From the NCBI GenBank assembly GCA_034231615.1, contig CM067322.1, positions 69,425,354-69,489,353 of the forward strand: 64,000 nucleotides of DNA, in the 5' to 3' direction. Below the pieces are notes generated by a model. That model was not told where the DNA came from and ran no database searches. It saw only the letters and a program-made list of their open reading frames with translations. The DNA is from Meghimatium bilineatum (Eukaryota; Mollusca; Gastropoda; Stylommatophora; Philomycidae). Shown here piece by piece: positions 1-64,000 of this stretch. Each line of letters opens with the position of its first letter. The stretch's first letter is position 1. The position numbers were made by a program, and so were the translations under genes.

Positions 1-335
1 TGTGAGTACAACATTATTAGTATTATTATTAATGTGAGTACAGCATTATTAGTATTATTATTGTGAGTACAACATTATTAGTATTATTATTAATGTGAGT
101 ACAACATTATTAGTATTATTATTGTGAGTACAACATTATTAGTATTATTATTAATGTGAGTACAACATTATTAGTATTATTAATGTGAGTACAACATTAT
201 TAGTATTATTATTAATGTGAGTACACCATTATTAGTATTATTATTATTGTGAGTACAACATTATTAGTATTATTATTAATGTGAGTACAACAAGATGGCA
301 TTAAATGTGAGTACAACAATATTAGTTTTTAAATA
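1..335. repeat. AT-rich minisatellite, ~29-32 bp unit
   Basis: Tandem copies of a unit built on TGTGAGTACAACATTATTAG followed by a variable number of TATTATT steps. About ten units are visible and the array probably continues left of the window. It lies in a PALS1 intron just downstream of the HOOK exon. The length variation between units is in the ATT-rich part, as expected for slippage. Confidence 0.9.
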
Positions 336-366
336 ACCTTGAAATATTGAGGAAACTGCATCTAAC

Positions 367-494
367 CTTCAGATGAGCCACTGTACAAAGATTTCTTCTT
401 TTTCCTCTTCTTTCGATCTTTTCTCCCACAAGCACAAACCCTGTTTTTTCGCTTATTCTCTTTGTTTTCCAACATACATTTCATAGCCTCACGC
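367..494 (-). CDS. PALS1: PALS1 exon: HOOK region after SH3
   Basis: The exon continues the SH3 exon: its first base G completes the codon CA|G, giving the join FTEQ-REAMK, and vertebrate PALS1 reads FQQQREAMKQ at the same place. It then runs through a lysine/arginine-rich stretch ending KKRKKKKSLYSGSSE. This is the HOOK linker between SH3 and guanylate kinase, a region known in MAGUKs to control the SH3-GK interaction and to bind protein 4.1. The acceptor is TCACAG and the donor GAAG|GTTAGA. It holds 42 codons and ends after the first base of a codon. The guanylate kinase exons are expected left of the window. Confidence 0.93.
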
Positions 495-2633
495 CTGTGA
501 TATAAAAATAATGACTATATTACAATAAAAATAATTAATTGGGATAAATTACTAGAAATCTGGAATATTTTTTAGAAACAAATAGCTAAATAGTTAGAAT
601 AATAATAACTTCTAGTCACTAGATAAATTGTATTATTCACATTATTCTTGTTAAAAGTCTTCCATAGATCAACATGACACAATGGTTTATTTAAAAACCG
701 GTTTGACGCATATGTTTACTGTATGTTCATATTTTTGTTGATATAGTTAATGCTGCGTAACATTTCTTAATACAGTAAACATGAGGATTATGATGAAACA
801 ATCATTTTAGCTGTGAGCAGGTAACTCTGACAATCCTGACAATGTATTGCAGACAAAAGCACATGTTTCTCTCAGTTGTGTAACTGAGGTGATACCTGAA
901 CTCATTTAAGGTTGTTGCAAAGGTATGGTTGTGTAAGGGAGGTTTATGGATGCATATTTAGTCCACGAAGGGAGGCACAGTACATACATCTGGATCAACT
1001 ATTTCATCATTCTTCTGTCAGATTTGTTGACTCATACACAGTGCTGACAAATCTAGCATTCCTGCCCTAAAGGATAACTGTACAATGTCTTTTGACAGAC
1101 ATCTTTTCGCCATCCATGGGATTATTTGATAGAAGACAAAAGTAATAAATTGAGACAAGATGTTACAATGATAACTTTTTTTTACAGGTGACAAGTTGTC
1201 AGCCTATCCCTCAACTTTTCTTAGTAGCCTCGTGCGGCATGCCTGGAAAGAAAGACCCTATTCTTTGCATCATGAACTAGATATAAGTTCAGCATTAATT
1301 TAATGGATGCATGTGCTCAATTGTGAACATCTTACTCATTGGGTATCATGATGTCTGTGTTTATTGCTCCGGTCTACTTTACCTGAACAAAATGCACCCA
1401 CCCACCTTGCTGCACAAAGTTGTATATTCCAGAGGATTTGTTAATTATACTTATGAGAGATGGTAGCAGGCCTTCTTTTGCATGGCTTTCATATTGGTCT
1501 CAAGCCCTGTGGGTCTTAACAGCGAGTCTTCCCAAGAAAATTGTTTTGGGACACATTCTGTGACAGTATTGCAAGCTGTATTTATTGGGAGGCCAGAGAT
1601 TTGTTTGTCTGGGTGCAAAAAAATCTCACTCCATCAGTCCTCAAAATCTAAGTGTGATCCCTAAAGTGTTAGGCATTAGCATGGTCTTCAAATATGATTG
1701 CTTCCAGGATGTACCACTAATAAGTAATTTTAAAATATCGGTTATTTGATAACCTAGTCTTTTCAGAAAAGCAACGCATGCCACATTCTTGAAATGTGAT
1801 ATGCATTAACATAAAAACTGTTATAGTTTATTTTAAAAATGAGTAGATTCTTGAATTTTTAAAAATGTGTGATCTTGGAAAAAAGTTATCCAAAACATCC
1901 AACTCTGTTACATTTGTGTATGCTTCAAGCATTATTATGGACAAGTTCATCTAATTATGTTTGAGCAAAAAACCAAAAAAAATCTATATTTAAGATTGTG
2001 ATAATAAAATTTTGTTCTCTAAAGGTTGACCAATAGACCCAGGTTTTGAATTCACTTGTGCCTCATGGTTTGAAATAAGAAAAAACTCCCATGGTTCATG
2101 TGTTACAAAATAAATGTCCAACATCACGCAATGTCTTCATCAGTAAATGTATTTACAAAATTCTCTAAAAGAGAAATTGCTTTTTTTCAAGTTTATATGC
2201 CAATATGAATAAAACATATCCTGAAAACAGCGGTCACATCTCCATCTATCATACATATTTGTAAGAATTAATAATATCAAATGTTGAACTGTGTGTAGAA
2301 TACCATATTTCTTGAAGAAATGTTATGTTTTCTTAATTTGAATATACTGTAAAAGTTCATCATAATTCATATCAATATTGTGTCAACAAACAGTCATGCA
2401 GAAGAAGCAAAATAATATGCATATTTATCACACAGTGATGTTATCTAGAAAATCCCTACCACATCACTTATGGAAACCAGTTTGTAACAATTTCTATGTT
2501 TTTAATACATATTCCTTTAAAGTACCAATTAATCTTCTGAATGTAATTAATCATGCATGTCACATGTAAGCAATACAAACTGTTAATGTTGTGAAGAATA
2601 GCTATGAAGCATGAATACAATTCAAAAACATAC
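495..2633 (-). other. PALS1 intron, no recognised content
   Basis: AT-rich unique-looking sequence between the HOOK and SH3 exons. I found no exon, RNA gene or recognisable mobile element. The open frames in it are short and match nothing known to me. Confidence 0.6.
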
Positions 2634-2836
2634 TGTTCAGTGAAAGACTTGCTAGGTATAAGTCCTGCCAAGGATTGATCTTCCTCCTCTCCTTCCCTAA
2701 AGGCTTGCCACCAGTTGGGATCATCAAGAGCTATAGCATGTAACAAGTCTCCTTTCATGAAGCTGATACCAAGCTCTCGACATGGGATGTATGGATCATC
2801 TTCGGGCTCGTATGAGAATAAAGCTCTTAAATGCAT
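2634..2836 (-). CDS. PALS1: PALS1 exon: SH3 domain
   Basis: 67 codons plus two bases encode a MAGUK p55-type SH3 domain. It starts [20 protein letters not shown] and contains [24 protein letters not shown] and [10 protein letters not shown]. In PALS1 the SH3 packs with the PDZ and GK domains to hold the Crumbs C-terminal tail. The acceptor is CTGTTTAG and the donor ACA|GTATGT, close to consensus. The exon begins in phase 0, matching the phase-0 end of the upstream PDZ-tail exon. It is nearly collinear with vertebrate PALS1, so the assignment is firm. Confidence 0.96.
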
Positions 2837-5184
2837 CTAAACAGAAGTTGATAATATATTAATCACAATGCATGATTAGCAACAGATTTTTACAAAAATA
2901 TGTATTGCAAAGTGTGTCTAAAGTAAACAATAATGCTAGCTATCATTTACACTGTTAATAAATTTGACACAATTTTGACAGAAAAATAAATAAGTAGACC
3001 CTAATATAAATAACTTGATATCTAAGCAGGCAATACTAGACAATTGATTACTTTTCTATTATTCTCATAAATAACAATTAAATAGTTACCGTTAAATTCC
3101 GTGTATAACCCGAGAATTTTTGGACAATAAACAGAGATGACTTCATACTCTTCGTCTTATAATTGAGTAACATCAAATTTAAAAAAAAAATTACGTCCAA
3201 ATCACAGTAAAAAAGGAGAAAAACACTTTAAAAAAAATGCCAGTGACAACTCACATGTCCCGATATATTAAGCCAGGATAAAATGACTAGGGCTCTCCAA
3301 CAATCTAGAGCGTACTACCATACTGCTAAGCCTCTAATTACATTAATTTCTATATATCATACAATATTTCCTTCGAAACCTCCGATATTTCTTGATAAAA
3401 CTCACTTACTAGGTCTATATCGTTATTTCCGACATGCCATGCCCGCCATTTTTACTGAGCTTAATTTCCCCGGAAATGCTATTTTTAGCAATGGGTATTA
3501 CCGTTTTTTATATATTGACCAAAATATGGTAATGGTCTGTGAAAAAACGAAATATGGTAGCCTAAGCTGATCTACCAGTAACACATGTTTATCATCAAGG
3601 CCCAGTCTTGTTTGTGTAGGGAAACACCGACTACCAGTAGTCTAAACACTGTCACACACTTTCATTTTGGGTAAAGCAAATGTTACAACAGTTACTGACC
3701 GTCTACTAGGCTATAAGACCTGTGTACAGAAAATGTAAAAACACATCAAAGGCAGATTTTGAGTATTTCCGTGCATGTGCTGGTCGGCCTTGCCAATTTT
3801 TAACATGCGACTCCAAGTATATAAATAGGGACCAAGACAATAATCAGAAACATAAAGAATGAAGTCCTAATTAATTCTGTACAGAGGTCTTTTTCTACAT
3901 TCAACGGTCTTGCACAAACACGGTCTTGCACAAACATGTAACTGACATCCAAAACTTTGCTACTTAGGCAGTGTTGGGGGGATGGCGGAGAGAAATAAAT
4001 AGTGAAACTCATCTGAGCTGTGCCTCATGTTTATATTACTGTATAAGGTAAACATACAGGTCACACAAAGTTCAAACTCGTTGTTAAGTTCAAACTGTTG
4101 ATTCTGTATCTTTTAAAAACAAAGCCGGGGAATGACTGTCTGCAATATTTTTGTGAGAACTCGGTGGCAAATACCGGTAGTTACATACTGGTACTCTGTA
4201 TATTCTGTTAATTAGTCCAGCCCACTGAGGCTGAAGATGGACTACTGGCCCTACCCATTTCAATCGGCTCAACCAATCCACGTTTCCCTCACATTATGTG
4301 ATGCCATTCAGATAAGTGACTAAAATGTAATCTTTCTTTATAGAAGATTTGAAACGGGTTCCAAATCACAACACATCATAGGCATTTTGTAGTAAAATTG
4401 CACCGTAATTGATTCCCTCCCCCAACCACTGTACATTTAGTGGAAGAAGAGATCAATTTCACAATCCTCTGTTATGTTTATTTTATTACCGTATTCTCCC
4501 CACATGGTAAACATAACCAGGAACAAAGTTCAAACTCTTCTGTATCTTATAAAAACAAACGTGATCTTGCTGTCTTGCCTTTCATCATTTCCCACTTAAA
4601 CGTCACTGTCAGAAGCCAGTGACATAATAGTTACGTAGTAATTACTATTCACTAGCGCTGTTCCGCGTCATAACGTCCAGACACCCAACACAGACAATTC
4701 ATTCAGGAAAAACTTTGTTCCCCAAAGTCTTGCCACCTCATAAACCGTCTATAGTCATGGATAGGGAAGTCAGCCTACCGGGTATTCATTATTTTCGGAT
4801 ATATTGATCCAGAATACAGTAGCCACCGGGGTTTCATTCCTTGATTCATTCAAGTTACGTGAGTGAAGCAAATGAAAGGAATGCTATTTTCTTAGAGTTG
4901 CAAAAGTTTGTGTTAATTTCCATTTAGCATGTCGGTTCTTTCTTATGATGATGAAGTTCATTATTGCCGGCTTTGTTAAGTTGGGGATGTCGGTCTATAG
5001 TCGGACTTTCGACTTTCTCCACTTTTGGGAAGGGATAGTTAGGTTATCGGCCTACAATCGGATGGGTTTATATTCAGAATTTAACGGTAAGTTTAGAACA
5101 TATGTATATATTTAAAGAAAATTATTTGTACCAATAGTATACTTTTCTGTGATAAAATAATAAAATAATGACTGATGACTTGTG
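2837..5184. other. PALS1 intron with a diverged direct repeat
   Basis: No exon or mobile-element protein is recognised. Two diverged copies of a ~95 bp segment (about 4027-4120 and 4466-4560) share AAGTTCAAACT, TTCTGTATCTT and GGTAAACATA in the same order. They could be a local duplication or two pieces of an unnamed repeat. Confidence 0.4.
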
Positions 5185-5360
5185 GAAAGGATCAGAGACC
5201 ATTAGAAAGAGAAATAAGAAATGGCACTGGAAATGTATAATATAAAGATAGCTGGCAGATAGCATTATAAGACTGGCATTGTTCTAAAACCAGCAAGGAA
5301 TAAGGAAAACATAAAGAAGACAACTGAACAACTGAAGAAGAAACAGGCAGGAGTAAGATC
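5185..5360 (+). mobile_element. Possible LINE C-terminal fragment
   Basis: One frame reads roughly IRKRNKKWHWK, then LADSIIRLALF and NQQGIRKT with stops. This resembles the RKRKWxWIGHTLR...ADSITRQALSWNQQG block near the C-terminus of a common animal LINE RT family. It is short and decayed, so the call is tentative. Confidence 0.3.
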
Positions 5361-5598
5361 AAAGGTTGAAAAGGGCATGTCTTGGACCACCAAGACAGAT
5401 GCACTAGCTAGCAAATAAACAAAAAAAAATGTTTGATGTAAAAGTAAGACCAAACGGTTTAGATGGATGAAAGAAGATGAAAATAATTAGATGTTTGTTG
5501 AAGGACTGTGTATTGCAGGAGTTGAAAGGTTATTAGACAGATTTGTGGGTCGAAAGAATATTAATACATAGTTAAGATAAAATATGCATTTTACTTAC

Positions 5599-5682
5599 AA
5601 CTTTATTTGATCTTTGTACATTTTCTGAGGAAGAGTGACAGCCAGGAATGATCATAAATGTAATAGTGCCTGACATATTTGC
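5599..5682 (-). CDS. PALS1: PALS1 exon: last strand of PDZ and PDZ-SH3 linker
   Basis: A small exon of 28 codons, phase 0 at both ends. It begins ANMSGTITFMIIPG, which aligns with SDMHGTLTFVLIPS, the last beta strand of the human PALS1 PDZ, and continues with a serine-rich linker. The acceptor is TTTCCAG and the donor GTT|GTAAGT. It fits exactly between the exon ending NDVSEML and the one starting MHLRALF. It is too short to find without the domain context, but the join restores a complete PDZ domain. Confidence 0.92.
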
Positions 5683-6599
5683 CTGGAAATATGAACAAAG
5701 AGACACGATCATTATGACATGCATCTATCGAATAAAGCATGTTTCTATTGTCATTGAAGTGAAAGAAAATGTTTATAATGAGGGAAATATGATAATGTAA
5801 ATAACACAAGCCCACAGAGAATGTAGAAAATATCTAACATTCAATTGTACATCACACTGTTATCAGCTTACAGCATGGCTAGAAGCAACAAATAGTTGAG
5901 TGGAGTGCTCTATGATGACTTTATATACAGGATATACAGAGAGACTGGTAAATCAACATTGAACTGGAACTGTCTGCACAATGTATTTTTTGAGACATGG
6001 ATTGGAGCTTCTATGGACTCATCCAGTGTGAGTGGATGATAAAATTGTAACTTATGATAGCTTTTGTCTTGTCCTTGATCCACCAGTAACAGTCAATTCT
6101 TGATGACTTCAATGTTATAGTACCATACTGTGGTTCTTTTCAATTGCTTATGATTGCGGTATAGCATGTTCTCAATGCCCAACTTGGGTGCTTTCGAAGA
6201 AAGGTGTTGAAAGTATTTTTATTAAATCTGGTAAAAATAAATATTAAAAACTGGGGATTTGTAATTGATTGAAGTGTACCCAGCAACGGCAGCAAATATA
6301 CTTTCCACTTGCTAACAAGAGAAGGGGAAAAGTTGGTAAATAAAGTTGCCGCATGCATGCTAAACATTAAAAAAGAACTACCACCATAACATTGAAAGAA
6401 CAAAAATTAAAAAAAGTTAATGAAAACTGGATCAATGCACAATGTGACTATTAAAAACAACATGACATGGGGTAATAGTGAAACAGCATTAAAAGAAAAT
6501 CACACAGCAAATAAAATCCAAGATTTCTATTACAGACGGCAAAAATGGAATAATAATGAATATACAAGATTTTTGATGAGATAGAATATTGTAGAGTTG
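5683..6599. other. PALS1 intron, unassigned
   Basis: No exon or clear element. A minus-strand open frame of 87 codons at 6140-6403 matches no family I know and has no convincing splice sites, so it is not called. Confidence 0.4.
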
Positions 6600-7281
6600 T
6601 CTATTGTCTACTCCCAGGTGGAAGCTGGTTGCATCCACACTTGCTGTTAAGCGTAGGGTGGGAGCTGAAAGTTTCTATTCAAGGCCAGATGTGACATCTG
6701 AGTCATAACAAGTCCATTTTTGTGGATTGTGGTCATGATGCTATCAATCCATCTTTCTCGGTCTTCCCTTTGCTCTGTATCCAGCTGATTGTTTATTATA
6801 AGCTCTCAGTGGTACCAAATTGGCTTGAGTCCATTCTCATAAGGTGACCAAACCACTTTATCTGCCGATGTTTAATATACTCGATACAAGGCATTATTCC
6901 TACTCTTTTTCTGATATCCTCGTTTCTTACTCTGTCCAGTTTGGTGACTATAGCTGCTTTTCTTAAACACTTCATCTCACATGTGATGATTTTTCTCTGC
7001 TGCGAGGTTGTTAAAAACCATGTTTGACACTGGTAACAACATGTTGGTATGAAAATTGTAGATATTATTTGTCTTTTAATGCTCATATTGATCTTTGGGT
7101 GAAATAGTGAAAGTTGATATGTCACTGCGTTTGCCTTCTGACATCTTGATTCCATTTCTCTGTCTAGTTTCCCATTTTCTGAAAAAACACTTCCTAAATA
7201 TTTGAATTCTTTTGTTTGTTTCACTGCTGAATTGTCTATTGTGATATCTATTGTTGTTGGTAACGTCCATCTTTTGTATGT
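6600..7281 (-). mobile_element. RTE-like LINE, C-terminal part and 3' end
   Basis: The minus strand reads the tail of a LINE polymerase: EFKYLGSVFSENGKLDREM, then PTCCYQCQTWFLT, CEMKCLRKAA, RVRNEDIRKRVG and IKHRQIKWFGHLMRM. The GRPRKRW-like basic block and the end of the protein follow in another frame. The reverse transcriptase core is missing, as in a 5'-truncated copy. It lies in a PALS1 intron, in the same orientation as the gene, and converges with a plus-strand LINE from 7390. The last ~220 bp match 39920-40150. Confidence 0.8.
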
Positions 7282-7389
7282 TATATAACATAGAGAGTTA
7301 TATAACGAAATAGTACAAAATAATGAAATACTAAACGATACCTGACTAAATAACAGAGAAGCAGGAGACAAGTGACATAGTAAGAAATA

Positions 7390-8995
7390 AGTGGAAGAAG
7401 AAGTTAGCTCATGGAAAATTAGAAAATCTCCAGAAATGGACAACATCCCATTGGAGTTGCTGATACATGGAGGAGAAGAATTGCTTAATGTTATGACAAT
7501 AATATCTCTGAAGATTTGGTCTATGAAAAAATGGCCTGAAAGATAGGTGCAGTCACTACAAATATCACTTTCCCCCCCAAAAAGAAAATTTGAAGTCGTG
7601 TAAAAACTATAGAACAATTAATCTTATTTCACATCCAAGTAAAGTTAAGCTGTGGATTATACTCAATGGATTCAATTATAAAGTGGAAGAAACCTTGGCA
7701 GAAGAAGAAGCTGGATTCAGGAAGAACAAAGATACAGTAGAACAAATTGTCATTCTACACCTAATAAGTGAAAAGCACTTACAACATTAACACAATCTAT
7801 TCCATAACTTTATTTGATTTCACCAAAGGATTTGATTGTGTTTGGCATACAGGTCTGTGAAATACTATGAGAGAGTTTAATTTTGACAAAATCATTGTCA
7901 TAATAGAGGCACTATATAGATACAAAAAGTGCGGTGTTCATAGACAATGAAATCTGTTCATTTTTCAGAACTAATGTTGCATGCAATAAGATGCTTACTT
8001 TTACCAACACTATTTAACATTTAGAGGCAATCATGAGATTAATTCCATTCAACAACATCGATTGGTGGTCGCCAAATTTCTAATCTCTGATTCGCTGATG
8101 ACATCAATCTGATGGCAACAAATTGAGGCAGAACTACAAGAGTTAATAACAAGACTGGAACTATAAGTAAAAAACTTGGCATGGAGGTCAATACAAATAA
8201 GAGTAAAATTTTGGTAAATAGGAGTACTAAGGTAACCCCAACCAATATAAATCTTAACAATTGAAGGCTTGAGGAGGTTTCGATGTTTACTTATCTGGGA
8301 GTCCAGATTAGTGGTGATAGTGAATCAACAGCTGAAGTTAAGAAAAGACTGACAATGGCCATGAAAAGATTAACCACCATTTGGAAAAGCAGGATCACCA
8401 TCCATGTTAAGATTTACCTATATAAATCTTTGGTTTTGTCAATATTTCTATATAGCTGTGAGACTTGGACTCTAACTGTGGACTTAGAATAATTCAGGCG
8501 TTTGAAAACAAATGATATAAATGTGAGAACGTGATATCTACAGAGAACATTAAGACTAATGTGCTAGTGCATGGTAAAATTAATGTATTAGCAGTTATTA
8601 GATGTGAACTCTCATCACCACTGTACCACAACATATGTCCTTCATTTGTTGTAAGCTAGCCAAATTTTTTTCATCTAACCTCCGCTAGGCCTAGTATATG
8701 TCATTGATTTCTATCAAGTTCGAATTCGGTTCAACAAGAACCAGTTAACAATTGTGAAACTTCATAAACTCCAGTGGTACTGGCATGTGATGAAACATTC
8801 TTCAATGACAAGAGATGTTCTTCAAGGTACAGTGAAGAGTGGAAGAAGACAATATGGCTGGATAATATGAAAGACTGGAAAGGGTGTGAAATTTCCAAAC
8901 TCATCAGGGTGGTGGAGGATAGAGATACCTGGAGATCTTTCTGCATCACATGGCTCAATGTGACAACCCTACGACCATGATGGGCTATGGGTTTT
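7390..8995 (+). mobile_element. Decayed LINE with RT core and C-terminus
   Basis: Plus-strand remains of an endonuclease-RT LINE. In order: EEEAGFRKNKDTVEQI (7696-7750), a FIDFTKGFD-like block (about 7811), MFTYLGVQISGDSES (8283), IFLYSCETWTLT (about 8440), and the C-terminal block around LQGTVKSGRR with the typical end near TTLRP (8760-8985). Many stops and frame changes break it. The endonuclease part is absent. It belongs to the same family as 53050-54730. Confidence 0.8.
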
Positions 8996-9042
8996 ATTAT
9001 TATAAGCTGGCAGCATCCTATTTGTAATCTAAATATTTCTAT

Positions 9043-9300
9043 TTAGTGTTTGCGTTCAAGGGAGTTGATGACGTCTTCTATAGATGGTGTAGATAGATGG
9101 TGGTAAAGTTGTTTTCCTATATCTGCTGTTACCCATGCATTAAGCCACTCCTCCATGCAACTGTTTTTGATAAAAATTTTTTTTACTGTTGTCATATGTA
9201 ATGGTTGTTTAACTTGTGACATTGAGGCCACTTGTTGTGTTAACTTATCTACTTCTTCTTTGAAGGATATAAAAACATGTCCTGGTTTCGACTGCATGTT
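9043..9300 (-). mobile_element. RNase H-bearing LINE remnant
   Basis: 84 codons open on the minus strand, ending WVTADIGKQLYHHLSTPS then EDVINSLERKH. This resembles the segment after the RNase H domain of I/Jockey-like LINEs (WVTxDIGRxLY...KDPINxLxRKEQ). The rest of the element is not seen. The nearest PALS1 exon begins 184 bp further right and is unrelated to this frame. Confidence 0.5.
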
Positions 9301-9483
9301 AACTGTGCCCCCTGAACACAGAAATCACTACAGTAAAATACTGTATTGATTGTTACATCCTGAATAGATTATGCTAGACACTATAAAACATACTTTTTAT
9401 TTCTTAATGAGCTCATGCATGTATAGAATGTTTTCCCCCCACTTAAATATGAAATATCCTAGAAGTTTCATTCATAAACATAC

Positions 9484-9569
9484 CAGCATTTCTGAAACAT
9501 CATTTATGTTTCTACCTCTCATGTCAATCCCATTGACTTCAAGAATTTCATCTCCTTCATGTAAAAGTC
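9484..9569 (-). CDS. PALS1: PALS1 exon: PDZ domain, central part
   Basis: Encodes [20 protein letters not shown] followed by NINDVSEML, the helix region of the PDZ; human PALS1 has [20 protein letters not shown] here. The first two bases complete the glycine codon begun in the previous exon. The acceptor is CTCTTGCAG and the donor CTG|GTATGT. The PDZ binds the C-terminal ERLI motif of Crumbs. Confidence 0.95.
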
Positions 9570-9719
9570 CTGCAAGAGAATGTGATCAGATCATAAGTTA
9601 CCTTTTGCATAAATTATAAGGCAGTCAAGACTCCATTGTAGAAAAATAATAACACTACTTCTAGCAATGCATAACAATACCTTCATGTATTTACATTGAA
9701 GATGAAAATACAAATCTAC

Positions 9720-10175
9720 CAAGACTGTGCACTTTCCACTTGATTATGTCATACTGCAGACATGAGAGAAGACTCAATATATTTCACCGTAGATGTCTTT
9801 GCAACATAGTAAACATCAGGTGGCAGGACAAAATCACAAACACAGAGGTGATGCAGTGGGCAAAATTATCATCAATAATGGGAATACTCAGAAGCAAATG
9901 ATTAAGATGGCTGGATCATGTGAGAAGAATGAACAACAACCGTATCCCACAGCAGATATTATTTGGCGAGCTATTGGTAGGGAAAAGATATCAAGACAGA
10001 CAACTCTTGAGAAACAAAGATGTGTGCAAGGTCACAATAAAAGATTTTTCTATGACCACAACTGCTGGGGACAAATTGTGGTTGAAGACAGAGGTGCATG
10101 GATTTTAGCAATGTGCAAAAGTACAGAAACAGTTTGTCTGACAAGCTAGAACACAAATAATACATGCATAAGGTA
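9720..10175 (+). mobile_element. LINE C-terminal fragment
   Basis: Reads VNIRWQDKITNTEVMQWAKL, SKWLRWLDHVRRMNNNRIPQ, QILFGELLVGKRYQ and RNKDVCKVTIKDFS. This is a standard LINE C-terminal block (RWQDKITNTEVL...RLRWLGHVRRM...ILFGEL) with frame changes. Only the last part of the polymerase remains. It is a diverged relative of 40960-41320. Confidence 0.72.
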
Positions 10176-10599
10176 AAGATTAATGCAAAACAGCAGTGAC
10201 TAATTTATTCTATAATGTCATAGATAGCTTGTAGTGCCCTTTGCTTTGCCTATGTCAATTGATAAGGACTTATAACCTTTAACTGTTATCACATTTTATT
10301 CTGTGACCAATTAAGACCTAGAGTTATATAGTTATAGACCTCTCAATAGCACAATGCCCATTGCAGCCAATCTTTAAATATAGAATCAGATATGAATAGT
10401 TTGTGTTGGAATCAATTAAACTAAACACACCAGCTTTTGCCAGCTAAACATACCATAAAAATCATTCATAAATGTTCACATTAAAATACAGTAAATGATT
10501 GAGTGACCTATGGCAAGATTAGAGCATTTGTTTGCAGTGGTTAGAACTTTAAATAGATCTATTACATTTTCTATAAATGCATACAATTTTCTTACTAAC

Positions 10600-10675
10600 C
10601 GCTTTTCTCTGCTGCACCCCCTTTAACAATTCTGCCAATAATAACACTCTCTCCTTCATTTTTCACAGTGGCACC
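10600..10675 (-). CDS. PALS1: PALS1 exon: PDZ domain, first part
   Basis: 25 codons plus one base read GATVKNEGESVIIGRIVKGG then AAEKS-G, nearly the human sequence [26 protein letters not shown]. It contains the PDZ carboxylate-binding region. It begins in phase 0 after AG (CTATTTCAG) and ends GCG|GTTAGT. Confidence 0.95.
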
Positions 10676-11318
10676 CTGAAATAGAAAAATAGAATCCCAC
10701 ATCTGTAAATAAAATTAAGAATAATTGTTTATTTTAGCATAATGGTCAGAACTGGAGACAAATATATGCCATACCTTCATGAAAATGTAATTTTAAAAAT
10801 ATATAAATTACAGGTTACCAATACATTTTCATAGACATGTACTCGGTATGAAAAGATTCTACAATGTATCTATTTATGGTGAATCAAAAATTGTTCCCAT
10901 GTATGCAGTAAAAACTTTAATGAAATAAAACCAACTATACAAGGTAAAGAAAACTTTAATATGAACATTAAACCATGCAAGGTAACTTCCATCTGCAGTT
11001 CATCTGACTCTGTCAATTGCAGAAGTAAACAACTCCAAAAATAGCAATACTTTGTCTGATGCTGTGTGCCAACAGTATTATGTTATTTTATTGAAGTCTC
11101 AAAAATGGTGTTAGTGTGATACAAATATGTCTGCCACAGCAATAATGAATTTCCAACAGCTATTTCGTTGTCTTGAAGATAGGAAGTCTGGGAGGCAATC
11201 CAGTTTATTCAAGAACATGGTATTTTGCATGACTTTAGGAAGTGTTCACATGATCATTCAATATCTATGTCATTAGCCAGAAGGCACAATAAATGGAGGT
11301 ACAACAATTAAACCCACA
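10676..11318. other. PALS1 intron, nothing recognised
   Basis: AT-rich sequence without a recognisable exon or element. Confidence 0.4.
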
Positions 11319-11600
11319 TCTCATTCTACAACTACGACAGCCTAATCCTAACCCTAATACCTCATTCTACAACTACGACAGCCTAATCCTAACCCTAATA
11401 CCTCATTCTACAACTACGACAGCCTAATCCTAACCCTAATACCTCATTCTAAAACTACGACAGCCTAATCCTAACCCTAATACCTCATTCTACAACTATG
11501 ACAGCCTAATTCTAACTCTAATATCTCATTCTACAACTAAGACATGATATCTCATTCTTAATCCTAACCCTAATCATAATATCTCATTCTTAAACTAATA
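11319..11600. repeat. 41-bp minisatellite with telomere-like core
   Basis: Four to five tandem units of exactly 41 bp (starts at 11320, 11361, 11402 and so on), then degenerate ones. Each unit contains CTCATTCTACAACTACGACA and CCTAATCCTAACCCTAAT. The second part carries CCCTAA-type telomeric hexamers, one exact and others varied. Confidence 0.88.
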
Positions 11601-11884
11601 CAGCATAATCCCAACCATAATACAGCTGTCTGAAACCATTCCTCAAAAACAACCTCTCCCATAAAGAGATTCCATTAACCTAAATAGTTTTTAAAATACC
11701 CACTAGAACTGACATTTATGACTTAATATCATCAACCATACACACTTAATTAAAAACTAATCACGTCAATGCACCAAATAACAAACCAATTTACAGACGT
11801 CTGTATGCTATAGAAAACCCCGTGAAATAATACTATTTTTGGAGTTGTTTACATTTAGGGTCACTATAGCAGGAAGGACCCATT

Positions 11885-12050
11885 CTGGAAAGTAAAGTCC
11901 ATCACTTTTGGTTGTATCTATCATGCTGAAGTTGGATGTATCAGACAAAAATGTGCAGAATGTAGCTAGGCTGTAAACCATAGTAAAACACATTCCATTA
12001 TCCGACTTTGTCCTGCTAATCTGCAGTAGTGTAAGATTAAATACAGAAGA
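11885..12050 (+). repeat. GAA-tailed SINE-like repeat, diverged copy
   Basis: Shares with the other copies ATGCTGAAGTTGGATGTATC, then AACACATTCCATTATCCGAC, TCCTGCTAATCTGCAG and an ATACAGAAGAA end. It is diverged and lacks a clear TSD. Confidence 0.55.
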
Positions 12051-12129
12051 ACACTACAAATACATTGTAGTTATTCATTAACTGTCGCTAATTCTAAAAC
12101 ACTGCTGTTCCAAAGAAGTTAAAAGTAAG

Positions 12130-12310
12130 ATTACAAATACCATCTTTATACCAACATCATGCTACCAATGTCAGACATGGACACTGACTAAATGAAGAAC
12201 ATAGAGAAATCTTGTCATGTGTGAAATGAGACACTTAAGAAACGCAGTAAATAAAACAGGATATTGGATATGGAGCAAAGCCAACAGAAGCACTATTGTG
12301 ACACTATGAA
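12130..12310 (+). mobile_element. Short RTE-like LINE fragment
   Basis: Reads IFIPTSCYQCQTWTLT then CEMRHLRNAVNKTG, the same block as in 6600-7281 (IFIPTCCYQCQTWFLT...CEMKCLRKAA). Only about 60 codons are visible. Confidence 0.5.
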
Positions 12311-12730
12311 ATTTATAGAAAAAATAATGTAATAGTTTTGCTCCTCTTGTAAACAATACATTACAGAATTCAACTTGCTTTGCTCTGAGCATCAATATAC
12401 TAAACAATTCAACATGCCTTGTTCTGAGTATCAACCACTTGTGGAGGCTATGAAAGGAGCAATTGGTATTGGATAAAAGTAAAGCAAGAAACATTACTAC
12501 TTAATTTTTTTTTAAATGTTGTTTTATTAAAATTACTTTATTCTTCCTTTATAAAAAATGTGTATGGACATTTGTGTTTTATAATTGTAAGCTCTGGGTT
12601 CAGAGTATATAACAATTTTAAATCTGGCCTTGCTGACAAGCAAATATTTCTTGCAGGACCAGTTTTGACCTATGGAACATAGGTATATCCATCACTGCTG
12701 TATAGACATTCAATTATAAGAAATTCTCAC

Positions 12731-12883
12731 CAAATGCTCATTTGTCTTCTCTAGATGAATTATCTTCACACTGTTTTCCCCATATTGAACAAGGGGATAG
12801 TCTAGTGACTCTCCCTGGTAATCCATGTCTAAAGAAGGCTGCACTGCCTGTTGGGATATTGCATCGTGTGCCTCAAGTAAATT
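12731..12883 (-). CDS. PALS1: PALS1 exon: end of L27C to start of PDZ
   Basis: 51 codons, phase 0 at both ends. NLLEAHDAISQQ matches the end of the L27C domain (human ALLLAHDKVAEQE). YPLVQYGENSVKIIHLEKTN matches IGQYGGETVKIVRIEKARD, the first strand of the PDZ. Between them is a short variable linker. The acceptor is TTTCCCAG and the donor TTG|GTGAGA. Confidence 0.94.
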
Positions 12884-13259
12884 CTGGGAAAATAGAAACA
12901 TGCAGTTTTAACACAAGCAAATAAAGCAACTCCCTACTTCAGATAGTAAATTATAAGTCTTGTGATATGATACATAATTATGTATAAATATGATTATAAT
13001 CTAATAATGTAGTAGTCTCAGATTTATATGTGTAAACATGAGAAAAGATGCAGTAAGTGATTCCCAATTCTGGCTAAATTGACATGTCTCAGTCAAGGCA
13101 TTGACAATCAAGGATAAAAGAAGCCACAACAAATGGCAGCAGTGTAAATTATGTTTCCATATGGAACCACACATGAACTATTCCTTGCCACAGGAATACA
13201 ATAGCATAAATTTCAGGACATAGGATACTGCCATACAGCTTTTCAAATACTCAACAACC

Positions 13260-13860
13260 AAGAGTCCATACACCAAAAAATCTTTATCTTCAGTGATTCA
13301 GAACCAGTCTAAGAAGTCACCCAAAATACCAAAGAAGACAAACTAATTCAACATTAGTGAAAATATCTGCAAATTATCTAGTAAAACATTAGTACTACAG
13401 TTGATACCAGATCATTGTGGCATCCTTAGTAACAAAAAAGCAGACGAATTGGTAAAAACAGTAGACAACATCCCTTAGACCCGCATAACTCAAATCTTCA
13501 GGGAAGTAAAGTCTCTGCTAAAACAATCTATGCGACTTCAGTGGAAAGAACTAAATGGAAACAATAGCCGCAAGCAAGATAACATTTATAAATTGAAAAG
13601 AAATGAACAGGTTAAATATTTCAACTGAGAAAGGGACACTGCCGTCTAAAAGCACACTTACACCAAATTGGTATCATCAACATTGTGACCTGCAACTGTG
13701 GAGCATCAACACAGATACCAGAACACATACTACAGAATTGTCCCAGTTATACTGTTCACATAACAACAATCTGACCACAGGAGCTTCTCTGCAGGACAAG
13801 TTGTGGGGAACCAAGATGACCTAAATTCACTCTACACATGATCAATATTGACCATTTATG
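13260..13860 (+). mobile_element. RNase H-bearing LINE, C-terminal part
   Basis: In shifting frames this reads FIFSDSEPV (RNase H), IPDHCGILSNKKADELVKT (the HCGxxGNxxADELA block), then IFQLRKGHCRLKAHLHQIG, CNCGASTQIPEHILQNCP and the terminal ELL...SCGE region. These are the RNase H domain and the C-terminal zinc-knuckle-like block of an I/Jockey-like LINE. The RT part is absent. Confidence 0.7.
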
Positions 13861-14009
13861 AATATAAATGCAGTGAAATAGAGGAGATGTCAGTACAACA
13901 GAAAACAAAAGAAATGAAGAAGGAAATAAAGAAGATCACAAATAAGAAAAATCCTATAAATAGGGATGGTTGCATTAAAAAAAAAGAAAAAAATGGAAAA
14001 ATTCTATTT

Positions 14010-14165
14010 GATACAAAACAATGACAGACCAGCAATACTGAAAGCAGAAGTAGAAAATGTAATAAAATAAACAAAATATGGAAAGGCTGCAGGCTCCAAC
14101 AACATAACAGCAGACATAATAAAAACTCTAAATGAATTTGGTGTGGTAATAAACTATCTTTGAGG
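14010..14165 (+). mobile_element. LINE RT N-terminal fragment
   Basis: Reads RPAILKAEVENVIK, YGKAAGSNNITADIIKTLNE then FGVV. This is the block before the RT core of RTE-like LINEs (EVExAIKxxKxGKAAGPDxIxAExIK). No RT core follows. Confidence 0.55.
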
Positions 14166-14541
14166 ATGATGCCAAAGGCGGTGATGTACCAGCAGAGTTA
14201 TAGAGAAACTGATGATATCCACCATAATGTTCCCATGACAGGATGAAATTCGTGAACTGTTTCAGAATTCAGTGATTCCTGACTTCAAAGGATTTGAATG
14301 ATATTTCATACCAGTAAGTTTGTTTTTCTGTTAGTGGCATTTGACTGTATTCTGTGTGACAATTTTTGTGTTTCTACAGGTAATTTAAACAAAAATAAAC
14401 TTGTGCGTGCATATAAGCAAAAATCCCTACAGTAATAGTGGAAAATAATCCATAAATTCCCATCTTATATTTCGAAATATACTGTAGTAACAATGTTTCA
14501 CATTTTGCGTTAATTTAGCTGTATGGAAAGTTAGAACTTAC

Positions 14542-14694
14542 TTTCAGCTGAGGTTTATTTAAAAGAGAAAATAGTTCTTTGGCCTGCACATTGTGACCGG
14601 ACTGTGTGACACAGGATTGAACTTCAGCAATAAGGTCATCTGCATCATCTGTGATAGGTTTTACTGGTGGTGACTTGGCAGTCAGTTCGACCAA
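14542..14694 (-). CDS. PALS1: PALS1 exon: L27C domain
   Basis: 51 codons, phase 0 at both ends: LVELTAKSPPVKPITDDADD, LIAEVQSCVTQSGHN, VQAKELFSLLNKPQLK. It aligns with human [20 protein letters not shown] and ELTALLNTPHIQ. L27C pairs with the L27 domain of LIN7. The acceptor is ATTTCAG and the donor AAA|GTAAGT. Confidence 0.95.
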
Positions 14695-15049
14695 CTGAAA
14701 TATATACACTGAAATTTTACACAAATTCTTATCACACATCCAATATTCTCTACACAAGCATTTCTCAATATTTTTCCTTAGAGGAACCCTTGAAACAATG
14801 TTCATGTATCACAGAATATCTACATATATATAATATATATATACATATAATACTTATAAACAGCACAAAAACAGACATTGCCTATTTGACAATGTGGAAA
14901 AGGAATATGATAAAAAAACAAGTGCAAATTTTATATGAACAAATGTTTGCCAAGGAAATGTTATTTATTATGCCGTTATTGTTAAATGTTATTAATAAAT
15001 AATTAAATGTTATTAACTGTTATTTGTTATGAAGTTCTCCTTTGAAATA

Positions 15050-15370
15050 GACCAAGATACAATGGCAAGAACTTGCACAAAATAGATCTACATGGTGCTC
15101 TATAGTAAAAAAGGGTGCATCAGTTTGAGAAAAGAGGAAAAATGCAGAAGCTGAACAGCGGAGAGTAGCTAGAAAGTCACGGATCGACCAAAAATCGTCT
15201 ATAGTGATCATTCCATGCCCGAACTGTTCAAGGACATTTGCTGCTCGAATAAGGCTTATCAGCCATCTACAAACTCATAGGCATGGACATATCTCTAACT
15301 GAATTTCAAAAGTGAATATAACAAATAGTTAACATCACTTATGATGGACGAACATTTGTTATACCAATGT
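15050..15370 (+). mobile_element. LINE 3' end with zinc-finger-like tail
   Basis: Decayed plus-strand copy ending in IIPCPNCSRTFAARIRLISH followed by LQTHRHGH. This is the C-terminal CxxC...H...H motif also seen at 18812-19466. The final bases (CATCACTTATGATGGACGAA) are the 3' terminus shared with the copies at 18812 and 31985. Confidence 0.65.
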
Positions 15371-15374
15371 ATAT

Positions 15375-16084
15375 AATAAACACAAAAAACTTTAAATACA
15401 TATGATAAATTTGTTCATCACCATTCTCTTGGAACCCTTAGTTTCCTTTTGTGGAACCCAGTTTGAGAAATGCTGTTCTACACTGTCAAAATTGTATTTT
15501 TTTCTCTCACAGTTCTGCCTCTTAAATTATCTATTACTGTTACTATTACTAATTGTCTAAAAGTTGGTAGCATATACTATTTGGGATAAAGAGATTAACC
15601 AAGAATTGTTGGGAAGTAGCAATTTCCTAGACAATATTTATATTTATTAGATTGCCATTGCTTACTCTTCCTCTTCTATTGCCAATGTTTAGTCATCATT
15701 TATTAATGACATTTTGGTAATTCATGAGCTTTACATCTCTAAAGATTTCATTTACCATTTCTTTATATCATATTATTCTATTTCTAGCACTTTATTTAGT
15801 GTAACTAGCTATTAACTGTTTTATTTGGTCTCATCCATTTACATAAGTGAATTGCGTTTGCCTGGTTAATAGTGAGCTTACTATCACCGGTTTACAGCGC
15901 GCTAGGTTTGAAACCAGATCTGGACAGAAAACAATAAACTGGGTTCATATTTGCTCAAATTACTAAACTATCTTCTTCTTTCTGTCCTCATGTACCTTTC
16001 GGTGTTGGGGGGTAGTGAGTATACGGTCTTTTGCCCTTCTATTTGCTTTCTATATACCAAACTATAGCCCTATATAAGTCAAGC
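15375..16084. other. PALS1 intron, nothing firm
   Basis: AT-rich sequence. About 15850-15930 contains GCGCGCTAGGTTTGAAACC, faintly like a pol III B box, but there is no matching A box or end, so no SINE is called. Confidence 0.3.
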
Positions 16085-17480
16085 AAGTAAAATAATGTTA
16101 AATATCATAATGCAAAAAGTCAAACTTAAATTAGAAATGGAGACAAATGAAACACAGGCCGGATTCAGATTATGCAGAGAAACAAGAGATCACATCCTTA
16201 ACATGAGGTTTATCATATAAAAGTGTAGGGAATTCTCAAATGACCTGCACATGTGCTTTATAGACTACTCAAAAGTGTTCGACTGCATCCAACACCAGAA
16301 ACTATGGGAGATAATGAACAGCTTGGGTTTTCCAGGACATCTGACTCATCTTATAGAAGAACTTTACCAAGATCAAAAGGCTTCAGTAATTTAGAGGGTG
16401 AACTATCAGAGTGGTTTGAGAAACAGAATGGAGAAAGGCACACTCTCCCCATACCTGTTCAACATCTATGCAGAAAATATGAGAAACTTGAGAGAAGACA
16501 TAAATAGCACAGATTACCACGTTTTAAACACCAGTGGTTTTGAAATCCCTGAACTACGTTATGCAGACGACACTGTGCTGCTTTCAAATTACATAAAGGG
16601 ACAGGAACATCTAATCAAGAACACAAAGATATACAGCGAATCACAAAACATATATTTAAACAAAAATCATGTCAACAGATATAACAACATAACAACAAAA
16701 AATTATAATAGATAATGCCGATATAGAGTGTGTGGATAAATTTGAATACTTAGAAGCAAACATCAACGGTGCAGGAGACTACATGGCAGAAATAAGCATT
16801 AGCATATTGTAAAATAACGCGATTTAAAAACATATGGAAAAACAACAAATAGAAATGAATCTTTTAATGCTAAGAAATTTATATTTCTGGTTGCAACACA
16901 TGGATGTTAAACACAGACCCTAAGTAAAACAGCAGTAAAGAAGATCAATGCCTTTGATATGCTACAGAAAGAAACTTAGAATCTCACGGAAGGAAAAAAG
17001 GAAAAACAGACACTATAAACACATTGAAGGTGGCAGAATGTTGGTTACTAAACACAATAGCAAAAAGAAAACTACACCTGTTGGTACATATTCTTCTTCT
17101 TCTTAAGCATTCATTCTCAAACTCCCACTGGATCTCTCTTGTAGCAGGACAATGGTCCAACTAGATTTCCAGCAGGATGTAGTACAGAAAATGGAAATGC
17201 ACTGTGTCGCCGTTTTATTTGTGCCAATGGCCAGACACATCAGTCTGCGGCGGTGTTGGAACATATAAAGAGACCGACTGTTTAGAAAGACATATTATGG
17301 AGGGCAGAGCATATGGGAAGAGTAGAAAGGGCAGACCAAGAAGATGGACTGACAGATATTAAAGATAACACGAATACGTCGTTAGAAAATGCAAGCCGCA
17401 TGGCCTAAAACAGATAGGTGTTCAGGGAGTTATTTGGGAAGATAACAATCTGGAGAGAATACGTCCCATGACACACAACC
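16085..17480 (+). mobile_element. RTE-like LINE with RT core, split by a SINE-like repeat
   Basis: Reads TNETQAGFRLCRETRDHILN (16147), HMCFIDYSKVFDCI, KGTLSPYLFNIYAENMRN (16434) and LRYADDTVLLSN (16553), the catalytic YADD of RT. The C-terminal block after 17270 reads WTD...DIKDNTNTSLENASRM and WREYV. A GAA-tailed repeat (17092-17254) sits between the RT and the C-terminal block. There are several stops. It is the same family as 59600-60560. Confidence 0.78.
17092..17254 (-). repeat. GAA-tailed SINE-like repeat, short form, with TSD
   Basis: A 163 bp copy in reverse orientation, so its tail appears as TCTTCTTCTTCTT at the left end. It is flanked by GTTGGTACATAT (17080-17091) and GTTGGAACATAT (17255-17266), matching at 11 of 12 bases. 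It interrupts the LINE at 16085-17480, which proves it is a separate mobile unit younger than that LINE. Confidence 0.85.
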
Positions 17481-17526
17481 TTGTCTGTTATTTAACTTGT
17501 GTACATTAACCTATTTATACACAAAC

Positions 17527-17663
17527 CTGATTGTGCAGGATGACTGCTTGCTGAAAGTGCCCATTTTGAAAAAGTGACCTCACAAAAGAAATGTACTTCT
17601 GATCTTCAGGGCCAGATAATCTGTTCCGGATGTGGTGAAGACTTGAGAATAGATCTTCAACAC
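17527..17663 (-). CDS. PALS1: PALS1 exon: L27N domain
   Basis: Two bases plus 45 codons: VEDLFSSLHHIRNRL, GPEDQKYISFVRSLFQNGHF, QQAVILHNQ. Human PALS1 has IEDLFSSLKHIQHTL here. L27N binds PATJ (or MUPP1) through L27 pairing. The acceptor is ATTACTGTAG and the donor CAG|GTTTGT. The two leading bases complete the glycine codon of the previous exon (AATGTGG|GT). Confidence 0.95.
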
Positions 17664-18524
17664 CTACAGTAATGGATTTGTGATCATGAAACAGAATGCT
17701 ATTATAAATGTGACAAGTGTCATGACAATACTATACAATAGATATTGCTACTTTATAAGCAAATGATATATTGGCTCACCATCTGTCTGGACAATGCAGA
17801 CAGAAATTCAATTAAGATCAACAACAATAAGTAAATTCTTAAAAGTAAACAATTGGAGGATGTTAACATTGTAATGACAGGATATGAGGCAAACATTCTA
17901 AGGACAACACAGTATTAATACCAGTGTTGAAGATAAATTGCTAATGACATAACATTGGAAGACATATATGACAACAAAATTGCATGAATTTTATTATATA
18001 TAATCAATCTGCAGGGAAACAGTATGTAGATTCACAAATAATGCTGACATAACAATATTAAACAAAATGGACATGTGAAATTGTTATGGATCCATGATGT
18101 GGTTAATGCAATGATTTTTTTAACACTGCTGTCCATGGTTCAAATTCATGTTAAGTGAGAATTGTTTAGATAAATGCTTCTCAACATTTTTCTGACATTG
18201 TCTTTAGGGACAATTATTTTCTGATGGCCATTGTCTTAAAAAACAATCAAGGCCATTGACTTTCTTTAGGACGATAATTGCCATTCTGTGGCCACTAGGT
18301 GAGTTCACATTCTCTAAATTTCTAATTTTTTTTTCTATATGGCACATCTACAAGTGGCACTGTTGAAAAACACTGGCTTAGCTAACAAGTGACTCCAGAG
18401 TTGACCCAGTCTCAGGAATTGAGCACCATAACAAATATGGGAAGAAAAAAAGTGGTTGGCATGATGCTGACCACATAACCCTTGTGCACTCTTGGTCACA
18501 GAATAATATTGGCCCAACATTGTG
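17664..18524. other. PALS1 intron, nothing recognised
   Basis: AT-rich sequence with no recognisable exon or element. Confidence 0.35.
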
Positions 18525-19990
18525 TTACCTATATGCCTTAATGGTGTGTACAAGTTTCTGTACTTTGGCAAAACTCTGTCAAATACCACAACAATCAACA
18601 AGGATGTCGTCCCATGCATTATCTGCACTAGTGCAGTGTTTAGTGGTCTTTGTGCAATTATCTGGATCCAGCATAGATTGAGCATGGAAGCAAAACTCAA
18701 GGTATATAGTGTAGTCATTCTGCTTTCACTGCTATATGAAGCTTAATCCTGACAGTCTATAATAGGCATATAAAGCAGCTTAATTCTTCTCACCAGCCAC
18801 TGGTACAAGATGTTCGTCCATCACAAGTGATGATGACCATTTGTTACATCCACTATTGAAAATTCAATTTTAGTTATGTCCTTGATTATGAGTTCATAGA
18901 TGGCTAATGAGCCCTATTCGAGCTGTAAATGTCCTTGGACAGTTCGGACATGGAATGACGACTTTAGACGGATCTTGGTCTATCCGTGACTGTCTAGCTG
19001 CTCTCCGCTGTTGAGCTGCTGCATTTCTCTTCTTTTCACAAGATGATGCGCTCTTTTTTATTTTAGAACGCCATGTAGATCTATTTTGTGCAAGTTCTTC
19101 CCATGTATCGTGGCCTATTTCAAAGGCTTTCAGTGAGTTCTTTAACGAGTCCTTGTAGCGCTTCCTTTGGCCACCTTGAGATTGTATACCCTTCTCTAGC
19201 TCACCATAGAGAAGTATCTTTGGCAGACGATGGTCTGGCATATGCACCAAATGACCTGCCCAACGAATCTGTGCCTGCATCAGGATCGTGTCAATGCTTG
19301 GGATACTTTCTCTATCAAGGACAGTGGTATCTGGAATCTTGTCTTGCCATCTGATGTTCATAACTTTTATGAGACAATTTGTATGAAAATGATTGAGTTT
19401 TTTCAAATGACGTCTATACACAGTCCATGTTTCACTAGCGTATAACAGCACTGGAAGTACCACTGCGGTACAAGATAAAGCTTCTTGGTATGCAATGGCA
19501 AAATCACATTACTGACATGGAGATCTCCAAAAAGTCTCAGATTGAAAGCATCTACACCTTGTTGATCTGGTCTTAACTTTGTTGAGACCTTTCATGAGAC
19601 CTGTCACCTCATCCATATGCCAGATGAATGTCTTCCAAAAAGACTTCTATGGTGAACTGCGTTTAGGTAAACGTTAAAGTGGAGACCAGAAATAATGTTT
19701 CAATGGCTATGTGAAGACCACTCAAGCACAGGAGGATTGTCCCAAGCTCTTGGTAAATCACAGTTCTTTACCACCCAACTTGGAATCGTCAGATCAGTGC
19801 AGGTATTAAAAGTTTTAAACAGAGTAGAACACTGCAGGTGATTTGAAATATACAAAAACAAAATGAGATATCAGATTGTTCTTCTCATCTCATGAGATAC
19901 TATATTCCTGCTCACACTGCAACAGGTTTTTCAGAGCCTCGATTGGACTCATCAGCCATGTGAGTTATCACAAAAAAATCATACCAAACT
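18525..19990 (+). mobile_element. LINE C-terminal part, split in two by another LINE
   Basis: The left half (18525-18811) reads FLYFGKTLSNTTTINKDVV, MEAKLKVYSVVILLSLLYEA and TVYNRHIKQLN. The right half (19467-19990) reads IKLLGMQWQNHITDMEISKK, HMPDECLPKRLL and, at the end, CSHCNRFFRASIGLISHV. These are successive parts of one LINE polymerase tail with a zinc-finger-like end. The copy at 18812-19466 lies between them in the other orientation, bounded by GGTACAAGAT on both sides. Confidence 0.78.
18812..19466 (-). mobile_element. 5'-truncated LINE inserted in another LINE, with TSD
   Basis: A minus-strand frame of 189 codons is uninterrupted: VLLYASETWTVYRRHLKKLN, IRWQDKIPDTTVLDRES, QIRWAGHLVHMPDHRLPK, LLYGELEKGIQSQGGQRKR, ending CPNCPRTFTARIGLISHL. 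It is the last third of a LINE polymerase. The 10-bp TSD GGTACAAGAT lies at 18802-18811 and 19467-19476. The intact frame suggests it is fairly young. Relatives are at 15050-15370 and 31985-32960. Confidence 0.88.
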
Positions 19991-20549
19991 TGACCTTCTT
20001 TCAATGCCATGCTCATCTGTTCTTACATAGGAGGAACATTATCATCAATAGTTTAAAAAGAAGCAAAATTCTGGTCAAGTCAATAGCAACACCTCACCAT
20101 AAAAAGCAAATTTTTACATAACCAAATTCTGGTCAATTCAATAGTAACATCAGCAAAAAGTAAAGCAATTATGACCATTGTCAACGTTAGGATAGATGAT
20201 CTAAGGGATAGATGATCGCATAATGTGAGAGAGAACTGATAAAACAGGTTGCAATGCACATGCCAGCCTACTAGCAATATGTTATGCATATCCATCTCAG
20301 TGGAATTGGTAAAAACACTGAATGTATAATACCACTGCTGAAATTGGATGTATTTGAACATTGCAGATAATAAAACAGTGACACAACACTTATCCATTCT
20401 CTAGTCTACATTCTACTGAAAATATAGTAGGAATTTTGTTTTGCTGTTTACTGAAATAACCTCATTGCGTATTAATAATTCATGAGATGTGATGGGTAAA
20501 CACACTCTATATACTGCCCATCAGATACTCAGTCCTAGTAACAACAGGG

Positions 20550-21090
20550 AAATTACTGATATGTCATAAATCATGAAGCAGAAATCCAGGCAATTAAGGT
20601 GGCAATAAAAAAAATGCTGAGCACCTATTATGGCCCACAGTCTGTAGTACTGCTGACAGATGCAAGATCAGTACACTATTTATCCAATCCAGAAAACTAC
20701 CAATCTCCAATAACTACTGACTGAACTAAGCAGTCAGTGCAAGGTGGTAACCATGCAGTGAATACCATCACACTATGGGATACCTGGAAATGAGAAAGTA
20801 GATCATCTGACTAAGGAGGGTGATGATGATGATCAACCACATGTACCAATAACTTAACATGAAAAGAAAAATATGATGAAAGTAATTAGAAAAACCAAGC
20901 ACCTCAGCCTTCAAAGTATATACTTAAATAAAGTCTTGAATATGAAATGCTAAGGCAAACACACTGGCATAGAGTAACAACAACACTGGAAGCAAAACTC
21001 TATGGACCTCTGTATGAGTTACAAAACATAGTCAAGTTTATAGAGGAGACAAAACTGCAGATATAAGCACATTCCAGGTGAACAAAAGAA
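20550..21090 (+). mobile_element. RNase H-bearing LINE, C-terminal part
   Basis: Reads HEAEIQAIKVAIKKML, VVLLTDARSVHYLSNPEN, then IPSHYGIPGNEKVDHLTKEG. These are RNase H blocks (E in AEAxA, D in LTDAxS, HxGxxGNExxD). The end reads AKLYGPLYELQNIVKFIEE then TKLQI and a stop. It is an I/Jockey-like LINE whose RT part is lost. Confidence 0.72.
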
Positions 21091-21664
21091 GATACTATGC
21101 TCGATTTCAAATATCTCAATTCACAATATAAATATTATCAATATTTGCTGTATCCTAATTCAAACTAGTAGTTCTAAACAAATACAATATATCCATCTTT
21201 CTAAGACAGTAATTTTTATTCAGGAGATAGAATTACAGATATAGAGATGTTTTAAGTGAACAAAAGAAGAAGAATATATCTTTCTCGTCTAAACTAGTGG
21301 CCCTAAATAAACGCAATATTTCTATGCTCCTCATCTAGTGAACCCAATCAAGTGGTTTCCAAAACTGACAGTCACTTTGGATATACATTTTGCAAGGGCC
21401 TTATTCTCTCTCTATCTCCCCCCCCCCTCCCTGGGAATGCGCTAAATTTCTTAATCACTTTGTGCCAGATAACTTCACACCCTTCCTAGGGGGAAGGGCA
21501 ACAATGTTTGGGAACCACTGTCCTAAATAAGTGCAGTATTTAGGGGTTCATCTTTCTATCTCCAATGCCCAGAATATGGGTGCTCTTGGTGTAAAAACTT
21601 TGTATTATCTATCCATACATATCACTTATAACTAGATTCCCAGTCTTGCTGCAAATGAACTTAC
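21091..21664. other. PALS1 intron, nothing firm
   Basis: Partly repeats the terminal motif of the preceding LINE (AAGTGAACAAAAGAAGAAG near 21255). No exon was found. Confidence 0.35.
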
Positions 21665-21905
21665 CCACATTCTTTTTCAGATATAGTTCCTCTATCATAT
21701 CATCCGATAAAGAATGAGACTTGCTCCCAATATCATCAATGTCATCTTCTTCATCATCACCTTCATTATCAAATGCTGTGTTTACAAAACCTGATGGAAG
21801 GATGGATTTACTGTTTTCCAGTGCTTGCAACTTCTTGGACCCCCTCAATGAAGCTCTCAAGAACTCTTGTTCTGCATGTAATCTGTTCTCTTCTTCTCTT
21901 CGTTT
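21665..21905 (-). CDS. PALS1: PALS1 exon: coiled basic segment and acidic linker before L27N
   Basis: 80 codons plus one base. It starts KRREEENRLHAEQEFLRASL and RGSKKLQALE, then SGFVNTAFDNEGDDEEDDID, and ends SLSDDMIEELYLKKNV-G. Vertebrate PALS1 has RRRREEEGKKQELDLNSSM and IDNPMFDTEE in these places, and fly Stardust is closer to the FLRASLRGS part. The first block is probably helical; the aspartate/glutamate run is a linker. The acceptor is ATGTTTCAG and the donor GTGG|GTAAGT. Confidence 0.93.
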
Positions 21906-21974
21906 CTGAAACATTGAATAAACATGTTTTTCTACAACTGATTGGCCGAGATGTTAAGTCTAACAATTTTTTGT

Positions 21975-22125
21975 GGCTTTTGTCTTTGCTCATTTTCAAA
22001 CTCCTATTGAGACTCTCTTATAGCAGGACAATGGTCTTACTAGATTCCAGCAGGATGTAGTCCATAGAATGGAAATGTATTGTGTCACCATTTTATTTAT
22101 GCAGTATCAGATCCAACTTCAGTGT
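21975..22125 (-). repeat. GAA-tailed SINE-like repeat, short form
   Basis: Reverse copy with CTCTTATAGCAGGACAATGG, CAGCAGGATGTAGTCCA and GGAAATGTATTGTGTCACC, followed by ATCCAACTTCAGTGTTGG. The tail is decayed and no clear TSD is seen. It starts about 70 bp upstream (in gene direction) of the PALS1 linker exon. Confidence 0.7.
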
Positions 22126-22877
22126 TGGTAACTAATGTGTTCAGTGTTTTTACCACTTCCACTGAACAGCAGATTTCTGTAACCATACCGCTAGTATAGT
22201 AAGCCAGCCATATGAAATAACAGGTTTTCATACTCACACCCTGGTCACCAAGCTTAAAGCTAACAACAGGCATGTATGCTTGACCTTTTTGCCACTGTCC
22301 TGTGTCATTATTGACATAGCCGCAGGTGCCCATTTAGTTACTTCCCCTTTTGTTCATTGCTACTTCTGTCTTGTAGCATTGTGGGAAGGTTACCTTGGAT
22401 TTTCCTCATTTTCCTCTGCATTTACTTTAAATTTTCATGTTGTAAGCTCGTGCAAATGGTATTCTTAGATTCATCATGACATGGCAAAATAATTTATATA
22501 AATCTATAAATTATTTCTATAAAATATATGTTCTATAAACCTCACAACAGATAATGTTCACATGGAACTTCTGATGTCTTTTCATGGAAATATAACAATG
22601 TTTCAGAATTGAATGAATGATACATAATATGTTTTGGTAAACATCTTGAGGACACTGTTTAGATTTCAAGGAATTATAAACAAGAGTGCTGCCATCCTTT
22701 TGTGCAAATTTTAGTTTTTACTTAGACTAAAAGGGTAATTGTCAAGATAAGTGCTGTATGGCTTCTACAAGAGGAAAGCCTCACCACAAAGGCATGTCAT
22801 CTACTGGGATTTGCTGTTGCATAAGGGATGGTTTAGTGGGCGAGAGGTAGAATCTTAGATCACCAATATGTGGTCTT
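22126..22877. other. PALS1 intron, nothing recognised
   Basis: AT-rich sequence with no exon or known element. Confidence 0.35.
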
Positions 22878-23143
22878 TGGAGCCGCGTTAGCGCACTGGC
22901 TTCGCATATGAGTGGTCCTGAGTTCATTCCCCAGTTGAGGCAGAAATGTTTTTCAGATTGCAATGGCTCCCGGGTCGACTCAGCCGTAAATGGGTACCAG
23001 ATTAATCCGGGAAGTAAAGACTGTGAGGGAGAGGAGATGGCTACTGCCCTCATTTGCAGAGCCTCTGAAATGTGAGATCGCTAACATCTCGCACCCCTAC
23101 GGCATTAATAAATGCTATGGGTTACTTTACTTTTTTTTATTAA
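22878..23143 (+). mobile_element. tRNA-derived SINE with 8-bp TSD
   Basis: The head GCGTTAGCGCACTGGCTTCG is an A-box region. GGTCCTGAGTTCATTCCCC contains a slightly changed B box, spaced as in a tRNA. The body includes CCCGGGTCGACTCAGCCGTA and AATGGGTACCAG, which resemble the central domain of mollusc/invertebrate tRNA SINEs. It ends in a T-rich tail (ACTTTACTTTTTTTT). The TSD GTGGTCTT lies at 22870-22877 and 23144-23151. It sits 133 bp from a PALS1 exon. Confidence 0.88.
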
Positions 23144-23276
23144 GTGGTCTTGAGGACATAAACAATATAACATTAGGATCTCAATATTGCTATGATCCTT
23201 TCCAAATAAGACCACATTGAAGCAAATACTTATTTAAAAAACAAACAAATTTAATCTTCGAAAATAAACTGCCTAC

Positions 23277-23731
23277 CTTTAATTCCTCCTCATGCCGGTG
23301 CAGTCTTTCAAGTTCTTGAGGAGTTGGCGACTTGTGCTGTTGTTGTTTTGGTGTGCTGTCAGGTATGATAACCAAAGTCTGAATCTTTCCCTGTTTTTGC
23401 TCTTTATTATTGATCTTAGATGGAGACATGACAACACGGGGTATTTCACTCATTTGTAGAGGAGGAGGATAGCGAGGAGGAGATTTGACACTCGCAATAA
23501 AGTTGTCAGGAACATCTATTGCCATTTCACGATGTGGACCTTGATCATCTATTTCATAGTCGAATGAGTCATTCATACTCAAGTCATAATTGAGGTGGCC
23601 ACCATTTCTGTAACCACCATGATGGTTGCCAAAAGTATTGTTTTTGTTGTTCATGGTTCCAGATCCGTTGACAAGAAAATCATCAATTAATGGAGATGAT
23701 GGGTCACTGCTGCTTCCTTTGTTAAACTTGC
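23277..23731 (-). CDS. PALS1: PALS1 exon: N-terminal ECR / PAR6-binding region
   Basis: Two bases plus 151 codons. It includes SSSDPSSPLIDDFLVNGSG, an asparagine-rich stretch, then GPHREMAIDVPDNF and VKSPPRYPPPL, and ends TPQELERLHRHEEELK. HREMA(V/I)D is the evolutionarily conserved region 1 of PALS1/Stardust, known to bind the PDZ domain of PAR6. The acceptor is TCTGACAG and the donor AAG|GTAGGC. A methionine at 23654 could start a short isoform, but the frame is open through it and spliced from the exon at 27124, so it is not required. Confidence 0.92.
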
Positions 23732-24059
23732 CTGTCAGAAAAAATATAGTTTCTAATTCACAAAGACAAAGAAATAAACAAGAATAAATGTTAACATGTC
23801 TTCAATAATATTTATACAGTTAATCTGCATAAGATAAAGTTCTAAGATGGCGATGTAAACAGAGTGATAAATTCAGAGGATGCATAAATTGTAATTTTGT
23901 GATCATTCAAGTGTATTCAAGGATGAAACTACAACAGGTTCAGCAAATCGGCAGGGAATTTGAGTGTTCCCAGAAATCTGCTCTAGATATTATGGAAGAA
24001 CTCAAGAAAATTAGAAAGAATGTACACCAATTTTGAAACACATATCTATCCATATGAAA

Positions 24060-24480
24060 ATTAAAAGGTAAATCATACATTCAATATTCATCCCAACAGT
24101 GTGTTATCAATGTCAGACATGGACCACTAACTAAAGAATGAGAGAGAAAGCTTACTACGTGTGAAATGAGATGTCTAAGAAAGGCAGCAAACAGAACAAG
24201 GAGAGATCATGTGAGAAATGAGATAACAAGAATTGTTGGAACAACATCAGTAGTCAAATATTTTGAAAAACAGAGACTGAATGTGGTTTGGCCACCTAAT
24301 GAGAATGAACCCTTACTGGCCAGCAGCAAGAGTATACAACATGAAAATTGAAACAGCAAGATACAGAGAAAGACCATGAAGAAGGTGGAATGAAGGAGTT
24401 ACCAACATTCTCACATGGCACAGTAGCACTGTATATCAAGCAACCAATAGTGCCATAGCCTGATAACCGATCGTCATTCA
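24060..24480 (+). mobile_element. RTE-like LINE C-terminal fragment
   Basis: Reads SIFIPTVCYQCQTWTTN, TTCEMRCLRKAANRTRRDHV and VVKYFEKQRLN, with stops and frame changes. It is the same block as in 6600-7281 and 12130-12310, so at least three copies of this family lie in one gene. Confidence 0.62.
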
Positions 24481-24724
24481 ATCCTGCAATTCCTCAAAAG
24501 CAGAGAAAAGACAATAGATAGAATCTGCATAAATGTGGTAAAATCTCATAATTTCTCTCAGCAATAGATTTTTAACTGTTACATCCACTCAGATATTATC
24601 AACTCAATGTCGATCAATTGGTTTGATTATTAAATATAACTGATCGCATTTCAACTAGTCCATAAACAGACAGCTGCACCCAGAGGTAAAAAAAAAGGCT
24701 ATGGAGTGAATCAGTTAATGGCCA

Positions 24725-25010
24725 TGTTCTGCCGGACCTGAAAAGGAAGCAAAGAATAGCGACACTGTTTTCCTTCCATGCATGTCAAAAGAGATAACTA
24801 AGGGAGGTTATGGGATGAAGTGTCCCATCCCATATAGACTGAATCTATCTATCTAAGTGACCCAGAAGCCATGCTAAGATTGGGTGTGCCAGGCTGAAAG
24901 GTGCAATTATCACAGCAAAGCTGCACACCATGATAACACATATTCCGTTCTCTGGGCGAACATTTGCTAATCTGCAGGAGTTTGAGAATGAACACAGAAG
25001 GAGAAGAATC
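24725..25010 (+). repeat. GAA-tailed SINE-like repeat, long form
   Basis: Full-looking long copy. It starts near CTGCCGGACCTGAAAAGGAA, then GCAAAGAATAGCGACACTG, then GAAGTGTCCCATCCCATAT, AGTGACCCAGAAGCCATGCT, TATTCCGTTCTCTGGGCGAA and GCAGGAGTTTGAGAATGAAC, with the tail ACAGAAGGAGAAGAA. The first ~120 bp are missing from the short form. No firm TSD was found. Confidence 0.75.
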
Positions 25011-25756
25011 AAAGAAATTGATAAATCTTCAAATAAAAATACAACTATTATGTTACTGGCATTGCCATAAACTAAAGACTATTTTTTGTTTTCACTTAGC
25101 TTGGTAGCTTCATTACATTGTACAAAGACCATTCATAGTATTTCATATGTTTTGCAGTAGTGTGTTTCTGGAACAAAGTGACCTCCCCTTGGTCAGTTAA
25201 CCATATGTCTCATTCATTTCTCTGTTGACCGAGTCATCTGTGCATATAATCACATCACAGTTGTGGGTGTAACTAGACAACTTCTAGCCCCTTCACCTTT
25301 TTCCTGATAGGAGCCAAATCTTCAACACACTTTACCCACATTTTCCCAGGAGGTGAAGACAGCAAGGAAGGGAACTGGCCACCCCACCTAATAGTTGCTG
25401 TGGCTTAGTACATGAAGAGTTATCTTCATCCCTGACGGCAGGTTGCTGCCATGGGGCATACCTTTACCGTACCCAGTTGTATTACTGCATTAGTCAGAGA
25501 CTTTTCTTGCTGCCCGCCTCTGTCCATTCCCTGTTTTCCCCTACTTCTTCCAAATTGCATTCTCTGCTTCTGCCATCCATGACTTTTCATGCTTGATTGT
25601 TTTTTTCCCTTTGTCTCATCTAGACAGTGGTTTAATGGGTGGTGGTAATTGTTGACTACATTACGGTATGCTCTTACTTGTGCCACTCGATGTTGTACCT
25701 TTATACTGGACAGATCTAGCAAGAATCTCATGGTCGTGATGAGAGTATTTTGAGTT

Positions 25757-26270
25757 TTGATGCCTACAGGAATAACAGGAAGGTGTTTGAGAAATTATCT
25801 GCTACTCCATTACCACATCAAATATACAAATGGAGGAACAAGCAGTAATCAGTTTATGACTGAAATACCAACTAGCACGGTGATACTCTCAGACTTCCAA
25901 AGTATCCTACATAAAATAGAAAGGTGCACGTTAAGAAATGAATAGGTCACGTAACTGAACAATTTAGATGTACAAAGTATTACATGGATATACTGCCTGG
26001 TCATAATGGCGTCAGAGGAAATGAAGGAACAAATTCAAGGCTAGCAGTGTTGTGGTTGTTGGTACAGTACTGAGAAAAAATAGGTCTGACCTAATAAGGG
26101 AAGTCATAGATTTACTACAGAATTAAGAATATAGTGTTAAAGGTGATAACATACACATACAAAGAATATAAGAAATGGGGGTCACCAGAGGTGATGAGAG
26201 AAAATGTGTCCTTTCTGGAAAGATTCAAAGATCACATAATCAATATCTGACTATGACTTTTGAGTCTACA
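25757..26270 (+). mobile_element. RNase H domain of a LINE
   Basis: Reads VILSDFQSILHKIERCTLRN, WIYC then (frame change) PGHNGVRGNEGT, and KWGSPEVMRENVSFLERF. This is the DSQSxLRKI and CPGHxGVRGNExADRLA pattern of LINE RNase H. It is related to 61555-62010. Confidence 0.62.
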
Positions 26271-27123
26271 CGTTCTTGGATGGCTGCTGGAATGAATAGC
26301 TGAACACTTATGGGAATTTCAAATGTGCTGTATTGCTAATTCTAATTAAGAATAGAGAATCAAGAATATATATGCTAAATAGTAAAACTTTCATTATCTG
26401 AATAATACTGGATAGAATTTGTTTACAGAATCAGCAATTGTCAACGTTATTGAGATTTATAAGCATATGAATGAGAAAATTTACAAATATTTAAAAGGAC
26501 TTCAGCAATGAGACCACTTGCAGAGCAGTAGCCATATGCCAACTGTTAGAGAATATCACAATTCAAGAAGCTGGCAGCCAGATATAAATATCTGCTATTT
26601 TCAATATTCTTCTTAATAACCTCTTTTACTATATGATGATGCAACAATCAACATAAAAAACCTCAAAATATGGATATAATTAACATTTACAAATAACTTA
26701 AGATCTTCATGTATTAAACTTCAGAATAAACAAGAAATGAAGGAAATACCAAACAGAGAAATAAAGAGGATCACAATTTAATATGTACAAAACAAAGACA
26801 ATAATCAAAAAAAAAATTGAAGTGTTGCATGCCAATTAAGTTTAATTGATAAAAATAGAAAAATCACAATCAATAATGACAGTTTGTGAGGTGTACCTTC
26901 TAACTACATGCGTTGCCGCCCATCCGTCCACTTTAGAAGGAACATTGGTCAGGTATTCTCCTAATTCTTCTCTAATTATAATTCTATCTAAACATTAAAC
27001 TAAAAACAGGAAAACAAAACCATAAACAACATGTAATTTGTTACAGAGAATGTAAATCTTTCAACGTATGAACAGCTGAGTTTCATTCAAAACAAACATA
27101 TTCTGACATTCACATGTTTTTAC
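26271..27123. other. PALS1 intron, nothing recognised
   Basis: AT-rich sequence with no exon or recognisable element. Confidence 0.35.
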
Positions 27124-27264
27124 CTCTTCCTTTTTTGCTGGCATTTTTATCTTCAACGCCATTCATCTCCACCCATTCTCCATTGGAATCTCCACTGATT
27201 CTGAGATCTCCGTGAGATGAGAGTTCTTGGTTGGCGATCTTCTTCTTCTCACCAGGCATGGAAA
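27124..27264 (-). CDS. PALS1: PALS1 exon: N-terminal region
   Basis: Two bases, 46 codons and one base: SMPGEKKKIANQELSSHGD, LRISGDSNGEWVEMNGVEDK, NASKKGR-G. It is hydrophilic with no known domain. The EWVEMNG motif sits just upstream of the ECR exon and is likely an extension shared with long Stardust-type isoforms (inference). The acceptor is AGAATCAG and the donor AGAG|GTAAAA. Phases agree with both neighbours. Confidence 0.85.
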
Positions 27265-27664
27265 CTGATTCTGATTTATATTTAAATAAAACAGAATTAA
27301 GTTCCAACAGCATTTATAATCTGAAAGTTAATTTATAAGAACTACAAATATAATATCACATTTCAGCATTATATAATGCCATTTTTTTTATAAAATCCCA
27401 TATATCATCTTTTTATCATTTTAATCTCTCATCAAAGTTCAGACACAATGTCTTTCATAAACATACTCATGTACACACGACCGCACACACACACACAAAG
27501 TTTTGTCACATATGTCTTTCAAAAACACAAACTTCAGATTTCTGGATAATACTGTTCAAAGATCAAAATAGAACCCAAAACATTACATCTTATGTTACCA
27601 TATTGACACTTTATCAATGGTTACTAATGTTCACTTAAAATGTTCATCAGTTTGTTCCAAGGGT

Positions 27665-28014
27665 TCCAAAGAGTAGCCAAGAATAGTAACACTGTGACCT
27701 GCCATGTATGTCATAAGAAGCAACCAGAAGTTTGAACAAATTAGTAGGGAATAACTCCACAGTAAGGAAAATATTAATATATTATTGTGGACATTAAAGA
27801 ATGTCATAAATAAACAGTAGTTTATTTAACAGAAAAGATCCTGCTTAGATCAGAATGCACTCAATAGTGGAATAATGGAGTTGGCTATCACAGTGATCCA
27901 AAAACCATGCGGATGCCAGATGTGCCAGTCAAGCTGTCAATAGCACATTGCATTCCCTCTCTCGGGACTACATCGTACTAATCAGCAGGAGTTTGTGAGT
28001 TGAACGAAGAAGTG
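27665..28014 (+). repeat. GAA-tailed SINE-like repeat, long form, left arm of an inverted pair
   Basis: Begins AGCCAAGAATAGTAACACTG and ACCTGCCATGTATGTCATAA. Unrelated sequence of about 130 bp interrupts it before CATGCGGATGCCAGATGTGC, CTCTCTCGGGACTACATCGT and CAGCAGGAGTTTGTGAG, with tail GAACGAAGAAG. It faces the next copy tail to tail, with 27 bp between them. Confidence 0.65.
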
Positions 28015-28041
28015 GAAAGCAATTGTGTATTCATCTTTTTC

Positions 28042-28318
28042 TGCATTCATTCTCAAACTCCTGCAGATTTGCTGGATTTCTAAGCCCGGAGAATGAAATG
28101 TGCTGTATTATGGTGCAGAGTCTGACAGATATCTGCGCCTTTCAGCCTGATATAGCTCACTTTACCATGTCCTCTGGGTCCCTGTGACCCTAATTATGGG
28201 ATGGGACACCCAAATTAATTCCAAAAACCTCCTCAGCCACTTCCTATAACATGTGCAGTAGGTAAAAGTGTTGCTATTCTTTGCTCCTCCTTTGGGCTCC
28301 GGCAATACTCTGGAAAAT
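28042..28318 (-). repeat. GAA-tailed SINE-like repeat, long form, right arm of an inverted pair
   Basis: Reverse copy: TTCATTCTCAAACTCCTGCA, CCCTGTGACCCTAATTATGG, GATGGGACACCCAAATTAAT and TGCTATTCTTTGCTCCTCCT, ending GGCTCCGGCAATAC. This is the best-preserved 5' end of the long form. Confidence 0.72.
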
Positions 28319-28329
28319 TTAATAATAGA

Positions 28330-29300
28330 GAATGAAATTCAACAATACACTGGGGTGCAAAGGGAACGCATTGCTCTAGGCGGACCCAGGGTAAGCAGGT
28401 AACCAAGATTCCAAATGTACCTCCACGAGGTGCACCCTGGAAACAGAAACACAGCAGCTCGAGCTGATTCTGGCCAAATCATTTGGGGATCATGTCCGAG
28501 AATGTGGAGGAAGCAGATGGAAAGAGATTTGACTGCACAAGAGACAGACAATATCTCTGACACCATCAGCATCACCACATATAACGACACTGTCGACATA
28601 CAGTGAAGCTAGTCAGCTCAGTCCGAACATTGGAGGGGCAGCCAATGTAAAATGCACGTAAAGGTAGATGCATGGCGAGAGACAAATAGATTTCATACCG
28701 AGTACAATGAAACAATGAAAGGGCAGAACAGCGCTAGAGGGCAGCGCGAACTGCAAATAGAAAGTGAAAAGTTCTAGGAAAGGGGATCTACAAGCTCCGT
28801 CAGCTCGAGACAAGCTTCTAGTTACCTGTGTCCCTTACAGGCAGAGACCCAGACCCATTCACTGGCGTTTGGTAAAGCAAGAAGACCTAACCCAACTCTA
28901 ATGTCGAGCCTTCCTAAACCGGAAATATGCTCGCAAAGAGAAAGGGTTCTGTACCCGAGATGGGCTTAGGCACAAAAGGGACAACGATTTAGCCCTGGCC
29001 CAACTCTACTGTCAGGTATTTCCTACACCGGAAATACACTTGAAGAGAGAAAGGGTTCAGTACCTGATGGGCTCAGGCGTTATTGGGACAAGGACGCTCA
29101 GCTCGAGAACGCCTTGCTCTCAAACGCGTGGTGTGAGACTCGAACTTGGACAAGTAAAAATATATATATGCTCTGTGAATTCTTAGCAGGATGTGATGAT
29201 CAGGGGATACTGTCTCACTGGAATGCCACTCTTTTTTATTAGAAAATGACTTCACAGCACGTAGGGTATTCCTATAAGTGCTCCGCCCTACGTTCCAGCA
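28330..29300. other. GC-richer segment with a 105-bp tandem duplication, origin unknown
   Basis: Visibly richer in G+C than its surroundings. Two diverged tandem units (about 28885-28990 and 28994-29100, spacing 109 bp) share CCCAACTCTA, TTCCTA(A/C)ACCGGAAATA, AGAGAAAGGGTTC and GATGGGCT. A plus-strand frame of 63 codons at 28415 matches nothing I know. It may be part of an unrecognised mobile element. Confidence 0.5.
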
Positions 29301-29749
29301 GCCATCCCAGTGTATGTAGACTCAAAGTCCCAGTTTGATTGTGTGATCTTCAGGACTTTCCACAAAATTTACTTTTTCTTCCCTCACCTCTAGATACTCC
29401 CATTTCTAACATTCTCTGTATGTGTACGTTCTCAGTCTCATTGACATTATCTATCATCTTCATCTTGAAATGAATTTACTACTGCCTTCATTAAGTCTGC
29501 TATATCACTTCTCAACAATGTGCTGCCTATCACCGCATTACCTGCCAATAAGTCGGCTCTCTCATTTCCTCTAACCTCAGCAAAAACCTCCTTCATATAT
29601 GCCTCTTTTCTGGAACTAAATATTCATTTATAAACCCCCTAACACAACTATGACTTTGAGACAACAAACCGTATACAAGTTTGGATGTCCCCTTGAATAT
29701 TCAACTGAGCTTTTGTCAGAAAAGGCTAATGGTCTGTTCAAAGTTACCT
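29301..29749. other. PALS1 intron, nothing recognised
   Basis: AT-rich sequence with no exon or element that I can name. Confidence 0.3.
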
Positions 29750-30010
29750 GCTCACAGCTAAAGGGATTACTTCATCATCATAGGCTTTGTGGATTACAAA
29801 AAGGCATTTGGTGATTTACATAAAGAAATGATATGAAGTTATTGAAGCATTATGGCAATAAAACCAATTTATTAAACCTAACAAAGGAATATGAAGAAAT
29901 GAACTATATAAAGCTGTCCTTGAAGAATACTGACCATTTCAGATAAATCTGAGGTAAAACAGGAATGTCTCTTGTCAATTTTTCTTCCTGCGAGCTATAA
30001 TTTTATTATG
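29750..30010 (+). mobile_element. LINE RT fragment
   Basis: Reads FVDYKKAFGDLHKEM (the FxDYxKAFD block of RT), then SEVKQECLLSIFLPASYNF, a decayed version of VKxGVRQGCLLSPxLF. About 85 codons with stops. Confidence 0.55.
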
Positions 30011-30512
30011 ATATCAACAACAGCAGACACGGCCATAGATATGTCTTCTGTAAAAAAAAAAGATCGGGATGTGCTTAAACCTAAAAATAAAAGAATTTTG
30101 ATTTGATGAATATTTTTGTGTGCAGAAAATTGCTCTGGTGATAAACAGATGCAGAATATCAAAATCCTAAAAGCACCCTCTTGTGTTGAACCCTTGAAAC
30201 AGATTGCTTTGAAGTTTACGAGAAGCAATTTGACTAACACTTTATTACTTTATGGATCATGTCTCTGCGGCTGGTAGCACACTCCCCCCCCCCCAATAAG
30301 CTCCTAGTACTAATAATCATGATTTCTCTCCTCCCCCATATATGACAGTGGCAGCAGATAACACTTAGAATGGGTCCTGATGAAGAAAACTAAATGACTA
30401 AGATTTTGTGGACCGCCTTGAATTTGTGAATATTAATTGAGAACACAAAAGAAAAAAGGGTAAACCTTATATAGCGATGTAAGTTTATAAGAAACAAAAT
30501 GATGTCACAAAC

Positions 30513-30803
30513 CTGCTTGTGTGCTGGAACTAGACACGGTCTGATATGCAAGCTTCTTGGGAACTTCAACTTTTGGGTGTGGCTGCTTTTTCTCAATTTT
30601 AAGTTGACTTCTGTTTAGGTTTGTGTTAAGGCTTACTTCACCACTGACACTGCTAAGGCTACTGCTTGTGGCTGTTGCTGTGGGGATTTGGGTCATATCC
30701 ACAGCACACACCTGCTGGCCTTTTGTGTATTGGTCAAGCCTCTTTCTAGCATCATCTTCCACAGCAATCACATATGCATCATGGACTTTCTCGATACTAG
30801 AAA
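30513..30803 (-). CDS. PALS1: PALS1 exon: most upstream exon recognised
   Basis: Two bases, 96 codons and one base: SSIEKVHDAYVIAVEDDARK, RLDQYTKGQQVCAVDMTQIP, a serine/threonine-rich stretch, then KIEKKQPHPKVEVPKKLAY and QTVSSSSTQA. No methionine start is present at its left edge; TTGATTACAG|TT is a good acceptor, so a further exon must lie upstream (right). The donor is GCAG|GTTTGT. It has the long uninterrupted frame and matching phase expected of coding sequence. Its homology to long Stardust-type N-termini is inferred, not proven. Confidence 0.82.
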
Positions 30804-30861
30804 CTGTAATCAAAAATAATGTTGAACATTAATATTAGCGAGATGACTAATTTTTAAATAT

Positions 30862-31022
30862 CATCTTCTTCTTCAGTGTTCATTCTCAAACTCCCACTGT
30901 GTCTCTCGTGTAGCAGGACAACGTTCCCACAAAATTTCCAGCATGATACAGTCCAGATAATGGAAATGCGTTGTGTTACCGTTTTATTTGCGACAATGAT
31001 CCGACACATCCATCTTCGGCAA
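30862..31022 (-). repeat. GAA-tailed SINE-like repeat, short form, with TSD
   Basis: A 161 bp reverse copy: CTTCTTCTTCAGTGTTCATT, GTAGCAGGACAACGTTCCC, GGAAATGCGTTGTGTTACCG, ending GACACATCCATCTTCGGC. It is flanked by ATTTTTAAATAT (30850-30861) and ATTTTAAAATAT (31023-31034), matching at 11 of 12 bases. It lies 58 bp from the upstream edge of the first recognised PALS1 exon. Confidence 0.85.
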
Positions 31023-31034
31023 ATTTTAAAATAT

Positions 31035-31984
31035 GAATCCCAGCTCTTATGAAAATGCACTATGAAAGTTTGACAATTTAATCACCAAAGAGATACCATA
31101 CGTTTTCCTAAAAGAAAACAAAATTAGATAAATGACATTGAGATAGACATAGCAACGTTTACATCTGCTTTATATGCGTGAGGACGAGAAATGTACAAAC
31201 ATCTGAATAGAAAAGTATCTGGAAATAGAGAAACCACCGGATATTATGTTTAGAAATGACTGGCTGATGTACTCAGCGATGAGAATGGCAATCGACTGCA
31301 TCTATCTAAGGTTCCTCCATGCTAGCAATGCCTATCAGGAAAAAATACTGTAGGCCTATTGGTAAAATATCTCAGGAGTAGCATCTTATCAACGACCATA
31401 TAACATAATATTAATTAGGACCCCATTTGTGAAGTTTGTGATTATTATTTGGATTTCAGTTGGTTGCTATTACATACTTGGAATCACATGCGAAAAATAG
31501 CCAAGGTGACTCCAAGTATAGCCTATAGTCACCAACCGAAATCCCAACAATAATCAAAAACATCAGGAATGGGAAACGTCAAAATCCTAATTAATTTTGT
31601 TGGAAGGGCTTAGATCTTGATCTTACATACATTGAGAACAGACATTATGTTAATCAAAGGGCATAGGTGACAAAATGTAAATAAGCCTATAAAAGTATTT
31701 TCAACATGCTCTGTCTCTTGCCTTGGTGGTGCACTGACAGACTGTAGGCCCTATCCTCTTATGTTTTCCTCTCAACTGTGGATCTGCCTACCTCTTGCTC
31801 ACATCCACTCAACTAAGGTCTTCAACAAGGGGTCACATCTTTTAATATGTCAAAAATATTTTCTGTTTAATGTTTTTGTTTCTTTTAATACATTTTTTTC
31901 TTCATATACAGCAGTGTTGTCAGAACCTTTTTGTTTGCTTTCTTGTCTTTTCACGAAATTATCTCTATTATTCTAAGTGTGTGT
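31035..31984. other. No gene recognised
   Basis: AT-rich sequence, upstream intron or flank of PALS1. No exon, RNA gene or element was identified. Confidence 0.35.
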
Positions 31985-32960
31985 TTGTCCATCACAAGTG
32001 ATTATGTGTTACATCCACTTTAGAAAATTCAGTTATAATTATGTCCATGCCTAATACTTCGTAGATGGCTAATAAGCCCTATTAGAGCTGTAAATGTCCT
32101 TGGAAGTTTGGGCATGGAATGATCACTGTAATTGGATTTTGGTCTATTCATGACTTTCTAGCTACTCTCCGTTGCTGAACTGTTGCATTCTTCCTCTTTT
32201 AACGATGTGCTCTTTTTGACTGTAGATCGCCATGTAGATCTATTTTATGTATCTTCCCATGTATCTTTGTCTATTTCAAAGACTTTGTGTGAGGTCGATC
32301 TTTAACGAGTCCTCATAGCGCTTCTTTTGACCACCTTCAGATCGTGCATCCTTCTTCAGCTCATCATAACATGTACCAAATGACCTGCCCAACGAATATG
32401 TGTCTGCATGATAATAGTGTACTTGCTGGGGATACCAGATCTATCAAGGACAATTGTATCTGGAATCTTGTTTTGCCATCTGATGTTCATAACGTTTCTG
32501 AGACAAGTTGTGTGAAAGTGATTGAGTTTCCTCACATGACATCTATACACAATCCATGTTTCACTAGCATATAACATCACTGGAAGTAGCACTGCTCTGT
32601 AAACTTTCAGCTTAGTCTGTAGGTTAATGCCATTTCTATGCCAAACATTTGCGCACAATCTGTCGAAAGTGCTGCTTGCCTTGGCGATCCTTGTATACAC
32701 TATCATCAACGTTGGCATTTTGTGATAAAGTACTACCTAGATATGTGAATCTATTCACAACTTTCAGTGCTACACAATTTACCTTTATGTAGAGTTCGAG
32801 ATAGCTTTTGCCAGGTGTAGTTATAACATGACTTCTGTTTTCTCTGTGTTAATAGTAAGTCCAAAGTTGGTACAGGATTTGGAGAATCTGTCTATAATAC
32901 TTTGTAGATCAACCTCAAGAGTTGGCACTTAGGGCCCAATCATCAGCAAATACTCTATGT
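31985..32960 (-). mobile_element. LINE C-terminal part with zinc-finger-like tail
   Basis: Minus strand: IIDRFSKSCTNFGLTINTEK, VYTRIAKASSTFDRLCANVW, LKVYRAVLLPVMLYASETW, NIRWQNKIPDTIVLDRSGIP and IRWAGHLVH. The decayed Zn-finger end and the terminal CATCACAAGTGAT lie near 31990. It is the same family as 18812-19466 but longer at its 5' side and more broken. Confidence 0.82.
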
Positions 32961-33038
32961 ATTCTCTACCAACAATTAAAGACGTCAATTGTATTTTCTA
33001 GCTATTTGTTCATTATTCATACTCCTGAATCATACACT

Positions 33039-33195
33039 TCCACCAAAGACGGATGTGTCGGGCCACTGGCGCAAATATAACGGCGGCACAACACATTTCC
33101 ATTCTCTGGACTACATCCTACTGGAAATCTAATACGATCATTGTCCTGCTACAAGAGTTTCAGAGGGAGTTTGAGAATGAACGCTGAAGAAGAAC
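33039..33195 (+). repeat. GAA-tailed SINE-like repeat, short form, with TSD (type copy)
   Basis: A 157 bp copy in forward orientation. It starts TCCACCAAAGACGGATGTGT, continues GGCGGCACAACACATTTCCA, CTGGACTACATCCTACTGGA, GTCCTGCTACAAGAG and GGGAGTTTGAGAATGAACGC, and ends TGAAGAAGAAC. The TSD CATACACT is exact at 33031-33038 and 33196-33203. This is the clearest copy for defining both ends. Confidence 0.87.
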
Positions 33196-33203
33196 CATAC
33201 ACT

Positions 33204-34244
33204 AATGTAGAATATATGTAGCACTTTACAGTTCTCATTTTCAGTTTGTTGCTCACATTCGGTAATTTCAGACTTTACCCTGTTTCACATTTTGAAAAGT
33301 GCCTATTTGTGGTTATATAACCATGGGATTGAAAGCGTCTGATCCTCAAAGAACCGCCCAGAGGAAGCTTAATATTAACCTATATACATAAGAAGCAAAA
33401 TGCCATCTAATGTGACCAAAAATTGGTATCAAAGGAGAAGAAAAATTCAATATATTTCAGATTTGAGTGGAGACTTAAACAGACTTAAATGTCACCCAAG
33501 GTGACACATATTTCTGGGCCCGGTTGTCTTGAAATACAGTCTTCAGACTTGTTCTTTTTTGTTTGTTCTCATGTCTGTTCTATTTTTTGGGGGATTTGTT
33601 TAACACATAGTACTACGTTGGAAGAGTCAAGCTAGAGACTATGATGGACTAGAGGCGATATCTGTCCATTCTAACACGACTCTTGACTTCACTCAGGTTG
33701 TGAATTAAAAAACTATGCTAAGAGTGCGCACATATTGACTCCATGCCAGCTAACACACTTCAAATATTTGTCTTAAATCCGCCATCCTTATTCCCAGGAA
33801 TCAGGTTTTCGCTGTCCCTCTGCAGTTTCAATAAGCAGTTATGATACCAGAGTATTCCCTTCATTGCAGTTGCATATAACAAGAGATTTGGGAGCCGAGA
33901 AAAAAGACAGCATTCTAGTCTAAACATTTTAACTCATTAAAATGCAGAAGGAGCAAGTACACAATCACGCGAGTAATCACACAGGTGTACAAGGAAAACA
34001 GTGCAGGGTTTGTAAAATAAACATTTTGAGCGTAATCTGATGATTTTTCTTGAAACATTCCTCTTGTAAGTAGCATAACGTAATTCTACTCAACCTTGGT
34101 AGTGTAGTGTATAAGTCACCTGGCCACCAACCAGGTGAAAAGGATATCAGTCCCCTTGTTACTCATAATTTAAAACAACAACAAAAACACTAATTTTTTT
34201 AACTTGTTACTGATTGCTATTCTGATGCTATTGCTCGATGTATG
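33204..34244. other. No gene recognised
   Basis: AT-rich sequence with no coding, RNA or repeat feature that I can support. Confidence 0.35.
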
Positions 34245-34850
34245 ATTTTATAAATGCATATAGTAAATATTGTTGTGGGTGGGCGACTTACTTTATAAAT
34301 GCATATAGTAAATATTGTTGTGGGCAGACATACTTTCTAATGAATATAGTAAATATTGTTGTGGGCAGACATACTTTCTAATGAATATAGTAAATATTGT
34401 TGTGGGCAGACATACTTTCTAATGAATATAGTAAATATTGTTGTGGGCAGACATACTTTCTAATGAATATAGTAAATATTGTTGTGGGCAGACATACTTT
34501 CTAATGAATATAGTAAATATTGTTGTGGGCAGACATACTTTCTAATGAATATAGTAAATATTGTTGTGGGCAGACTTACTTTCTAATGAATATAGTAAAT
34601 ATTGTTGTGGGTGGGCGACTTACTTTATAATAAATATAGTAAATATTGTTGTGGGCAGACTTACTTTCTAATGAATATAGTAAATATTGTTGTGGGCAGA
34701 CTTACTTTCTAATGAATATAGTAAATATTGTTGTGGGTGGGCGACTTACTTTATAATAAATATAGTAAATATTGTTGTGGGTGGGCGACTTACTTTATAA
34801 TAAATATAGTAAATATTGTTGTGGGTGGGCGACTTACTTTATAATGAACA
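34245..34850. repeat. Composite minisatellite, 41 and 43-44 bp units
   Basis: About fifteen tandem units with the common core ATAGTAAATATTGTTGTGGG. Two unit types alternate: a 41-bp type with CAGAC(A/T)TACTTTCTAATGA, and a 43-44-bp type with TGGGCGACTTACTTTATAAT. The 41-bp type dominates the left and the other type the right end, with mixed order between, so the array grew by more than one expansion. Confidence 0.92.
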
Positions 34851-34964
34851 CAATACCCCAGTTAACAAATGGGTACAATAATAGTTCACTATACGGTACA
34901 CAGAGAAACGGTTGTGTAGTGGTTATGAAATGCTGGCTCAAATAACACATTTTTCTATGTCATG

Positions 34965-35030
34965 AAAGATGAAGTGGTACAGATCGCGTCTGTGACGGCC
35001 AAGGTACTGAGTTCGATCCCCGACACAAGC
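34965..35030 (+). repeat. tRNA-like head of a SINE
   Basis: GAAGTGGTACAGATCGCGTC resembles a D-arm/A-box, and GGTACTGAGTTCGATCCCC contains a near-perfect B box (GTTCGATCCC), with tRNA-like spacing. There is no acceptor-stem pairing or intact anticodon arm, so it is a SINE head and not a working tRNA gene. The body after it is not recognised. Confidence 0.5.
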
Positions 35031-35039
35031 AGTCATACT

Positions 35040-35195
35040 GCAGGTGTTTGTGAGAAGTAATCATAATGCACGATTTATACAGGTAATGCATGTGTTACAG
35101 AGGTCATGCTAATGAATGCGTTGTTTAGGTCATGCTAATGCATGTGTTAAAGAGGTAATTATAACGCATGTGTTTGAGAGGTATAACATCTAATT
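35040..35195. repeat. ~26-bp tandem repeat
   Basis: Five to six units of the type GGTCATGCTAATGCATGTGT followed by TAAAGA. Each begins GTAAT or GTCAT and carries ATGCATGTGTT. It directly follows the tRNA-like head. Confidence 0.7.
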
Positions 35196-35875
35196 ATATA
35201 ACAAGAGACTGATCAGGTCTGTGTTAGTATTAGTGGTATCTGTCGCCAGTAGGTAGGTGATGAGTTTACCTCTCCCGTGGAGAGGCACGTCCCTTTCAAC
35301 CAGCGGACAATGTCCAAGTAAGCTATATTAGGAAGCACAACCAAAAAAGTATTAGAGATCACAAAGACCCCTACATCAGTAATCGCTGACACCCTTATTA
35401 TAAAGGATTGGTGGCAATTACAATGCCTGGCAATTTCTCTGGTTATTGTTCCACTGTCAACAACAGCATTCTGTCGCTTTTGTAACGTTAGTCAAGGCAC
35501 GACAAAAAATAATACTACTAAACCTCCTTACAATAATGCCAGATAATAATTAAGCAGTTTACCGACATCCACTTGATTAATGTGTGTGTAAAATATCAAT
35601 ATATCAATGTGAATCGACTTTTAATTAAATAAGAATTTATAAATGTGCTGTCTTGACGTGAAGCCAAGATATATGAACACATTATATGGAACAGAAGAAC
35701 AGCTCACAAACACATGCATATATCACACAATGGCACTGGGTCAAAGGGCATGAGCACATAGACCGCTGGGTCAGCAACGGACCAAGAAAATAAAATTGAA
35801 GTAAACAGCACAACCACAGTGTGTGATACTATGAATGGGATATGAATGTGTGTGATACTATGGATACTATTAATA
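35196..35875. other. No gene recognised
   Basis: Mixed sequence. A short duplication of TGTGTGATACTATG occurs near 35819-35860. No gene found. Confidence 0.35.
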
Positions 35876-36222
35876 AGTGCTACAAATACTTGATATTACT
35901 AATAAAAAAGATGATAAAACAATGATAATAAAATAAATAAGGACGAAAACTGTTGAAACTTCGATCGTCTGAACGAACATATAATAATAATAAGAACAGT
36001 GAATATAGAAAAAAAATATTAATTTAGAAAATGTTTTTAAAACAATTAATTATTGTATTAATTGTAATAATACAATAATTAATCATGTATTAATTATTCT
36101 TATTATATGTAGTTCCGACGAAGAATTTTTGATCAGAATATCAACCACTTTCGTCCTTATTTATTTTATTATTATTGTTTCATTATCTTTTTATTAGTAG
36201 TTGCAGGTATTTGTAACATGTA
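35876..36222. repeat. Long palindrome (foldback or MITE-like element)
   Basis: Two arms of about 75-120 bp are inverted copies. The left has CTACAAATACTT, ACTAATAAAAAAGATGATAA and AATAAAATAAATAAGGACGA. The right is their reverse complement, ending about 36222. GGACG at 35941 pairs with CGTCC at 36152-36156. Inside is a second, perfect 16-bp hairpin (36045-36060 with 36068-36083). No coding capacity and no certain TSD. Confidence 0.8.
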
Positions 36223-36619
36223 TTTACTTATTCATTATTATCATGATGGTAATTGTATTACTACTGCATATACAGGAATGTTGGGTCTCATTCGTTGTCT
36301 TTTTGGTAATTAAATAAACTACAGCAGAATGGAGTGTAAATACATGAACATTTTTAATTTAACTTCCGATTTCGAATGTGATGAACGAATTTTCTACGTG
36401 ACAATTGTATCAATTTGATTATGATGGTTTCATGATATAATTCGTTTGTTACTTGAGGCAGAGAGATGACAAAGTTAGTTTTCATAATATATGATGTGGT
36501 TTTTGTTCTTATTCAAATCGTTGGAGGATTGTAGATCATTCCAATTTGCGAGCTACCTAATTTCGATATAGACAAAAATGGCATCTTGATAACTCCATTT
36601 AACGGTTAATTTTTCAGAG

Positions 36620-38470
36620 TGGTATGTCATCACAAAGAGAAAATAAAAATAAACAACAGAGAATGTCCATGCCTATACAAAAGGTATGTGATAGTGCACA
36701 AGGCGGAGCAATCAACATGGATCAACGACTAAAGTGGCGAAACAACGAAGCGTGCGGCTGGCCAACGTGGAAGAGTCGGAAACCTTATCCAGTATATAAA
36801 AAAATTAAAGCAACAGACCAAGAACACATAAGGATTTGGAATAAAAAAAACACATTGAAGATTTAGTGATCTAGCCATTTGCATACATATGCACAAACTA
36901 CAAATTACATTGAAAATAGTTTTGGAAAACGACTACGATGACCTACAACACATACTGGAGACAGACTAATCAACAGGCATTCTAATAGTTATGGGGACAT
37001 GAACAAAAAAAGTATGGAAAGATTGGCACGTGAACATTTTAGGAAAATTTTGGGCTAGGGACGAGAAACTACAGAGGAAAAAGACATACACTTCTTTACG
37101 GAGAATAACATGCAACGCATTCTTTGAACAAGAACATAGAAGATATATACACGGAAAAGCCTTGATGACAGAAAGAGGAACCAAATAGATTTTATCATGA
37201 TACACGAGCCGATATGACTCTGACAACAATCCAGTGTTGTGCAGAATACATGCAAACTTTAAAAAATAGAATATAGAAGAAATAAACATCCAAAAGTAGA
37301 CACATCCAGCGCTGAAAAAAAACTAGATACCCAGTAAAAATACATTATACAGGTAAAGAACAGTTAATGATCAAGTGCATGGAATAACACAGGAGGGAGA
37401 ATCCAGAAGACAAAATAAATGGGGCATCATAAGGGAAAGCATTTACACAATTAATGAAAACTAATTAACGAGATACAAACAAGTGAAATGGGGGCAATTG
37501 AGATGTGAATTTTGGAAAGAATAATGAACATACCATGGACAACTAAGAAAAATAATGAAGAAGTCCTCAGAGATGCTGGAGAAAAACAAAAATGTATAAC
37601 AAAAATTAGAAGCAGTCAAGATTTTTAGGGCATGTGATGAGAAGTGCAAAACCTGAACATCGGAAAGATTAGGGAAGGAGAGACAGGGGAAGGCAAATTG
37701 TTGCGTGGGTTGTCACTGTGACATGATACTTGATTGAATCAGCGAGAAAATCTCAGAACAAACAAACATGGATGATAGATGAAATACTAGGCAAAATATT
37801 CATAGCTAGACAATGAGATATGTAACGTGCAGAAGAACAATGGAAACACAATAAAGCGATAGAGAGATGTCACTTCACCTCAAGACGAAATAAAAGCATA
37901 AGAAAATACGACAGATCAAAAATAAGAAAAGCTCGCAAACAGGGCTGGCTACTTTAGATATAAAAGTGGGGAAAAAATCCTTTGATAACACTGACACAGT
38001 ATACTGACATGATGTATATGGCAAACCTGTTTGAGGACCAACAAAAAAACAAACAAAAATACAAAATAATGACTTCCAAGCAATAGTGAAAGAAGAAATA
38101 GAAATAAAAACAATGAAATGTGGAAATGCTGCTCGTGCTGACAACATGGCAATATATAAAATAAATACTCCAGATGCATTTAGTGTGGAAACGATCACAG
38201 AACTTTCCAATGACATATATGCAACTGCTCACATCCCTAATGACATAAAAAAACCCATCAGTATGTATACCACTACCTAAGATGCCCATGACAGTGGATT
38301 CTACAGAATACAGAACAAACATACAGAGCCACATAACCAAACAAAAAACTACTGAAGATAATATATTCAACAATTAAAAACAAGATATACACAGAAGAAG
38401 ATGAAAAGCACGCACACAGACATTAGAAACAAACCACTAAGGTTTGAGAGTAACTACTGTACTAATCATA
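36620..38470 (+). mobile_element. RTE-like LINE with endonuclease and start of RT, split by an insertion
   Basis: About 36950-37290 is a decayed AP-endonuclease domain: VMGT..KKVWKDWHV, FEQEHRRYIHGKAL, and a frame with NQIDF-like and DSDNNPVLCRIHANFK (the SDH block). About 37725-37960 is the spacer (TWMIDEILGKIF). About 38050-38370 is the start of RT: EEIEIKTMKCGNAARADNMA then TITELSNDIYATAHIPNDIK. The conserved RT core is lost. A foreign LINE piece lies at 37483-37757. Confidence 0.72.
37483..37757 (+). mobile_element. Fragment of a second LINE inserted in the first, 8-bp TSD
   Basis: Reads NIPWTTKKNNEEVLRDAGEK, KCITKIRSSQDF, GKIREGETGEGKLLRG, the C-terminal block of another LINE family. 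ACAAACAA stands at 37475-37482 and 37758-37765. The reading frame of the host LINE passes from RYKQ to TWMIDEIL exactly across the duplication, which fixes the boundaries. Confidence 0.7.
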
Positions 38471-39919
38471 CATACAAATAAAATGAGGAGCTACGTTTCA
38501 GCCAACCTTCGATACGGAGACTTGGTGAGCATATAAGCAGATCAGAAAGACAAAGATGAAAACAAACATATTATCAACATCATTATCATCAGGTGGAATT
38601 ATCTCCACATGATATAGCAGCCATCCTAGTCTATCAAAACTGTCAGATCGTGCTGATCATAAACTAATCTTCCAGCTTCTATAAGCGTTATGTTCAGGTG
38701 GAATTGATAATAAACAGTTACGATTAACATACATGACCAAAAATATATAAACAGCCTTGAAAGACAAAGTAGACAATGGAGAGGATAATGTAGAAACATA
38801 CAATTGAAAACTGAACAATTAAAAAAACCCACAGAATGTAAACAACAATAGAATCAGTGACAAAATATTGTGGGACGTTAAGAGGTTGATAACAAAGAAA
38901 AATAGGGAATACAATTATGAGAGAATGTCCTCAATGAAATGAATGTGCAGATTTATGCTTTTGTTTTAATTGCGAAGGAGAAATTATTCATGAAAAATCA
39001 ATACTTTCATGAGACTAGGTACTCCTAATTTCCCCCTATCGTATCATGTCTCGCAAGGGACAAACAGATATCAATTATACATTCTATGGAGAAACATTAT
39101 GCATTCGATGGAGAGACTCAATCGACCTTCACTGATGTATTAAATGTGAAATACTTTATGCATTAGCCACATTGTAAATGAGTATACAAGAACTGTTGAA
39201 TGTACATTTGGTGACGGCACAAACTGGACGTGTGTAGTGTGGTATACAATGAATGGAACTATTCAAAACAGAGCTATAAGAAAATAGTTAGCACATCCTA
39301 AGATGAAAAATAACTGCATAAAATACACATGTTGACCAATTCTATGATCTTTTTTCTGCGTTTACTCTCCAACTCCTGCTGATTAGAAGAACGAAGTAAT
39401 GAGAACATTTATCGAACTTTACAGTTAGGCTGTGATATCTAAGACTTTTGATCTAACTTCAGTATGTCATTTTAGTAATGCTTTCTCATATTTAGCCATG
39501 CCCGCGAACGTGCAGTACCACCTTTTCTCATCGTTTGTTATGTTGTGAATGTACTCCTGATAAAGACATTTTGGTCAAAACATCGATTCTCATGTGTTAT
39601 CACGCGTGTATCACATGATTAGCAAAACTTCATCACCATGTTTCCTAGTTTCATTCTGATAATGAAGTAGGTCAATTCTTATGATTGGCTGCTGGACGCA
39701 GAACTCATAAATCGAACCTTAAGTGCGCAATAATATAGTTCAATAGAGCATAACAGTGTTATTAATTTAAATCAACTGTTGCTAAATGAAGTATGTCTAT
39801 CATAATAGTAATGTATGTTTTAAAATACATTTTCATATAATATATCTTCATCATTCCATGATGCATTACTATACCCGCTGTTATAACGTTGTGCAGGCAC
39901 AAAGAGGTCAGGGGGAAAC
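38471..39919. other. No gene recognised
   Basis: AT-rich sequence. 39355-39395 (TTACTCTCCAACTCCTGCTG) may be a scrap of the GAA-tailed repeat. 39550-39600 carries CTCCTGATAAAGACATTTTG, a motif common in decayed animal retroelements, but not enough for a call. Confidence 0.3.
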
Positions 39920-40150
39920 CATTATATTTCCTTGTCTATTCTCTGTGGAGGCTGGTTGATAGCATCCACACTTGTCAATAAGCGTAGGGGCGGGAGCGGT
40001 ACGTTTCTGTTCAATGCCAGACGTGACGCCTAAGTCTTACTGAGTTCGTGTTTGTGGAATGTGGTCGTGATGTTACCGATCCATCTCTTTCTAGGTCTTC
40101 CCTTGGATCTATATCCAGATGCTCGTTTGTTAGAAGCTCTCAGTGTTATT
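39920..40150 (-). mobile_element. RTE-like LINE 3' end
   Basis: The minus strand reads GYRSKGRPRKRWIGNITTTF then HKHELSKT and stop, followed by a noncoding end that matches 6600-6830 over about 220 bp (GCATCCACACTTG, AAGCGTAGG, CAGA(C/T)GTGAC). A 5'-truncated copy of the same family. Confidence 0.72.
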
Positions 40151-40959
40151 TGGGATGGGACAGGGTAGCTATGACGTAAGCTCTGAATAATTAATTATGT
40201 TATTGTTTTTAAAAGACATCAGCTGTATAAAAATCACCTGTTGTCGCTGAGTAATACATGGGTGTTTTTTGACCCACTTCAATCTTAGAATGAACAGAGT
40301 ATACAGGATAGCATAGCCGGAGTTCAAACACTCATTTCGTCGTCTGTTACAGTACATTTGACTGGGTACAATGTAAATATTCTTTACTTCGCTTTCAGGC
40401 ACGACAAATGCTATACGACAAATAGTATATGATCATGTTCTTAACAGCTTGTACAACGGGTTTTAAGACAACACCAAGTACTCTAATTGATCAACACTAG
40501 ATCTTTGGCTCTGCATATTCGCTCTGTATTAGCAGGTAACATGGTGTTTATTAAAGATTCCAAACTTGGCACAGGTAATGTAAGCTGATATAATATATAC
40601 ATATTCTGCTACCTTTGTTTTACTGTCTCGGCATATCTAAAACGATGTAAAGAAATCAATGCACAAATAGGAAGTGCAGCTACTACTTTCGGCCGGTATG
40701 ACAGTAAATATGGAGAAAAGTATTTTACAATGCAAACGAAGAGACAAATTGGTCATTTCTAAGAGTTTCGAGCTTTACAGTATCTCGTGCTTTAATAGTA
40801 TGTTCAGAATTGCATTAAACGTCATGAGTTTGGTGTCTTATATCCTTCGTTTTCCAAATATTTTAACTCTACATACAAATGCTGCCCTTGGACTCATGTT
40901 CTCCCAAGGTCTAGACATGAGAGAATCAATATGTTCTTATATTCGCTAATTTTGAAACT
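40151..40959. other. No gene recognised
   Basis: A plus-strand frame of 91 codons at 40674-40949 resembles nothing I know and is not called. Confidence 0.3.
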
Positions 40960-41320
40960 AAATGAACATCAGGCGGCAAAACAAAATAACAAACACAAAG
41001 TGAGTGCGACAGGCAAAGTTACCATCAGGAGTGGTAACACGTAGCAGTAGACGACTAAGGTAGCTGGGTCGTGTAAAAATAATGGACAACAACAGTATTC
41101 TAAAGCAAACACTGCTGGGAGAACTTTAGGAAACTAAAATGAAAATAATCTCAGGAGTCACGTGAGTCATGAGATACAAAGATGTATACTAGGTCTCAAT
41201 GAAAACAAATTCTATTGACTACAATAGATGGGAAAATACAGCAGACGACTGAGGTGCAAGGAATTCGTCATTGTGCAATAGTGCAACACCTTTTCAAATA
41301 TGAAGAATAAACTATAACAC
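40960..41320 (+). mobile_element. LINE C-terminal fragment, first of three in a row
   Basis: Frames include a decayed RWQDKITNT-like start (GGCGGCAAAACAAAATAACA), WVV...K.WTTT(V/I) and LLGEL-like blocks, then RYKDVY. The protein-level pattern matches 9720-10175. Strongly decayed. Confidence 0.55.
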
Positions 41321-41384
41321 ACATTATACACACGTAAAGCACAAGTCACTGTAAAGCAACAGTGACCGATTCATTCTGTAACAA

Positions 41385-41655
41385 AATATACAGTTACAGA
41401 AAATTAGCATGTTTTGGACATGTATGCAGACATGATTCCTTGTCAACAACAATACTGCAGGGAACCTGTTGAAGGAGAAGAAGCAAAGGACGGCAAATAA
41501 AGACATGGACAGACAACATCAAGGAATTGTTAAGATTTTCCCTCACTCCTCCACATCATTGACGATAAAAATCGGTGGAGGATTCTGTCTGCTGAAGCAT
41601 TCAATATGGTACTCCTACGACCCTGATGGGTTTGATCATTCATTCATACAGTTAC
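41385..41655 (+). mobile_element. LINE C-terminal fragment, second of three in a row
   Basis: Reads KLACFGHVCRHDSLSTTILQ, GTC..RRSKGRQIKTWTDNI, KELLRFSL, ending PTTLMGLIIHS. This is the C-terminal block KLxWFGHVxRHDSLSKTILQGT of the family at 7390-8995 and 53050-54730. Confidence 0.65.
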
Positions 41656-42045
41656 AGCAAGTTCAATAGTGACAACAGAAATGACATGTCTACGAAGAAT
41701 ACTCGGAGTGTCATTAAGAGATAGAATTAGAAACGATAACATCAGACAGATAACCAAAACAATACCAGTATTGGAACACATCAAAAGACAGCAGATCAAG
41801 TGGTTTTCAAACGCTTCCATACTACCGACATATAGCATGCCACAGATGGCCATGACACATAGATATAACGGTTATAAAGCCAGAGGCAGACCATGTAAAA
41901 GATGGATCACAGAAATCAAAGAAGCCACAGGAACAAGCTTACATACAGCGCACAAGAAGGCCATCTCCAGAGAACTCTTCCACCCCTGACGCTACAAGGC
42001 AAACAAGGGACACAGCGTATAGATAGATAGATAGACAGCAAGTTC
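41656..42045 (+). mobile_element. RTE-like LINE 3' end with (TAGA)n tail
   Basis: A frame of 106 codons from 41669 is open: MTTEMTCLRRILGVSLRDRI, RNDNIRQITKTIPVLEHIKR, QQIKWFSNAS, RYNGYKARGRPCKRWITEIK, then stop. It ends CAGCGTATAGATAGATAGAT, the same end as the copy at 51505-52570 (CAGCGAATAGATAGATAGAT), so this is the true 3' terminus. Confidence 0.8.
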
Positions 42046-42460
42046 CTCTAAATATATAAACCTGCCAACTGCCTAAAACATGGTTCTCTACTCTCGTTCG
42101 CGCCCACATAAAAGTGAAATTAACATTGGTGACCCCATTCCCCCCCCCCCCAAAGGACCAACACAATTTTCAACGTTGTTCGAGTATATTAAATTTCCTT
42201 GTATTATGCCCAAATAATTTTAGATAGTTATCGTTCTGTGTAGTTATATTTCTGTGCCCACCTCAGACAAATCGGCGTAATCCTCAGTTGCCAATCTATT
42301 TCCTCTTGCCCCCACATCTCCAGCAAAACCGTGGCACGCTGTGAACCATATGACCCACGTTGAGAACTTGATCTAAAAGAGTAGGCACTGTATACTTGCC
42401 TAATATGACATCAGAGTGGATAATAAAATAGGTATGTCCACACAATAAAACGAGGAGCAG

Positions 42461-42704
42461 CCGCGGCTTGAAAAGGGAGCAAAGAATATCAACACTGTTT
42501 ACCGTCCATGTATATTGTAAGAGACGACTATAGAAATTATATAGGGTTACAGTGACCCAGAAGCCATGCTGAAGTCGGATGCGTCAGGTCGAGAGGCGCA
42601 TATATCGCAGCAAAGTTTTAGACTATGACACAACGCATTCCATTCTCCGGACTTCATCCTGCTAATCTGTATGAGTATGAAAACGAACGCGGAAAAACCA
42701 GAAG
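42461..42704 (+). repeat. GAA-tailed SINE-like repeat, long form
   Basis: Shares GAGCAAAGAATATCAACACT, CAGTGACCCAGAAGCCATGC, AACGCATTCCATTCTCCGGA and TTCATCCTGCTAATCTG with the copy at 24725-25010. The tail is decayed (GCGGAAAAACCAGAAG). Confidence 0.72.
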
Positions 42705-43504
42705 TAATTATAGCATGTTCTATCATTAAACATCAACCTAACATTTAGTGACATACTCATGAAGACCCCCCCCCCCCGCCCCCATCTCTATCTGCCGCTT
42801 GATGTTCAAAAGAAATAATAAAATGTCACAAAATTCATACAATAAATAATATTAGAACGTGAGCAGACACACACACAACGCTTTACGACATAAAACAAAG
42901 AGAAATAACTAACAAAACAACTAAATATTTCCATCAAATGGACGGTCAAGAGTGAACACAAATAAAGTGATATTAAAGTTGTAGAAATTAGTAAACAATT
43001 ATTAAACATTGATGGTCGCGAGGTTTGGGTTCTAGTATACAGCCTCCAAGTCTGTTGCAGTCAGTCTTCGTTGCGGAGACGGTACTCCGTGATGATGATA
43101 CAACCCAAAAGATCCCGGAGTTACATCAACATTGAGACGATTCAAGACAATAATCAACCAAAGTGATACATGACCGTAAGTGCCTAGTTCCATCTTAGAT
43201 GGAGGACAAACTCTGATGCTCCTTGCACAAGTTGCAAACTTTAAATGACTGTTCAGTTTATAATTTATAATCCAATAAGTACAGGTAGGAAGGCAGCTAA
43301 ACTGTAAAAATGTGAATAGACAAATAAATAAATTCCAGCAAATAAAGGAAAAAAAAGGGGATACAACGAAGACCCTCGCCGCTGCTACAATGTTTGTGCA
43401 ACATTGCAGAGATCTTCCTGTGTACTGAAATCGATCGCAACACAAATTGCTGTCCGAAGTGCAAAAATGGGGATATTAACAAATAACTGCGTCCGTTTTA
43501 AAAT
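42705..43504. other. No gene recognised
   Basis: Contains a poly-C run near 42768 but no gene or element that I can support. Confidence 0.3.
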
Positions 43505-43748
43505 GCTTGAAGAATAGTAGGATGTAGTCCGGAGAACGATATGCATTGTGTCGTGGTTTAAGGCTTGGCTACAATATCTACCCCTTTTGACTAGATGCAT
43601 CCAATTTCAGTATAAATTCTGGGTCACTTTGACCGTATGCGGGATGAAACATCTAAATTCACCCTAAAACCTCCTTAAACGCCTTTACGACATTCATGGC
43701 AGGTCTTAGTATTGCTATTCCTTGCTCCTCTTTCTGGCACCGGCAACA
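43505..43748 (-). repeat. GAA-tailed SINE-like repeat, long form, tail missing
   Basis: Reverse copy: GGATGTAGTCCGGAGAACGA, ATGCATTGTGTCGTGGTTTA, GATGCATCCAATTTCAGTAT, GGGTCACTTTGACC, GCTATTCCTTGCTCCTCTTT and CTGGCACCGGCAAC. It preserves the 5' end but the GAA tail is not visible. Confidence 0.7.
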
Positions 43749-45230
43749 AATGAACAACTGAAGCCCTGATAACAGAAGCATGTAAGTAACATAAGTAAAG
43801 AATACATTAACTCAAGAAGTGGCCGGTTTCCAAAAAATCTCAACAAACAAATGAACGGATATATCCCTTGCACTGAAAGTGAAGAAGTGAGTCTGGTAAT
43901 GTTATGCAGAATCAATACTGATTTTATGGTGGATGGGAGTTGCAGACAGTAGATAGGAGCAGTGTTGCCGTTTTAGTGTTTTTCGCATTAGATCTGGTGC
44001 TTTTTTTCAAGTCATCAGTGCCAAAAGTTTGGAAATATTATGCACGCACTAGTTTTATAATGTATTTATTTAAACTGATATTTCTTAATTCTACTCTTTC
44101 ATTTGTTAGTGTTTTTAACTTGTCAAATAATGGTATTTTAAAAGTTTTTGTGAAAAGTTGTACTAGGAATGACTAAAGAAAGTGAGTTGCCGCCACAGCG
44201 TTGGTGTTTACTAACCTGTAAACATTCACTCACTGGAGGCCATTTTTGACCTATCGACAACAACATACCATATCACTACCATTTCCCGCAATATTTCCAT
44301 ATTTCGCGTCACTACGAGAGGCTACTTCGATCTTTTCTTTTATAGGCGACACGTGATTAGCCTATCTTAATGTCGCATAACAGGGAAGTGTTCTAGCATG
44401 TTTCTGTTGATAGGTCCAAAATAGTTAACAAATAAGCCTCCGATGAGAGGATGTTTACGTTCAGTTCTAACGCCTTCTCTGTAGTTCGCTGTAGTTGCCA
44501 TTGTGCTTACTACTTTACAGCGCAATATTTCACTACCTTTTGAAACAAGTGAACGATTATCATACTAGTGTTCTTACTATACAATCACACTTCTAGTCTC
44601 TGTATCTCTGCTTTTGTTGTTAGATGTCGCAAGTCTAGATGATGATCGGGTGCCGGGATATGGTATGTTTTGATACTTGATATACAGGGATGTTATGACG
44701 TAGCATTAAAGCGGTGGCTTCTTCGATACATCTTCTTGTTGTTAAACGAAGAGTGTTAAATGCGACTGCCATCGTCTGTTGGACTAGCGATATTTGTTTC
44801 AGCATCTTCATCGTTATGACGACACCACCATTTAAATTACCCTTATTTTTTTGTTTCATTATGAGCAAAAATGATGCTCAGCATTTCAAAGCACAACTTC
44901 TCGATTATTCGAAATCTTTTAAATAGCTAATAAAAGTAGAATAGATACCACTAATTATTGTAAACAATGTAAATGTTAACTAGCGGTAAGATTGAAATAT
45001 ATTAAGACACACTAGTACAACAAAATATAAGAAAGTTGAACAACAATTCTGAGAACAAATACAAACAAGACATTTGACACACTGAGAAATGACGTAAAAG
45101 CAGCAGGAGGAATATCTTTGTTCGTAGATAGACATCGTTCCATAACAAGGATCATTTAATGACAGTAAACTATCTAGTATAGCTATACGATATTCCAATA
45201 AAAGAAAACAGTTTGGTGTTAAGTTTTTAA
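43749..45230. other. No gene recognised
   Basis: Includes 44170-44640, which is somewhat less AT-rich and free of repeats. It could hold a first exon or promoter, but nothing in it proves this. Confidence 0.3.
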
Positions 45231-45434
45231 GACCAAGTTGAACAGTGTGGCTGTAACCCTGATGCACCATGTAATCTGAAATACAGTTTGATAAAGAATG
45301 GACCTAAGTTGCAAAGATTAGTTGCACTAGGAAATGGTAATTCGTCTGTCATCACAGGTGTAGTCAATGAAGTGTATACACAGTTAAAAACTAAAGTCCC
45401 TCATTTGATCTTAGTTGGATCTAAGTTAATCTAA
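45231..45434 (+). mobile_element. hAT-like transposase fragment
   Basis: A 67-codon frame ends in a stop: DQVEQCGCNPDAPCNLKYSL, RLVALGNGNSSVITGVVNEV, YTQLKTKVPHLILVGSKLI. The last part resembles the transposase block D(G)xSVMxGxxNGVxxxLKxxVPHLIxVxCVxHxLQL of hAT/DUF4371-type proteins. It breaks off just where the Cys-His pair would follow. Short, so moderate confidence. Confidence 0.45.
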
Positions 45435-46639
45435 AGACGTAGAGGATCGACTTCATTGTACTCGAGTTACCCCATATATACTCCGTTCCTCCTAACGAAG
45501 CCTGTCGAATGCGCAGAGTGAAACCTAAGAGTTCATAATTAGAGAAACACATAGCTGGTTTTTCACTTATCATTTCGTCAAGAAGTACAATGAATGTATT
45601 GCTCTATTTGCAGTCTTAAATGGTGGGAACTCCACACTAAAGTTTATTCAATAAAGCCAAATACGATGGATGTCTGTTGAGCCAGCCTTTGTAAGAAAAT
45701 ATTGCTGCAGTGGGTCGTAACCAATCGACACTGTAAGAGGAGAATGTTGTCTCCTCTGACACGTCGGATTTATTCCTCGACACAATAAGACGTGTGCTCC
45801 GTTGAAACAACATTCTAAAATGAATCGTTTGACTTTTCCCCTGATTTTTATTGGAGTGGCTGTCGACACAAAATATACACAAAGTGACAAATGAAAATCG
45901 AAAAGTAAATGTGCCACTTTAGGTTATTTTTCCAATCAGCCAGCAGGGGTTATACTGACGATTTGTCGCGAGTAGATCGAGCATAGAACTCATTTTAATA
46001 TAAAAATATGCACACATATTCTTGTGTTACATAACATAATCTGTATATTCTATATTAGTTAAAGAACACGAGTAATTGATACCTATCATTTAGCACATCT
46101 GGAATAACATTAAATCTAATATTAAATAATATCAATAAATTATGTGATATCTTGTAATATTTTAATGAAAAAGTATTAGTGTTTTAACGTAGATGAGAAC
46201 AATATGTGTTGTTTTTTTTATACACGACATTAGCGCCTTTTTGACGATACGAGTTGGCAACACAATAGGAGTAACACAATGAATACACATATCTCTAACA
46301 ACAGAACTGTGGTTACCATGGAGAAATAAATATTCCGACAGGCTTATCATCCACAGTTCAGTTGCCACACTATAACACAGCAATCAAAGATCGATACTTA
46401 CTCTAACTAAGAATATATAAAATTCATGACCTTTAGAAATTAAATACATACGTTCTGAGTAGAACTTTGAAAATAGAGAACGGGTGGAAGGAAGAGTTAA
46501 ATGAACCATAAAGACTCAATGTTGGAGAAAACAAAGCAAAGCGAATAAAATGGTGATATGGTCAAACGACCACCATCAGTCTTGGCATATGAAGAATTTT
46601 GTATTGATGAAACTTGTTATAAGCAAAGATTAACAGATC
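45435..46639. other. No gene recognised
   Basis: AT-rich sequence with no exon or element that I can name. Confidence 0.3.
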
Positions 46640-49600
46640 ATTCTGATGTATAATGTCTTCTTCTCGTTTGCATTTTAATGTCTACACAGCAAATCCGAGT
46701 TTCTTGATAAATGCTGCTGTATTTGAAAACTCCTCAAGGCCCTCATACAGCTTTCTATGTATATCTATCTCTGTGGGTCAGTGCTCCTCCTGTAGCTGGT
46801 TAGTGAAATGCAATCTTGCAGCATATGTTCTGTGCTGCCTGCCCACAGGGACACAGTCGTGATGGAATCAGTCTTGATCTACTTAAGCGCTGTTTAGTCC
46901 GTTGTGTCCTGTCTGATGTTTACTACGAGGCGTGTTCAAATGAAAACGGGACTTGTTACACCACGCGTGATAGAGCGCACTGATATTGATGACATTTTGC
47001 ACTAGTAATGAGTATCCAATAATTTACATACGGTCACGTGTTCATCTTCCCAGCATGCATATGTGCTGCAGAAGACTGTTAACAATATGGCGGGTGTGAT
47101 TCCGAACCCGTCCAAAGTGAATCAGCGTGCTGTGATCCAGTTTCTTTCATTTGAAGGATGTCAAGCAGTAGACATTCATCGGAGAATGAAGGCAGCATTT
47201 GGTGACATGTTTGTCGAGGACCAGAGTGATGGAGTGGGTGCGTATGTTTAAAGACGGACGTGAGTTAACGGCAGATCTTGCACGGCCAGGTCAGGCGCAT
47301 ATTGTTGCAACAGAAGAAGACACTTTAGACAAGCTGCATAAGGCCATCAAGGCTAAGCGACCAGGCAGACTTTCTCAAGGTGTGATTCTTCTCCACGACA
47401 ACGCTCGTCCGCACGTCGCAAAAGATGTGCAGGAAACATTGGCAAAGAAGAATTGGGAAGTTCTTCATCACCCAGCCTATAGTCCCGATTTATCCCCGTG
47501 TGATTTCCATTTGTTCGGACCGTTGAAGAAAGCACTAAAGGGACAGCGATTCAACAGCGACGCAGACGTGAAGACAGCGGTGACCACATGGTTCAGAGAA
47601 CAGCCACGCAACTTTTTCTCGGACGGCATTCGACGTCTACCTAAACAGTGGGATGCTTGCCTAAATGCATACGGAGATTTTTTCTGATGAACCCAGGTGC
47701 ATTCTTATTCACAAGTGGTTGCTTTGTTCAATTCCGTTGAAAATATTAAATTGCGTATGATACTTTTTAAATAAATCCACAAGTCCCGTTTTCATTTGAA
47801 CACGCCTCGTATAATAACTTGCTCTGCTCTGTGGAGATAGTGATAGTTGTCTTTTGGGTGGCAACTGTCCAATACATTTGATGAGCGTCATATTTTCATG
47901 GTAGGTGATTTCTTGGTCTATTTGTTCCTGTGTTGCTCCATCTTTTGTCAGCATATGTCTTTTAATTTCCTGGTATGCCACAATGAGATGGTATTCACTG
48001 CAGTACTACTGTTCTTTCGATGCTCACTTCTCGTATGACTTCCTTCAGGTCTGACAGTTTATCGCTGTCATGGGTTTGTAAGACAGACTTTGCATTAGTA
48101 AGAAACATCACTTGTTGACATAGGTTTATTGTGTTTTTAATTATTTCTGCAGCAACGCTTAGGGCCTGTACATTCGAGGAACAGTTGGAGCAGAAGATTC
48201 CAGTTGGTGAACATGTGGATTTATTTTCTTTTTCTGGATATTCTATGTACACTCCAATACCTCAATTTTTCACTGTTTTGGTTATTAATACATCAGTATA
48301 TACTTGTATCCACGCTTCTCTGAGGTACATATCATCAATCATGTTGCATACTATTGCTTTTTTGGAGAGCATTCAGCTCTCTTTCTCTCTCTCTCTCTAT
48401 CTCTTATAGTGTAGTTGTTCATATGGTGGTTGTGATAGTGAGATTTTGATATTGTACCAAGAGAATTGGAAATCTTTTGGTATTATTTCTTTTGTTATGC
48501 CTGGTAGTTCATCCTTGTATTCTCTGTTTGGTTTTTGGTTTGATAAATAAAACTGCTTCTCTTCAGCATTCAACTGGCTAGGTCACAGATCTGGTCTTAA
48601 TCGGGTGTGCTGGCATACTCTTGTACTTTTCGTTCATGCTGTTGGTACATATTCTAGTCTAATTGCACTTGTATATACTTTGTTTAAAGTTGCCTCATTG
48701 CCCACCCCCCAAGCGTGTTCCTGTCAATTTCCCCAGGACAGCAAGTTTTTGTATTGCCTTTACCTCTATTGTCTCAATGTGAGCATCCATGGCACCCAGG
48801 TACATCGGTTCCTATTCGGTTTGGATACATGTATTTCCAAGGTTAATCCCTCTTGATTTATCCTTATTTGAGCGCGAAGTGTTGTTGTGGATTTTTCAGC
48901 ATTATTTTTCTGCCCATACTGCTATATTGTCTGCTGCCTTTTGTATTTTATTGTTGGTGATCTGTAGATATCTTTCTAAACACACCACCATGTCATCAGC
49001 ATACATGGCAGCAATTACATCTTGTGGTAATTTGAAGATTAGATAATTTATGAACACAATAAACAGATTTGGAGACAGTACTGTACCTTGAGAAACTCCA
49101 TGATTTAGTAAATGTTTTTTTCTGTTGTGATCTTCCATAATGAGTCTTGCTGTTCGAATGTGTAGGAAGGATCGCATCCACTTAATCATGATTCCATATC
49201 TTTGCATCTTTACTATCAGTCCATCTTACCAGACCTTATCAAATGCTTTTGAGATCTATCCATAGGATGAACAAATATTTCTTTTCCTGAAACGCATCTT
49301 CACTGATCTGTGACATCAATGCAATTTGGTCTTCTGTACTGTTGCACTCTCTAAATCCAACTTGCTCTGGCACCAATAGCTTCTCTGATTCTGGGTACCA
49401 TTTCAAAATTCTGTTGACCATTATCCACTGTCTTGCAGACACAACTATTTAGGCTTATTGGTCTGTAGATGTAATGTTTCTGTTTATCCATGCTTTACTT
49501 TATGATAGGACATAATAGTGCTTCTTTCCATGCTTGTGAATTCAATGCCTTTCCATGCCTGTGGAACATTTCCTCTACCACAACTGTAGTTGTACATCTG

Positions 49601-50250
49601 TAGTAATGTATTCTGATGCATGTACTAGGGTCTTGAGCATTTCATTGGTGATGCCGTTCCGTCCTGGTGATTTTCTATCTTTTAGTTTCCTTATCAATAC
49701 TTTTCGTTATTTATTTATTAACGTGAATGGTTTAGAAATGACATATGGGTAGTTTGTGTTGTACCTAGCATTGTTTATTTCTTGCGAATACTTGGTTGTC
49801 TGCATGCATTGATGGTAATGATACTTTCTTTGCTATATGATTTTGCAAGTATGCCTGCGCCTTGCTTGTCCGTTTAGAGTTTATCTTTATCTTTAAGTGT
49901 AATTGTTTGTCGCCGTGAGTTTATAACAACATTTATTGTTATGGTTAGTTTCCACAATTGTTTTCCTTCCTTTTCAAAGTTTAATTTTTGGGCTTTTCCC
50001 TCCAGCTTCTCTGTGTGTTTATCTTTTCTTTAGTGAACTTCGCTTTGGTTTTTTGTAGCGTGATGTCGTTCTTTTGGAAAGGTTCTGTTTTTTGCCATAT
50101 GACTTGCTTTAACCAGTTCTTCCTGAAGTTTGGAGTGTGTTGGTGCAATATGGTAGATAATTCTTCCTCCCTCCTCTAGGTACAGTCTCCGTAGCTACCT
50201 CAAGTATTCCATGATTAAACTCCGTGACAATTGTGTTGATATCTCTGCCT
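46640..50250 (-). mobile_element. I-group-like LINE with RT and RNase H, split by a mariner
   Basis: On the minus strand, from right to left: decayed spacer, LLVPEQVGFRECNSTEDQIA (49380), IKWMRSFLHIRTARLIMEDH, HGVSQGTVLSPNLFIVFINY, MYADDMVVCLERYLQITNNK (YADD of RT, 49020), then RNase H blocks ALSVAAEIIKNTINLCQQVM, FLTNAKSVLQTH, RTVVLQ. Last comes TGHNGLN and CPCGQAAQN near 46850. Scattered stops. The mariner at 46926-47809 lies just before TGHNGLN. Confidence 0.82.
46926..47809 (+). mobile_element. Internally deleted mariner DNA transposon in a LINE
   Basis: 884 bp with terminal inverted repeats of about 30 bp (CGAGGCGTGTTCAAATGAAA then ACGGGACTTGT) and a TA duplication at both ends (46924-46925, 47810-47811). 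The N-terminal part (from 47063) reads NPSKVNQRAVIQFLSFEGCQ and VDIHRRMKAAFGDM (helix-turn-helix), then shifts frame into CLSRTRVMEWVRMFKDGREL. After ATEEDTLDK it jumps to LHKAIKAKRPGRLS. The rest is intact: HDNARPHVA and YSPDLSPCDFHLF (second and third catalytic D of D,D34D), ending NAYGDFF. The middle, with the first catalytic Asp, is deleted, so the element cannot make transposase. Confidence 0.93.
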
Positions 50251-51504
50251 ATTACTTGTATGTCTTATCAAGATATGGACACAAACGAAAAGCTGAGAAT
50301 ATTTTTTGGGGTGGGGGTGGGGGGGGGGGGTGGGTTTCCGGGGTAGGTGGCCACTGCTCTAGATTACATTTTTTTCGTTACGCAAATTTAAGGTTTTGGT
50401 TGTGTTTACAGGTGGGAGTTTCACGATACAACCTTTCTACTTGCTTACTTAAAGGATGAGATCCCATGGTATCTCTCTATGACACTAAATCCTACAAATT
50501 AGTACTTCTTACAAAACTATAAAAGCATTTGTTGTTGTTCCTCAAAAAACATAATGGTCACCAATTCACACACAAACATTCGACACCCCTCTTCTCCTCC
50601 TCCCCACCGTAATTGGCAAGCTTGCTGCGATACTCAAAGCATTGCACATCACACTCAAAGCATTGCACATCCCACTCAAAGCATTGCACACATCTGGAAC
50701 TAGAAACTTCATGGTAGGAAATAAAGAGCTATCAGCTCATAATTCCTGGAGATCAAAACAACACCTAACACGTTAAATGCAAGCAAGGAAAAGTCATATT
50801 ATGTAATAAGTAATAAAACTGACGTCAGGAGGCACTTATCATGGTACATTGTGTAATTCTGTTCACGTCCAGTTGTGTACGTTGTGCTATTTCTTTCGCA
50901 GAAGTTTCGAATGTCATGATTTCAACTTTAATTACCACAATAAGTGACACGAGAAGCATCTCATGTCCATGTTTTCGACGTTTGCCAAGCCATTTTTTGA
51001 CTCATTGACTTCATAATATTGAATCAGTAAAATATATGTATTAAGCATAAAATTGGCAATTATCATGAAAATAAAAAATTTCCAATAAACAGAAAGACGT
51101 CTCTCTGCATTAAAAATCAAACTTCGTAGAGACAGAACCACAGTTGACAGATATTTCATTTTTTTTGTTCCTGATACAATTGCAAAGATATTGCTCTCGT
51201 CATATAAACGATAATATTAACGACAATAGACTTGAACATACATAGAAATAAGTCAGATAATCAATGCGATTTAGTAACTAAATTAGTAGCAGCAATTAGA
51301 CAACCTACTATGCTAACTCTGACCACTATATTTTAACAAGTGATCGTCATGCCATAGGCGCTTTCTTTAAGATAAACGTCAGAAAATTACAGGTGGAACA
51401 AACATTTCGTTAAGAATTACGTTTTTTACTTCGATTCCCGACAATTACAAGCAATAGAGTACTTGCGCCATTTTTTTGAAATTCTCAAGAGCTTTTCTTT
51501 AAGA
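50251..51504. other. No gene; G-run and a 20-bp triplicate
   Basis: 50307-50331 is a G-rich run. ACTCAAAGCATTGCACATC is repeated three times at about 50632-50692. No gene recognised. Confidence 0.4.
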
Positions 51505-52570
51505 CTAACTTTTGACAGAGTGGATAGAGCACAACTATGGATAACACTACTGATATATGGAGTTCCCCAACATCTGATAAGCCTATGTCAGAGCACATAC
51601 GTCAATAGTTAATGCTCAGTAAGAACAAGCACAGGTACATCAGATAAATTTCAAATTCACTTGGGTGTGAGACAGAGGTGTGTACTATCCTCCATATTGT
51701 TCATAACATACATAGACCACATCTGCAAAGTAGCAAGGACAACGGAAGAAAACACTGAAGGATAACTTAAACGAACTACTATTTGCAGACGACAAAGCAC
51801 TAGTGGAATCATCAGAAGAAAAACTACAAAGACAAATAAATAGATTACATCAAATCAAATATGCCATACCTTTAACATGAACATAAATATAGAAAAGACC
51901 GAAGTAATGAAGACTGGAAGAACAGAAAGAAACACCAATATATATATATTGAAAACAACAGATTTAACCCAGTGACAGAATGCACATACCTAGGAAGCAA
52001 TATAACAACAGACGGCAAGAGCAGCAAAGAAATACATAGTAGATGTAGTAAAGCATACCAAGCCCTAGGGCAAATGACTCCATCTTCAGAAACAGACACG
52101 TAGATTTAAACACCAAAATAACACTATTCAAAACGATTATTATGTCAACTATGTGCTACCAATGCCAAACATGGACAACGTCAGCGCAAGACAAACGTAA
52201 ACTTGTGACAGCTGAAATGGCATGATTACGCAGAATCCTAGGAATATCGCTAAGAGACAGAGTGAGGAATGAGAACATCCGACAAATAACCGGTACCACC
52301 CTAATATTATAATGTATCAAGAGACAACAGATCAAATGGTTTGCACACATCAGTAGACTATCATCAGACAGCGTACTACAGCAAGCTATGCTTCACAGAT
52401 ACAGCGAAGGTAGACCTAGAGACCGACCACGAAAACGATGGACCACTGAAATAAAAGAGGTGACAAATTCCACAATATACTCAGCACACAAGAGGGCCGT
52501 ATCCAGAAAACTATTTTACCACTGACGCCGAAAGGCAATAAAGGGTTTCAGCGAATAGATAGATAGATTT
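51505..52570 (+). mobile_element. RTE-like LINE, RT core to 3' end
   Basis: Reads FDRVDRAQLWITLLIYGVPQ, HLISLCQSTYVNS, IHLGVRQRCVLSSILFITYI (RT), INIEKTEVMKTGRTERNTNI, CTYLGSNITTDGKSSKEIHS, RCSKAYQALGQM, then RPRKRWTTEIKEVT, ending CAGCGAATAGATAGATAGAT. Several stops and frame changes; the endonuclease is missing. It is the same family as 41656-42045. Confidence 0.83.
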
Positions 52571-53049
52571 GAACCGCTACAAGAACTACATAGATACCAC
52601 CAGACTAATAGACCACAAATCAATGAAATGCTATGAGCCACCAACACACAACAAATTATTTAAAAAATAGAACAGTTTGAAACTAGAGGACTAAATCTAA
52701 AAAATGCAGCGTATTATTTTGAAGATGTGAAGAAAGAATTGAAAACTAATCTCTTTGTGAATATCTAGTGATATGACATGAATCAGTAATTGACTAATCG
52801 AATAAAGATGTGTTTATATGTCGCAGAAACATTACAAAAAAGTAGAATCACTATCAGAAATCGTAACAAGAATTCTGTCTCTCATCACAGCTGGATCTTT
52901 CTCTGATTAATTCAAATGTAAACACACATGACTCAAAAAGTTGACAAAGTTGCTTAGAGTATGGCAGTTGATATGTTCTCAGTTCCAGGTAAATGCTTCT
53001 CATGTGTGTGTCAAAAGGAAATTGAAATAGGTCTTGCTTCCTACTTGAA
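52571..53049. other. No gene recognised
   Basis: AT-rich spacer between two LINEs. No feature. Confidence 0.3.
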
Positions 53050-54730
53050 TTTAGTTGTCAAAAGGGCAAAATTCTTCACTTGGTGGAATTATTCCTTTAA
53101 AATTCATGCCGTCTGATTTCATCCAATATGCAAGAAAAACATGGCCTAGAAAATCGACACAATCGTTAATGATACCATTTCCTAAGAAAGACAACATGAA
53201 ACTGCAAGAATTACATAACTATTAGTCTAATCATCCAATTTAGCAAGGTGATGCTAAAGATCATTATTAACAGAATACAAGCTAAATCAGAGAAATTGTT
53301 AGCAAAATAACAGGCTAGTTTCCGTAAAAGCAGAAGTACTACAGAATCTTTTTTAACCTAAAAAAAATTGATAGAATAAAATATTTACATCAGTATGCTT
53401 TGTATCACAATTTTATTGATTTCACAAAGGCATTCGATCGTGTATGGCATTATGGTCTATGGCAGACATTGAGGCAATATAACTTCAACACAAACCTCAT
53501 ACAAGTTATTGAAGCGTTGTATAGAAGTTCAAGCAGGGCTATTTCATGAATAATCATTGGTGAATTTTTCAAGACTGGTATAGGATATAGATTGTATACT
53601 TTCTCCAGTACTTTTTAAAACATGTATCTTGAATATATAAATGCAGGAAGCATTACACGATCTGAAGGCAGAGTTAACGGCAACAGAGGAAGAGGGCGCC
53701 TAAGACAACGATGGTGCAGTTATATATACATTGTTTAAAAATGTCTCTAGCTGCGGCAGGTCAACTTGTCCAGAATTGTGGAGTGTTCAGAAAATCCATA
53801 AGGATGTTCACGTTCCGAACAGAATATGTCACATGATGATTACAAGATCACCAGATCCAATAACTATTGGTGGTTGAGTACTATGTAACATGCGTTATGT
53901 CGATGATATCGATCTTTTGGCTGGTTCCGAATCTGAACTCCAGGAACTTACCTCAAAGTTGAAAGACGTTACTCGGAAATATAGCATGGAAATCAACATC
54001 GATAAAAGAAAGATATCGGTGACTAGTGATACAAAGCAAGATCACACGAATAATCGGTTAAATGATCACAAGCTTGAAGTTACAACCTTCAAATATCTCG
54101 GGTACCAAATATGTGATGGTGACAATTTAGGCAATGAGATTAAGCTAAGACTCGAGACGGTGATGGCTGTCGTGACATGATTAAATATGATTTGGAAAAG
54201 TCAGATCAGTATTTCAGTAAAGATCAATCTATTCAGATCGTTAGTGCTAAGTATACTTTTATACGCATGTGAAAGCTGAGTATACGTTTATATGGATATG
54301 AAAGTTTGACACTCAATGCAGACACGAAAAGAAGGACTCAGGATTTTGAATACAAGTACTACATATGTTTGTTAAGAATTGGTTATATAGAACACAAGAC
54401 AAATATAATCGTTCGGCAGCAATAAACAAACTTACACGTTATCAAGAACCACGTTTGGCAGTGGTGAAACGGCGTTAATTGTTTGGTTTGGACATGTAAC
54501 GAAGCACAACTTACTTTCTATAATTATTTGGCGAGGAACAATCGAGAGTAGAAAGGCAAGAGTCGAACAAAGACAGTACTGGATTGATAACATCAAGGAA
54601 TGGTCTCGACATTGTTTTCTACATTCTCCCGAATGGCTGAGAATAACGATGGTCGGAGGGTTATTTGTACTGTCGTCTCTATTATGGTAACCTTACAACC
54701 GTGACAGGTTATTTTGTAAAATCCTAGTAA
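53050..54730 (+). mobile_element. LINE with RT core and C-terminus, split by another LINE end
   Basis: Reads HNFIDFTKAFDRVWHYGLWQ and TLRQYNFNTNLIQVIEALYR (53410-53525), a block near NMYLEY, then after an insertion MRYVDDIDLLAGSESELQEL (YVDD of RT, 53890), YSMEINIDKRK, TFKYLGYQICDGDNLG, and the decayed C-terminal end with NLTTV near 54690. It is the same family as 7390-8995. Confidence 0.8.
53663..53838 (+). mobile_element. 176-bp 3' end of a second LINE, with TSD
   Basis: Reads GRVNGNRGRGRLRQRWC, AAAGQLVQNCGVFRK-like and FRTEYVT in two frames, the C-terminal end of the RTE-like family seen at 16085-17480. It is flanked by ATTACACGATC (53652-53662) and ATTACAAGATC (53839-53849), 10 of 11 bases. 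The host LINE continues from QEALHDH on one side to the sequence before VLCNMRYVDD on the other. Confidence 0.72.
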
Positions 54731-54734
54731 AATA

Positions 54735-55110
54735 TTATTTTTTAAAACAAAATCTTTTACTTGGCTTGAAGAAAATCTTATTTTACTTATAAAAGAGATC
54801 TTACTTGGTTTGTAAAAGAAAGTCTTAAATCTTACATGGCTTGTAAATCAGAATCTTACTTATTTATAAACAAAATCTTACATGGATTATTAAACAAAAT
54901 CTTACTTGGTTCAAATAGCATCGTACTTGGTTTTATATAATAAAATCTTGGTTTGAAAAACAAAATCTTTTCATGATTAGTAAAACAAAATCATACTTGG
55001 TTTTGTAAAACAAAATCTTGATTTATAAAAAAAAAATCTTACTTGATCTGTAAAACAAAATCTTACTTGGTTTGCTTTCCCAACTCTTTCTAAAAACCCA
55101 ATCTTACTTA
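54735..55110. repeat. ~25-bp degenerate tandem repeat
   Basis: About a dozen units of the type TTGTAAAACAAAATCTTACT followed by TGGTT, varying in length and sequence. It starts directly at the 3' end of the LINE at 53050-54730, so it may have grown from that element's tail (inference). Confidence 0.85.
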
Positions 55111-57779
55111 ACAGTTCAACTGTACTGACAAGTCACACATAATAAGCGACATATAGAGAATAATTTGCGTTAGTTATCATGAATATGTCGTGCCAAATGT
55201 AACTATCAACGGAATGAGCTACTATTAAGTCAAGCAAACGAGCACAAATATTTTAGTACCTTAAAGAATCAAGATCTCATTTGATGTCTACTTATCACGG
55301 CAACTTTTTTCTTTCTTCCTTAAACGTTTTCAACAACACGATCTACGAAGAGTTTATGCATGTACCATCATCATTCAGCGTGTCTTGTTCTGTATAAAGG
55401 AAACACAAAGCATCCAATAGTAGACCAACCTCTCTACCTGTCATCTATTTACGTGCATTGTTCAAGTCAAAGCCAACACTAAGGAAACATAGTTTGCCTT
55501 TATGTAAACGTACCAGAAAGTATGCAAATGAGTGCCACATTCAAGCGTGCAGAGATACTTAAGTGAAAGATGTATACTGTAGGAGAGGAAATGTGAAGGG
55601 TAGAATAGATAAGCATGGTTAGTTACTACAATGTGCCACAGCGCATATATAGTTTAGGAGATAAAACGAATCTTTGGTCGCACAGTTTTCTTGGTTGATC
55701 AGAACGTCGTTTTGGTAAGAACATAAACGGAAATAGGTAAGCGTATTATCAATATTTATAAAACAAAACATGCGAGTCACTGACGTCGTCTATGTTTCTC
55801 GTTGCTAGTATGTTTTGTTTATAAAGATAAGTAATACTTATATCAATTCCCATTTATCTCCATATTTGCCCTGCGTTATCTGCTTTATCTCGCACTTGCA
55901 GAGCATAGGATTGTTTCACGACACTAGAGTCGTTTGTTGGTACGAGTGTGTATTTTATAAACTTTTTCTTTCTTTCTTTATTCAGTGCCGAATGGGGTGG
56001 GTGATATGACATAAGCCAGTGTTCTTCAGCCCCAGAGATGTCAAGGTACTCTGTACTTCTGATATGTTTTCGCAACCCATAGTCATATACTCCTTATGGT
56101 TGTTCTACGAAGAGTTTCTCTTCCTCTTTTTCCATCTGGTGCCATAAAGATGACAGCGTATTGTAAATTCATTCTACCTACATTGATATAAGTCCACAGC
56201 ATTTCTTCTTACTGTAGAATTGTATTGCTGTTTGGTTCTTTCTCTTATTTACTTTATTTGACTAGAAGAATTCCCCATAGTCTCTATTCAAAAATGTTCT
56301 ACGACATTTAATTTCAAACCAACTTAAATTTATTCTCCGGTGCCTTTGTTATTTTTCAGCTGCCACAACCATAAGTTACCCCGATATATACAATGAAGCT
56401 GTACAGTCGTAGTTTGTTATATTATATTTCCAGATGTTTATTATGTGTACAAGCATTACATAAGAGAACCGGTACTATTTAGAAAGACCAGTAATAAAAC
56501 ATGATCACACATAAATCCAACATGCTAACAAGACTGACTGATCAAACAGTGACTCGCCACTAGTAGGTCTCTCATAGACAAGATACTTATACATGCATCA
56601 CAAAGTCATGCTTTTTAAGACACACATTGAAGATATAATCATTTGACTTTCACGAAACATTGACAGTGTCTTTAGGTTCAATACTGATTTCAAGAAACCA
56701 AGGTGCGTTTTATCTGTTTGAAAAACCATGAACTCAAAGAAAACAAGTGGCCATTCACCGCTCATTCATAACCGTCTACAATATAAGACATATTGGCTAA
56801 TATGAAATTCAGCCCTTTAAAGTGACATTTTACTGATTCCTTGATTTTTATTTGCACACAAAGTATAACCATAGTGACCAATGAAACCTGCCGTATGATC
56901 TTTTTCTACCAATGGAATCTGCTTTATGATTATTTATATAATAATAAATCTTCGCGCTGCTTCTTAGTTATATTATTCATTTAAATGTCTTATATTGTAG
57001 ACCATAGGTGCACCCAGTGGGCGCTTGAGCCTTCTAAGGGGATGATAGTTGGTTCAGGGTGTGAAGAAATTAGTAATTGTATTTCCATCTTATGTGGCTG
57101 AGCGGGGTTTAGTTCTGTAGCGAATTTACTAAGAAAAGGAACAGATACCATATAACTAGGCGTTGCGTTTTACGAATGTTTTTTTTACGAAAGTTGAACC
57201 CGATATTAAGAAACTTTTAAAATGCATCACCCATCCTTCATATTACATTCTTATTTTTGCTTTGTATTTTTACTATATAATTCCCCCCCAAAAAATTATT
57301 TAAAAAAAATATTTTTGGCGTTTTAATTATTACACAAAGATTCTTACTAGCGCAATGCAATTTCTTAATATGTATTTCTAATTTTCATATTTAAACCATT
57401 GTATGAAACTGTACGTAATGTTATTCGAGCATACACTTTACAATCTTTACTTATGAGCTATGTTTCATTAAAATTAGTATAGCAATAACTGTTCTAGATG
57501 AACCACATATGGGCCACTATTTTTTCAATAATTTAACAGCATAAGCAGGAATGTATCATTAGTTGTTAGTTACGTCGAAAAAATCAAACGGTTTGAGCGC
57601 GGAACCTGTTGTAATTGGGGGGGGGGGGGGGAAGAGGAGGGATTTCGGACATTTATTTCTTGAAAAGTGGACGGTGACCCGAATAAGTTTGGACACCTAT
57701 GTTGTAGACGGTAATGGCTGAATCAAGTTTCTGTCGACACAAAGTAACCAATGAAAATCTGGGGAAAGGTCAAACACTG
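55111..57779. other. No gene recognised
   Basis: No exon, RNA gene or mobile-element protein is recognised. There is a G-run near 57617-57632. Confidence 0.35.
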
Positions 57780-57910
57780 TCATTTTTCACAGATGATCCC
57801 ATGAATCCACAGGGCTTTGATTAACAAGACGTTCGCTTTACTACAGGTGCATCTCTGCAAACCAAGTTGTTGAGAAACAACAAGACCTAAACAAACCGTT
57901 ATATACATGA
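57780..57910 (+). mobile_element. Possible RNase H-type LINE terminal scrap
   Basis: One frame reads DVRFTTGASLQTKLLRNNKT, and 13785-13815 has TTGASLQDKLWGTK in the same kind of position at the end of an RNase H-bearing LINE. Very short. Confidence 0.35.
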
Positions 57911-58689
57911 CCAGTGTCTGACTGGATATATAGCCACCGATACCAAAGAAACGTGTCGACAAATTTTCGCAATCGCAATTTTAAATCTGAGACGACCCTT
58001 AGGTACAACAATTAATAACTAGATTGGAAATCAGCTGCTTCCGTCAATAATATAATACTTCTACTATGGATATCTTTGTGTGGGAGAGATACGTAACTTG
58101 TCTCCGACGCTCAAGTACCATGATTCTATTTTTGTCACAGGCAGCTCCGTTCAGAAAGCAATGAAAACTTACTGAACGTTAATATTGCCTACCTATGAGC
58201 CCATGGACGGCTTGATCAGCAACAACCATCTATTAATTTCTCTCTCTCCCTCTATCTATCTATTTATCCAGCTATCTACCCATAGATCTATCTATGTAAT
58301 AGGATCTGCTACCAACAACAATATGAATATTAAAATGTGGTACTGTGCCTCTGAACTGTACGACTAAGATCTGCATATTCAAGAAAGAAATCGGAGCACA
58401 CGTGTTGGCTTGTCAAAATGTAATGATGTTTGGAACTTAATACAAATTGAACAAACAGTAGGAGTGAAACTGAGGTAACTACATTCCAACATCCATCAAC
58501 TATTTGAACACTTCTCTTTATTCTTTGTTTCGATGTCCCGTCTCAGGTTTATACGCCAACTATAGCTCGCGAGAGAAACGTTCGTTTGTTGCTGTGAACC
58601 GGTAAAGGAAGTGTACAACAAACTGACTTGTCATACATGTCGTCAGATACGACAACGGATGTTTGAAATTGAGTTGGTTGCCAATCCCG
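57911..58689. other. No gene recognised
   Basis: AT-rich sequence with a short (CTAT)n-like stretch near 58245-58290. No gene. Confidence 0.3.
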
Positions 58690-59420
58690 TAGGTCAAAGT
58701 GGTGCCCCATGTCCGTAGTTCAAAATAATGACTCTTGTCCATAGTTCAAAGTGATGTCACATGTCTGTAGTTCAAAGTGATGTCACATGTCCGTAGTTCA
58801 AAGTGATGTCACATCTCGTAGTAAAAATGATATCACATGTCCGCAATTCAAAGTGATGTCACATGTCTAGTGCAAAGTGATGTCCCATGTCTGTAGTTTC
58901 AAAGTGATGTCGCATGTCCGTAGTTCAAAGTGATGTCACATCTCGTAGTAAAAAATGATATCACATGTCCGCAGTTCAAAGTAATGTCCCATGTATGTAG
59001 TTCAAAGTAATGTCCATAGTTCAGAGATGTCGTATCTCGTAGTTATGTCCCAACTCGTAGTTAAATGTTACGTCCCAATCTCGTGATTCAAAGTGATGTC
59101 CGTTTTCCGTAGTTGAGAATGATGTTCCATGTTTGTAGTTCAAAGTGATGTCCCATCTCGTAATTCAAAGTCTTGTCTCATCTCGTAGTTCAAAGTAATG
59201 TACATAGTTCAAGGTGATGTTCATCTCGTAATTCAAAATGATGTCCCATGTCCGTAGCTTAAACTGGTGTCCCATGTCTTTAGTTTAAAGTTATGTCCCA
59301 TGTCCGTAGTTTAAATTGATGTCCCATGTTCGTAGTTCGAAATAATATCCTATGTCTATAGTTCAAAATTATGTCCATACCTGTAGTAGAAAGTGATGTC
59401 CCATGTTCGTGAATGAAAGA
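58690..59420. repeat. ~25-bp satellite-like tandem repeat
   Basis: About 28 degenerate units of GTAGTTCAAAGTGATGTC followed by CCATGTCC, with deletions and single-base changes. Some blocks (TCACATCTCGTAGTAAAAATG) recur about 110-120 bp apart, which suggests a higher-order unit of about five monomers. Confidence 0.9.
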
Positions 59421-59435
59421 TATATCTCATTCTTT

Positions 59436-59585
59436 AGGGTCAAATTGACCCAAAAGAAAAATAGTTGGATGTGTCGAGTCAATGTGGCAAACATCACATC
59501 ACAGCCAAGCTATGACACAACGCCCTCCATTTTCTGAACTACATCCTGCAAACCAGCAGGAATTTGAGAACGAAAGAAGAAGTTT
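59436..59585 (+). repeat. GAA-tailed SINE-like repeat
   Basis: Contains GGTCAAATTGACCCA, AGTTGGATGTGTCGAGTCAA, CTATGACACAACGCCCTCCA, ACTACATCCTGCAAACCAGC, AGGAATTTGAGAACG and an AAAGAAGAAG tail. It faces the 3' end of the LINE at 59600-60560 tail to tail. Confidence 0.72.
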
Positions 59586-59599
59586 TTTTCTCACAACAG

Positions 59600-60560
59600 T
59601 TGTTTTTACTCTCAATTGATCATCATCAGGTGACATATACTTTCCAGAACGCAATCTTCCCTATGGATCTCTTGAATGCTCCGCGGTCTTAAACAAGTTG
59701 TCCTGCCTCTTCTAGTGACATGAGCAGGCATTCTTGAATGTATTTTGTCCACGTCGTCTTGGGAGGCCTTTGCCCCTGTTGCCTTCTATCATCCCCTCCA
59801 GTAATACTCTCTTCATGCCGTCGTGTCTCTTAATGTGACCGAAATTTTTTTTAGTTTTTTCATTAATGTGGTGTTCAGAAGCCGGCTTTCCTGGATGTTA
59901 ATTGTTCTTACTTAACTCCTCCTGGTTTGTTTTCCTTCCTGTCCATGGTATTCTCAGAACACTTCTATAACACTTTAATTCCAATGATGTTATCCTTTGC
60001 CCACTGTTTTATTTAGTGTCCATGCTTCACATCCATATGTCGATACAGAAAACACACATGTTCGTAGTAAACACAACTTCATTCTTATGTTAGTACCCTT
60101 CCATAGTTTCTTTAGCTGTTTTAATTGTGACCGCGCCATTGCTGTTCTCTTAATCTCAACTGCGCAGTCGCCCATTTTGTTCATATTAGTTTCTAAGTAA
60201 TCAAAATTGTCACGTCTTCTAAATTTCAGTTCTCAATATTAATTTTGGGTCCTGATTTAGTTTTGTGAGTTGCCATTATTTTTGTCTTTTTCGTATTTAA
60301 GAACAAGTTTTGCTGTTCGCTGAACTTTTGGGTTGATTTAATTATATTCAGTAGGTCGTGTTTGTTGTTAATAACAGTGTCATCTGCATATCTAATTTCT
60401 GATATCTGCAGCCCTCCTATATTTATGTGTCTGAAGTCAGGATTCATTGTTTCTTGTCTCATGTTTCTCATATTTTCTGCATAGATGTTGAATAAGTATG
60501 GAGACAAGGTACAACCTTGTCTTACTCTTTTCTGTATATTGTCAATAGATAGTCATATTG
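59600..60560 (-). mobile_element. 5'-truncated RTE-like LINE
   Basis: The minus strand starts in the RT core (about 60525) with MSPYLFNIYAENMRNM, IRYADDTVINNKHDLLNIIK (YADD), NTKKTKIMATHKTKSG, then MARSQLKQLKKLWKGTNIRM, YGCEAWTLNK. It ends with decayed FGHIKRHDGMKRVLLEGMI and KGLPRRR blocks. It is the same family as 16085-17480. Confidence 0.82.
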
Positions 60561-61554
60561 GAATCATGCAGTCCTGTGGACTATGCTAAAAATAGGTCAA
60601 TACAGATTCACTCAAAGGTTTGCAGGATCTAACGTTAATAGATCTCTGCATTAAAAAATGGCGGAACATACCTTTTATATACATCTATATAGAACAGGTG
60701 ATATTCAAAATATTTGCACACCTCTGAGTTAGTCTTCTGAGTACTAAAGAAATCTCTGGTTAAATTTCAAACTGTATATAAGAAACAAGAGCTAATCTAT
60801 AGTAATTCTTGGGGATTAATAACAGAAACACAACTAAATTGAATGTATCTATGTTCTGCTATTTTGCGTATTTCTTATTGTACTAAATTTAGTTTTACAA
60901 GTGTGTCGATTACATGTAAAATATCAGTAGTCTTTAAAGAAAAACCAATTGACTTCACGTTTATGATTGATCGAAGAGCATCCACACAAGAAATTATTTT
61001 ATATTAAAAAAAAATGTTAATATTTCATTCTTAAAATCTCAGACGGATATATGACAGAAAGGTATATACATGATTGGGAAGAACGTATCACCTTCGAAAG
61101 ACATTGTTGAGACGATCTGCGCGTGGAGTTGGTACATGGTTCCAATAATCGCCCAAGCAGTAGATAATTAACACCGACAATTATGGAAGCAGTAAACTTA
61201 GGACGTCGTGGTAACTAGATTACCAGAACTGCGAACTCCCATTATTTTTCGATGGTTGTAAAGCTCTGATACAACCAAATTGGACTAACGTCCGCGGTTG
61301 AAAGAAGCGTACCACACTGGAAGAGGTATACTTTTCGTAACCAATCTAATCGAAGCATCGATTAGTGATTATCTGAACCGACGGCGGTACACTCTGGGCA
61401 TCCCCATAGGAGTTCCGTCTTATTCAGCAGATGGCGAAGGGTATGTATGTTGATAGTTTCCGTAGAACATTGATTGTATATATTCCGAATCCTGCTCGTT
61501 AATCGCCCCCCCCCTCTACTATCTCCTCGATCAATTTCAAACTACCTCAACCTC
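60561..61554. other. No gene recognised
   Basis: No exon, RNA gene or element recognised. Confidence 0.3.
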
Positions 61555-62010
61555 TTAACAGTTCCCTCCACTATAGTGTCCTCGTCAAGCATACGTATAT
61601 CTGCGGAATTTATAACTCCCTCATGTCCATTGTCTTTGTGTCATGATAGATGTGCTTTATGTGTGCTAGTCGGTGGGCTCTCTAATTACCCTCAACCCGA
61701 GCGTGGATATGGACAAAATATCCATGACAATTCTTAGAGGTGTGAAACAACAATATATTATATCAACCAATGACGCAACTATCCATTATGAATTTTGCGG
61801 ATTATGGATTGAGAGTTTGACACAGTAATGGTGCTGATTGTCACAGTCTATGAGATTCATTTTAGGGCATCTGTAGCAGCTTCGATCTCCAGTTTCATTC
61901 TGGAGGTTGTACTATATGCTTCACACTTTCCAGCAATGACTTTACGTCTTATAATTACATAAAAACTCCATCCGGATATTGACTCTCTCAAGCAAAATGA
62001 ATTAAACAGG
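61555..62010 (-). mobile_element. RNase H domain of a LINE
   Basis: Minus strand: SGWSFYVIIRRKVIAGKCEA, YSTTSRMKLEIEAATDALK (the E in MExEAxTxAL), then VSNSQSIIRKIHNG (DSQSMLRKI), WIFCPYPRSG and, in another frame, a decayed RVRGNxRAHRLA. It is the same family as 25757-26270. No RT part seen. Confidence 0.62.
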
Positions 62011-62425
62011 TTACTAAAACACTTACCTTGCCTATTAATACAAATATATAAAAAAAAGTATATATAAAAAAACATACAATAAAACTAAACAGGACAATTC
62101 TCCACGTATCGGCTCAAATTGAACATTTTTCAAGAGACAAACAACAGAAAACAATAAAATAAAAAACAAAATAGATGACTAGATTTCATCAAGCCCCGTC
62201 TCCATAGCGCAGGGATGGCAACGCATCTAGTAAAAGAGAAAATGCGTGCATTCATTATAAACAAGCCGAAAGTGGGAAATTAGAGGCACAATAGATGTAG
62301 TTGGGATGTTTATAATGAGTGCAAGAATAATAAAAGAAAAAGATAAGAAAAATACCCATTTTGTCACTTTATCAGACAGGCAGGTTTTAAGAACATAGTC
62401 ACAACAGGCAAGACTGAAGGGAACA

Positions 62426-62575
62426 GAGACAGATGGGGACGTGAGAAAATATTCGTGTGACAACCTAGCAAGGCTTGGAAACAACGATCCTGATAACAAT
62501 ACTGTGAACAGAGAACCATGGTCACCTACGCCAACAAGAATGGCATATGGTAATGATAGATGAGTAATGATGAGG
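62426..62575 (+). repeat. Left arm of a 150-bp inverted repeat
   Basis: GAGACAGATGGGGACGTGAG to GATAGATGAGTAATGATGAG. This is the reverse complement of 63851-64000 with only a few differences over 150 bp. The arms are about 1.28 kb apart and enclose the (TA)n tract and the Penelope-like fragment. Because the right arm meets the window edge, the repeat may be longer. Confidence 0.9.
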
Positions 62576-62898
62576 TTGTGTGGTGGTGGGGTGAGTGGGT
62601 ATGGGGAAGGAAGGATACAAGAAGAATCATCATTTGAAAACGCATGGAATGAATGTGAAACCAAATATAGACATAAACATATATATAAAACCAAACCTAA
62701 ACATACATAGAAATGTATACACACACCAAGAGTTAAGAAATAAATATATAACAAAATGGACACAGATGTGTGAAGGATACCCACACAAAATGCACAGGCA
62801 TGCAAATGTATCCACACATAGGAAAGGGCTCACACCAGAATAGGCATACATACTGACACAGAATGGAGATACGTGCATTAACATAAACAAGCGCTCAC

Positions 62899-63093
<195 letters not shown>

Positions 63094-63599
63094 TAAATAT
63101 GAACATGCATCCACATAAACACTTTCTCACATACATAAAAACAATAACATGAACATTCGTACACATAGAAACATATACATATATTAATGTAAATATAAAC
63201 GTTCGTTCACATAAAGATAATGCTATAACAACTGCATATGTATACATACAAATGTGTGGCCCAAAGTAATTGTGTGGATACATAGAACCATGTAAAACAA
63301 AATGCATATACAAATAACTATACATGTGTGGGCACCCATCGAAGAGACAACTGCAATAACAACGAGGAAATCAAAATCTAAATATGTAAATGATTTAACA
63401 ATAACAAAATGGCAGAGTACAAAATAATCACATATTGACATACACAAACGAAAGAAGATATAAAGGAATTATATAGAAGTACGGCAAACACAAAAATAAT
63501 TACTCACGAAAGTGTACAAAGACAAATAATTACAAGAATCAGTGCAATACGGGAGTAGAGGGTATAAAGAAAAGGTGGGTAACTCAAACAAAACGGTGA

Positions 63600-63845
63600 T
63601 TAATATTCATTCCGTGTGGTTGCAAGACTCCCATATGACAAATGAGACGATATTCCAAGGACTGACGTTGCCGGTCACCGGTATAACAACGTAACAAACG
63701 GTTACAGAGACATCAGAGCTACCATGATGTGACGGGCTGTTAAAATGATTAGCCACTGGGGAGTCGCGATGATTCGTGATATCTCTCAAATGTTCGGCGA
63801 ATCTATCTGCTAAACGTCTACCAGTCTCACCAATATACTTCATAA
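63600..63845 (-). mobile_element. Penelope-like element, GIY-YIG endonuclease fragment
   Basis: The minus strand reads YIGETGRRLADRFAEHLRDI, then NHRDSPVANHFNSPSHHGSS, and the terminal part resembles LEYRLICHMGVLQPHGMN. This is the C-terminal GIY-YIG nuclease of Penelope-like retroelements (usual pattern YVGETGRRLxxRxxEH...VAxHFN...LxxHGxN). It is broken and only this domain is present. The fragment stops about 6 bp from the inverted-repeat arm at 63851. Old, partial copy. Confidence 0.78.
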
Positions 63846-63850
63846 AACAT

Positions 63851-64000
63851 CCTCATCATTACTCATCTATCATTATCATATGCCATTCTGGTTGGCGTAG
63901 GTGACCATGGTTCTCTGTTCACAGTTTTGTTATCAGGATCGTTGTTTCCAAGCCTTGCTAGGTTGTCACACGAATATTTTCTCACGTCCCCATCTGTCTC
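63851..64000 (-). repeat. Right arm of the 150-bp inverted repeat (reaches window edge)
   Basis: Reverse complement of 62426-62575. It lies directly beside the Penelope-like nuclease fragment. Inverted or direct terminal copies are common in Penelope-like elements, so the arms may be parts of that element. Confidence 0.88.

Follow-up and report, generated by a model that had tools for sequence, protein, structure and literature searches.

Two abundant GAA-tailed, SINE-like repeat families of Meghimatium bilineatum share a 3' module and resemble a candidate partner LINE at their last letters

What normally identifies a SINE is its small-RNA head, which carries a pol III promoter. In a 64,000-nucleotide stretch of the Meghimatium bilineatum genome (hereafter the window; C25:69425354-69489353 of a 1.61-Gb, 32-contig genome), a short repeat with a GAA tail recurs, and the first-pass annotation of this stretch described it as one SINE-like repeat, spread by a LINE, in which no convincing A and B boxes could be seen. 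What kind of element is this repeat, and which LINE may have moved it?

The window was searched with consensus sequences of the repeat. All 11 start sites that had been listed carry a copy, so the repeat is present wherever it was claimed; the description as one repeat has to be modified, since the copies at these sites belong to two families that are related to each other, here called the short form (SF) and the long form (LF) (Table 1). The list was also incomplete, as the old SF piece beginning at 20337 (+) and the old LF piece beginning at 39351 (-) were missing from it. The target site duplications (TSDs) ascribed to the three short copies are real, and only their lengths changed: for the copies at 33039, 17092 and 30862 they are 12, 13 and 15 bp by the present scoring, versus 8, 12 and 12 bp before. 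The TSD of the copy at 33039 reads GAATCATACACT (33027-33038) and GAACCATACACT (33192-33203), 12 bp with one mismatch, and its 3' member overlaps the final GAA of the element. Three other stretches of the window (2468-2836, 21609-21953 and 23190-23801, minus strand) look like exon pieces of a PALS1/MPP5-type gene. An SH3 domain was confirmed in the first of them only, and the second had no match among PDB sequences. If these pieces are such exons, several of the repeats in the window are intronic. A transposase fragment, mariner-like by look, lies at 47190-47687 (+; Pfam DDE_3, E 1.5e-8).

Table 1. Copies of SF, LF, LX and the candidate LINE type (positions refer to the window unless a locus is named)
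Feature	Position	Strand	Remarks
SF copy named in the first-pass annotation	33039-33194	+	95% identity to SF consensus
SF copy	17091-17253	-	88% identity; TSD 13 bp, one mismatch
SF copy	30861-31020	-	84% identity; TSD 15 bp, two mismatches
SF copy, partial (SF 35-142)	21990-22098	-	85% identity
Old SF piece (SF 4-112)	20337-20445	+	72% identity
LF copy, almost full length	24722-25008	+	77% identity; no TSD over cut-off
LF copy, almost full length	28030-28313	-	76% identity; no TSD over cut-off
LF copy (LF 13-281)	42460-42704	+	77% identity
LF copy (LF 9-269)	43487-43748	-	76% identity
LF copy, 5'-truncated (LF 122-272)	59435-59582	+	73% identity
LF copy, 5'-truncated (LF 142-274)	11922-12051	+	77% identity
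Two old LF pieces	27650-27724 (LF 6-81), 27917-28017 (LF 176-277)	+	
Old LF piece (LF 160-274)	39351-39457	-	67% identity
LX copy	L044:5426-6757	-	Inserted in an LF copy, LF 38-53 on both sides
LX 5' part, without 3' end	28352-29153	+	
Old LINE fragment, relative of candidate partner	13224-13813	+	

The SF consensus, built from 20 copies that were fetched with their flanks, is 157 bp long including the first GAA units and begins with TCCGCCGAAG. The LF consensus extends for about 266 bp ahead of the GAA tail and begins with CGCCCGTGTG; it was written from young copies in the sampled sequence and agrees with the per-position majority of the seven copies with at least 90% identity. Short hairpins are present in the 5' head of LF. 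Judged from their alignment, SF is not independent of LF: from position 4 onward it aligns with the 3' half of LF (position 145 to the end), the two differing by a deletion of 15 nt and an insertion of 32 nt in SF and by some smaller gaps. The folding model suggests that the 32-nt insertion lengthens the same 3' stem-loop. The 3' module that the two families thus have in common is some 140 nt long and is composed of a core (GCYGAAG..CGGATGTGTC..GGCGCA), a long stem-loop, GAACGC and (AGAAG)n. The tail of the module reads GAACGCTGAAG in SF, as against (AGAAG)n in LF. One pair in the outer 3' stem looks compensatory, G-C in young LF and A-T in SF (matches shorter than 100 bp were excluded from this comparison), and is not taken as proof, because CpG decay gives both changes as well.

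Pieces of the two families also occur in other surroundings. In an old family whose length is 360 bp or more, seen at L042:2157-2224, L045:2868-2941 and L034:6583-6690 (all minus strand), the likeness to LF is confined to a portion of the head (about LF 28-132), and the body is a different one; LF heads seem exchangeable. A further repeat with a GAA tail, about 110 bp long, occurs at L047:2108-2285 (-) and in the window at about 15965-16090 (-). Its two copies are 82% alike; it escapes searches with SF and LF, and in L047 it follows a piece resembling the LF head. At L037:1009-4339 there is a tandem array of about 73 copies of a 45-bp unit that resembles SF 85-118, with an LF copy nearby (4588-4863); this array is perhaps a satellite grown from a piece of the SINE.

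Abundance was estimated from a random sample of the same genome, which comprised 200 kb in 20 pieces of 10 kb each, placed at round coordinates. The copy counts disregard matches shorter than 60 bp and the SF matches inside the L037 satellite, and loci L001-L008, which are flanks of scored SF copies, were excluded from the random-sample counts. On this basis the sample holds 53 pieces of LF and 17 of SF, each 60 bp or longer, and LF and SF cover about 5.1% and 1.3% of it, respectively. Extrapolation gives about 427,000 LF pieces (bootstrap 266,000-613,000) and about 137,000 SF pieces (64,000-226,000) per genome. Genome searches returned 5732 first-look candidates for SF, 40 of which were scored and showed 91-100% identity over 149-157 of the 157 bases; for LF there were 6145 first-look candidates and the 40 scored showed 95-100% identity. 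LF is often incomplete, with 20 of 55 matches in the sample near full length versus 11 of 18 for SF. The repeat is therefore a genuine and very abundant short mobile element of an animal genome, and both forms are short, non-coding, dispersed and present in high copy number, as classical SINEs are.

How these copies arose can be read from their ends. The SF 5' end is constant to a few bases in the 20 fetched copies, which were taken from 39 other scored matches, and the flanks of these copies differ between loci with the exception of L013 and L014. These two, about 84 kb apart on C18, have identical flanks and the same TSD and represent a duplicated stretch, not two insertions; they count twice in the TSD set described below and once among the distinct TSDs. 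The set consists of 55 near-full-length copies, of which 35 came from the window and the sample and 20 had been fetched for a high SF score, which makes it non-random. A TSD score of at least 8 was found in 30 of the 55 copies versus 1.3% when flanks were swapped between loci, and a score of at least 10 in 19 of 55 versus 0.2%; the other 25 copies scored below 8 and have no TSD by this cut-off. TSD-positive copies amounted to 24/34 for SF, 5/6 for LF with at least 90% identity and 1/15 for older LF. The 26 distinct TSDs with a score of at least 9 range from 9 to 15 bp in length, with a median of 11; eight of them start with GAA, a triplet that makes up 2.3% of flank triplets. TSDs and a 3' simple-repeat tail, which are classical SINE traits, are hence present in both forms. 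Consensus building and TSD counting had been proposed in the first-pass annotation as checks, and the fixed SF 5' end, the (GAA)n tails and the excess of TSDs over the swapped control support its view of a SINE-like, GAA-tailed element spread by LINE-driven retroposition.

A short, non-coding and abundant repeat could also be a DNA transposon or a MITE. However, no terminal inverted repeats were seen by eye in the consensus, the (GAA)n tail stands on one side only, many LF copies are 5'-truncated, and the TSDs vary from 9 to 15 bp where a MITE should have a fixed length. We rejected the MITE on this last ground and regard an origin of this kind as extremely improbable; the variable TSD length equally argues against the repeat being just the end of a DNA transposon.

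The next question is whether SF and LF have the head by which a SINE is usually known. No match to tRNA, 5S or 7SL RNA was detected in Rfam 15 for the whole window at E up to 5, nor, with the limit raised to 10, for a single copy each of LF and SF, and ARAGORN with the bacterial code found no tRNA in the window. In a home-made consensus scan, the A/B box pair score of LF was reached by 117 of 200 shuffled sequences and that of SF by 169 of 200, whereas none of 200 attained the pair score of a tRNA control. The comparison with small RNAs that had been suggested for the 5' part therefore came out negative within these searches, a tRNA, 5S or 7SL head was rejected on these grounds, and the remark that convincing A and B boxes cannot be seen holds for both forms. 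The SF promoter, as far as its sequence can tell, does not look like the type 2 pol III kind. SF lacks the first ~140 nt of LF and is nevertheless abundant, which implies that the LF head is not needed for spread. Since SF has copies by the ten thousand without that head, transcription should start in the shared module or from outside the element.

Another explanation is that these are classical tRNA-derived SINEs whose head has decayed past recognition or whose A/B pair is degenerate. The LF 5' head with its short hairpins, partly common to another old family, would suit such an origin, but the negative Rfam and ARAGORN searches and the shuffle-level box scores speak against it, and SF is entirely without the LF head. 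We therefore consider a tRNA origin clearly improbable. As to known relatives, six strings of 13 to 21 nt from the repeat had no occurrence in the literature searched, and pattern scans of viral and genome contigs and a phage search gave no match, as expected for an animal repeat. We would file SF and LF as a variant of the SINE kind, outside any named family; their likeness to known families, discussed below, is by description.

To find the LINE behind them, the SINE tail was sought outside SINE copies in the sample, and this led to L032, where a LINE terminates in GAACGCAGAAGAAGAAG. A genome search with the last 299 bp of this LINE gave 2143 candidates; the 40 that were scored had at least 97% identity, most of them to the last base. 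From 39 others, 15 3' ends were fetched, and all 15 have a hairpin, AGCATG-ACCA-CATGCT (one base changed in one of them), followed by GAA(C/T)GCAGAAGAAGAAG. The motif is GAACGC in 13 of the 15 and GAATGC in two, and it is followed by GAA repeats, (AGAAG)n, beyond which the sequence differs between loci. In the four sampled copies of the LINE, GAAYGC is present in L032 and L046 and absent in L042 and L045. The putative TSD of the L032 copy is an 11-bp string that occurs three times in the locus and is thus weak proof.

Probes of 150 bp were taken 1.5 and 3.5 kb upstream of 10 fetched LINE copies. Those at -1.5 kb revealed reverse transcriptase (RT) sequence in three mutually matching copies, and those at -3.5 kb, inspected by eye, the endonuclease start in L088 and the 5' UTR in L082. 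The longest copy, L089 on C8, is about 4.35 kb and has GAACAGTACACA on both sides, a 12-bp TSD that begins with GAA. L090, on C1, is truncated inside the 5' UTR, and the copy on C2 has no clear TSD (8 bp, one mismatch). The first bases of the LINE are CCTGGGG..CTACCGACC. When the genome was searched with the first ~520 bp of the C8 copy, all 39 other scored copies started at query positions 47-59, the 5' end of the L089 copy itself being position 49, and six fetched 5' flanks were all unlike each other by eye. The genome thus contains a young 4.35-kb LINE with matches to endonuclease and RT (Pfam Exo_endo_phos, E 1.3e-5; RVT_1, E 0.0046, the latter under the curated cut-off). From its C-terminal motif, and not from a tree, we take it to stand near the I/ingi group.

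The window itself holds an old relative of this LINE, with an RNase H match at 13224-13475 (+; E 0.0013, under the Pfam cut-off, one stop read as X) and a 61% DNA match to the 3' region of the candidate at 13540-13813 (+). Two other LINE types in the window were dropped as partners, one at 41636-42035 because it ends in ATAG repeats and one at 18894-19508 because no GAA tail was seen in the stretch that was read. A further LINE end at 46655-46886 (-), with a CPCG..HMLQDC-type C-terminal motif (weak, E 0.34), finishes with TGCAAACGAGAAGAAGA and is perhaps a second GAA-tailed LINE family.

The SINE and LINE ends were then compared. LF and the LINE share GAACGCAGAAGAAGAAG at the 3' end, exactly in 13 of the 15 fetched LINE ends and with T for C in the other two. 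The shared letters comprise the last ~17 nt, of which ~6 nt (GAACGC) lie beyond the microsatellite. Both kinds of end consist of a stem-loop, GAACGC and GAA repeats, and the stem-loop sequences differ. For the wider LINE 3' region, the score against LF was reached by 108 of 200 shuffles and that against SF by 97 of 200. The comparison with LINE 3' ends that had been recommended thus succeeded for the last ~17 nt and failed for the region around them. In addition, the one clean LINE TSD, that of L089, fits the SINE TSDs both in its length and in starting with GAA, as theirs tend to do.

Could the repeat be nothing more than a longer LINE's 3' end? For the candidate partner, the one LINE that this comparison covers, the answer is no: only the last ~17 nt are common, SF has a fixed start with the TSD adjoining it, and the wider 3' match is within the range of shuffles. 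SF as a simple 3' fragment of this LINE was rejected accordingly.

A second resemblance concerns the other end of the LINE. The ~45-nt core (LF 133-181, SF 4-39) aligns with the LINE 5' UTR at L089:1622-1669, with scores of 21.3 for LF and 18.3 for SF that none of 200 shuffles reached in either case. Among 664 stretches of the genome in which SINE matches had been masked (332, each on both strands), however, eight reached this score for LF and eight for SF. The four best LF control stretches, the only ones inspected, seem to be SINE remnants that the masking had missed, or else other sequences that bear the core. The genome-stretch control gives no backing to the link with the LINE 5' UTR. Part of the module may be present there. 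Other parts showed no such likeness, since 99 of 200 shuffles were as good as the LF head (LF 1-132) against the LINE 5' region, and 58 and 35 of 200 were as good as the remainder of LF and SF, respectively.

The core is also found in a third family, LX, to which one of the control stretches just mentioned belongs. This 1.33-kb family has internal repeats about 107 bp apart and a longest stop-free stretch of 167 codons; besides the copies in Table 1, LX matches of at least 200 bp occur in L005, L029, L033, L034, L042, L043 and L045. The LX copies in L044 and L033 carry the SINE-module core and the GAACGC end. The LX core aligns with LF 138-177 and SF 4-55, and 0 of 300 shuffles did as well for either; multiple alignment extends the likeness to the GAACGC end, an extension without a control of its own. 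The tail of LX in L044 consists of AAAC repeats, while an LX-like element in L043 ends with GAACGCAGAAG (GAACGC) and AGAAG repeats. As aligned here, a core-stem-GAACGC module is the end of three families, SF, LF and LX. We read this module as what the LINE machinery would recognise.

Taken together, SF and LF are probably SINE-like non-autonomous non-LTR retroposons that share a ~140-nt 3' module and are moved by this LINE type or a close relative of it. The 3' end of the LINE, a hairpin and then GAACGCAGAAG(AAG)n, resembles the SINE 3' end, so the RT of the candidate LINE or of a close relative may recognise the 3' end of the SINE RNA. The LINE endonuclease would nick the target at sites able to pair with the GAA tail, and the new SINE copy would then be made by target-primed reverse transcription. 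Against this partnership, the AAAC tail of LX indicates that the GAACGC end is not tied to GAA repeats. Because another LINE type in the window is GAA-tailed as well, a different LINE may be the partner.

It is also conceivable that SF came from the 3' UTR of another LINE that bore the whole module, and that a read-through or truncated transcript founded the short family. In LF, SF and LX the core begins some 125-160 nt before the 3' end (counting the tail), as it would in a LINE 3' UTR; the start of SF coincides almost exactly with that of the module; and the stop-free stretch of LX could be the remains of a coding element. On the other hand, no element with both LINE domains and the module was found in 264 kb, where tails and the candidate LINE were what was searched for, and the fixed 5' ends of SF and LF and their very high copy numbers are unexpected for truncated LINE ends. 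We judge this origin rather unlikely.

Retroposition by the candidate LINE type or its close relative, which we prefer, leaves room for a stronger version, in which the module is a self-sufficient retroposon. SF would be the module alone, LF and LX would be the module with different 5' loads, the LINE 5' UTR would carry its first half, and both the RT signal and a transcription start without pol III boxes would reside in the module. We propose this tentatively, as possible rather than probable.

To our knowledge, the nearest known mechanism is that of the trypanosome ingi/RIME pair. In the trypanosome pairs ingi/RIME and L1Tc/NARTc, non-autonomous elements are described as being moved by an ingi-type LINE (PMC8190864). 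By analogy, SF and LF would likewise be short non-coding elements mobilised in trans by a LINE, and the last letters, perhaps together with a stretch of the 5' region, are common to them and the LINE. The trypanosome elements share the 77-nt Pr77 at the extreme 5' end, which is reported to act as promoter and HDV-like ribozyme (PMC8190864). In contrast, the starts of SF and LF differ from the CCTGGGG.. start of the LINE, so that no shared 5' end is seen, and the SF/LF core lies ~375 nt inside the LINE 5' UTR. An Rfam search with E up to 10, which can miss HDV-like ribozymes, yielded none.

Among molluscs, Lgi-Nin-DC-SINE1 of Lottia is described as having a conserved internal domain and pol III boxes A and B (PMC11121367). 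SF and LF resemble it, by description, as SINEs with a conserved internal domain and differ from it in that boxes A and B were not detected. Curated bivalve SINEs were required to have a tRNA-related head, with TSDs and microsatellite 3' ends among the features sought (PMC10294476). SF and LF have such TSDs and 3' ends; unlike in those SINEs, no tRNA head was detected in SF, and families of this sort would be excluded by that rule. In octopus, tRNA-Core and tRNA-Deu are reported to be the dominant SINEs (PMC8967140), and in Octopus vulgaris SINEs are given as 11.6% of the genome, with 893 recently active SINE families without class (PMC13282606). We liken SF and LF to these 'Unclassified SINE' families by description, no sequences having been compared.

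In conclusion, large headless families such as those found here may end up as 'unclassified'; the 893 octopus families may be compared (PMC13282606), although the part of that source consulted does not state whether they are headless. With the candidate LINE, both of its ends and the shared module described, it becomes possible to test what initiates transcription of these elements and which part of the 3' end the LINE RT reads. If the module is self-sufficient, it would be an animal counterpart of the ingi/RIME pair and would be among the commonest sequences of a 1.6-Gb genome.
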